Shown here in pieces: positions 1 through 38,671 of a stretch of 38,671 nucleotides of DNA. Every line of letters starts with the position of its first letter. Position 1 is the first letter of the stretch. The notes under the pieces are model-generated. The model made no database searches and was not told the origin of the DNA. It worked only from the letters and a program-made list of their open reading frames with translations. A program made the translations under genes and the position numbers. The DNA comes from a virus, in IMG/VR virus record IMGVR_UViG_3300024302_000023, positions 1 to 38,671 of that record; one strand, given 5' to 3'.

Positions 1-1301
1 TACTGGCGAATGATTCGCGTCTTCACACCACCATCCTTCAACAGAGTCGACGCAAGATCGAAAATGGATTTTTCCATTATCAACTCTGTCCGTCGGCTTT
101 CATTTACAACCAAGTCTTTCTGGTGCTTGTTTAGTTTCTTTTCTTCTTCATGCCAATCATCTTTTACTTCACGCAAGGCATCAATGTCTTTATTCAGTTT
201 TTTGACGTAAGTATTCAAACTGGTAACATTGTTATTTTCTACCATAATAGTTGTGTTATACTGTGCGACCTCTTGATTGACGGCATGAATTTCTTCGCGT
301 CTTGCTTCCATAGACTCAAGTTTGGCTTCTAACTGGGTCAAGCCCGCGGCGATTTCCACCACTTTCTTTTCCCTTGCATCAACATGAGCCGTCTTGAAAT
401 CTTCCTCTATTCCCTGTTCGCAAGTTGGGCAAGTGTCGTTGTCTTCAAAGAAAGAAATGGCTTTCTTGTGCCGCCGCAGCCTCTGCGTTATCTGATCTTC
501 AATCTTGCCAAGTTCTGTGATAGATTTTTTATTCGGCTGTTCATCAGTGATAGACGCCATAAGTTGGCTGGCTTTTGTTGTCAGTTCACCAATAGAAACT
601 TGGTGGGCATTAATAGCCACCAGCGTACCTTTGATTTCCGTTTCAATATTGGTAATGTTATCGGCGTTGTTGCTTTTTAGAGTTTCAATATAGCCCTCTT
701 GAACATCTATTTTTTCTTCGGTCAAGTCAATAGCGTTCTCGGTCGATAAGCGGTCTTGCTTGTTGCTTGAAATGCGCTCTTTCAATAGGCCGTTCATCAA
801 TGAGAAAATCTGAATATCAAGTAGATCTTCAATCACTTCACGGCGGGCGCCTGTTGATAATTGCATGAAAGGAACGAACGACGAATTGCCAAGCACCACG
901 ATTTGGGTGAATGATTTGTAGTTCAATTTCAGAATGGTCTTTTCAAGGACATATTGGTAGTCGCCAATCTTGGCGTCCTGGTCAAGCATCTTGCCGTTTT
1001 TCCAAATCTCAAACACAGCGGGTTTCATGCCACGGCGTACCATATAAAAAATGCTGCCGACAGAGAACGTCACCTCAACCATCATGTTCTTGAGGTTGAT
1101 TGTGTTTAGCATTTGTGGCTTTTTGATTTTGCGGAAGGGCTTATTGAATAGGGCAAACGTAAGCGCATCAAGGACCGTCGATTTACCTGCGCCATTGTGG
1201 CCAATGATAAGAGTGGTGTTATGGGCTAGCAGATCAATTTCGGTCCACTCTGCGCCAGTGGATAACAAATTTCGCCATTTTACGGTTTTGAAGGTAATCA
1301 A
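1..1301 (-). CDS. gp46: Recombination endonuclease subunit gp46 (SbcC/Rad50-like), 3' end beyond window
   Basis: This is the ATPase subunit of the T4-type gp46/gp47 (Rad50/Mre11-like) complex, which resects DNA ends for recombination-dependent replication. The reading frame starts at a TTG codon, with AGGA about 8 bases upstream, and gives MITFKTVKWRNLL. Walker A, GHNGAGKST, is at residues 34-42. A long polar coiled-coil-like stretch follows, interrupted by the zinc-hook motif CPTC at residues 291-294, as expected for Rad50 dimerisation. About 433 residues are inside the window; the C-terminal ATPase half, with Walker B and the signature motif, lies off the left edge (T4 gp46 is 560 aa). The TTG overlaps the TGA of the upstream zinc-ribbon gene as TTGA, so translation is probably coupled. 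No ATG exists in frame near the conserved N-terminus. Confidence 0.93.
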   Translation of the reverse strand, partial: MITFKTVKWRNLLSTGAEWTEIDLLAHNTTLIIGHNGAGKSTVLDALTFALFNKPFRKIKKPQMLNTINLKNMMVEVTFSVGSIFYMVRRGMKPAVFEIWKNGKMLDQDAKIGDYQYVLEKTILKLNYKSFTQIVVLGNSSFVPFMQLSTGARREVIEDLLDIQIFSLMNGLLKERISSNKQDRLSTENAIDLTEEKIDVQEGYIETLKSNNADNITNIETEIKGTLVAINAHQVSIGELTTKASQLMASITDEQPNKKSITELGKIEDQITQRLRRHKKAISFFEDNDTCPTCEQGIEEDFKTAHVDAREKKVVEIAAGLTQLEAKLESMEARREEIHAVNQEVAQYNTTIMVENNNVTSLNTYVKKLNKDIDALREVKDDWHEEEKKLNKHQKDLVVNESRRTELIMEKSIFDLASTLLKDGGVKTRIIRQ

Positions 1302-1504
1302 TATCGTGTTCCTGTCCAGTTACATTCGGAGCAACCCACTTGATATCTTGGTGGGTGAGACATTAGAGCCATCATTGGGTTTACATCAACCAGCTCGGCT
1401 TGACACATAGGGCATTCAATACCATTCAGTCGGGCGCCTGTACCATTCAAACCTGCATGGCGTTCCAGGGCTTCGGCGTCATTGTCTTTCAAAGTTTTCA
1501 ACAT
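1298..1504 (-). CDS. Small zinc-ribbon protein, 68 aa
   Basis: I do not recognise a named family. The protein carries two Cys pairs, CPMC and CSEC, about 28 residues apart, which is a typical zinc-ribbon layout. The chosen ATG gives MLKTLKDNDAEAL and overlaps the stop of the upstream gene within ATGTTGA. An upstream in-frame start at 1531 would lie inside that gene and is less likely. Its own stop overlaps the TTG start of gp46. It sits in a three-gene unit (84 aa, 68 aa, gp46) behind a host-type promoter, so it is probably expressed early together with the recombination nuclease. The function is unknown; a nucleic-acid-binding or adaptor role is only a guess. Confidence 0.75.
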   Translation of the reverse strand: MLKTLKDNDAEALERHAGLNGTGARLNGIECPMCQAELVDVNPMMALMSHPPRYQVGCSECNWTGTRY

Positions 1505-1752
1505 ACTATTGGTCCTAATCCTGAGGGGCAATCTAAGGTACTACATACCATCCCATATGCTTTACCAGATTCAAACTGCCAACCACATTTTTCACAACTC
1601 CAAAATTTGGTAAGTGGTTCGGGAATTGTGGGTGCGGGGGCGAAGAAATCTGGAAAGCTCTTGGGGATTACCTCCCGGCGTTCAAGTTCTGTAATTCTCT
1701 TTTTGAGATCGTCAAGCGCCTTGTCCATTTCTTCAAAAGTGCGGTAAGTCAT
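1498..1752 (-). CDS. Small coiled-coil/zinc-ribbon protein, 84 aa
   Basis: This is the first gene after the promoter at 1779-1807. The N-terminal 30 residues are charged and helical (FEEMDKALDDLKKRITELE), consistent with a short coiled coil. The C-terminal half has CEKC and a later CSTLDC, consistent with a zinc ribbon. The gene overlaps the next zinc-ribbon gene by 7 bases. Two consecutive Cys-rich small proteins in front of gp46 suggest a small nucleic-acid-associated cluster. No assignable function. Confidence 0.75.
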   Translation of the reverse strand: MTYRTFEEMDKALDDLKKRITELERREVIPKSFPDFFAPAPTIPEPLTKFWSCEKCGWQFESGKAYGMVCSTLDCPSGLGPIVC

Positions 1753-1778
1753 AGGGTCGGTACTCCATTCATATATTG

Positions 1779-1807
1779 ATCATATCACATTTGGCGGGAT
1801 TTGTCAA
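1779..1807 (-). promoter_or_regulatory. Sigma70-type early promoter for the zinc-ribbon/gp46 unit
   Basis: On the minus strand TTGACA is followed by a 17-base spacer and TATGAT, with CA immediately after the -10 box. It overlaps the last codons of gp47 and precedes the 84-aa gene by about 27 bases. The same architecture recurs at 11357-11385 (minus) and 5076-5104 (plus), supporting a shared early-promoter type read by host polymerase. Confidence 0.7.
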
Positions 1808-2874
1808 GCATCTTGCACCATAAGACTCTCATTGTATAGAGTTCGGAGCAGTTTGTCAAGTTCTTTTTTGCCGTGGTCGATGGTAAGTTCGTCAACGTAT
1901 TTGGTAAGAATGGTAAGGGTGTCGTCTACATTCTCTAAAATATCGTCTTCACTTTCTTCATGGGCATTGAAATGGTCGTCAACGATTTGAATATTTACCG
2001 TATCCGCCTTGTCCAATTCATCAATGAACCTATCGAAAAAGAACGGGTTCGTTTTCTTGGTGATAATGACCTTGACGTAGGTATCGGTAAAATTTGAAAA
2101 ATCAACATCAAGCACGGTGCCTAAGTCTTTGTCCTCGTCGTCGTACCAAACCTTGTGGAATATCTCGTAGGGATTTCGTATAAACTCAAGACTCATATCC
2201 TCTGTGTCGAGTATGTGAAAACCTCGGTCGTCGTTGTAGTCAGACCATGTAATGCCGTATGGGTTACCGAGATAATGGATATTGCCTTGCGACGACTTAT
2301 GGTGGTAGTGACCTGAAAGAACCATATCAAATTTGTCGAACATATCTCGGTCGAGACCGTCGTTATTCAAGGACGACTTATACATACGGAAGCCCGCAAC
2401 TTCAAGGTGACCTATCGCAAGTATAGCCGTTGAATCCTCAATCGCGCTCATGGTGGCGGCATAGTTCTCTGCGTTGATCCACGGCAACATCAAAATCTTG
2501 GTGCCTTCGATCTCGATTTCTTCTGGACCAGCATAAACATGAATGTTATCGTAGCCATCCTCTAAAAGTAGCGTTTGAGAATTTACATCGTTCGTGGATT
2601 TATATGCGGTGCAATGATTTCCGACGACCATATGGAGTTGATAATTTTTCTTATGGCAAGGCTCAAAAAACATCGACTTGGCATCCCGTAGGGTAACGAA
2701 ATTTATAAACTTTCGTCTATCAAAACAATCTCCAGCATGTATGATGGTATCAATGTCGTGTTCCTCCAATGTCGGGAAGAAAACATCGTCGTAGAACCTT
2801 CGAAAATATTCCGAGAAAATCTGGCTGTCATTCCTGGCCCCATGGTGCGTGTCGGTAATAATTGCAATTTTCAT
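1804..2874 (-). CDS. gp47: Recombination endonuclease subunit gp47 (SbcD/Mre11-like)
   Basis: This is the metallophosphoesterase nuclease partner of gp46. The N-terminus MKIAIITDTHHGARND is motif I of calcineurin-like nucleases. GDCFDRR (motif II), GNHC (motif III), GHLEVAG and SGHYHH supply the remaining metal ligands. The length of 356 aa is close to T4 gp47 (339 aa). The ATG directly follows the TAA of the GIY-YIG endonuclease gene (TAAATG), so gp47 must be read through or from that mobile gene. Separation of gp47 from gp46 by two small zinc-ribbon genes and a promoter also occurs in T4, where small genes and gene 46.1-type ORFs intervene. The identification is firm. Confidence 0.95.
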   Translation of the reverse strand: MKIAIITDTHHGARNDSQIFSEYFRRFYDDVFFPTLEEHDIDTIIHAGDCFDRRKFINFVTLRDAKSMFFEPCHKKNYQLHMVVGNHCTAYKSTNDVNSQTLLLEDGYDNIHVYAGPEEIEIEGTKILMLPWINAENYAATMSAIEDSTAILAIGHLEVAGFRMYKSSLNNDGLDRDMFDKFDMVLSGHYHHKSSQGNIHYLGNPYGITWSDYNDDRGFHILDTEDMSLEFIRNPYEIFHKVWYDDEDKDLGTVLDVDFSNFTDTYVKVIITKKTNPFFFDRFIDELDKADTVNIQIVDDHFNAHEESEDDILENVDDTLTILTKYVDELTIDHGKKELDKLLRTLYNESLMVQDA

Positions 2875-3564
2875 TTATTCACTTCCTGGTATGACATAAT
2901 ACCAATCTTTCATTTTTATATTTTTACAACGGGCATATACATTTGATGTAGTCATATCAAAAGATAAGGCAGCATCCTTGGCGCACCCAAATATTTGCCC
3001 CCGGGCATGTATTTTATATCGGCGAGTTTCCGCCGATTTTTGAATTCGCTTTTGTTGTTTATCACGGTAAACGGGGTCAGACCATAATTCTCGCTGTTCT
3101 TTGGATTTCGTCTTTTTATTCAATTCAACAACGGCTTGTCGCCGGGCAACCGCATTTGGATTTGTGTCCCAATATGTTTGAGTTATTTCTCTCACCTTTT
3201 GTTTGGTTTCCTCGGTTCTGGGTATAGATACCCAGCCGGTCGTGGCAATACTCTTATTGAAATAATGAGGCGAAAGTTTCACATCTAATTTCAGGTGAAT
3301 AAACTTTTCCGCTTCAACCAGTTCGTGCGGGGTATATTCATCATGGGTTTCTATAATATCAAACCTGAAAAGTTCCGGATGTTCCTTCACTTCCTTTTTC
3401 CACCAATCCCTAATAGTCAAATTACCGGTGTACCAATCTTGTTGTTTTGATGATGGTGAACCCATATATTTTACATCGTAATGATACTTGGAACCAATAT
3501 AGAAAAATGGCGGCGTTTTGTTTTCAACATGGGGTAAATAAGTAATCTTATAGATAATATTCAT
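2875..3564 (-). CDS. GIY-YIG homing endonuclease, 229 aa, free-standing
   Basis: The N-terminus has a GIY-like strand (NIIYKITYLP) followed by FFYIGSKYHYD, the YIG strand, which together define the GIY-YIG nuclease fold. The middle, from TEETKQKVREITQTYW onward, resembles NUMOD3-like DNA-binding repeats. The C-terminus (FGCAKDAALSFDMTTSNVYA) resembles a NUMOD1 helix-turn-helix. Such proteins cut a cognate site and copy their gene into it. It sits just before gp47 with no intron visible. A late promoter (3592-3599) and an SD-containing hairpin precede it. Confidence 0.85.
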   Translation of the reverse strand: MNIIYKITYLPHVENKTPPFFYIGSKYHYDVKYMGSPSSKQQDWYTGNLTIRDWWKKEVKEHPELFRFDIIETHDEYTPHELVEAEKFIHLKLDVKLSPHYFNKSIATTGWVSIPRTEETKQKVREITQTYWDTNPNAVARRQAVVELNKKTKSKEQRELWSDPVYRDKQQKRIQKSAETRRYKIHARGQIFGCAKDAALSFDMTTSNVYARCKNIKMKDWYYVIPGSE

Positions 3565-3565
3565 C

Positions 3566-3583
3566 GTAATACCTTTCTATTAC
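3566..3583 (-). promoter_or_regulatory. Hairpin presenting the Shine-Dalgarno of the endonuclease gene
   Basis: On the minus strand GTAATA pairs perfectly with TATTAC around the loop GAAAGG, which is the ribosome-binding site. The stem ends one base before the ATG at 3564. RBS hairpins control translation timing of several T4 endonuclease genes. Here the stem is AT-rich and weak, so an effect is possible but unproven. Confidence 0.35.
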
Positions 3584-3591
3584 CATGATAC

Positions 3592-3599
3592 TATTTATA
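3592..3599 (-). promoter_or_regulatory. T4-type late promoter TATAAATA for the GIY-YIG endonuclease
   Basis: This is an exact match to the gp55-dependent late promoter consensus on the minus strand, 27 bases before the ATG at 3564. It lies just after the stop of the 48-aa gene. Confidence 0.75.
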
Positions 3600-3610
3600 A
3601 GAACACACAT

Positions 3611-3757
3611 TTAGGGGCTATTTTCATATAATTTTTCTCTCATTTGTTCTAAGGTTAATTTTCTGCGGTAAATTTCTATACCGAAGATTTTGTAAATCAT
3701 CCATGGTGATATAGTTACAGGACAGGCGATCATGTACTTATGATAAATCCATTTCAT
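3611..3757 (-). CDS. Small protein, 48 aa
   Basis: The ATG at 3757 overlaps the stop of the preceding 50-aa gene as ATGA, a typical phage translational coupling. The product starts MKWIYHKYMIACPVTISPW and ends in a charged helix (KLTLEQMREKLYE). It has a moderately hydrophobic first half but no clear membrane segment. It is the last gene of the gp55 unit before the endonuclease. The same frame is open upstream to 3988, but that upstream part is out of frame with the coding sequence of the genes it covers. No family recognised. Confidence 0.6.
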   Translation of the reverse strand: MKWIYHKYMIACPVTISPWMIYKIFGIEIYRRKLTLEQMREKLYENSP

Positions 3758-3906
3758 CGTACAAACTGCATTTTGGTTTCCAGTATGGTGATTCGCCCTG
3801 ATAATAGTTCGTTGTCTTTTTGTAGATATGCGATATCCCATGCATTCCAGCAAATCGCACCCAATAAAAATACTACGACCCACAAAAGTTTGGTGTTTTC
3901 TTTCAT
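3754..3906 (-). CDS. Small single-pass membrane protein, 50 aa
   Basis: The product begins MKENTKLLWVVVFLLGAIC, giving a hydrophobic helix at about residues 7-24, followed by a polar helix with heptad-like spacing (DNELLSGRITILETKM). GGAG lies 8 bases before the ATG, and the start overlaps the stop of the preceding reading frame as TGATG. Short membrane proteins with a cytoplasmic or periplasmic coiled tail are common T4-type accessory genes. The role is unknown. Confidence 0.7.
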   Translation of the reverse strand: MKENTKLLWVVVFLLGAICWNAWDIAYLQKDNELLSGRITILETKMQFVR

Positions 3907-4130
3907 CACTGTTCTCCATAGTCTTTAGGGAATGTTTGATTGATAAAACTGTCAACATTCCGTTTCGCCAGTTCAAGTTCTTTGTCACCAGTCAATTGGC
4001 ACCAACCGTCGCGTGGGTCGGGCTTACAATACAGACATTCTTTTTGTCTGCTATTTTGTAACCTTCGATAACATCACGGGCACAGAAAACTATACGATAG
4101 CTTGGTGTCTCCACATTCGGGGCATTTCAT
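3906..4130 (-). pseudogene. Small Cys-rich (zinc-ribbon-like) gene, reading frame broken
   Basis: Coding signal moves between frames. The ATG at 4130 gives MKCPECGDTK and stops after 18 codons. A second frame (possible GTG start at 4114) gives TPSYRIVFCARDVIEGYKIA up to an A-run at 4045-4041. The frame one base back continues as ECLYCKPDPRDGW and ends DYGEQ at a TGA overlapping the ATG of the 50-aa gene. Joining the pieces gives a protein of about 75 aa with CPEC and CLYC pairs, a normal zinc ribbon. One extra A in the A-run restores the second junction; the first needs an indel near 4103-4110. It could be read error, a decayed gene or frameshifting. Confidence 0.55.
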
Positions 4131-4142
4131 TTCAGAGACAGG

Positions 4143-4418
4143 CTATTCTTGACGACTACTTGATTCAGAAGCGGCAAAGGATTCAGCAAGTTTATCCAAT
4201 TCAGCATCAAGATCATCCTTTGAATCTAAATCAGGCATAGGCTCAAGCCAGAATTTCAGTTCCCTGATTTCCGCTTGTAGTTTGGTGATATAATCATCAA
4301 GAGCCACGCTTTCTTTTCCACTGATAACTATGCCCTGAGAAGTGCCATGAAAGCCTGTTCTATAATCTTCTGCGGCAACCCAGATTTTGGTCCAGGCTTC
4401 TCTTGCATCACTATTCAT
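4143..4418 (-). CDS. Conserved-looking small acidic protein, 91 aa
   Basis: The start ATG at 4418 overlaps the TAG of gp55 (ATGAATAG), so it is probably co-translated with the late sigma factor. The product starts MNSDAREAWTKIWVAAEDY and has a predicted helical centre (ITKLQAEIRELKFW) and an acidic, Ser-rich tail. No motif or family recognised. A role connected with late transcription is possible from position only. Confidence 0.65.
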   Translation of the reverse strand: MNSDAREAWTKIWVAAEDYRTGFHGTSQGIVISGKESVALDDYITKLQAEIRELKFWLEPMPDLDSKDDLDAELDKLAESFAASESSSRQE

Positions 4419-4989
4419 CGGTAACATCGGTATCCTCCATAAACTTTTCAAGTCCCTTGCGTTTCTTTATCTTGCGCCGTTTGGTCTTTTCAAAATCAAC
4501 AATAAATTCATCAATATATGTTTGCGACATTTCGCCTGGTTTATAGTTGGTATCATATGAGCCAGAATCGGTGGCTTGTTGTTCAGAGGTCATATCAAAT
4601 ATGTTTTGGTTTTCTGTCACCTTGAATTTGGTGTAAAGCGCCTTTTTCTCTTTGGCGATCTTGCGAAGGAAAGCGTACCAGATAATCTGTGTAAAATATG
4701 CAAATGGGTTATTGTATTTCTCGGGGTTGAAGTTGTCAATATATTGCAGACAGTTCTCAACCCCGTCCATTATCATTTCCTCACGAAAGGGGTATTGGCT
4801 GAAATTGGGCCGTGTTGATAATCGTTCACCGATTTTTAGGAAACACTCGCCAATATAGGCTGGTACTCTTGGTCTTTGCAGACCAGAGGCTTCCGCCTCA
4901 GTAACTTGGTTTTTGAATTCGACCATCGCACCATGGAAAACTTTGTTATCAACATAATGCTCCGGTTGCTTTTTCTTTTTTCTTGTCAT
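4411..4989 (-). CDS. gp55: Late-transcription sigma factor gp55
   Basis: This is the T4-type sigma factor that directs host RNA polymerase to TATAAATA late promoters. The segment KIGERLSTRPNFSQYPFR, followed by EEMIMDGVENCLQYIDNFNP and NNPFAYFTQIIWYAFLRKIAKEKK, is the characteristic gp55 core, corresponding to a reduced sigma region 2 that recognises the -10 element. At 192 aa it is close to T4 gp55 (185 aa). The C-terminal tail is basic then acidic and should carry the sliding-clamp (gp45) contact in its last residues. A host-type promoter lies 25 bases upstream, so it is made early, before the genes it activates. Confidence 0.95.
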   Translation of the reverse strand: MTRKKKKQPEHYVDNKVFHGAMVEFKNQVTEAEASGLQRPRVPAYIGECFLKIGERLSTRPNFSQYPFREEMIMDGVENCLQYIDNFNPEKYNNPFAYFTQIIWYAFLRKIAKEKKALYTKFKVTENQNIFDMTSEQQATDSGSYDTNYKPGEMSQTYIDEFIVDFEKTKRRKIKKRKGLEKFMEDTDVTDE

Positions 4990-5013
4990 ACTTTACTCCA
5001 TAATATAGGTACC

Positions 5014-5042
5014 AGTATACACCAATTTACTCACCCTGTCAA
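5014..5042 (-). promoter_or_regulatory. Sigma70-type early promoter for gene 55
   Basis: On the minus strand TTGACA, a 17-base spacer and TATACT stand 25 bases upstream of the gp55 start. TGGTG directly precedes the -10 box, resembling the extended element of the other early promoters here. Confidence 0.75.
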
Positions 5043-5075
5043 TACTTTTTATTTCGGTATATTAGGCCTTTTTAC

Positions 5076-5104
5076 TTGACAAATGCTTGACATGGTGTTA
5101 TGAT
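5076..5104 (+). promoter_or_regulatory. Plus-strand sigma70-type promoter, antisense to the gene at 5121-5567
   Basis: TTGACA, a 17-base spacer and TATGAT are perfect or near perfect, with TGGTGT before the -10 box and CA after it, as in the minus-strand early promoters. It is divergent from the gene 55 promoter, with 33 bases between the two -35 boxes. Nothing on the plus strand downstream is a convincing gene until 9022, so its transcript would run antisense to the 148-aa gene and uvsW. Confidence 0.6.
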
Positions 5105-5120
5105 CACTATGTAGGGTTAT

Positions 5121-5567
5121 TCAATGTATCTTTGTTTTACTTCCTGGTTCAATTCCCTCTAAGATCTTCTTGAATATTCGTCTATCTGCTTCTTTTCTAG
5201 TATCTGGTTGAATTCCAGATTCTTCGGCAAGATCGAATTCTGCTTTCAATTCTTCAACTGTATCTTCATCAAACACAGGTTCCAATTCATCAAAATACTT
5301 ATGGTAATAATCTTCCAGTGAGTCGAGTATCGGAGCGATTGCGACGATGTTCATCAGCGGCACCGGGACAACTTGCCCTACGGGCGTTGGAATCCATTTA
5401 GCGAGATATGAATAATATCCATCGCGAGGGTTAGGGTCGCGTGGTAGCATGACTTTCAAGGCGTTTGTTATGTAAACATAAATCTCGTCATCTTCCACGA
5501 TTTGAGCAATAATATCTTCACCGTTCATCAACTTAAAATAGCGAATTTGACCTATCAGATCGTTCAT
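5121..5567 (-). CDS. Conserved T4-like phage protein, 148 aa (Sm-like N-terminus suspected)
   Basis: The start at 5567 has AAGGTAG at good spacing and lies inside the end of uvsW (35-base overlap). The N-terminus RYFKLMNGEDIIAQIVEDDE is the small beta-rich pattern seen in conserved T4-like phage proteins next to uvsW. The middle carries ALKVMLPRD and a hydrophobic PVPLMNIVAIAPILDS stretch. The C-terminal third is acidic and helical and ends basic. I recognise it as a recurring T4-like protein without known function; the Sm-like idea is only fold guesswork. It is probably translated together with UvsW. Confidence 0.8.
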   Translation of the reverse strand: MNDLIGQIRYFKLMNGEDIIAQIVEDDEIYVYITNALKVMLPRDPNPRDGYYSYLAKWIPTPVGQVVPVPLMNIVAIAPILDSLEDYYHKYFDELEPVFDEDTVEELKAEFDLAEESGIQPDTRKEADRRIFKKILEGIEPGSKTKIH

Positions 5568-7011
5568 TTAATTCTACCTTATATAAGCGGTATGAGAGTT
5601 TTTCACTGGAATAGATTTTGATTCTTTCCAGGAAATGGTTCAACGTGTAGTTTCGTTTGGTCTTGTAACTTAGGTCGTCTGCTATATCGAAAAGAACCGC
5701 CTGAGTTTTTGTATCTGACCGACGCAGGCTGCGGCCCAACGATTGCAAGTTTCTAATACGAGACTTGGAAGGACTAGCAAGTATAAGATTATGTAGATTG
5801 ACAATGTTAATACCAGTTGAGAAAGTACCGTAAGAAGCCACAATAATAGCATCAGACTCCATTTCAGTAATAGCCCGAATCGATTCCCTAGTTTCTGCAT
5901 CAGTTCCGCCATGAACGAAAAAGACTTTTCTACCTTTTGCTGTATGTGCTTGGATATCATCAAACAAAATCTTTCCATGTTTCTCGACAAATTGAAATAG
6001 CAACAAAGTATTGCCTTTCAATGAAAGAGCCAGATTCCTCAAGAACCTATTTCGTGGTTCGTATGACGTAAGGAAATCCATTTCCTCTTGGTATTTATGC
6101 TTTTTATTTTCCGCTTTTAAAGCGTCTGGATATTGAAGCACAATGGCTTTGATTTTTAATTCGGCGATATGACCCTGGTCGATCAATTCCTTGGTGCTGA
6201 TAACCTTATTCACTCGCCCGAATAAACCCTCAAGTACCAGTTTGTGCGTTTCAGAACCATCGAGGGTTCCTGTCAAACCAAATCTGTTGGTCACATCGGT
6301 CATTTTCTCAAGGATACTGGTCAATGATTTCGCTTTGAATAGGTGAGCCTCGTCACCAATCACAACATCAAACTGGTCAAAGTAGGCTTTAGGCATTTTA
6401 TAAGCCGACTGCCATGTGGTGATGTACGTCTGTTGCGGTGCGTCTTTATCCTTACCAGCCATGATAAGGTGCGTTTCATATTCGCCCTTTGAATACTCCA
6501 AAAAGTCGGTACTCATCTGGTGGACCAGCGAAGTGGTCGGTACGATCACAAGGGCTTTCTTGTCGTAGTACCGCAACAACAGATATATGATAAGGGATTT
6601 GCCTGAGGCTGTCGGCGACAGTAGCAATTGTCGGCGTTCTCTTACGCAATCAACAAAAGCCTTATATTGGTAATCTCTCGGTATTTTTGCCAGACGCAGG
6701 GAGTTGACAAAATCAACAGCCTCGCTTGCAGAAAATTCAGCATTGCCTTGTAAGCCCTCGTAGGTGATTTCGTAATCCCTATCGGCTGCGAACTTTTCAA
6801 TATACGGTACAAGACCATAGTAGATGTTCTGGTTGCCGTAGTTGAACAAGCGTATGTACCCATCCCAATAACCGTTTTTTACGGCTGGAATGAAATGGGC
6901 GTTCTCTACCTTAAACTGAAAGTAATCGGTGAGTTCTTGGGCCATCCATTTCTCACAGTGGATTTTCACATATACTTCACTGATTTTTGATATCGTTAAT
7001 TTATCTGTCAC
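5533..7011 (-). CDS. uvsW: UvsW ATP-dependent helicase
   Basis: This superfamily 2 helicase unwinds R-loops, branched DNA and stalled forks, and helps switch T4 from origin-dependent to recombination-dependent replication. Walker A, SPTASGKS, is at residues 132-139, the DEAH box at 220-223, LTGT (motif III) follows, and SLGRSLRRS (motif VI) is near the C-terminus. The N-terminal about 100 residues form the UvsW-type DNA-binding domain. It is 492 aa; T4 UvsW is 503. It starts with GTG overlapping the UvsY stop as GTGA. The identification is firm. Confidence 0.95.
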   Translation of the reverse strand: MTDKLTISKISEVYVKIHCEKWMAQELTDYFQFKVENAHFIPAVKNGYWDGYIRLFNYGNQNIYYGLVPYIEKFAADRDYEITYEGLQGNAEFSASEAVDFVNSLRLAKIPRDYQYKAFVDCVRERRQLLLSPTASGKSLIIYLLLRYYDKKALVIVPTTSLVHQMSTDFLEYSKGEYETHLIMAGKDKDAPQQTYITTWQSAYKMPKAYFDQFDVVIGDEAHLFKAKSLTSILEKMTDVTNRFGLTGTLDGSETHKLVLEGLFGRVNKVISTKELIDQGHIAELKIKAIVLQYPDALKAENKKHKYQEEMDFLTSYEPRNRFLRNLALSLKGNTLLLFQFVEKHGKILFDDIQAHTAKGRKVFFVHGGTDAETRESIRAITEMESDAIIVASYGTFSTGINIVNLHNLILASPSKSRIRNLQSLGRSLRRSDTKTQAVLFDIADDLSYKTKRNYTLNHFLERIKIYSSEKLSYRLYKVELNERSDRSNSLF

Positions 7012-7451
7012 CCGGAGCCTTGTGTAAATTTCTGGAACGCGATTGCGTGTCCTATTGCAAAGGAACGGTTATTGATACTGCGAAGAATTTCCTCTATGAA
7101 CTTCAATTTCTGTTCTTGAATGTTCAACAATTCACTGTGCCGAATAACCTCTACATCATTATAGACATATTTATCTGCACCGGAATTCGACTTGGCCGCT
7201 TGGATGCCATCATAAGCCCAACCCAGGTCATCCAATTCCTCACGGTCCATTTGACCAAGATAGAAACGGCGCTTGTTGGATTCGAGGCGTTTGTTGTCGG
7301 CATCTAATTTGACCCACCGAAGGCGTTCTTCATTCCAAATTTTCAGGTACTTATTATGAAGCGACGGTATGTTAGCCGCTTCAGTATCAAGATCGTATTT
7401 GTCAATGGCGCAATCGGCATCCCATGACTCTTGTAATGCTGTAAGGTTCAT
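7008..7451 (-). CDS. uvsY: UvsY recombination mediator
   Basis: UvsY loads the UvsX recombinase onto single-stranded DNA coated with gp32. The start MNLTALQESWDADCAIDKYDL and the segment NIPSLHNKYLKIWNEERLR match the UvsY N-terminal pattern. The rest is mostly helical and charged, as expected for the heptamer-forming protein. It is 147 aa against 137 in T4. Its stop overlaps the uvsW start, giving a uvsY-uvsW pair as in T4, and its start overlaps the end of the 74-aa gene by 4 bases. Confidence 0.9.
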   Translation of the reverse strand: MNLTALQESWDADCAIDKYDLDTEAANIPSLHNKYLKIWNEERLRWVKLDADNKRLESNKRRFYLGQMDREELDDLGWAYDGIQAAKSNSGADKYVYNDVEVIRHSELLNIQEQKLKFIEEILRSINNRSFAIGHAIAFQKFTQGSG

Positions 7452-7672
7452 TGTTCATTCCCTCTCAGTTTTGCAATGGCGGTCTTGATCATGCCGCCAG
7501 TGTCATAGGTATAGCCTAAGGATATCTGAGCAGCATCCAGCACAATCTCCAGCGCCTCTTTGTCTAACTGTGGCTTTTTATCCGGCTCAAGCATCTTCAA
7601 GCGTTCTTCCATAAGCTCAACCTTGCGCTCAAGCTGTGCCACTCTGGTTTGTGTCTCGGGTACGTTTGCCAT
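7448..7672 (-). CDS. Small coiled-coil protein, 74 aa
   Basis: It begins MANVPETQTRVAQLERKVEL and continues with regular Leu/Val spacing to about residue 30, indicating a short coiled coil. The second half is a compact helical region. A GAGG-type ribosome site precedes the ATG, and the stop overlaps the uvsY start (ATGA). The position corresponds to the small genes beside uvsY in T4, but no homology is claimed. Confidence 0.7.
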   Translation of the reverse strand: MANVPETQTRVAQLERKVELMEERLKMLEPDKKPQLDKEALEIVLDAAQISLGYTYDTGGMIKTAIAKLRGNEQ

Positions 7673-7690
7673 GTTTACGCCTCGCTCGTT

Positions 7691-7879
7691 TTAGAAAGTG
7701 TCGAATGGGTTATCGGCATGAGTGCCGAAACTGTAGCCGCGATGATCTGGCTTTGGTTCTGGTCTGCGTTTCTCATGCCCACAGTTGACGCACTGCAATA
7801 GAATGGCGTCCTGATTTACCGGCTTGATAATATCCAGTGAGCCGCACTTGACTGGCTTCCGTTCTTCAATGTGATACAT
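7691..7879 (-). CDS. Small zinc-ribbon-like protein, 62 aa
   Basis: A Cys near residue 12 and CVNC at about residues 30-33, followed by GHEKRRPEPKP, make a short Cys-rich module that may bind one zinc. The start overlaps the end of the preceding 67-aa gene by 14 bases and has AAAGGATAGG upstream. The C-terminus (YSFGTHADNPFDTF) looks disordered. Function unknown. Confidence 0.65.
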   Translation of the reverse strand: MYHIEERKPVKCGSLDIIKPVNQDAILLQCVNCGHEKRRPEPKPDHRGYSFGTHADNPFDTF

Positions 7880-8069
7880 GACCTATCCTTTCGGCATCAA
7901 GTGTGTCTGTGATTTCGGCATACAAGCATGCTCCAGCACGTCTGACATCGTGGCTGGAATAGTTTGCAGGTGAGATTGCGCCAAGTGCCTCATGGACTGC
8001 TTGAAGCTCGATTGCCGTCAGTTCAACGCTGTAGGTTTTTATTTCAGTCTTTGGTGTGATCGTTGCCAT
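7866..8069 (-). CDS. Small hypothetical protein, 67 aa
   Basis: The product begins MATITPKTEIKTYSVELTA and is predicted helical afterwards. GAGG lies 10 bases before the ATG. It is embedded in the tightly packed minus-strand run leading to uvsY. No family recognised and no membrane segment or cysteine cluster seen. Confidence 0.65.
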   Translation of the reverse strand: MATITPKTEIKTYSVELTAIELQAVHEALGAISPANYSSHDVRRAGACLYAEITDTLDAERIGHVSH

Positions 8070-8083
8070 TTCAAAAATCCTCG

Positions 8084-8428
8084 TTATATCGTGCCCTTGT
8101 CGATCACTTCGACAAGTTCAACTTTTACAGAAACCATCCCGCAATCTTCGATACACTCCCGGCACTGTTTAGCGTTCTCAGGGGATGGATAGACCGTCAC
8201 ACCGCCTCTGGCGTTATACAGTTCATGCTGAAAATCGGTCTGGCACATATAGCCAATGTCTGTATTTTCCGGGGGTGTGCTTAACGTTAAATCGCCGCTG
8301 ATTGCCTCCAGCCGATCTGTAATCCCTAGCAATTCCGGGGTATTGGTCAGTTCGGCAATGTCTTCAACGTATGAGATCAAATCACTCAAAGGCATGTTAT
8401 AGACAGTTTCACGGGTAATTTCAGGCAT
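8084..8428 (-). CDS. Hypothetical protein, 114 aa
   Basis: The ATG at 8428 is preceded by AGGAGA and overlaps the stop of the 49-aa gene (TGATG). The N-terminal half is helical and acidic (ISYVEDIAELTNTPELLGIT). The C-terminal half has four cysteines (around CQTD, CRECIEDC) and ends VKVELVEVIDKGTI. It could bind a metal, but the spacing is not a standard ribbon. Function unknown. Confidence 0.65.
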   Translation of the reverse strand: MPEITRETVYNMPLSDLISYVEDIAELTNTPELLGITDRLEAISGDLTLSTPPENTDIGYMCQTDFQHELYNARGGVTVYPSPENAKQCRECIEDCGMVSVKVELVEVIDKGTI

Positions 8429-8577
8429 CACTTTCTCCTGTCTCCAAATCGGACGGCGGCTCTGGTAGCGGCATCCAGTCGGTAGGCTTGTTGTTCCAAC
8501 CCCATAGCCAACAGAAATTCATCTGATAACTCACAGCTACCGGGGCCAACTTCAAGTCGTTCAATTAAATCGTTCAT
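8428..8577 (-). CDS. Small protein, 49 aa, of the phage 'DLIERLE' type
   Basis: The product starts MNDLIERLEVGPGSCELSDE and continues LLAMGLEQQAYRLDAATRAA. Short phage proteins starting with this helix and a G-P-S/E-L-D element are widespread, usually annotated hypothetical. The ATG overlaps the stop of the 89-aa gene as ATGA, and its stop overlaps the start of the 114-aa gene. The double overlap strongly supports translation despite its size. Confidence 0.7.
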   Translation of the reverse strand: MNDLIERLEVGPGSCELSDEFLLAMGLEQQAYRLDAATRAAVRFGDRRK

Positions 8578-8843
8578 TTTGGTTTCCTCATAATATTCAT
8601 CATTTTATTTCGCATCCATGGCTGCGTCCGGCCACTATTCGTAAATCTGGCTGGCTCCGCAAGGGTAACCATAGCAATTTCTTCTTGTACTCTTGGGCTT
8701 GCCGTCTTTAGTGGTTGAGTGTAATCAACACCTAGAATCCGCAACGCTAAACGATAAAGAATCCGCTGTAAAAAGCCCTGTGGTGGTTGGACTTTGGAAA
8801 TGTGCCAAGCCTTCACGCCGGGTATCTTTTGCCATATAAGCAT
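8574..8843 (-). CDS. Hypothetical basic protein, 89 aa
   Basis: The product begins MLIWQKIPGVKAWHISK and is rich in Arg/Lys, with an amphipathic stretch (GFLQRILYRLALRILGVDY) at about residues 23-41 that could be membrane-active or pack against a partner. It ends MMNIMRKPK. The stop overlaps the start of the 49-aa gene. It lies a few bases after the 41-aa gene in the unit driven by the palindromic promoter at 8988-8999. No family recognised. Confidence 0.6.
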   Translation of the reverse strand: MLIWQKIPGVKAWHISKVQPPQGFLQRILYRLALRILGVDYTQPLKTASPRVQEEIAMVTLAEPARFTNSGRTQPWMRNKMMNIMRKPK

Positions 8844-8848
8844 TTTTT

Positions 8849-8974
8849 CTAAGTTTCTCTATCATTTTTAGGATCGCAGAGTTTGAAGGTACCGTAGCGT
8901 ATACGCGGGCGTAAAGAGCCAACACGTTTGCCGTTCAGCATTTTAATAACGTCGGTTATCACTTGATTCATCAT
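8849..8974 (-). CDS. Very small basic protein, 41 aa
   Basis: I chose the ATG at 8974 (MMNQVITDVIKMLNGKRVG) because GAGGAT lies directly upstream, and an upstream in-frame start would place the late promoter inside the gene. The product is basic and short. It is the first gene on the minus strand after the palindromic late promoter, 14 bases downstream of it. Coding status is supported by the ribosome site and the tight join to the next gene only. Confidence 0.5.
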   Translation of the reverse strand: MMNQVITDVIKMLNGKRVGSLRPRIRYGTFKLCDPKNDRET

Positions 8975-8987
8975 GTTATCCTCACGG

Positions 8988-8999
8988 TATTTATAAATA
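8988..8999. promoter_or_regulatory. Palindromic double late promoter TATTTATAAATA
   Basis: The 12-base sequence contains TATAAATA on both strands, overlapping by four bases. On the plus strand it serves the tail-tube-like gene starting at 9022; on the minus strand it serves the 41-aa gene starting at 8974. Both distances are plausible for gp55-dependent initiation. The two divergent transcripts would compete for the same polymerase site. Confidence 0.7.
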
Positions 9000-9021
9000 G
9001 AAGACAGAAAGGTTTTCAGAT

Positions 9022-9558
9022 ATGAGCGCATACGACAATCAACCAGACAACATCAATGGTATTACACCACTCAATTTCCGGTTCCAAATGAAGCGGTTAC
9101 CTGGGGTAAACTATTTTGCCAAGTCTGCAACAATACCTGATATCACTCTGGGTGAACCACAACATGAAAACATGTTTGTTAGGATTCCTTTACAGGGTGA
9201 TAAACTTACTTTCGCGCCTTTCAACTTACGTTTCATGGTCGATGAAGATCTGACCAACTATCTTGAAATCTATAATTGGATGATTGGTCTTGGCTTCCCC
9301 GACGATTTCTTACAGTCCATTCACAAAGCCCCAGGTGAAAAAATCAACGAGGCTAATTTACGCGGCGAGGGCACCGCATCGGATGCCACTCTAACTCTCA
9401 TGACCTCACACCGTAACCCCAATGTCGAGGTTACCTTTGTCGATATGTTTCCAATCAGCCTGTCTTCACTTGAATTCAATGTTGAAGAAACTGATATCCA
9501 GTACCTCCAGGCCGACGTTACTTTCGCTTATCGGAAGTTCTCTCTAAATGTTCTTTAA
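9022..9558 (+). CDS. T4-like tail tube/baseplate-type structural protein, 178 aa
   Basis: The pattern PLNFRFQMKRLPGVNYFAKSATIPDITLG, then a segment with IPLQGDKLTFAPFNLRFMVDED and YLEIYNWMIGLGFP, is that of conserved T4-like virion proteins related to the gp19 tail tube fold (also used by gp48/gp54 of the baseplate). It is far shorter than T4 gp54 (320 aa) and similar in size to gp19 (163 aa). A separate gp19 is present at 20304-20855, so this is probably a tube-initiator or baseplate subunit. It is the only virion gene on the plus strand here and has its own late promoter. Confidence 0.75.
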   Translation: MSAYDNQPDNINGITPLNFRFQMKRLPGVNYFAKSATIPDITLGEPQHENMFVRIPLQGDKLTFAPFNLRFMVDEDLTNYLEIYNWMIGLGFPDDFLQSIHKAPGEKINEANLRGEGTASDATLTLMTSHRNPNVEVTFVDMFPISLSSLEFNVEETDIQYLQADVTFAYRKFSLNVL

Positions 9559-9629
9559 TGGAGGTATATAACGGGTAGCCAATCATCATCCAACAAAGAA
9601 ACAAGAAACCGAAAATTTGAACCAGAGCC

Positions 9630-10736
9630 TCAAACATCGCGTTTGCCGTCCCACATGTGGTACATTACAGGGAACCGTGGAACACCAGTTGACGACAGGT
9701 TTTGAAAACGAATCGTTGCGTCTGAACCAACATGCTTGTCAGCATTGACCAGCAATTGCTTGCAAAACTCACGGTCGCCTTTGATCCCGGCATTGAATGT
9801 CTCGCCGTTAGCCAACTTACAGGTCACAGCCTTACCGTAACCAGTCCAGTTTCCTTGGCCCTCAACAACAGCGACAACCTCATATTCCTCATCTTGAAAC
9901 TCTTTCCGTTTCAACAGGCTCTTGGTTCGCTTGCCTTCATAGAGCGACGAACCAATGCGAAGCATTTGACCTTCTTGGCCAGCCTCAAGGTAACCCTGGT
10001 ACAACTGGTCCATTTGCTCTTGGTTTTCCACCTTGTCTGTGGGTGTAACCACAACAGACGGCACATCCTCCATTAGATATGTCAAAATATCGAAACGGGT
10101 TTCAAAATCCGTATTCAAGTCGATAATGTCATAAACCCAATATTGGAGATTCGCTTTGCTTTCAGCCAGTTGTTCGGCATTAGGCTTGGCTTTTTTAGCC
10201 AGTGAAATCAATTTTTCAAAGTCGTCCCGCAAATGGCTTGCATAAAGTTCGCCATCGAAGACCATTGTGGGGTCACGTTGGAATTCATCATGTAAGGCTT
10301 CAAAGATATGAGGCGCAGAATTGATAGGTTTTCCACCGCGGCTCCACATGCCATCTTTATTGACGATACAGCGCATACCATCTAATTTCGGTTGGCTATA
10401 CAGATCGTCAAAATCAACCGTGGTAGACGGTCCGTAAGTCGCAGCCAGCATAGCTTTCACGAACTTGGCCTTGTCGCAATCCTCAATACTTCGGTGGTAA
10501 TGGTTTTCCAACTTTTTGTCATAAGCGGATTGAGCCTGTTTTAAGGCTTGCTCCTCGTCGGTAGTCTCATTTGCTTTGCCGGGATTCTTACCGAAACACG
10601 CGGTCCATTTTGACGTTTGCTTTTTGCCATCAGTCTGACCGCTTACGGTACGATAGGCACTGCCTTCAACTTCGATTCGCCACTGTTGAATTTTACCAGC
10701 AGAGGTGCGTTTGTAAATGTTTGGAAATGTTTTCAT
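9630..10736 (-). CDS. gp30: ATP-dependent DNA ligase
   Basis: The nucleotidyltransferase motif I, KLDGMRC, puts the adenylated Lys at residue 117. FDGE (160-163) is motif III, EGQMLRIGSSLYEGKR is the motif IV region and LLKRKEF is motif V. The C-terminal part forms the OB domain. The first about 80 residues (WRIEVEGSAY...SGQTDGKKQTSKW...GKNPGKANETT) look like a WGR-type DNA-contact domain, absent from T4 gp30. At 368 aa it is shorter than T4 ligase (487 aa), so it fills the gp30 role without being a close relative. The start overlaps the preceding small gene as ATGA. Confidence 0.92.
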   Translation of the reverse strand: MKTFPNIYKRTSAGKIQQWRIEVEGSAYRTVSGQTDGKKQTSKWTACFGKNPGKANETTDEEQALKQAQSAYDKKLENHYHRSIEDCDKAKFVKAMLAATYGPSTTVDFDDLYSQPKLDGMRCIVNKDGMWSRGGKPINSAPHIFEALHDEFQRDPTMVFDGELYASHLRDDFEKLISLAKKAKPNAEQLAESKANLQYWVYDIIDLNTDFETRFDILTYLMEDVPSVVVTPTDKVENQEQMDQLYQGYLEAGQEGQMLRIGSSLYEGKRTKSLLKRKEFQDEEYEVVAVVEGQGNWTGYGKAVTCKLANGETFNAGIKGDREFCKQLLVNADKHVGSDATIRFQNLSSTGVPRFPVMYHMWDGKRDV

Positions 10737-10911
10737 TTTTCAACACCAACCATATATGAGTACAGGGTCTTGCCATCTTGATTGGCAAGAAATTCCGCGA
10801 TAGCGGGAACGGGATTTACCGAACCATATCCGCCATGCCAGTCGCGCCATTGGCGCGCTGTATCGGTATATTCGACGGCTTCTTCGGCGGCGAGTTTTCT
10901 AGTTTTGTCAT
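10733..10911 (-). pseudogene. Small gene of about 59 aa, frame broken near its start
   Basis: A good start (GAGGATACC then ATG at 10911) reads MTKLEN and then enters a poor frame ending at a TAA. The frame one base back has strong coding character, reading KLAAEEAVEYTDTARQWRDW, then HGGYGSVNPVPAIAEFLAN, and ending SYMVGVEK at a TGA that overlaps the ligase start as ATGA. That frame has no start codon of its own. One extra A in the four-A run at 10898-10895 would give a continuous 59-aa protein. I take it as a real gene with a one-base deletion in the sequence or genome. Confidence 0.6.
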
Positions 10912-10918
10912 GGTATCC

Positions 10919-11137
10919 TCAATCGTTAAAGACCAGCAGGCTGACACAGCCCCCGGCTTGTTTGTAAACGAAATGACCAGCGTCGTTTTGATAATCCAAC
11001 ACAAAAGGCAATTCGTTACCCATGCTGGTATTCATTGCCATAGGCCATGCGCCAGGGGCTAGCCCGAGGTCAGAGGCGTCAACGCAATATTCTTCAATAC
11101 CGGATGATTTCCAAACCATATCATACGTGATTTTCAT
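10919..11137 (-). CDS. Hypothetical protein, 72 aa
   Basis: The product starts MKITYDMVWKSSGIEEYCVD and contains DLGLAPGAWP, a motif I have seen only in small phage proteins of unknown role. The C-terminal half has alternating hydrophobic residues (ELPFVLDYQNDAGHFVYK), suggesting a beta-rich fold. The ATG overlaps the stop of the 59-aa gene as ATGA. It is part of the ligase unit. Confidence 0.7.
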   Translation of the reverse strand: MKITYDMVWKSSGIEEYCVDASDLGLAPGAWPMAMNTSMGNELPFVLDYQNDAGHFVYKQAGGCVSLLVFND

Positions 11138-11313
11138 AATTCAATATCCGTTAGTTCGCGGGCAATTTCTTCCAGATCCCACATTTCAAGATGTTTCAAA
11201 GCGTGTTTGAAAAATTGCGCCTTATCATAGTCGCTGGCGAAATCATATTTGATTGCCAATGCGAGTCGCAATTCATATTCGGCTTCTGCTTTTTCTAAAT
11301 CAGTCAATGTCAT
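11134..11313 (-). CDS. Small helical protein, 59 aa
   Basis: The start ATG at 11313 is set by GGGAG about 7 bases upstream; a TTG six bases earlier is in frame but too close to the ribosome site. The sequence (MTLTDLEKAEAEYELRLALA) is helical, with many charged residues and aromatic residues in the middle. It is the first gene behind the promoter at 11357-11385. Function unknown. Confidence 0.65.
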   Translation of the reverse strand: MTLTDLEKAEAEYELRLALAIKYDFASDYDKAQFFKHALKHLEMWDLEEIARELTDIEL

Positions 11314-11356
11314 TTTCAATCTCCCTTTCTCTCTTGGTTCTTGATCTTACTATTTG

Positions 11357-11385
11357 ATCATGCACCATTTCTGACCAAATGTCAA
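11357..11385 (-). promoter_or_regulatory. Sigma70-type early promoter for the ligase unit
   Basis: On the minus strand TTGACA, a 17-base spacer containing ATGGTG before the -10 box, and CATGAT followed by CA. It lies about 45 bases upstream of the 59-aa gene and is followed by three small genes and the ligase with overlapping starts and stops, so they form one operon. Confidence 0.7.
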
Positions 11386-11391
11386 GTGTTT

Positions 11392-11925
11392 TTATACCTT
11401 TTTTGCTGTGAATCCTTTGCTTTTTCCATATTTTATGAGATTTCCCTGGTCTACACCACGCGCCCCTGACCACTCCCTTAGGTTGACAATGACGTAGGGT
11501 TCTCCACCAGGTTCTGATACCAAGAATTGTTTAGAATTTCCTGCGCCAATAGCGTCTTTTCTCTCTTGGCTGTGTTTCTTGCCTCTATGTTTATCAGCAA
11601 TCTTGTCCCGGGTTTCTTGTGATACTGGTTTGCCCCGGTGCTTTTCCCTGTTATTTTCAAGTTGCTCCTCGGTCCAGATTCCGGTCTTCCCCTTATTCCA
11701 GGGTATGCTACCAGTCATGCGCTCTTTATGTGCGGCACGGTGCGCTTCTGCATTTGTGATTTGACCAGATAAACATTTCCAAGCAATACGGTCATATTCG
11801 TTACCATATTCTTCATAGAGTTTTCTATGCGCTTCGGCATGTTCTGGTATGGTTAGGAGAATGAGATTCGGTGGATCATCGGTGCCACCTGAGTGTCTCG
11901 GTATTATATGATGTTTGTGTTTCAT
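11392..11925 (-). CDS. HNH homing endonuclease, 177 aa
   Basis: The N-terminus KHKHHIIPRHSGGTDDPPNL contains the HH of the HNH motif; LTIPEHAEAH supplies the rest. The central repeats (WNKGKTGIWTEEQLENNREKH, then GKPVSQETRDKIADKHRGKKHS) are NUMOD3 DNA-binding modules. The C-terminus (FLVSEPGGEPYVIVNLREW) resembles a NUMOD1-type recognition helix. It lies after the gp23 terminator. The ATG stands only five bases after a TATAAATA box, so late mRNA may be leaderless or nearly so. Confidence 0.85.
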   Translation of the reverse strand: MKHKHHIIPRHSGGTDDPPNLILLTIPEHAEAHRKLYEEYGNEYDRIAWKCLSGQITNAEAHRAAHKERMTGSIPWNKGKTGIWTEEQLENNREKHRGKPVSQETRDKIADKHRGKKHSQERKDAIGAGNSKQFLVSEPGGEPYVIVNLREWSGARGVDQGNLIKYGKSKGFTAKKV

Positions 11926-11930
11926 ACTTT

Positions 11931-11938
11931 TATTTATA
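11931..11938 (-). promoter_or_regulatory. Late promoter TATAAATA abutting the HNH endonuclease gene
   Basis: Exact consensus on the minus strand, five bases upstream of the ATG at 11925. Initiation would be at or next to the start codon, leaving no room for a ribosome-binding site. Confidence 0.6.
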
Positions 11939-11992
11939 CATCAAGTTGAACACAACGAGTTCACAAATTGTTACCATCTGAAACATTTAGAC

Positions 11993-12022
11993 AAAAAAAA
12001 GGCGCTCCCGAAGGAACGCCTT
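11993..12022 (-). terminator. Rho-independent terminator after the major capsid gene
   Basis: On the minus strand GGCGTTCC-TTCG-GGAGCGCC forms an 8-bp stem (one G-U pair) with a stable UUCG tetraloop, followed by eight T residues. It begins about 22 bases after the gp23 stop. It closes the capsid transcript and isolates the HNH gene from it. Confidence 0.93.
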
Positions 12023-12044
12023 GATTTCTTTTGGTAAAACAAAC

Positions 12045-13406
12045 TCACATGAGATTGTCGACCGCAATAATTCTGTAATAAGAGTTCTTATTAGCGAACG
12101 ATACAACACCATCGGCTGCCGAAGTCGCATATGGGTTAGCAACAAGGCCATACCTGGTCTTGAATCCGATTTTGGGCTGGAACGTATTCTCGCCAATAGC
12201 GCGAACCATTTGTAGTGGCACGTATGGGCAATAGAACATACCGGCATCAAAAGGACTTGAACCTTTATAACCAACAGTAGCATACTGGATACCAGATGTG
12301 GCTGCAAAGTAAGGGTCGATATAAACCTTGAACTGACCGTTCAGGTTACCAACGAAGGTGTTGCCTGTGTCGTCAGAGGTGATGCTGTTGTTCAAAGCAG
12401 ATGATGTATCAAGAACACCAGCCATGTTCAATGCAGAGGCAACGTCACTTGAACAAACAAGCATGTTACCTTTACCACGACGAGTAGCCTTGGCAATTGC
12501 GTTGGCTTCGCGCTCCAATTGGAACATCAAGCCCTTGAACTTTTCAACAGACCAACGTCCGTTTGCGTCTTGGTCAAGATCGAATGTACCAGCAGAAGCG
12601 ACGTTTTCTTGGGCGCCGATTGTAGCAGAGATATTGATCTTACGAACCATTTCGCGGTTGATTTCAGCCAGGATTTCTGTTGACAGAATGTTAGACAATT
12701 CTGTTTCAGCATCCAAACCATGAACGGCTTTCAAGTCTTGAGCCAATTCCATGGTGTATTCAGCTTTAAGCGCACGACTAAGGGCTGTCACGGTGATTTT
12801 CTCGATTGAGAAAGCCATTTCAGGGAAGTCATGTGTTGTTGCTTCGCCAAGTCTTTCAGCAAGTGCTGTTGACATAGCGGTAGCGGCTGTGTAAGTGTCA
12901 CCGTCGACAGGTGTCGCAACAGGTGAAGAACCAAGTTGGTTGTTAGCAACAAGAGCCATCGCAGCATTACCAGCAGCAGCGGCTGAGAATGTTGTGTTTG
13001 CTTCGTTATGAAGTGCTTCAGTACCAGTTTGGTTGGTGTAGCGTGAACGCATAGCAAAGATAAGTCCGGTTGGACCAGTCATAGGCTGAACGCCCATCAT
13101 ATCAAAAGCCATTAGGTTCGGTGCAGCACGGCGAAGTAGTGAAATCAACACTGGATCGAAAATGTCGATAGCGCCGTCGCCAGCAGTAGAAGAAGAAGCA
13201 CCCATGTTGTTCGTTGGTGCAGCTTCCAATAGAGATTGTGGTCCACGGTAGCCACCATTGCCAGCGGCATTGGTACGGGCATCCGTTTCTTGGTTCTCTA
13301 GCAGAGTTGCGATAACCGAGCGTTTGTGAGCATCCTCGATCTTAGGTAGATCGGGGTGTTCTATTACTGGCTGCCACTTCTCTTGTAGTTCGTGATTGAG
13401 CAACAT
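12045..13406 (-). CDS. gp23: Major capsid protein gp23
   Basis: HK97-fold major head protein of T4-like phages. The segments LLRRAAPNLMAFDMMGVQPMT (shortened) and the later GKGNMLVCSSDVASAL and FYCPYVPLQMVRAIGE are typical of gp23. At 453 aa it is shorter than T4 gp23 (521 aa). The first about 61 residues should be the propeptide removed by gp21: SLLE at 58-61 fits the L-x-E cleavage rule, leaving a mature N-terminus at AAPTNN. A late promoter lies 31 bases upstream and a terminator follows directly, so it can be made as a monocistronic, abundant mRNA. Confidence 0.97.
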   Translation of the reverse strand: MLLNHELQEKWQPVIEHPDLPKIEDAHKRSVIATLLENQETDARTNAAGNGGYRGPQSLLEAAPTNNMGASSSTAGDGAIDIFDPVLISLLRRAAPNLMAFDMMGVQPMTGPTGLIFAMRSRYTNQTGTEALHNEANTTFSAAAAGNAAMALVANNQLGSSPVATPVDGDTYTAATAMSTALAERLGEATTHDFPEMAFSIEKITVTALSRALKAEYTMELAQDLKAVHGLDAETELSNILSTEILAEINREMVRKINISATIGAQENVASAGTFDLDQDANGRWSVEKFKGLMFQLEREANAIAKATRRGKGNMLVCSSDVASALNMAGVLDTSSALNNSITSDDTGNTFVGNLNGQFKVYIDPYFAATSGIQYATVGYKGSSPFDAGMFYCPYVPLQMVRAIGENTFQPKIGFKTRYGLVANPYATSAADGVVSFANKNSYYRIIAVDNLM

Positions 13407-13436
13407 TGTTGTTCTCCTTTGGATGTATTGTACTCT

Positions 13437-13444
13437 TATTTATA
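13437..13444 (-). promoter_or_regulatory. Late promoter TATAAATA for gp23
   Basis: Exact consensus on the minus strand between genes 22 and 23, 31 bases upstream of the gp23 ATG, followed by an AAAGGAGAA ribosome site. Confidence 0.85.
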
Positions 13445-13447
13445 AAT

Positions 13448-14587
13448 TTAGCGTTTTGTAGTGCGAGAAATGGCGTCCATATACGGGCTCATCGCTGGGT
13501 CCGCTTTTCGGGCTTCTGATTCGCTACCGTCGTCAATAGCTTCGTCAGATACTTCTTCACTTAGAACGACAACTTTGCCATCTGTTGGGAAATAACTTTC
13601 CTTCAGAGTAACAACTTTGTCACGATAATCATCTTCACTATCGAAATCAACGCCTTCGGCGAGTGCTTTCAATTTTTCTGCCTGAGTGTCAACGAGACCT
13701 TCAGTCACTTCCGCAACAATTTCAGCCATTGTCAGAGTGTCTTTTTCCTGACGAAGGTCGATAGAAGCATTCAATGCTTCATCTAATTGCGCTTCTAGAT
13801 CTTGGTTACGAAGGGCCAATTCCTCAACAACGTCAACCTTTTCTTCGGGTACGTCAATGAAATGGTCTTCCAACAAGCCGTGTAGGCCAGTAATGAAAGA
13901 TTCGGCTAGTTCGTTACGAATACCAGAATCGATAGCTAGTTCGTTTTCTGATACCCATTCTTCGCAAACATATTCAAGATATGTATCAACTTTTTGAGCC
14001 ATTTCCGCCACAAGAGCATCACTGGTTTCAGTAAGTTCTGCTTCAGCCGCTTCTGCAATTTGCTGGGCAACTTCGTTAGCCTTAGCAACAACAGCGGCTT
14101 CAAAGATAGTAGTTGCAGTGGCTTTGAATTCCTCGGAAAGGTCTTCATCACCGAACATTGCAGCAACGTCGGCTGCAAGGTCAACATCTTCTTTGGTTAC
14201 TTTTTTGAAAGGGTTTTCTTTTTTCTCGGACTTTTTATCGTCGTCGTCTTCATCGTCGTCATCATCTTCATCGTCGGCTTCAACGAGAGAACCCATGACG
14301 CCATCGAACATTGATTCAAGTTCGAGGGTGGATTTGTCTTTCATGCTGTCAATAACAGCATTAATCATATCCGCTTTAGTCAATTCTTCTTCGACTTCTT
14401 CGTTTTTCAACGCTTCTTTAGCAGAAATGGTTTCTTGGCTTTGGGCGCCTTTTTTCTTCTTGCCGTCAGCTTTTGGATCTTCAGCGTTCTTACTTTTGTC
14501 AGAATCGCTAATTTCGGAGCCCTTCACAACAGGCGTGCCAGAATGGTCAGCCTTGAATTCGTCCAATTGTTCATCTTTGATAGACAT
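13448..14587 (-). CDS. gp22: Prohead core scaffolding protein gp22
   Basis: Major scaffold on which the gp23 shell assembles; it is later degraded by gp21. It is 379 aa, very acidic, with an Asp/Glu run at about residues 105-125, and long helical segments rich in Ala, Glu and Leu. The position between gp21 and gp23 is that of T4 gene 22 (269 aa); this protein is longer, mostly in the acidic N-terminal half. The C-terminus ends basic (AISRTTKR), as is usual for gp22. An AAGGAG ribosome site and a late promoter precede the ATG. Confidence 0.92.
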   Translation of the reverse strand: MSIKDEQLDEFKADHSGTPVVKGSEISDSDKSKNAEDPKADGKKKKGAQSQETISAKEALKNEEVEEELTKADMINAVIDSMKDKSTLELESMFDGVMGSLVEADDEDDDDDEDDDDKKSEKKENPFKKVTKEDVDLAADVAAMFGDEDLSEEFKATATTIFEAAVVAKANEVAQQIAEAAEAELTETSDALVAEMAQKVDTYLEYVCEEWVSENELAIDSGIRNELAESFITGLHGLLEDHFIDVPEEKVDVVEELALRNQDLEAQLDEALNASIDLRQEKDTLTMAEIVAEVTEGLVDTQAEKLKALAEGVDFDSEDDYRDKVVTLKESYFPTDGKVVVLSEEVSDEAIDDGSESEARKADPAMSPYMDAISRTTKR

Positions 14588-14620
14588 TGTTACAGTCTCC
14601 TTAATGTATTACTTCAACAG

Positions 14621-14628
14621 TATTTATA
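14621..14628 (-). promoter_or_regulatory. Late promoter TATAAATA for gp22
   Basis: Exact consensus on the minus strand, 34 bases upstream of the gp22 ATG and overlapping the end of the gp21 gene just before its stop codon. Confidence 0.8.
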
Positions 14629-14631
14629 AAA

Positions 14632-15282
14632 TTAGAGTCTTGAAAGAAAATCCTGAAAAACAGCAAGTTTGCTTTCCTCAAGTTCTCTCCTAGACGCCTT
14701 TTGAATCACTTGTTGGTGACGGGCAATATCAACTTCTTTGATGATACCGTTTGCCCATACCCATTCTCTACCTTCCATAATACCGTCAACGTAAGCATCG
14801 GGTGCTGAAGGGTCTGCCACAATGTCAGCCGGAGTAGCCAGATGAAAATCACCTTGTACTTCGTTGACGCCCTGGACTTGTTTTAGTGAACCCATGCCAC
14901 GGCTGGATACACCAAGATTGCCACCGTCTTTGATAAGACCCTTGACAATATCACCCATTGGGGTGCTTGAAATTTTTGCTTTACCAATGAAGTTATTACC
15001 TTCTTTGACAAGCGACGTAATGCGGTGTGACGCACGGTCGAGGTTGATGGTCGGTCCTGTAGGATGACCAAGTTCGCCCCATGCTCTACCCTTATCGACA
15101 TTTTCAGTCACATAACGGGCAACTTCACGTTCCAGGATCGCGCTTGGATATTTACGACCATTACGGTTAGCGACTTCAGACTGCATAAACACTCCATTGA
15201 TATATAGAGTTTTCTCACCAGTCGCTTCGTTCAATTCCTCAAACGGTTTAACGTCTTCAGACATTTCTGTAATTAGTTTCAT
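14632..15282 (-). CDS. gp21: Prohead maturation protease gp21
   Basis: Serine protease of the herpesvirus-assemblin-like prohead protease clan, which processes scaffold and capsid proteins. The ATG at 15282 (MKLITEMSEDVKPFEELNEA) has AAAGGAAAAA upstream; in-frame starts further up lie inside the preceding gene. GELGHPTGP puts the catalytic His at residue 73, and NLGVSSRGMGS puts the Ser at about 126-127. It is 216 aa against 212 in T4 gp21. It probably cuts after L-x-E/I-x-E, as seen in gp23 and in the 460-aa core protein. Confidence 0.93.
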   Translation of the reverse strand: MKLITEMSEDVKPFEELNEATGEKTLYINGVFMQSEVANRNGRKYPSAILEREVARYVTENVDKGRAWGELGHPTGPTINLDRASHRITSLVKEGNNFIGKAKISSTPMGDIVKGLIKDGGNLGVSSRGMGSLKQVQGVNEVQGDFHLATPADIVADPSAPDAYVDGIMEGREWVWANGIIKEVDIARHQQVIQKASRRELEESKLAVFQDFLSRL

Positions 15283-15292
15283 TGTTTTTCCT

Positions 15293-16072
15293 TTATGCGG
15301 GACCGCTAGTTGGGAATTCTTCTGTTGCGATTGTGTAGTTGCCTGTATAACGAGCCACACCTTTTGTTATTCTCAATTCATCCATCCAACCAGAAAGTGG
15401 GCCATCTGGACCTACTATTGAATCCCAGTTATCACCAATGCGTGTTGTGTGGTTACCGTTTGTGTAGTTATTACTATCAGCAAACGAACCTACTTCAACA
15501 CCATCTACAAACAGATATGATGTACCACCTGTTCTAGTCCAAGCAATAGCATACCATACACCAGTTGTTAAACCAGCGCCTGTTGAACCATATTCTGTAC
15601 CGTTATAGAAGTGAATTTCATTTCTGTATGCTTCCGCAGCCGCCGGACCAAAAATATCAATTGCCCATGGTGCTGCGCTGTTAGTTGATCTAAAGTCTAG
15701 CAGGTTGATGCCTGCTGTACCAAAGGCATTCAGTTTAACTCTCATTTCAACAGTTAAATCACCAGTTCCAAATGTCATTTCAGTTCCAGCATTTATAGAA
15801 ACATAATGATCGTGAGTGCCTGGTAAGATAAGGGACGCTGTACCGAATACTTTTTCGGCTGTATCAAGTTCTGCGGTGCCAACGGCAGCTAATGTTTTTA
15901 AGCCTGTTTCATCAACAAACGTGGTTGAAGCGTCTGTACCATTGAATTTAGAATATAGTACAACATTATCCCAATAAGGATCAGTAGCAGGCGCACCTCC
16001 ACCACCAGAGAACCTGGAAGCAGGATTCACGATAGCCATATTAGTAAGAGATATGCCAGCACCCAATTTCAT
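15293..16072 (-). CDS. LamG/concanavalin-like lectin protein, putative head spike
   Basis: After a short N-terminal segment (MKLGAGISLTNMAIVNPASR) and a Gly run, residues about 33-250 form one LamG-type jelly roll. It opens DNVVLYSKFNG, continues with DLTVEMRVKLN and GVWYAIAWTRTGGTSYLFVDG, and ends GWMDELRITKGVARYTGNY. Such domains bind glycans. It sits in the head-gene block between the prohead core gene and gp21, directly after the spike-base-like gene, with a 3-base gap. I infer that the short N-terminus anchors it on the spike base and the lectin domain points outward to bind host polysaccharide. It could instead be a free decoration protein. Confidence 0.75.
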   Translation of the reverse strand: MKLGAGISLTNMAIVNPASRFSGGGGAPATDPYWDNVVLYSKFNGTDASTTFVDETGLKTLAAVGTAELDTAEKVFGTASLILPGTHDHYVSINAGTEMTFGTGDLTVEMRVKLNAFGTAGINLLDFRSTNSAAPWAIDIFGPAAAEAYRNEIHFYNGTEYGSTGAGLTTGVWYAIAWTRTGGTSYLFVDGVEVGSFADSNNYTNGNHTTRIGDNWDSIVGPDGPLSGWMDELRITKGVARYTGNYTIATEEFPTSGPA

Positions 16073-16075
16073 GGT

Positions 16076-16354
16076 TTAGTACATTCCGATTACGCTGTTG
16101 GCTGTTGAGTTAGTCCACACTTTACGGACGCGCAAAGGCAGAACAGTACCAGCTGGAATAGCGGTAAATGTAACGGTGTTTCCTGAAGCCATACCTGCAA
16201 GTTCAACAACAAGAGTACCAGTCTCACCAACATAAACCGAACGGGTCGTATGTGTGGTGTTTGCTGTGTTACTTGATGTTATAGCATAGGAATGCGCCGC
16301 AGGACTATCTAGGTCCGTATAGAAATTATTGAATTTATCGGTTTGATTAGGCAT
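16076..16354 (-). CDS. Head spike base protein (RcGTA Rcc01079-like), 92 aa
   Basis: The pattern DLDSPAAHSYAITSSNTANT, then HTTRSVYVGETGTLVVELAG, TVTFTAIPAGTVLPLRVRKVW and a C-terminal NSVIGMY is that of the spike base family first known from Rhodobacter gene transfer agent (Rcc01079). In that particle it holds a capsid spike that binds the capsular polysaccharide. The fold is a small all-beta domain. The adjacent LamG gene would then be the spike tip. Recognition is from the sequence pattern alone and should be confirmed by a profile search. Confidence 0.75.
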   Translation of the reverse strand: MPNQTDKFNNFYTDLDSPAAHSYAITSSNTANTTHTTRSVYVGETGTLVVELAGMASGNTVTFTAIPAGTVLPLRVRKVWTNSTANSVIGMY

Positions 16355-16357
16355 GAT

Positions 16358-17740
16358 TTACCCCACTGCTTTCAGAATTGCGTCTTCGTTATGTCCATCT
16401 TTTTGTAGGGTTTTCATAATGGCTTCATCACTTTTACCCTTGCCCCTCAAGCGTTTGACTTCTCTTTGTGCAAATTCTAAGGACGATTTTTTGAGAACCT
16501 TCATCATTCCGGCGCTCTGCTTATCAGCGTTTTTTTTAGAAAGGGCTTCGTCAATAAAACTACCGAAAGATTCGAGACCCTCTTTACGAGTTTCTTTGTT
16601 CTTGGCTTTCAATGCTTTCTTGGCTGCGTCTTCTGCATCATCTACAGATTTTTCAACACCGTCAGCCGCTTTATGAACATCACGGATGCCTCTCTTGGCA
16701 CCTTTAGCAGCCAGAACGGCTTTACCAGCGTCGGAAACTTCATCAAGTTCAACTTCTTCTTTAACACCAGAAGTGATAATATCAAACGCTTTTTTAGAAG
16801 CGGCCTCTTGGCTCATACCTTTTTTAACAAATTCCTTTGTCATTTCAATATGGCGCTTGATGCTGTTTTCAATCGCTTTACTACCACCGGCTCTTGGGCG
16901 ATTAGCTTTGATTTCATCAAGTTCAACTTCCTCTTTGATGCTTGCAACAGCCTTCCAAAACTTAGGGTTACCTGTCAGTTTAGAAATGACTTGTACCACA
17001 CGCTTTTTGATTTGGTCTGCGTTATCAGGCGCAAAGGAACCGAACATGAAATCGTCTTCAAATGGTCTGGAACCACGACTAAAGATATGGATGATCGAAT
17101 TCCAGTAATTTGTTTCTTCTTTGTCTTTGATATGCTTCTTGGCAAACGCCTTCATTTGTTTACCGATTTCCATATAAGCCTTGGCTTGGTCAGATTTGTT
17201 GAGCATCTTACCTTGAGCAGCGGCGAAATAAGGAATCGCTTTTAGTTGTAGTGCGCCTTCAGCCAATTCAGTTTCTTCGTTTTCAATCAGATTATAATAG
17301 TCGATACCTTTAGCAGCCTTCGCGTCATAACCACTAATGAACTTTTTGACCTTTGCGGGATCATCTTTGATAGTAACACCATCTGGTCCTTTGGACCGAC
17401 CCATGCGATAGGTAAATTTAGCATTTAGACCTTTGGCTTTTGCTGCCTTCAACATTTCTTCTGGGTCAAAATCAAAGTTTTCTTGATCTGCATTGAATTC
17501 ATATTTCTTAGCTTCACCCAATTCAGTTTCTTCAGCATGAACAGAAGACCGAGCGCCTGTTGCTTTGCCTTTGAAAACCTCGTCACCCGCAGTTGGGTGC
17601 TTAGTCATATCAGCCAGCTTCTTGCCCTTTTTGAGCGAATTAGCGGCTTTGACTTCTGGATTTTCAGGCTCCATTTCCTGTGGGTTTGCCTCGGGTACCT
17701 CTTGAAGGTCTCGGCGCATTTGTCTAAATGATTTACTCAT
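16358..17740 (-). CDS. Large prohead core/internal head protein with repeated protease sites (gp68 position)
   Basis: The 460-aa, Lys/Glu-rich protein occupies the T4 gene 68 position between gp67 and gp21 but is about three times longer than gp68 (141 aa). The heptad EE(T/V)EL(G/A/D)E occurs four times, at residues 70-76, 155-161, 270-276 and 328-334. Each matches the L-x-E rule of gp21-type proteases and separates folded-looking segments. I infer a core protein cut into several internal peptides during head maturation. The start overlaps the end of the 59-aa gp67-like gene (ATGAGTAA). One segment (YWNSIIHIFSRGSRPFEDDF) looks globular. Confidence 0.75.
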   Translation of the reverse strand: MSKSFRQMRRDLQEVPEANPQEMEPENPEVKAANSLKKGKKLADMTKHPTAGDEVFKGKATGARSSVHAEETELGEAKKYEFNADQENFDFDPEEMLKAAKAKGLNAKFTYRMGRSKGPDGVTIKDDPAKVKKFISGYDAKAAKGIDYYNLIENEETELAEGALQLKAIPYFAAAQGKMLNKSDQAKAYMEIGKQMKAFAKKHIKDKEETNYWNSIIHIFSRGSRPFEDDFMFGSFAPDNADQIKKRVVQVISKLTGNPKFWKAVASIKEEVELDEIKANRPRAGGSKAIENSIKRHIEMTKEFVKKGMSQEAASKKAFDIITSGVKEEVELDEVSDAGKAVLAAKGAKRGIRDVHKAADGVEKSVDDAEDAAKKALKAKNKETRKEGLESFGSFIDEALSKKNADKQSAGMMKVLKKSSLEFAQREVKRLRGKGKSDEAIMKTLQKDGHNEDAILKAVG

Positions 17741-17912
17741 CAGGTTCCTCGTCTGTTTGGGATTGAAGCCACGTCGCGGCTATAGAAGCCCGCTTGACGT
17801 TCAGAGCGTCTGCAACTTTATCGCCCATTACTGCGGTCACGGCTTCTTTTACTTTGCCTGCTTCACCCGCTAGTGAATGCCTTACGATATCTGTTGTTGT
17901 GTATTCGGTCAT
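17733..17912 (-). CDS. gp67: Prohead core protein, gp67-like, 59 aa
   Basis: The ATG at 17912 is preceded by TAGGAGAAC. The product (MTEYTTTDIVRHSLAGEAGK, then DKVADALNVKRASIAATWLQ) has the short helical pattern of T4-like gp67 prohead core proteins, including the 'ALxxKRxxIA' element near the end. It directly follows portal-region genes and precedes the large core protein, as 67 precedes 68 in T4 (gp67 is 80 aa). A late promoter stands 19 bases upstream. Confidence 0.7.
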   Translation of the reverse strand: MTEYTTTDIVRHSLAGEAGKVKEAVTAVMGDKVADALNVKRASIAATWLQSQTDEEPDE

Positions 17913-17930
17913 TATTTGTTCTCCTATCAC

Positions 17931-17938
17931 TATTTATA
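17931..17938 (-). promoter_or_regulatory. Late promoter TATAAATA for the gp67-like gene and core genes
   Basis: Exact match on the minus strand in the short gap between the frame-broken structural gene and the gp67-like gene, 19 bases before the ATG at 17912. Confidence 0.75.
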
Positions 17939-17965
17939 ATAATTGTGCGCTCTATACTGTGCTAT

Positions 17966-18417
17966 TTAGTTGTAGTAAAGCGATTGAATTTTGGTCAGTA
18001 GTTTGCCAACACGTTCCCCGAAGGTTCCGGCTGTCGTGTGATCTGCGACTGCTTCATCCCATACAGCGTCGGCAATTGCTCTTGTATCAACAGAAGCCTT
18101 GCGCCAGTTTCGACAAAGGTATTTGTGCCGTTGTCTGTCAACCTTGTGGTAACATCAGGTCCAACAAGACACGACAAATAAACTTTTGTGTGTTCGACGT
18201 TTGTTCCGATATTGATACCCGTTGTTGCGTTCATAATTATAATTCTTTGTAAGTCAGTTTCACCACCGGTACCCAATGAGGTTGCTGTTGTTTTGAAACC
18301 GTTTACAACGCCTTCAATAGAAATGTCTAATGCTCTCAAACCTAAGCAATCATCAATATTTATACCGTCACCAGAACACGTATTAATCCATATTCTATCT
18401 AGGAAAGTTGTGGCGGC
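17966..18417 (-). pseudogene. Structural-type gene of about 150 aa after portal, frame broken, start unclear
   Basis: Directly after the portal TGA, and in the same frame, an open frame reads TTFLDRIWINTCSGDGINID, then GLRALDISIEGVVNGFKTTA, to FVET near 18106. Coding character then moves one base back and continues WRKASVDTRAIADAVWDEAV, with HTTAGTFGERVGKLL and a stop at 17968-17966. The last part is a motif common in phage virion and fibre proteins. One extra A in the three-A run at 18110-18108 joins both parts. No ATG precedes the conserved start; GTG overlapping the portal stop would need another indel, and TTG at 18339 would give a shorter product. Function probably virion-associated. Confidence 0.55.
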
Positions 18418-20034
18418 TCACTTCTTTGGCTCTGGCTCCGGTGCGCCAGGTAACTGACGGTCTTCCTCGTCTGGAAGTTGCTCTATAGGTTCTTCGCGTG
18501 TAGCCGCGTCTGGTCGTCCAGAGAAAGCACCGAAGTTTGTGTCACCAGTTTCTTCTGGATCTACTCCTTCCGCTTCATCCTCTTTCATAGCCTTAGCCAA
18601 TTCTTCGATTTCTTCATCAGTCTGGCGAAGAATATTCTTTTTGACCCACTCAAGAGAATAGTAACGACCAACATAGGCGTCAACATCATTCAAGATGGTC
18701 ATGCGTTCGCGCAAGATTTCCTGGTTCTTTGATTCAGCAAAGTGGTTATCTTCACGGAAGTCATAAAAGATATCCTCTTTGATGATATTCCATGTTGCTT
18801 TGTCTGTGATACCCTTGAGAATTAGTTGGGTTTCAAGAAAATCGTCAAACATTTCGGCAAACTGCATACGCAATCTGTTGATAAACTTTGAGAATTTCAA
18901 TTCGTCACGGGTAATTTCACTTGCACGACCAAGATTAAATGCGCCGTCTGCTTCCATACGAGAGATAGGTACGTTCAAGGCCTTGTAAAATTTGTTTTTG
19001 AAGAATTCAACATCCTCAATTTGACCCAAGTTCTCACCACCGGGTAGTGTAGAAATCTCTGTTCCTTTGCCACCTTCACGACGAGGCAACCAGAAATCTT
19101 CCATCATAGTCTGGAATTTACGGTCGTCTTTGATTTCACCAGTCGAGGCGTCATAGACCAGTTTGTTCTTATGCTTGACCATCATATCTTTGAGATATTG
19201 TTCCGCCTTCATCTTCGGCAGGTTACCAACGTCAATGTAGAAAATGCGACGTTCGGGTGCGCGAGAGATACGGTAAATGACCAATGAGTCTTCCATCCAA
19301 CGCATCTGGTTCCAAATCTTTAGAGCCTTATTCAAATGCGAAAGGATGATGGTGTTTCGTTCGTTGATAATACCGGAGTGAACATAGGTAATCGAATCTT
19401 TAGCGATACGAATACCCTCGTTCATGTTACTGGCGATGCCACGTTCGTTGTATAGGTAGAATTCTTTATATGACGGTGCAATAGAAACAACAGGTCTGTT
19501 AGTGTCCTTCGGTGCAATCTGCTTACGAACCTTCTTGATTTTACGAGGGTCGATATAGCGCAATTCCAGAATGCCCTGCCTTGGCTTCTTTACGTCAATC
19601 ATCTTGTGGTAATACAAACGACCGTCTACGTACCAGCGTTTGAAAATATCATAAGCCTTGTTGTTGAAATCCATCAACTTGAGAATCTGTTCAAATTCTT
19701 CGGTGATTTTCTTTTTGATAGCCTCTGGCTGTTCCAGTTTGTCTAACTTGATTTCAACAGGAGACTTGTAGTTCTCCATTATGATCGCTTCGTTTACGAT
19801 ATCATCAATGGCTCTTTCACCCTCAGGTGATAAAGCAAGTTCTCTGTATTTTGTGATAAGTTGCGCTTCGTTTTTTGAAGTCGCGTCCATATCCAAATAT
19901 GTACCGAAGACGCCATTTTCCGCAACCGTCATAGCCGCGTCGTGGTTAGCCGGAGCGGTGAACGATTGAATGTTCTCTCGCTTTTTGTCTTCTTTTTCTA
20001 CACGGCCAATTTGATAGCCGAACAACTGAATCAT
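18418..20034 (-). CDS. gp20: Portal vertex protein gp20
   Basis: Dodecameric head portal through which DNA is packaged and to which neck proteins bind. The 538-aa sequence (T4 gp20 is 524) opens MIQLFGYQIGRVEKEDKKRE and includes the family segments DGRLYYHKMIDVKKPRQGI, LRYIDPRKIKKVRK, SRAPERRIFYIDVGNLPKMK and NVPISRMEADGAFNLGRAS. The C-terminal 60 residues are acidic and proline-rich. The ATG has ATAGGAAAG upstream. A CTAAATA box stands 31 bases upstream in place of TATAAATA. Confidence 0.96.
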   Translation of the reverse strand: MIQLFGYQIGRVEKEDKKRENIQSFTAPANHDAAMTVAENGVFGTYLDMDATSKNEAQLITKYRELALSPEGERAIDDIVNEAIIMENYKSPVEIKLDKLEQPEAIKKKITEEFEQILKLMDFNNKAYDIFKRWYVDGRLYYHKMIDVKKPRQGILELRYIDPRKIKKVRKQIAPKDTNRPVVSIAPSYKEFYLYNERGIASNMNEGIRIAKDSITYVHSGIINERNTIILSHLNKALKIWNQMRWMEDSLVIYRISRAPERRIFYIDVGNLPKMKAEQYLKDMMVKHKNKLVYDASTGEIKDDRKFQTMMEDFWLPRREGGKGTEISTLPGGENLGQIEDVEFFKNKFYKALNVPISRMEADGAFNLGRASEITRDELKFSKFINRLRMQFAEMFDDFLETQLILKGITDKATWNIIKEDIFYDFREDNHFAESKNQEILRERMTILNDVDAYVGRYYSLEWVKKNILRQTDEEIEELAKAMKEDEAEGVDPEETGDTNFGAFSGRPDAATREEPIEQLPDEEDRQLPGAPEPEPKK

Positions 20035-20064
20035 GGCAACATCTTTCCTATTTCATCTACTGAC

Positions 20065-20071
20065 TATTTAG
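20065..20071 (-). promoter_or_regulatory. Possible variant late promoter CTAAATA for portal gp20
   Basis: On the minus strand CTAAATA lies 31 bases upstream of the gp20 ATG, the same distance as the consensus box at gp23. It differs from TATAAATA in the first bases and overlaps codons of the endonuclease remnant, so chance is possible. Confidence 0.35.
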
Positions 20072-20261
20072 TAGTTTTCTCTGGGCGTGCCATGCTTTCA
20101 TAGATTCACTCCGTTTCCGCCGGGTTTCTTCTGAATGAATATAGCCTTTGAACATAGATCCGTTTTTTCTAGCCAGGTCTCTATGAAAATCGGTAGATTT
20201 TGATATACTCAAATTTTTACGGTGTTCACTAGAATATTTTCTACCCCTCATAAGCAATAGT

Positions 20262-20291
20262 GCGGGTGGGTGTTCAAGCACCGCGACCCGC
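20262..20291. other. GC-rich hairpin between gp19 and the endonuclease remnant
   Basis: GCGGGT (20262-20267) pairs with ACCCGC (20286-20291), and an inner GGTG (20269-20272) pairs with CACC (20279-20282) around a six-base loop, with a bulge of one base on one side and three on the other. On the plus strand it is followed by ATTTTATTTTAG, like a terminator. On the minus strand it forms just inside the remnant's first codons and lacks a T-run. Confidence 0.45.
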
Positions 20292-20303
20292 ATTTTATTT
20301 TAG

Positions 20304-20855
20304 TTAGGAAGTGCCGCCGTTACCGGTGATACCAGATTGAATTTCCCAATAATCATATGCCCATGTTACTTCAAATTCCTCAATTTGGTCATTAGAATCC
20401 CAAGCAAGTTCAATTGCAGCAACGGTTGTTGGCCAAAGACCGACAAAGTTATAGGTACGAATTGGAATACCAGTCTTAGAAAACTGAGTAATTTGTGCGT
20501 CAGATTTATATTGCGAGGGCGATGCAGAACCAAGGTTAGCCACGTTACCAACTGGTGTGTTGATAGCATGTGACCATTCTTCAATGGCATTACGAATACC
20601 AAAGTCTTCATCATTGAGAACTGAAGTAGTCCAATCCTCATATGTTCTATCGCCTGCAATCTTGACCTTACGACCAAAATACGGTAGTTCGATCATTCCA
20701 AGTGTAGCCGCAGGAATTGAACTTCCCTTGACCATAAATGGTACTTGAATATCCGCAGAGCCATTGATTGGGTTGGTGATTTGTACGCTAAACAGCGTAG
20801 GTCTAGCACCACCAAGTGCCATGTTGCCAGCGAAAAGATTTACATTAAATGCCAC
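20304..20855 (-). CDS. gp19: Tail tube protein gp19
   Basis: Forms the inner tube of the contractile tail. The 183-aa sequence (T4 gp19 is 163) opens MAFNVNLFAGNMALGGARPT and has the family pattern VPFMVKGSSIPAATLGMIEL, YFGRKVKIAGDRTYEDWT and a C-terminal FEVTWAYDYWEI. It starts with GTG at 20855 after TTGGAGAAA. A CTAAATA box, not the full consensus, lies 39 bases upstream. It is flanked by the sheath gene (with an inserted plus-strand endonuclease) and the portal. Confidence 0.94.
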   Translation of the reverse strand: MAFNVNLFAGNMALGGARPTLFSVQITNPINGSADIQVPFMVKGSSIPAATLGMIELPYFGRKVKIAGDRTYEDWTTSVLNDEDFGIRNAIEEWSHAINTPVGNVANLGSASPSQYKSDAQITQFSKTGIPIRTYNFVGLWPTTVAAIELAWDSNDQIEEFEVTWAYDYWEIQSGITGNGGTS

Positions 20856-20893
20856 GTTGTTTCTCCAATAGGAAATTAATTCTTCTTCGCTTG

Positions 20894-20900
20894 TATTTAG
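20894..20900 (-). promoter_or_regulatory. Possible variant late promoter CTAAATA for gp19
   Basis: On the minus strand CTAAATAC lies 39 bases upstream of the gp19 GTG and a few bases from the plus-strand TATAAATA at 20904-20911. The same variant precedes gp20. Confidence 0.35.
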
Positions 20901-20903
20901 TGT

Positions 20904-20911
20904 TATAAATA
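20904..20911 (+). promoter_or_regulatory. Plus-strand late promoter TATAAATA for the 253-aa endonuclease
   Basis: Exact consensus on the plus strand, 38 bases upstream of the ATG at 20950, followed by AAAGGATG as ribosome site. Confidence 0.75.
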
Positions 20912-20949
20912 CTAGAATTACCCAACTACTTCGACAAAGGATGTAAATA

Positions 20950-21711
20950 ATGAAATATACCTACTTGATAGGCTGGAAAGAAAAGAATGTCTGGTACTAT
21001 GGTGTACGCTATGCCCGTGGCTGCAAACCAGAAGACTTGTTCACCAGCTATTTCACCTCATCAAAATATGTCCATGAATGTATGAGATCCTGGGGTCTGC
21101 CCGACGTTATTCAGGTACGAAAGACATTTGAGAAACGTCATAATGCCCTCGTATGGGAGCAGAAAGTCCTGCGCCGGATGCAGGTGTTGAACGAAACGAA
21201 ATGGCTCAACAAAAACATTTCGGGCGGAATTGCCTTTGATGATGTAATCCGCAAGAAAATGTCTCTGCGAAAACTGGGGCGTATCTGGGTGTATAATGAA
21301 GACGGTAAAATTATGATAGACAAAGACCTTGAATCATATTACCTGAGTCAGGGATATAAGAAGGGCCATGGTCAAAGCCAGAAGGGTGAGAAAAACAATA
21401 TGTACGGCAAAAAGCATAGCGCCGAGTCGAAGGCTAAAATAGGCAAGACTAATAGCCGTTCGACATTGACAGAAGAAGGCCGGAAAGTGAAAGCGGAATT
21501 CACTCGCAACAATAATCCAATGGATAATCCTGATATTAGAGCGAAGCATAGGGAAGCCACGAAAGCCTCTGGCACCAGTTCTCGTAAAGTCACCGATGGC
21601 TATAAAGAATACTCATCAATTCGTAGTGCCAATGAAGACTACCCAGAGGTGAAATATCAAACCTTGTATTCTTGGGTTGTAGGACAAAAAAATGGGTGGA
21701 ACTATTGCTAG
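20950..21711 (+). CDS. GIY-YIG-type homing endonuclease, 253 aa, antisense to virion genes
   Basis: The N-terminus KYTYLIGWKEKNVWYYGVR has the two strands of a GIY-YIG domain (here YLI and YYG). The middle holds NUMOD3-like repeats (NNMYGKKHSAESKAKIG and NNPMDNPDIRAKHREA). The end (YKEYSSIRSANEDYPEVKY) resembles a NUMOD1 helix-turn-helix. It lies between gp18 and gp19 in opposite orientation with its own late promoter, so it does not rely on the tail operon. No intron is visible. Confidence 0.82.
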   Translation: MKYTYLIGWKEKNVWYYGVRYARGCKPEDLFTSYFTSSKYVHECMRSWGLPDVIQVRKTFEKRHNALVWEQKVLRRMQVLNETKWLNKNISGGIAFDDVIRKKMSLRKLGRIWVYNEDGKIMIDKDLESYYLSQGYKKGHGQSQKGEKNNMYGKKHSAESKAKIGKTNSRSTLTEEGRKVKAEFTRNNNPMDNPDIRAKHREATKASGTSSRKVTDGYKEYSSIRSANEDYPEVKYQTLYSWVVGQKNGWNYC

Positions 21712-21729
21712 CCCCACCCGATTTTCTAA

Positions 21730-21746
21730 TTGAGAACTAATCTCAA
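21730..21746. terminator. Weak hairpin between the convergent endonuclease and sheath genes
   Basis: TTGAGA (21730-21735) pairs with TCTCAA (21741-21746) around the loop ACTAA. It overlaps the gp18 stop codon. On the plus strand it is followed by AAATTTT, so it could end the endonuclease transcript, but the stem is short and AT-rich. Confidence 0.3.
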
Positions 21747-23644
21747 AATTTTCCAACTACCTCACTGAATTCTACCCCTGTACGAACAGCGACAAAATTC
21801 AACTGAATAAAGTTGATACTGCGGGCAGGTTTCACGTATATGTCACCCACGAATTCGTTGCGGTCAATGACTTCACCAGTATTATTGGTTTCATCAGCTA
21901 CCACACGATAATCGTAAATACCACGACGACCTTGAATGTCACGCAAGAAAGGCTCTACCATGTTGCGGAACTGGCTACGTGTGAATTCGTCATTGAATTC
22001 AAAGAGCATGAACTTAGCAGCGGTAGAAATAGCTTTTTCTAGCACGATAAACAAGCGACGGACGTTAATGCGGTCAAATGCACTAGGCGCCGAAAGCATT
22101 GTCTTATCACCGAACAGTAGTGTACCTTGACCAGGCTGTGATATAATTGGGTTAATACCAGCCATATACAGAATGTCACGGTCAGCTTGGCTTGGGTTGT
22201 AAGGAAGTTTGATAACGTCCTTAATTCCGCCACGATTGTAACCAGCTGGTGACCACCAAGGATCGCGAACTGTGTCTGTACGAACACAAAGACCAGCCAC
22301 ATCACCATTCATAGGAATGTTGCGATATAGGTCATTGTATTTGTCGTACATGTATTTCCAACCACTGTCCATTGTCGCGTAAGATGAAGAAGGCAGAAGG
22401 TTACGAGTTGCAACAATAGAAGTTGCTTCGCTACCTTCGTTATTTACAACGTCAGACGAGAATGGTGATAGGCAAACAATACAATCTTTGCGTAGTTCAC
22501 CAATGTTGTTTACAAGGTGAAGTGCAAGAGTTTGACTGGCGTCTGCACCAAGAACAAGTGAGATATCAACATCAGCGGCGTCTTTGAACTTGTCATAGCC
22601 ACGGATTTTGTCTGCTTCAGTAGGAGCCGAACCACGTGTTCCACCGGAAAGTGAAACTGTTTCTGGTGAAGTATTACCAACGAAGGTAACACCAGCAACA
22701 GCAGAACCAGCGTTGGTCATGTTGGCACTATGGTCCATCCAGCGAATCCAAGATGATTTCTGGTTGATGGCTTCTTTGTAGTAGTTGGTTGCACCGTCGA
22801 TTGTTTTTGCGTCTGAACCAAGGGAAACTTTCTCATAAACTTCCAGAACGGTTCCGGCCGTTTGTGAGATTTCACCGTCTTCATCAACAACGACAACATG
22901 AACTTCATCGCCAACACCAGAAAGTGTTGTTGCGAATGTAGAAGTACCAGGAGCCGTATCGACTTTTTGGTAATATTCCCAGTTACGAATGATAGAAGCA
23001 TTGGCAACAGCGCCGTCTTCGTGGGCTGTTGAAAGTGTAACCGAAGTCGAGTTGGCAATAGCGGAAACTTTTACTTCGGCGCCATTGACTGTTACAAGGT
23101 CACCAACAACCAATTCAGTATCGAATGCTGTGTTGTTAGCGGCGCTGGTCATTGTAGTCGAGTTGGCTGTAATATCAACAGTACCAGTCAATGTTGACTG
23201 ATAAGCACCAGAGGAACCACAGATAGAAACTTTCAGGTTGTTACCTAGTGTGCCAGGATATTTTGCAATCCAATCACCCACGGCACCAGAGCCGTCTGCG
23301 TAATTGTTATCATAATGGTCGTCGTTCTTGACGATAAGACCAGTGCCATCGCCAGTAGCATTATTTGCTTCTGAACCAGCAGTTTCGTTGGCAACACGAA
23401 CCGTTTGCAGTTTGTTACCATATTTTAGAAAGTTTGCAGCGGTGAACCAGACATTGGCTACGTTGTTGTCTGGCTTCCAGAACCGTAGTACCAGTTCGTC
23501 CTCTGATTCAATAAGCATACGCTCATTCAAAGGACCCCAGCGGAATTCACCTGCAATAGCGCCATCAGTGGTACTTACAGCCGGAATAACCGCGGTAAGA
23601 TCGATTTCACTGACATTGACGCCTGGACTAACTTGAAACCCCAT
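21743..23644 (-). CDS. gp18: Tail sheath protein gp18
   Basis: Contractile sheath subunit. The 633-aa sequence (T4 gp18 is 659) starts MGFQVSPGVNVSEIDLTAVI, the conserved sheath N-terminus, and ends with the C-terminal handshake region SINFIQLNFVAVRTGVEFSE. The core motifs WWSPAGYNRGGI, NPIISQPGQGTLLFGDKTML and FDRINVRRLFIVLEKAIS are typical. The central part (about residues 130-300) is a variable protruding domain. A late promoter 40 bases upstream and AAAGGAGAA before the ATG indicate strong late expression. Confidence 0.97.
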   Translation of the reverse strand: MGFQVSPGVNVSEIDLTAVIPAVSTTDGAIAGEFRWGPLNERMLIESEDELVLRFWKPDNNVANVWFTAANFLKYGNKLQTVRVANETAGSEANNATGDGTGLIVKNDDHYDNNYADGSGAVGDWIAKYPGTLGNNLKVSICGSSGAYQSTLTGTVDITANSTTMTSAANNTAFDTELVVGDLVTVNGAEVKVSAIANSTSVTLSTAHEDGAVANASIIRNWEYYQKVDTAPGTSTFATTLSGVGDEVHVVVVDEDGEISQTAGTVLEVYEKVSLGSDAKTIDGATNYYKEAINQKSSWIRWMDHSANMTNAGSAVAGVTFVGNTSPETVSLSGGTRGSAPTEADKIRGYDKFKDAADVDISLVLGADASQTLALHLVNNIGELRKDCIVCLSPFSSDVVNNEGSEATSIVATRNLLPSSSYATMDSGWKYMYDKYNDLYRNIPMNGDVAGLCVRTDTVRDPWWSPAGYNRGGIKDVIKLPYNPSQADRDILYMAGINPIISQPGQGTLLFGDKTMLSAPSAFDRINVRRLFIVLEKAISTAAKFMLFEFNDEFTRSQFRNMVEPFLRDIQGRRGIYDYRVVADETNNTGEVIDRNEFVGDIYVKPARSINFIQLNFVAVRTGVEFSEVVGKF

Positions 23645-23683
23645 CGTGTTTCTCCTTTATCATTTGTGATAGATATTCGCTAG

Positions 23684-23691
23684 TATTTATA
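23684..23691 (-). promoter_or_regulatory. Late promoter TATAAATA for gp18
   Basis: Exact consensus on the minus strand in the 68-base gap between gp17 and gp18, 40 bases upstream of the gp18 ATG. Confidence 0.85.
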
Positions 23692-23712
23692 AAAAGAGCG
23701 GATTATGAAGAC

Positions 23713-25874
<2,162 letters not shown>

Positions 25875-25875
25875 G

Positions 25876-26454
25876 TTACAATTCCTCTATAACGGTGACT
25901 TCGCCTTTCAAGCAATCGTCGGGTGTGAATACCATCTTGCCAAGTCCTGCGTTCTTTAGATCCCAACCCAATTCTTTACGAACGGGCTTGTAACATTTAT
26001 AGACCAATTCAGAGCAAGAGAACCGAACATCAGCCGTGTTCCCAAAGTCAAAGTTGTAATCATATGGTACGCCCAGGTAACCGATGGCATCTTCAACAGC
26101 CATTTCGCACCATGAGTGAGACACGTTAGGGCGCACTATAGCCATACGGTCGCAGCGCATCCAATCAACCAGATTGGTGTACTGGACAGCGGGTGTCATG
26201 GCATGAATAACCTTCTCGTCACCGACATAGATTCCAGCATGGGAATATTTGCCAGGAATGAAGAACCCATCAAGGTAGTTGTCATAGCCACGCAGCAAGA
26301 TATCACCGGGACGCAATTGGTCACGCACCGAATAGTAGTCATCGCCCTTGAGTTTGTAAGAGGTTGGGCCTACTGTGAGCCATAGCGGGGTCTTGTACAC
26401 CTTGATATGCGAGAACCATTGAAGGAACTTGGTCTGTATTTTGTATAGGCTCAT
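25876..26454 (-). CDS. Papain-like hydrolase of the YiiX/NlpC-P60 type, 192 aa
   Basis: RPGDILLRG at 48-56, KYSHAGIYVGDEKVIHAM at 69-86 and FSCSELVYKCY at 145-155 are the circularly permuted papain-like arrangement: catalytic His 72 comes first and Cys 147 later. Family members hydrolyse peptide or amide bonds in cell-wall peptides or lipids. No signal peptide or membrane helix is seen, so it may act inside the cell, in the virion or after lysis. The gene lies between the terminase subunits. The start overlaps the preceding 47-aa gene as ATGA. Confidence 0.8.
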   Translation of the reverse strand: MSLYKIQTKFLQWFSHIKVYKTPLWLTVGPTSYKLKGDDYYSVRDQLRPGDILLRGYDNYLDGFFIPGKYSHAGIYVGDEKVIHAMTPAVQYTNLVDWMRCDRMAIVRPNVSHSWCEMAVEDAIGYLGVPYDYNFDFGNTADVRFSCSELVYKCYKPVRKELGWDLKNAGLGKMVFTPDDCLKGEVTVIEEL

Positions 26455-26594
26455 TTGCTTAGATTGCCTATCATGGTCTGACCGCGAACCTTACCGATTT
26501 TACCAGCGTTCATTTGCTTTTTGATTTCTGAAATTTCCTCGGCTGTGGTTTCAGGCTCTTTGTATGGTGTGCGTTTCCAGTCGGTGAATTTCAT
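26451..26594 (-). CDS. Small protein, 47 aa, between terminase genes
   Basis: The product starts MKFTDWKRTPYKEPETTAEE and continues with a basic Gly-containing end (MNAGKIGKVRGQTMIGNLSK). It overlaps gp16 as ATGA at its start and the hydrolase as ATGA at its end; two exact overlaps make translation very likely. It is too polar for a membrane protein. Function unknown; co-translation with the terminase is all that can be said. Confidence 0.7.
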   Translation of the reverse strand: MKFTDWKRTPYKEPETTAEEISEIKKQMNAGKIGKVRGQTMIGNLSK

Positions 26595-27004
26595 TTTTTA
26601 TCTCCTAATAGCATTTTCTGAATGTCGTCTGTTGACATTACTAGGTTGTTATTCGTCACTTGTGACTCGGGTGCTTTTGGACCTCTCTCTTTTAGTGCTT
26701 TCTTTTTCGTCTGTAAATCTAGCAGCGCAAGGTTACCATCAACGATATTCTTGATAAGACCACCGACCACCTCAAACGCTCTTGGGTGTTCTGAGTCTTG
26801 GGCTACTTCAACAGCGGAGCCAAGAACAAGAGAACCCTGTTCGACCGCATCAATAATGTTGGCTCTTGCAAGCTCTGTATCCGCATCAATTTGTTCATCA
26901 GCCACAGTTGGTTCTTCTATTACCACAATGGCTTTTTCTTCTGCATCAATAACAATAGGGGGCAGCCCCAGGGTATCCTCAAACGAGTCATTAAATTTTG
27001 TCAT
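26591..27004 (-). CDS. gp16: Terminase small subunit gp16
   Basis: Recognises DNA for packaging and stimulates gp17. The block HPRAFEVVGGLIKNIVDGN followed by LALLDLQTKKKALKER is the conserved gp16 oligomerisation/coiled region. The acidic N-terminus and a C-terminal tail ending MSTDDIQKMLLGDKK are typical. It is 137 aa against 164 in T4. It starts three bases after the gp15 stop. Confidence 0.93.
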   Translation of the reverse strand: MTKFNDSFEDTLGLPPIVIDAEEKAIVVIEEPTVADEQIDADTELARANIIDAVEQGSLVLGSAVEVAQDSEHPRAFEVVGGLIKNIVDGNLALLDLQTKKKALKERGPKAPESQVTNNNLVMSTDDIQKMLLGDKK

Positions 27005-27006
27005 AA

Positions 27007-27885
27007 TTATTCCGTATCATGTTTAGTGCCATCATCAAAAAATGTAAAGTCTTGGGCAAAACCGAAATCATCCGAGGCATCAATGGTAGAAGTTGCAACC
27101 GAAGCAGCGGAGTTGGTTGTTGGTGTTCCGTCTGCTAATAGACCTGGTGTTGTGACAATTCGTGAGGCTGTCGCTGTCGAACCAATGGCTGTGTCTGGAA
27201 TCGTTTCAGTACCATCGGAAGCGGGAATGAATGTGTCTGTAATCACTCGCTTGATAACTTCGGCTGACTTCACTGGTCCATATAGATATGCTTTGATCTG
27301 AAAATCAAGGGTCCATATCAAAGCCCGTCGTGTTTGAAAGTCACCCTCATAGGCATCTTCTACAGCCGTTGATACCAGCACGATAGGAATATCCGTCTTG
27401 AATCCCATTTCTGGTATCATGTTAGCGGAGACAGTCCAATCTGGGGTAAAGTACGGTAGAATCTGTTGAACGATTTGTGCACCGTCGTTGGCGTTTTTGA
27501 CCATGATAGACAAGGACATTTCGATATCATACGGCACACCGACATACTGAGACAATAGTTTTTGTGGGTCTGTTGTCGAGTTAGTCACGTTTCGTTGACT
27601 TGACTGTTTAGCCCGTTCTGGTGAATAGGTCATGCCTGTGATCTCAAAACCCATTCGTGGTAGCTGAATAGCCACATCACGATTAAGGTCTGGGTCGGTG
27701 TTCAACCTGACTAAAAATTTCTCGCGTGGTCCATACGCAATAGGAACCTGTATCGTCTGTTGACGAACACCTTGATTGTCTACTCGTTCGATTGTGAGAT
27801 CGTTGAAAAGCCGCCCAAAGATAATGATATATTTGCGTATCGACTCATGGTCGAAATATTTGTTACCTCCGAATCCGATTGTCAG
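27007..27885 (-). CDS. gp15: Tail sheath stabiliser/completion protein gp15, non-standard start
   Basis: gp15 caps the tail and joins it to the neck. The N-terminal part GFGGNKYFDHESIRKYIIIF, then GRLFNDLTIERVD and VPIAYGPREKFLVRL, aligns well with T4 gp15. The rest (QLPRMGFEITGMTYSPERA, QQILPYFTPDW, IPIVLVSTAVEDAYEGDF) is equally typical. The frame is closed by TAA just upstream and contains no ATG, GTG or TTG before the conserved N-terminus. The candidates are CTG at 27885 or ATC at 27879, both behind a perfect AAGGAGG. TTG at 27705 would remove the conserved first 60 residues. It overlaps the upstream 60-aa gene by about 20 bases. Confidence 0.9.
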   Translation of the reverse strand: MTIGFGGNKYFDHESIRKYIIIFGRLFNDLTIERVDNQGVRQQTIQVPIAYGPREKFLVRLNTDPDLNRDVAIQLPRMGFEITGMTYSPERAKQSSQRNVTNSTTDPQKLLSQYVGVPYDIEMSLSIMVKNANDGAQIVQQILPYFTPDWTVSANMIPEMGFKTDIPIVLVSTAVEDAYEGDFQTRRALIWTLDFQIKAYLYGPVKSAEVIKRVITDTFIPASDGTETIPDTAIGSTATASRIVTTPGLLADGTPTTNSAASVATSTIDASDDFGFAQDFTFFDDGTKHDTE

Positions 27886-28045
27886 AGCCCTCCTTTATGA
27901 ACCGTTCTCTATACGAGCATGTTGTTTTCATAGCGTTCACAATGTCTTCCAGTTTGCTTTCAGTCTTGAGGTCTTTATTCATATGCGCTTCAAAATCAGG
28001 TTCTTCAACCCATTCGGCGCAATAATGGCACCATATTTCTTTCAT
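27863..28045 (-). CDS. Small zinc-finger-like protein, 60 aa
   Basis: The product begins MKEIWCHYCAEWVEEPDFEA; CHYC plus the following His suggests a single C2H-type or C2H2-like metal site near the N-terminus. The remainder is helical and charged, with one more Cys. GGAG lies 7 bases before the ATG at 28045. Its 3' end carries the gp15 ribosome site and overlaps the gp15 start, so gp15 initiation may depend on its translation. No family recognised. Confidence 0.65.
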   Translation of the reverse strand: MKEIWCHYCAEWVEEPDFEAHMNKDLKTESKLEDIVNAMKTTCSYRERFIKEGSDNRIRR

Positions 28046-28060
28046 CAAATATCTCCATCT

Positions 28061-28068
28061 TATAAATA
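28061..28068 (+). promoter_or_regulatory. Plus-strand late promoter TATAAATA for the HNH endonuclease
   Basis: Exact consensus on the plus strand, 59 bases upstream of the ATG at 28128, with GGAAGG as ribosome site 9 bases before the ATG. It sits in the gap between two divergent genes. Confidence 0.75.
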
Positions 28069-28127
28069 GTTGTAAGTCGCGGTACTACCAATACCCACTA
28101 ACTCTATAGCCCCGGAAGGCAACAGCA

Positions 28128-28766
28128 ATGTCACATCTATTTATACAGAACAAATACACAAGATGGTATTTCAATATCATCCGTAACGCACAATCACGAC
28201 CTATTCCCGAAGGATATGTTGAAAAGCATCATATCGTGCCTGAATCTATGGGTGGTGAAGAAACGGTTTCTCTTACCGCAAAAGAGCATTTCATTTGTCA
28301 CGCTCTATTGGTTAGAATGACCAAAGGTTCTGACCATCATAAAATGGTGTTTGCGTTCAACATGATGGGTGTGGACGCCCATGGCAAACGGTATGTTTCC
28401 AGACTACATGAATACAACAGGGTAAAAGTGGCTAAGGTTATTAGTGAATCGAATAAAGGCAGACAGCCGAGATTGGGTGCTGTTCTTTCCGATGAAACAA
28501 AAAAGAAGATAGGTGACGCCCATCGCGGCAAAGTACCATCAAAAGAATTGAGAGAATTATGGAGTAAACAACGAACTGGTGCTGGCAATGGCAACTATGG
28601 TAAAAAACACTCCGAGGAGAGAAAGAGAAAGATAGGGCAAAAATCCAAAGACAGACAGTATCCAGTTTCGTGTGTTCATTGTCAGAAGACCGTTTCTAAT
28701 CAGTTAACCTTATCTCGCCATCATGGTGATAGATGTAAATCTATTCAGCTTCGCCAAACGGGTTAA
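28128..28766 (+). CDS. HNH homing endonuclease, 212 aa, antisense to virion genes
   Basis: EKHHIVPESMGGEE and LTAKEHFICHALLV form the HNH nuclease core. NUMOD3-type repeats follow (LSDETKKKIGDAHRGKVPS and GNYGKKHSEERKRKIG). The C-terminal end carries a zinc-finger-like segment (CVHCQKTVSNQLTLSRHHGD). It is inserted between gp14 and the small gene before gp15, on the opposite strand, and its last 26 bases overlap the 3' end of gp14 tail to tail. Confidence 0.87.
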   Translation: MSHLFIQNKYTRWYFNIIRNAQSRPIPEGYVEKHHIVPESMGGEETVSLTAKEHFICHALLVRMTKGSDHHKMVFAFNMMGVDAHGKRYVSRLHEYNRVKVAKVISESNKGRQPRLGAVLSDETKKKIGDAHRGKVPSKELRELWSKQRTGAGNGNYGKKHSEERKRKIGQKSKDRQYPVSCVHCQKTVSNQLTLSRHHGDRCKSIQLRQTG

Positions 28767-29553
28767 TTTCGCTAAAGTCAATAATGTTGTCGTCATAATT
28801 GGTTGTTGTGAAATAGGTGTTATTAGCCTGAGCATCGGTGTTCACAGGTAGATAATCTTCCTTGATAAATGAACCACCATCTTCTAGCAATATCTTGTCA
28901 CCTGTTTCAAGCAACATTTCATAAGCAAGGGCGTTTCCAGAATAATCGGTTTCTATTTGATCAATGGTCGCATTACCAGTACTAATAGTTTCGTGGCTAT
29001 ACTCAAATAGGGTACACCTCAGATCATAGGTGTATAGACGACCAAACGAATAGAAAACTTCTTCATGTTCAACATGGTCGATCTGGAAAATCTTGCCGTT
29101 CAATGGGAAGTAGATTAGATCTCCTTCAAAGGGTCTGCCGAGAGACAAAGCAAAGTTGTCGCCGTTGGCATCCTCAAGTAAAAACTCGTCGCCTGTCTCT
29201 AAGAGAACATTATAGCCTTGGCCTTCTGTAAGCAATTTCTCTGATTGAAATTGTTCGAACCTTTTGACGGCTACTGTGAAGGTTATCTCGTCGCGTATCT
29301 CAAGACCAAACTTTGATAGTAGGTCACCCTCACCTTCAAAGCCCTCAACATTTTTGATATAGACTTCGATAGTCGCGGCTACATTGAAAGCCGAAAGCGT
29401 ATCTTCACCAAACAACAAATCTTCTTTGACAAGGGTACGCGGCAAGTATTGAACATCATGCCCATACATTTTTATGGACTCGATTATCAAGTCCTCTGCC
29501 AACCCCTGTTCTGAGGCGAAGGCATAGTTGTTGAAATAACTATTTACCGCCAT
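28741..29553 (-). CDS. gp14: Neck protein gp14
   Basis: gp14 with gp13 closes the filled head for tail joining. LIIESIKMYGHDVQYLPRTL then KEDLLFGEDTLSAF, NVEGFEGEGDLLSKFGLEIR and EGDLIYFPLNGKIFQIDHVE are the typical gp14 blocks. It is 270 aa against 256 in T4. The ATG at 29553 lies inside the last codons of the GIY-YIG gene inserted upstream (14-base overlap). Two nearly identical motifs (LLETGDEFLLEDANG and LLETGDKILLEDGGS) indicate a small internal repeat. Confidence 0.94.
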   Translation of the reverse strand: MAVNSYFNNYAFASEQGLAEDLIIESIKMYGHDVQYLPRTLVKEDLLFGEDTLSAFNVAATIEVYIKNVEGFEGEGDLLSKFGLEIRDEITFTVAVKRFEQFQSEKLLTEGQGYNVLLETGDEFLLEDANGDNFALSLGRPFEGDLIYFPLNGKIFQIDHVEHEEVFYSFGRLYTYDLRCTLFEYSHETISTGNATIDQIETDYSGNALAYEMLLETGDKILLEDGGSFIKEDYLPVNTDAQANNTYFTTTNYDDNIIDFSEINPFGEAE

Positions 29554-30178
29554 AATCACAAACCCTTTCTACACTGGTGCCTTTACGAGAAATTTTGCCG
29601 CTCTTGGACAGATATTTCAATGTAGTTTTGGGTATATCCAAAAGTTTTGATACCCATTCTAAGGACCATGAATGAAATTCTGTATCTTGGGTTGTTATCT
29701 TATACCAATACTTGGCTCTTGCTTGTGCGGCTTTCGTAGCATGTTCAATACTTTTCGGCACATCTTTGAGTCTTTTCGATAACTGATTTTTTTGTTCTTG
29801 GGAGCCGTTGTATTTACACAGCGGGCTGTTGTCGTAGTAAAGGTTCTTACCTGAAACTGATAATTTCTTTTTGAAATCATCACTTCTTTTCATACCACGA
29901 TTTACACGACCACCAGAGGCATGATTATAGCCAAGGGTCTGTAAATCATATTTTCCTATCCAATATTGTTCTCTATCATCAATAGTAGTTTCATCACATC
30001 TTTCAATCATTTCGCATGTAAAATTATTTACACCATGCTTACGAATAGCATTGTATAATTTGTAATTACAAGAGGTCTTTGAACGTGACACATGACCAGA
30101 CCATCTTTCATCAAGACTTTTTGATGTTTGACCAACGTATTTGATTTCATCAAATAATTTTATTGCGTAAATAATCAT
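29540..30178 (-). CDS. GIY-YIG homing endonuclease, 212 aa, wedged between gp13 and gp14
   Basis: MIIYAIKLFDEIKYVGQTSK is the GIY and YIG strand pair; LDERWSGHVSRS and CDETTIDDREQYWIGKYDL supply the conserved Arg and Glu regions of the nuclease. NUMOD3-like repeats (GGRVNRGMKRSDDFKKKLS) and a helix-turn-helix (LEWVSKLLDIPKTTLKYLSK) follow. ATG at 30178 is favoured over the GTG at 30190 that overlaps the gp13 stop, since GGGTGA is better spaced. It overlaps the gp14 start by 14 bases and has no promoter of its own, so it is read with the neck genes. Confidence 0.85.
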   Translation of the reverse strand: MIIYAIKLFDEIKYVGQTSKSLDERWSGHVSRSKTSCNYKLYNAIRKHGVNNFTCEMIERCDETTIDDREQYWIGKYDLQTLGYNHASGGRVNRGMKRSDDFKKKLSVSGKNLYYDNSPLCKYNGSQEQKNQLSKRLKDVPKSIEHATKAAQARAKYWYKITTQDTEFHSWSLEWVSKLLDIPKTTLKYLSKSGKISRKGTSVERVCDYGGK

Positions 30179-30186
30179 TATATATT

Positions 30187-30930
30187 TCACCCAGACATAT
30201 CAAACACTGGAAGGCTGTAAGAGGTAATCATTTCTTCTTCTAGTTCCTTGAGCCGTGTGTTGGCTTCATCCCACAATTCCTGACCGTTAAAGGTCACGCC
30301 ACCGGGTAGTTGTACGCCCGTGAATTTCTTCAGGTTAGCACCCCATTGACGTTTGAAAAGTTGTGTGGTATATTCAAGCAACCAACGGTCGTTCCATACG
30401 TCTGTGTAGGTGTCTGGGTCAATCAACTGGTAACCGTCGATGATAACATAATTGCCTACAGTTACCTTGTTCCAATCCATATCAAGATTCACTCGGTCGG
30501 TATGACGATTGAAACGAATGGGTTGTTGACCTGTAAGAATTTCCTGTATCATTGCGATATGCTGTTGAGCGATCACGTAATGCGTCATTTGAACATTAGC
30601 GGCGTCAAAAACATCATTCAAGGAAAACTGATAGTTCAGGTTGAACATATTGCTTGATGAAGAAATTGCGCTACCGATAGGGAAAATGCGTGTAACACCA
30701 ACGATATCTTCATTAAGTGAAATATATTTGTTGGTTACGTCTGTGGCTGTGACTTGGTGAGCGACATAAACTTGTTGTGTACCATCAAAGTGGTAATCCC
30801 TGTAATACTGAAGGGATTCATCAATGCGGTCGTCAAGTTGGTCATTATCAACATTTATGTCAATAACGGGCTTGCCTAAGTTGCGAAGGCAATACTCTCT
30901 GTGTTGTTCACGGCTTGTAGGTACTGCCAT
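30187..30930 (-). CDS. gp13: Neck protein gp13
   Basis: Head-completion protein that binds the portal with gp14. The start AVPTSREQHREYCLRNLGKP and the blocks VDNDQLDDRIDESLQYYRDY, MTHYVIAQQHIAMIQEIL and DVWNDRWLLEYTTQLFKRQW are typical of gp13. It is 247 aa against 309 in T4, as in many distant T4-like phages. AGGAG precedes the ATG and a late promoter stands 28 bases upstream, so the neck-to-terminase block starts here. Confidence 0.95.
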   Translation of the reverse strand: MAVPTSREQHREYCLRNLGKPVIDINVDNDQLDDRIDESLQYYRDYHFDGTQQVYVAHQVTATDVTNKYISLNEDIVGVTRIFPIGSAISSSSNMFNLNYQFSLNDVFDAANVQMTHYVIAQQHIAMIQEILTGQQPIRFNRHTDRVNLDMDWNKVTVGNYVIIDGYQLIDPDTYTDVWNDRWLLEYTTQLFKRQWGANLKKFTGVQLPGGVTFNGQELWDEANTRLKELEEEMITSYSLPVFDMSG

Positions 30931-30957
30931 AATAGAAATACTCCTAGTTCTTTACTG

Positions 30958-30965
30958 TATTTATA
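30958..30965 (-). promoter_or_regulatory. Late promoter TATAAATA for the gp13 unit
   Basis: Exact consensus on the minus strand between the small membrane-protein gene and gp13, 28 bases upstream of the gp13 ATG. Confidence 0.82.
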
Positions 30966-30981
30966 AGAACCAGGGAGACTA

Positions 30982-31281
30982 TTACTTTTTCATTATTTTC
31001 CAGTTGTGGTTGACTACCCACATATAAAAAGCGACTAAACCAGTCATAGCAACGGTGACCATAGTAGGATAATCTGGATATGCGTAATAATACATGAAAT
31101 AAGCCACGGCGGCCGATAGCCCGAACTTTGCGACTAGCCATGATTTACCTAGCTTGCTCATAATCCATGCCATTACAGGATTAGATTCTACGCCGCCTTG
31201 GTTGATAACTTTGTTCGTGGTGTAAACGTCGAGAACTTGTAGCACCATAAATGCTGCGATAAGAATTTCAATAGTTTCCAT
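30982..31281 (-). CDS. Multi-pass membrane protein, 99 aa
   Basis: Three hydrophobic helices are visible: residues about 5-22 (EILIAAFMVLQVLDVYTT), 50-68 (LVAKFGLSAAVAYFMYYY) and 73-91 (TMVTVAMTGLVAFYMWVV), with a basic C-terminal tail. The arrangement with an N-x-x-ES-NP loop (GGVESNPVMAWIM) recalls DUF5658-type small membrane proteins. It could act as a holin, given the size and three helices, but no family proof is visible. GGAG within the end of the 712-aa gene serves as ribosome site. Confidence 0.7.
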   Translation of the reverse strand: METIEILIAAFMVLQVLDVYTTNKVINQGGVESNPVMAWIMSKLGKSWLVAKFGLSAAVAYFMYYYAYPDYPTMVTVAMTGLVAFYMWVVNHNWKIMKK

Positions 31282-31284
31282 TTC

Positions 31285-33423
31285 TTACTCTCCTTCTAGT
31301 TCGCCAAAGAATACCACTAAATATCGGTAAACAGAATCTGCTGCTCCAGCGTGAGTGTAGTTATATATCGACGCCTGGCTCGGGTTAGTAACGGCTACGC
31401 CAATGATATTAGCATCATTATCTTCTGACGAACCGGATGCCACATAATAGCCTTTGAAAGGCGTTCCAAAAACAGCCGTGACTGTGGCACTAGCTACAGA
31501 AATACTTTCTATGTTGTGTGAGGCTCTGATTTCAGCCTGAGTCCCGTAAATCCAAGCCTTCGCTTTACCAAGATCAATACCTTCATGTTGAATACCAAGC
31601 CCTTTGACGGTCTCGGTCAATTCACGGAGGCTTTCTGTCGGCATACTGATAGAGGAATCGGTAGCACCAATTGAGAAACGCCCGTTACCCCATAGTTTCA
31701 TATGTTCGAAGGCCGAGGAAGCGCCATCGTCGGCTACGTTGGTATATACGAGTCCATCCCAAATGCCTTTGTCGTCGGTTTGGGTTACAGCGACCTTACC
31801 GGAAACCGGATCAACATCAACGTCCAACACTGCGTCGGTTGTTCCCGATTGCAGCAAGACCTTGGCGGCTGTTTCAAACATACCCTTTTCAGCGTCGTAC
31901 ATGGCACGAATTTGTGCGGCTGATGGGGCTGTTGCTGCTACCCTAATCATAGAAATAGCACCGTTGGCCCACGGATTACCAGCCGCCGCCGTTGCACCAA
32001 TGCCAATACTCTCATTCACAGTCAGTGTCGCTGTAGCGTTAACGATAGTGAAGTCACGTTCTAGCTTGCCATCGACCCATATTTCAGTGTTGGTTGTTCC
32101 ACGCTTAACTGCAACAATCATGTGCCATTCACTGTCAGCAAAAGTGGCTGTTGTAATGTTCTGATCAAACCCTGACCCATCATTAATGATGAAATTCATG
32201 GCACCAGAGGTTTCTGTCCGCAAACCCCAGAGTGGAGTTGTGGCTCCTCGTGTTATGATAGTCTCATAGCCACCTGACGCTGTTAGCTTGAACCAAGCCA
32301 CAATACAGAAGTTTCCAGAGCCCCAATCAAAGTCAGTGTCTGTTGCTCTGGTCAGATAGTTACTTGCACTAAACCCGCTATAAGCCAGCAACTCACCACT
32401 CGCACCGTCTGCGGAGGCCGATGTTACAGTGCCGTTCTCAGTAAGCGTGTTGGCCTTGTAGCTACGATCAGCCGTTGCAGAGTTTGCAAGCCATGCGCCA
32501 CGCACATCCCCGATCATGTAACCAGTGTTGTATGTGCGGTTTATAGCTGCGTTCATATGTGTTTGGAATGATGCTGCGGCGTCCCTTGGGCCATTCAGTT
32601 TGCCAATAGTCAAACCCGCAGCGGCTGCATACGCAATTTCACCTTGGCTACGGGCAGATATTCCGTTGTCTACACCTAAACCATAAACGCCGCCAGTAGT
32701 GGAGTTTGCAGCAGTTCCTGACCAGTTATCAGCAGTCATAGTTTCGATAAGCTGACTTTGGAAGGCTCTGTCACCAGATGTTCCGTCTGAGTAAACAACG
32801 TAGCCGTTAACTATAGCTGATCCGTAGTTTGCCGCAGCGGCTGTCACGCGATCCCAAACATTACCGTCATATTTGATAACACCGAAAGCTGCACCGCTAC
32901 TCATATTATACCCGAAACAAGGCATGTTGCCGCCAGTGCGCGGATCAGAGGGCCAAGTGTCCCAAGTACCCGCACTTACATCTGTAACTGCATTGCTTCC
33001 TAAAGCCGGAGTTGTACTGGTAGACAGTGACCGGGGCCAGCCTACTGTGCGTTCAGCCCAGCTGCCGTCATGTGGGTCTATAATCGTTACCCCGTCTTCT
33101 GAACCGACAATGATGTAGCCCATAGAGGCCGCAATTCCTGTTGGCGTCGCTGCGCCAGTGATCGTAACCGATGCAAGGGCTGTACCACCAACAACATTTG
33201 AATCCGTCGCATCCCAAATTTCAACCGTACTGTCAGCCCCAGCGTCTTTCACTGTGGCGACCATAAGTTTTTTGACGACAGAAAGATTTTGTTTTTCGTC
33301 CCATTGTACGCCATCGCGGGCTGGACCAAAGATAACAGCATCAACATATGTGGCATCGGTATCAACCGCGCCACTGAAAGTACCTGTACCACCACCCTGG
33401 GCAATGTCTAATGCTTTACTCAT
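31285..33423 (-). CDS. LamG-domain tail/receptor-binding protein, 712 aa
   Basis: The start has one copy of a GTGTFSGAV motif, then a beta-propeller-like region (about 30-330: KKLMVATVKDAGADSTVEIW, MGYIIVGSEDGVTIIDP). A LamG domain follows at about 350-515 (SGNFCIVAWFKLTASGG, EWHMIVAVKRGTTNTEIWVDG), then a conserved C-terminal region ending FFGELEGE. It is a clear paralogue of the protein encoded at 36366-38671, which has the same ends and a diverged middle. I infer a trimeric fibre or spike that binds a host glycan. The ATG overlaps the 93-aa gene as ATGA. Confidence 0.78.
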   Translation of the reverse strand: MSKALDIAQGGGTGTFSGAVDTDATYVDAVIFGPARDGVQWDEKQNLSVVKKLMVATVKDAGADSTVEIWDATDSNVVGGTALASVTITGAATPTGIAASMGYIIVGSEDGVTIIDPHDGSWAERTVGWPRSLSTSTTPALGSNAVTDVSAGTWDTWPSDPRTGGNMPCFGYNMSSGAAFGVIKYDGNVWDRVTAAAANYGSAIVNGYVVYSDGTSGDRAFQSQLIETMTADNWSGTAANSTTGGVYGLGVDNGISARSQGEIAYAAAAGLTIGKLNGPRDAAASFQTHMNAAINRTYNTGYMIGDVRGAWLANSATADRSYKANTLTENGTVTSASADGASGELLAYSGFSASNYLTRATDTDFDWGSGNFCIVAWFKLTASGGYETIITRGATTPLWGLRTETSGAMNFIINDGSGFDQNITTATFADSEWHMIVAVKRGTTNTEIWVDGKLERDFTIVNATATLTVNESIGIGATAAAGNPWANGAISMIRVAATAPSAAQIRAMYDAEKGMFETAAKVLLQSGTTDAVLDVDVDPVSGKVAVTQTDDKGIWDGLVYTNVADDGASSAFEHMKLWGNGRFSIGATDSSISMPTESLRELTETVKGLGIQHEGIDLGKAKAWIYGTQAEIRASHNIESISVASATVTAVFGTPFKGYYVASGSSEDNDANIIGVAVTNPSQASIYNYTHAGAADSVYRYLVVFFGELEGE

Positions 33424-33701
33424 TTTGGATTATCCGCCTTTACTTGTGCAATACGGGTGCGCCATGCATCAACATCATGGTAAATTTCATCTAGTTGATC
33501 GCCGACTAATCCGTAGGCGGCGATGCGTGTTTCATCGACTGTTGGTGCCGGCGTGTCGTCTTGCACCTTTGAGCAAGTCGGGTCAGCCTCAATATCCAAT
33601 AGCATCTGGTCATAGTGGCGATTACCGGGGGCTACTGCCCACTGCATTTTCCCCCTGCTGAATTGAACTGTGATGCCATTTATCTTGTGTTCTATGTACA
33701 T
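33420..33701 (-). CDS. Small tail-fibre-associated protein, 93 aa
   Basis: The C-terminal block AAYGLVGDQLDEIYHDVDAW plus RTRIAQVKADNPK is the 'GDQLDxL...I..VK..YPK' motif that occurs widely in small phage proteins next to tail-fibre genes. The N-terminus is a short beta segment (MYIEHKINGITVQFSRGK). It may be a fibre chaperone or an attached subunit. It lies between two fibre-type genes, with ATGA overlap to the downstream one. Confidence 0.7.
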   Translation of the reverse strand: MYIEHKINGITVQFSRGKMQWAVAPGNRHYDQMLLDIEADPTCSKVQDDTPAPTVDETRIAAYGLVGDQLDEIYHDVDAWRTRIAQVKADNPK

Positions 33702-33702
33702 C

Positions 33703-35193
33703 CTATAGCTCCGCGTCTATTTCAATATAAGTGATACCAGCACCAGCGTTCCGGAATGTCTGCACCAATGCCCCGTTCCCTATCGTTAACCCTGATGTTG
33801 TAAATCGGGGATTACAGTTATCATGGGTTATGTACCAACAGTTGAAGGACGTACAATTATATCCACCACCTTGTTGCAGAACACGCATGTTTGTTATAGC
33901 TGAACATGTAACGGTTGGATTGGTACGTTTCCAAGCAAAGTTTAACTGCCCCTCTAGGTATGTACTGTGTTGAGCAGACCCATCTATCCAAAGCCTATAA
34001 AGACCCTCACTGTCAAACCGTTCGTAATACCGCTGACACTTAGCCAGCGTATCCCCATAACTCTCATGCTCAAAGCTGGTGGCTGCGCTGGCAACTTCCA
34101 GTTTGACGCCTGTCAGGTATACGTTGTTCGCCGTGTTATCCATCAGGTTCTGCTGGTTTGTCGTTGACCTCCAGCCACCGCCAGAAGTCCAAGTATCGGC
34201 AGTGTTTTCATAACCGTTAGATAACAGGGGGAAGCCGATGCTCAGTGCATAGGTATTATCATCAGGCAGTGCGCTACCAGAGGTTTGTGCGGGGAATGTC
34301 ACAGTGAAGTACTCGGCAGTATTCGCCGCCGTGACTGTGAACTCCATAGGGCAGCCATAGTTGTTGTCGTTGTCCACCATGAAAACGACCTGTGTACCAG
34401 CCTTTGGCGACTGCCACCAAAACGAGATCGTAGTTTCTAAAGAGCCAGATGTGCCATGCAATAGATGCTGAACATCCTGCCCTTCAAACTTATATTGGAT
34501 GCCCATGAAATCACTACCAGCCAACGAACTTTCGACTGTGGTGCAGTCCACTTTTAATGCAGATGGAAAACCCGCTGCGGCCATTAAAGCGGGTGATGCC
34601 TCGACAGTTGTAGTAGCGATTGCGTTTGTAGTTTCGACAAATATCTGCCAACGATCTGCTGCGGTGTACTCTGTAGAGGTTATACCTGTAACAGTCCCAC
34701 GCTGGCTGACAGTCATGCCGCCGTTGATGATCAGGTTAGGGTTGTTACCCGTTGGCGCACTCGTTGCACCTGTACCGCCCTGTGCCTCTGACAATGGCGT
34801 AGTCAAACCAGTTAGACTTGTTATATCTGCATTGGCTCCATTAAGAGCATATTTTGCATCAACTTCGGTCTTGGTATAGGTATCTGCTTTCGCATATGAA
34901 TTAGGGTTTGTGACTTCACCAAAGGAAAGAACTTCCAATTTCCAACCGGCGGTCATAGCCGCAAGACCAGTGAAACTTGTACCAGTTGTTGCTGTATAAT
35001 CTTCGTCGTTTAGTTTAACACCGTTGAGTAAGACAAGATAATTGCCTTCGCCCACGGTATATGCAAGAGTATTGCCGTTGTCGTCTGCGCCAGATACTGA
35101 AGTTTGAGCCGCTGCCGCGGTGAATTCATAGAGAACAGCACCCTGATAGTTTTCCCACATTGCGCTAGGTATTGATTGAATGCCTAATCCCAT
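33703..35193 (-). CDS. Tail fibre-type protein, 496 aa
   Basis: The N-terminal about 100 residues form a beta-rich virion-attachment module (NYLVLLNGVKLNDEDYTATT). A short helical segment (YTKTEVDAKYALNG) and the repeat-type motif SEAQGGTGAT follow, both common in tail fibre shafts. The C-terminal about 330 residues open NPNLIINGGMTVSQRGT, a phrase found at the start of many fibre tip domains, and then form a beta-sandwich-like region. The ATG overlaps the stop of the 109-aa gene. Probably the long or side tail fibre distal part. Confidence 0.75.
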   Translation of the reverse strand: MGLGIQSIPSAMWENYQGAVLYEFTAAAAQTSVSGADDNGNTLAYTVGEGNYLVLLNGVKLNDEDYTATTGTSFTGLAAMTAGWKLEVLSFGEVTNPNSYAKADTYTKTEVDAKYALNGANADITSLTGLTTPLSEAQGGTGATSAPTGNNPNLIINGGMTVSQRGTVTGITSTEYTAADRWQIFVETTNAIATTTVEASPALMAAAGFPSALKVDCTTVESSLAGSDFMGIQYKFEGQDVQHLLHGTSGSLETTISFWWQSPKAGTQVVFMVDNDNNYGCPMEFTVTAANTAEYFTVTFPAQTSGSALPDDNTYALSIGFPLLSNGYENTADTWTSGGGWRSTTNQQNLMDNTANNVYLTGVKLEVASAATSFEHESYGDTLAKCQRYYERFDSEGLYRLWIDGSAQHSTYLEGQLNFAWKRTNPTVTCSAITNMRVLQQGGGYNCTSFNCWYITHDNCNPRFTTSGLTIGNGALVQTFRNAGAGITYIEIDAEL

Positions 35194-35522
35194 TAGTAAC
35201 CTCTAATTTTCTTTAAGCGCGAATTGGCTTCTTCTAATTGCGCTTTTAAATTTCTCAACCTGTCTCTTGACGACTGGTTGCTACCACGCTTTTCAATGCG
35301 GTCTTCAATAGCCCACACTTGGCGTTGAATCTGTTCAACAATAAGTGTTTGGGTACGAACATCAAGACCTACCAGTTGGAATTTTACTTCCTCAACTTCG
35401 GTATTCCATGCGACCCTAGGAATATCAAGCCCCATTGCGTCTGCACCAGCATAAGCACCACCGATAGCAGAGACTACGCCGAGAGAAATTGTGATATGTT
35501 TTAATGCGTCTATTATGTTCAT
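35193..35522 (-). CDS. Membrane-anchored coiled-coil protein, 109 aa (spanin- or lysis-like)
   Basis: Residues about 8-30 (HITISLGVVSAIGGAYAGADAM) are a weakly hydrophobic N-terminal segment rich in Gly and Ala that could be a signal anchor. Residues 50-105 are a long charged helix with heptad spacing (QTLIVEQIQRQVWAIEDRIE). This N-anchor plus periplasmic coiled coil is the inner-membrane spanin plan, but no outer lipoprotein partner is seen next to it. It pairs with the XhlA-like gene 9 bases upstream. Confidence 0.6.
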   Translation of the reverse strand: MNIIDALKHITISLGVVSAIGGAYAGADAMGLDIPRVAWNTEVEEVKFQLVGLDVRTQTLIVEQIQRQVWAIEDRIEKRGSNQSSRDRLRNLKAQLEEANSRLKKIRGY

Positions 35523-35530
35523 ATTACTAT

Positions 35531-35860
35531 TTAGCTGCCACCCTTGAATAAATTGCTTATGGCATCAAAAAAGGTGAAACCGACAGAACCTATGAAAGTA
35601 ATAGCCAGGATGATACCCGCCCATTTGTTTTTCATAGCGATCAACGAGTTTTGGTTATCAATTAGCTTGTCCATCTTGTCAGATAATGCATCAATATGGT
35701 CTTCGGTCTTTTGATGATAAGCAAGTTCGCGCTCCTCATGTTTTTCTTGACCTTCTTTTATATCATCAATACGGTTAAAAGCCGTCTTGATTCTTTCGTC
35801 GTATCTGGCTTGCTCGGTTTCTAGGTGACCGATTCGTTCGCCGAGGTAATCGTTAGCCAT
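35531..35860 (-). CDS. XhlA-like coiled-coil/membrane protein, 109 aa
   Basis: Residues about 5-75 form a long coiled coil (RIGHLETEQARYDERIKTAF), followed by one transmembrane helix at about 80-100 (WAGIILAITFIGSVGFTFFD) and a short basic tail. This is the layout of XhlA-type phage proteins that work with holins in host lysis, and of some virion-associated proteins in T4-like phages. It stands with another membrane/coiled-coil gene among the fibre genes. Confidence 0.65.
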   Translation of the reverse strand: MANDYLGERIGHLETEQARYDERIKTAFNRIDDIKEGQEKHEERELAYHQKTEDHIDALSDKMDKLIDNQNSLIAMKNKWAGIILAITFIGSVGFTFFDAISNLFKGGS

Positions 35861-35874
35861 AGTTGTTGCTTTCT

Positions 35875-36333
35875 TCAGTCTGCCAGTTCGGCAGGCGTAA
35901 AGGCATCCATATCGTCGGTGTTATCCATAGCGTCAAGGGCTACTTCCGCAGCGATAGGCATATCCCGTAGGACTACCTTTTCCGCTGCGGAGTTGGCTTT
36001 GGTTCTGGTAGCACCAGGCTTACCAACAACCTTTTCCATAATTTCTTTGTCGATTTGTTCCAGTTTCGCGTTACGGACCCGGCGCAATTGTACCATTTTT
36101 TCTTCACGAACCTTAGGTAGACGCCAAGCATGGGTCTTCAATTCTTCTTCAGTGACCTCAACAGCCAATGTAGAAGCATCGGGTACGATAGCCGCGGCTG
36201 TTTCGTTGCCTTCTTGGTCGTAAGTGGCAGGAATTGTTGCAGCCTTGACTTTCTTAGCCAGGATACCAGAGACAGAGCCAGCGTCACCAACTACGGTTAC
36301 TGAGCCGTCTGCGTTTACAATTTTCTCGTTCAT
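35875..36333 (-). CDS. Tail-fibre-associated/assembly protein, 152 aa
   Basis: The N-terminal half is a short beta region (NADGSVTVVGDAGSVSGILA). The C-terminal half, from RLPKVREEKMVQLRRVRNAK to the end, follows the 'VRxxRNxxLxxxD...L.DMP' pattern seen in small tail assembly and fibre chaperone proteins of many phages. It lies directly after the large LamG fibre gene. A GAGGAAAC ribosome site precedes the ATG. The exact role is unknown. Confidence 0.6.
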   Translation of the reverse strand: MNEKIVNADGSVTVVGDAGSVSGILAKKVKAATIPATYDQEGNETAAAIVPDASTLAVEVTEEELKTHAWRLPKVREEKMVQLRRVRNAKLEQIDKEIMEKVVGKPGATRTKANSAAEKVVLRDMPIAAEVALDAMDNTDDMDAFTPAELAD

Positions 36334-36354
36334 TACTTTGTTTCCTCTTTAGTG

Positions 36355-36362
36355 TATTTATT
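36355..36362 (-). promoter_or_regulatory. Possible late promoter, one base off consensus (AATAAATA)
   Basis: On the minus strand AATAAATA lies 22 bases upstream of the 152-aa gene, in the short gap after the LamG fibre gene. It differs from TATAAATA in the first base. Confidence 0.3.
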
Positions 36363-36365
36363 CAT

Positions 36366-38671
36366 TTACTCGCCTTCAAGTTCGCCAAACCATACGGCTG
36401 AATATGATTGAACATTCCTGGCAGCACCGGCGCCGTTATAGAAGGCTAATCTACATGAGGTATTTGTGCTTTCATCACTGCCGTCATAGTAATAACAAGT
36501 ATCTGTCGTCCCGGCATCTGGTTGCATAGTAACCTGACACACATAAGGGATTTTATCCGCACCAGAAACCGATTCCTTAAAAGGTGTGGCAAATACTACA
36601 TCAATGTGCCCAGTAGATACCCATGTTACACTCTCTATCCCATATGAACCGTTGATTGTGCTAGTTGAAATTGGTCCACCAATAAGCCAAGCCTTCGCCT
36701 TACTTAAATCAATACCTTCATGTTGAATACCAAGACCCCTGACAGTTTCAGCCAGTTCTCTAAAATCCTCGGCTGGCATATTGATTGAAGCATCGGTAGC
36801 ACCAATTGCGTAATGACCCTCACCCCAAAGTTTTAGGTGTTCGAATGCGGTTGAAGCGCCATCTTCTACTGAATTTGTATAGACAAGCCCGTCCCAAATG
36901 CCTTTGTCGTCAGCCTGAACTACTGCGACCTTACCGGAAACCGGATCAACATCAACGTCAAGGACCGCATCGGTAGTACCGGACTGTAATAAAACCAAGG
37001 CCGCTGTATCAAACATGGGTTTCTCTGCCAAATACATATTGCGTATCAAGGCGGCAGATGGCGATACGCTTGAAACCCCGGCAAAGCGGCACATTGTTAA
37101 TGTGGTAGAAGTGGCGGGGTTTGTTGACCCGTTAGCCAGTGATCCGATAGCAAAAGGCATATTACCGCTGTCAGACATAGAGCCTGTATTAGTAGTGTCA
37201 GAGGCTTCTAAAACGCCGTCAACGTACAAATAGCGTTCTGTGGATGACACGTTTACAAGGTCAGCTTTGTGCCAAGCACCATCATCAAATGTCTCTGTTG
37301 TGGCAAGTCCACTTGCAGACGCTGATGCGCCGTTGACTTGACAATCAATAACACCACTGGTCAAGAAACTGATATAACTCTCCACAGACCGAGCAGCATT
37401 ACCAAAGCCGCAGAATACTTCGCCAGTAGAGTTGCCGGAAGACTTGAACCAGATAGCCATATGAAACGGGCCAGTGCCACAAACATCCCAATCTTCATCA
37501 CTTGCGCGAGTATGGTTAATTGTTGAGCTATAACCATTATAGGCTTTAAGTTCTCCAGTAGCTCCGTCAGCGGATACCTCAGTAACACCTGCACCGTTAT
37601 TAGTCAGCGTATTCGCGTAGGGACTAAGATCAGCCGTTGCTGAATTGCAAAGCCAAACTCCTCTGGTTGTGTGAAGCATGTAGCCAGAATTGGTTGCCCT
37701 AGTGATTGACGCAGAGGCTAATAGCTGGTTCTGCAATGAGCCTTGACCCATGCGACCAATAGTAAAATCAAGGCCACCAGTACCGCCTAGCGCACCAATC
37801 TTCTCTCCGATGGAAAAAGCATCAGCAGAGATACCTACACTATCAAGCCCACCGTTAGATGACAGATAACTATATGGTGGGTTGACACTTTGGTCCGCAG
37901 TAATTGTATCAATCGGTCCCGCTGCTCTGAACTGTGATGTAGAATATGCAGCGAACAGCATATCTTGGCCGATGGCGATAGCAGGAGAAGATGTTGCTGT
38001 TATCTGGATTACATCTTTAACTGTTCCATCGTTCTTAATAACAGAGGCTTGGAATGTCCCTGTCCCATACTTGACACCAAAGGTTGGGATTTGCCCTCCT
38101 GTATTACTATCAGTTGGACCACTGGAAAGCGTATTTGCTGCAACTCCAATCACATCGTTGTTGTTCAAATTAGGGGTGTCAGTTGAGTTTAATGATCGGG
38201 GCCAACCTGTTGTGGCTTCGGCCCAAGAACCAAAATGTGGGTGGATGATATGAATGCCATCCTCGGAACCCACAATGATATAGCCCATGCTGGCTGCAAT
38301 GGAAGTCGGTGTTGCAGCACCAGTAATGGTTATTGCCGCCATAGCAGTACCACCGACAATCGTGCTATCTGTGTAATCCCAGATCTCAACGGTCGTATCT
38401 GCGCCTGCGTCCTTGATGGTCGCTACCATGATTTTCTTCACAGTAGACAGATTGAGTTTTTCATCCCATTGAACACCATCCCTCGCAGGACCAAAAATAA
38501 CAGCGTCAACGTATGTACCATCAGTTTCAACAACACCAGAGAAAGCGGCTGAAGTCATGGCACCATTAGCAGATACAGCGCCTGTAAATGTTCCGGTTGT
38601 TCCTGCAACAGCGCCTGTAAATGTTCCGGTTGTTCCTGCAACAGCGCCTGTAAATGTTCCGGTTGTTCCTG
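36366..38671 (-). CDS. LamG-domain tail/receptor-binding protein with 11-aa repeats, 5' end beyond window
   Basis: About 768 residues are in the window and the frame stays open to the right edge. The visible N-terminal part has tandem AGTTGTFTGAV repeats. A beta-propeller-like region follows (KKIMVATIKDAGADTTVEIW, MGYIIVGSEDGIHIIHP), then a LamG domain (GPFHMAIWFKSSGNSTG, AWHKADLVNVSSTERYLYVDG) and a conserved C-terminus ending WFGELEGE. It is paralogous to the gene at 31285-33423. The ATG at 38558 lies inside the frame downstream of the repeats, so the real start is probably further right. Inferred host-glycan-binding fibre or spike. Confidence 0.78.
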   Translation of the reverse strand, partial: GTTGTFTGAVAGTTGTFTGAVAGTTGTFTGAVSANGAMTSAAFSGVVETDGTYVDAVIFGPARDGVQWDEKLNLSTVKKIMVATIKDAGADTTVEIWDYTDSTIVGGTAMAAITITGAATPTSIAASMGYIIVGSEDGIHIIHPHFGSWAEATTGWPRSLNSTDTPNLNNNDVIGVAANTLSSGPTDSNTGGQIPTFGVKYGTGTFQASVIKNDGTVKDVIQITATSSPAIAIGQDMLFAAYSTSQFRAAGPIDTITADQSVNPPYSYLSSNGGLDSVGISADAFSIGEKIGALGGTGGLDFTIGRMGQGSLQNQLLASASITRATNSGYMLHTTRGVWLCNSATADLSPYANTLTNNGAGVTEVSADGATGELKAYNGYSSTINHTRASDEDWDVCGTGPFHMAIWFKSSGNSTGEVFCGFGNAARSVESYISFLTSGVIDCQVNGASASASGLATTETFDDGAWHKADLVNVSSTERYLYVDGVLEASDTTNTGSMSDSGNMPFAIGSLANGSTNPATSTTLTMCRFAGVSSVSPSAALIRNMYLAEKPMFDTAALVLLQSGTTDAVLDVDVDPVSGKVAVVQADDKGIWDGLVYTNSVEDGASTAFEHLKLWGEGHYAIGATDASINMPAEDFRELAETVRGLGIQHEGIDLSKAKAWLIGGPISTSTINGSYGIESVTWVSTGHIDVVFATPFKESVSGADKIPYVCQVTMQPDAGTTDTCYYYDGSDESTNTSCRLAFYNGAGAARNVQSYSAVWFGELEGE
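38575..38671. repeat. 33-bp exact tandem repeat, at least three copies, running off the window
   Basis: Copies at 38575-38607 and 38608-38640 are identical, and the 31 bases at 38641-38671 match the next copy. On the coding (minus) strand each encodes AGTTGTFTGAV. The unit is a multiple of three, so copy number can change without breaking the frame. One related copy (GTGTFSGAV) begins the paralogous gene at 33423. Confidence 0.95.

Follow-up and report, generated by a model that had tools for sequence, protein, structure and literature searches.

A 38,671-nt stretch of virus DNA (IMG/VR record IMGVR_UViG_3300024302_000023, positions 1 to 38,671; hereafter the window) carries, inside the head operon of a T4-like phage, a pair of adjacent genes that are likely to encode a capsid-vertex spike of the type known from the gene transfer agent RcGTA, acquired by T4-like phages and used as a swappable host-surface adhesin. 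The first gene encodes a 92-amino-acid homologue of the RcGTA spike base and the second a 259-amino-acid fibre with a short anchor and a LamG tip. By analogy, we infer a location at the capsid vertices, a 5:1 stoichiometry of base to fibre, a sugar ligand and a role in adsorption. The more general proposal, that one T4-like lineage has a head-vertex adhesin locus in which a pentameric socket and plug are conserved and lectin tips are swapped behind the plug, is one that we favour by a narrower measure. The sequence-only reading of the locus had suggested that this phage may bind host polysaccharide through its head, and its interpretation is supported overall.

Gene order and late transcription

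The window derives from a T4-like contractile phage, in which homologues of gp17–gp23 in T4 order and T4-type late promoters are all present; its gp23 is 62% identical to that of Pelagibacter phage Mosig. Along the minus strand the order is gp18, gp19 (tail tube), gp20 (portal), two small open reading frames (ORFs), a gene for a 460-amino-acid protein, the base gene, the LamG gene, gp21, gp22 and gp23 (Table 1). This agrees with the earlier placement of the pair among prohead core and protease genes, and the position is conserved in other T4-like phages. We checked the ORF coordinates: both genes are on the minus strand, with 3 nt between the base stop and the fibre start, and a 3-nt gap also separates the 460-amino-acid gene from the base gene. 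The N-terminus alone of the 460-amino-acid protein is retained in two relatives, L110 and L111. The fibre stop is 10 nt ahead of an ATG at 15282, which is the likely start of gp21 rather than the GTG at 15360 in the mechanical ORF list; with this start, gp21 does not overlap the LamG gene.

Table 1 Features of the spike locus and its surroundings in the window
Feature	Position	Strand	Evidence or remark
gp23, major capsid protein	12045..13406	-	PHROG_138, E = 7.5e-157
gp22, scaffold	13448..14587	-	Pfam T4_CASP, E = 3e-65
Next T4-type late promoter, ahead of gp22, start of next unit	14621..14628	-	
gp21, prohead core protease, 216 aa from ATG	14632..15282	-	Pfam Peptidase_S77, E = 2e-41; PHROG_207
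Putative fibre of the spike (259 aa), one LamG domain behind a short N-terminal anchor	15293..16072	-	
Fibre LamG domain (concanavalin A-like); Pfam envelope spans residues 88-237	15362..15811	-	Pfam PF13385 (Laminin_G_3)
Putative fibre anchor/linker, residues 1-26 (MKLGAGISLTNMAIVNPASRFSGGGG), alternating M1/L3/A5/I7/L9	15995..16072	-	
Homologue of spike base (Rcc01079/PHROG_12296 family), 92 aa, predicted to have a jelly roll and an extended N-terminal arm	16076..16354	-	
460-aa protein, prohead-core-like position, upstream of base	16358..17740	-	
T4-type late promoter TATAAATA	17931..17938	-	Opens unit of 65-aa gene, 460-aa gene, base, fibre and gp21
gp20, portal	18418..20034	-	Pfam Portal_T4, E = 3e-174

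The T4-type late promoter TATAAATA occurs at 13 sites within the window, against 1.46 expected. Between the site that opens the unit of the pair and the one that precedes gp22, the minus strand holds no further site; because the former is the last promoter before that of gp22, base and fibre should be expressed late, together with the prohead genes and gp21. Scans of the window for sigma-70 promoters and terminators gave counts no higher than chance. Homing-endonuclease-type genes are dispersed among the head and tail genes (11392-11925, 20057-20293 and 29540-30190, minus strand), and a plus-strand ORF beside gp19 (20950-21711) is homing-endonuclease-like by eye. A permuted papain-like amidase of the C92/NlpC-P60 type (25876-26454, minus strand) adjoins the terminase genes.

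The base is a homologue of the RcGTA spike base

The 92-amino-acid protein contains the pattern LDSPAA...TTRSVYVGETG...VTFTAIPAGTVLPLRV that had been taken as the mark of a spike base, a claim borne out by a match to PHROG_12296 far beyond chance (E = 9.5e-17). When the protein was compared with all PDB sequences (phmmer), the best match was RcGTA Rcc01079 (6tb9; E = 8.4e-7, residues 6-89 of 92). A profile search against the Rcc01079 family had been set beforehand as a refuting test, and the match was strong: a profile of 28 relatives of the base hit Rcc01079 with E = 1.2e-24 and 8cjz, ‘Spike Base Protein’, with E = 1.1e-9, the latter entry being the mature capsid of the Carin1 bacteriophage. 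The predicted structure agrees. The AlphaFold model (pLDDT 88.7) is all-beta, with residues 1-20 extended and devoid of secondary structure, followed by seven strands. In a Foldseek search with this model, 6tb9 (TM 0.81/0.88) and 8cjz (TM 0.68/0.72) were the sole chains at E ≤ 0.001, and VIA-align ranked 6tb9 (Z 12.8, r.m.s.d. 1.4 Å over 83 residues) and 8cjz (Z 10.8) above the next entry (4.4). The relationship between the base and Rcc01079 is true homology, beyond a shared jelly roll. Asp16 of the window base aligns with Glu12 of the RcGTA base, a residue that acts together with the capsid protein in coordinating a cation; this position is acidic in the bases of phage immuto, RcapNL, L112 and L152, and non-acidic in many other base homologues.

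Relatives of the base were collected with the immuto, ZHS, RcapNL and L112 bases as queries. The window base as a single-sequence query returned identical copies only, and an alignment of five bases was dropped as a query because the sequences were too divergent.

The fibre anchor resembles the RcGTA plug

The neighbour had been described as one LamG domain with a short anchor, and so it appears: it matches PF13385 with E = 1.7e-14 (54.7 bits, against a curated cut-off of 27.6), and in its AlphaFold model residues 1-26 are of low confidence and disordered, with the remainder forming a confident concanavalin-like sandwich. The N-terminus, MKLGAGISL, has a hydrophobic residue or Ala at positions 1, 3, 5, 7 and 9 and resembles the plug of the RcGTA fibre, IALGLGLGL (residues 2-10), which forms a five-point star with (iso)leucines occupying one pocket per base subunit (PMC7296036). 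Anchors of other fibres read MYIGLGISL (immuto gp206), MGLGLGIGLGL (RcapNL_30) and MIGLGLNI (ZHS_9).

The alternating motif is enriched directly behind bases. In a first set of 76 base loci (bases less than 80% identical), 17 of the 113 ORFs beginning immediately behind a base carried an alternating pattern of seven residues close to the N-terminus, as did 37 of 4567 others (odds ratio 22, Fisher p = 2e-15). The enrichment was replicated in 34 further loci found by another query (4/49 versus 16/1856; odds ratio 10, p = 0.001); both p-values are approximate, because the ORFs are not fully independent. A stricter nine-residue plug pattern, tried first, matched 5 of 70 next genes, and the looser seven-residue pattern, adopted afterwards, overlooks several T4-like anchors. 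By the seven-residue pattern the plug is absent from the next gene in 59 of the 76 loci, and a candidate fibre lies away from the next-gene slot in some, as the second gene in L014 and 3.8 kb upstream in L062. Several T4-like relatives have anchors that match in part, without full alternation (MKIGSGVGTT, MKIGLSPGPT), which makes a five-pocket plug less certain in them. A tail-fibre-like protein of 496 amino acids elsewhere in the window (33703-35193, minus strand) starts with MGLGIQSI, a partial likeness to the plug motif that is possibly due to chance.

The module comes and goes, and its tips are exchanged

Base and fibre occur together in at least 13 other T4-like contigs (L112, L143-L153 and L155, found with the L112 base as query), between gp20 and gp21 wherever both flanks are present. 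Their bases are 53-100% identical to one another, and gp23, in the contigs that include it, has 67-82% identity to that of the window. L112, with a portal 67% identical to that of the window, has a base that is 64% identical and in the same place; L110 and L111, the closest relatives by portal (83%), are without the module. Gain and loss of the module are both seen among the portal relatives. When the head regions of the Pelagibacter phages Mosig and HTVC008M, of DLP_6 and Melnitz, and of L114-L121 were searched with the profile, no divergent base was found. The slot before gp21 in L110 and L111 is occupied by an unrelated 115-amino-acid protein (L111:3888-4235), small ORFs likewise precede gp21 in Mosig and HTVC008M, and the slot may serve accessory head proteins in general.

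Most fibre N-termini in the T4-like contigs have in common MK(I/L)G (MQIG in L148) together with a stretch of Thr/Ser and Ile/Val. The tips behind them are of several kinds: LamG in the window and L148, other LamG-type domains in L145, L152 and L155, and tips without a Pfam match in L112 and L149. One case is that of L152 and L155, which come from different samples and share 99.5% identity across 6378 nt, a stretch that runs through the base and as far as fibre codon 25; past this codon the remainder of the fibre and a small following ORF are completely different, and 99% identity resumes shortly before gp21. L148 and L153 have bases that are 95% identical, unrelated fibres and well-conserved flanks. 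L143 and L145 have identical bases, and L143 has a second tip in tandem, which is 97% identical to the tip of L152 despite bases that are only 71% identical and thus points to transfer of tips between lineages. Misassembly is unlikely to be the cause of all of these swaps, because several independent pairs display them. The sugar-binding-type tip of the putative spike is thus exchanged wholesale among close relatives, a pattern that suggests a part for the head itself in choosing what the phage sticks to. The ORF of about 60 amino acids between fibre and gp21 that is swapped along with the tip (L152:7052-7251, L155:7118-7325) could encode a tip-specific chaperone or be a mere passenger.

The main rivals to an adhesin on the vertex are a Hoc-like role unrelated to the host and, secondly, a location on the tail. 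Under the first, the pair would sit at the vertex and bind environmental particles or surfaces, tune dispersal, or decorate or stabilize the vertex. T4 offers a precedent in Hoc, which forms variable head fibres that the phage can do without in the laboratory (PMC10385173), and the absence of the module from the closest portal relative shows that it, too, is dispensable. The contrast with T4 drawn in the sequence-only reading therefore needs qualifying: T4 is indeed without such a vertex spike, but its head does carry Hoc fibres. The spikes of RcGTA, the nearest functional homologue, nevertheless bind the capsule of the recipient (PMC10218006), and replacement of a whole tip behind a conserved anchor is the pattern of receptor-binding tips and would be needless for pure stabilization. 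We regard a role unconnected with the host as unlikely, although it is the strongest of the competing explanations.

Base neighbours are largely packaging and head genes

Base homologues occur in many kinds of phage. A batch of 143 proteins neighbouring bases most often matched PHROGs for the large terminase, the portal, the major head and scaffold proteins, and head-tail proteins; matches to tail proteins were less frequent (a single protein may match several PHROGs in this count). PHROG_12296 and several GenBank records label the family ‘tail fiber protein’, which is probably wrong for most of it, because the neighbours are mostly packaging and head genes.

The label would be apt if the pair were a tail or baseplate appendage and its position in the head operon an accident. 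The window LamG tip does resemble the LamG of cyanophage baseplate proteins, in which the domain is common, and in RcapNL the base/fibre pair adjoins tail and lysis genes. Against this, both solved base homologues (6TB9 and 8CJZ) were modelled within capsid reconstructions, T4-like relatives keep the base between gp20 and gp21 or after gp23, the family-wide neighbours are as just described, and the tail genes of the window phage are elsewhere in the window, away from the pair. A tail location is improbable on this evidence, and a spike on the head remains our preferred reading.

The LamG tip

LamG domains do not universally bind sugars. The Foldseek matches of the LamG model include many lectin-type domains in other proteins, but they reflect a common fold and are therefore uninformative on function. 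LamG alone is also no marker of the module, because its relatives in IMG/VR adjoin bases solely in copies of the window phage. That the tip is an enzyme (a polysaccharide hydrolase or lyase) rather than a lectin is very improbable: the LamG/ConA-like superfamily includes glucanases, as its Pfam name records, but the length and profile suit a bare LamG domain and the best PDB match is accessory domain 4 alone of the arabinanase AbnA (E = 2.7e-9, 20% identity). Two more LamG proteins, of 712 and 730 amino acids (31285-33423 and 36366-38558, minus strand), lie in the neck and tail gene region and are 50% identical along their length, a paralogous pair; together with the fibre, LamG domains are thus found in three proteins of the window phage.

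A proposed spike mechanism

In the mechanism that we propose, the gp23 shell would bear five copies of the 92-amino-acid base at each of its pentameric vertices, and one 259-amino-acid fibre per base pentamer would be plugged in by its alternating hydrophobic N-terminal peptide, with a flexible linker, rich in glycine, to hold the LamG domain outward. Each head would thus carry as many as 11 lectin tips, which could provide weak, multivalent and reversible attachment to a host-surface polysaccharide, and this attachment by the head would precede engagement of the tail fibres. The locus would act as a cassette: recombination would replace the tip but leave base and anchor in place, and the head would thereby come to stick to something else.

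If this is true, head spikes diversify as tail-fibre adhesins do, and first contact or host range is partly set by the capsid. The receptor specificity of T4-like phages has been studied almost solely at the tail, and a swappable head lectin would be a second specificity device. A large family labelled ‘tail fiber protein’ would be tied to capsid spikes, and our data suggest that the head spike of gene transfer agents is part of a widespread mobile module. The pair is present in an isolated phage, immuto, and there are natural phages, otherwise almost identical, that vary chiefly in the tip, which makes the proposal directly testable.

Comparison with known systems

In the open-access literature we found no report of such a spike in T4-like phages. 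Phage tail-fibre adhesins combine a conserved attachment part with tips that are swapped by recombination. Those modular tips sit on the tail, whereas the evidence from the window points to the head. The contractile Agrobacterium phage 7-7-1 has one fibre per pentameric vertex that serves first contact, and its proposed fibre base is the Ig-type linker protein gp122, outside the Rcc01079 family (PMC12796354).

T4 Hoc is alike in being a variable head-displayed fibre, conserved where it binds the capsid and exchangeable in its outer domains. It differs in that its C-terminal domain binds gp23 hexamers; we found no sequence relation between Hoc and the window pair, and the Hoc family was absent from the Pfam and PHROG scan results of base and fibre. 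The Cobetia phage Carin-1 (8CJZ), a marine phage, has the same base fold in a mature capsid reconstruction, but it is a podovirus, and the identity is 22–24%. Closer in kind is the Flavobacterium phage vB_FspM_immuto, an isolated myophage that shares T4-type gp20, gp21 and gp23 with the window phage. Its gp205 is a base of about 40% identity and is followed by gp206 (546 amino acids), the fibre with the alternating anchor given above. The immuto pair lies directly after gp23 instead of before gp21, and the tip of gp206, annotated as tail fiber, is a repeat array with a weak Ig-domain match rather than a LamG domain.

The closest parallel is RcGTA itself (GhsA Rcc01079 and GhsB Rcc01080; 6TB9), in which base pentamers occupy 11 vertices and each takes up a single fibre, bound through its residues 2-10 (PMC7296036); beyond the plug the fibre is flexible, and the spikes bind the recipient’s capsule (PMC7296036, PMC10218006). 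The window pair shares with it a homologous base, an adjacent fibre gene, an alternating hydrophobic anchor and a distal part presumed in both to bind sugar. Unlike that of RcGTA, the window fibre ends in a LamG domain, and the window gp23 is of another family than the RcGTA capsid protein. The spike genes of RcGTA, a gene transfer agent, lie outside its head-tail cluster, whereas the window pair is embedded in the gp20–gp21 head operon of a phage.
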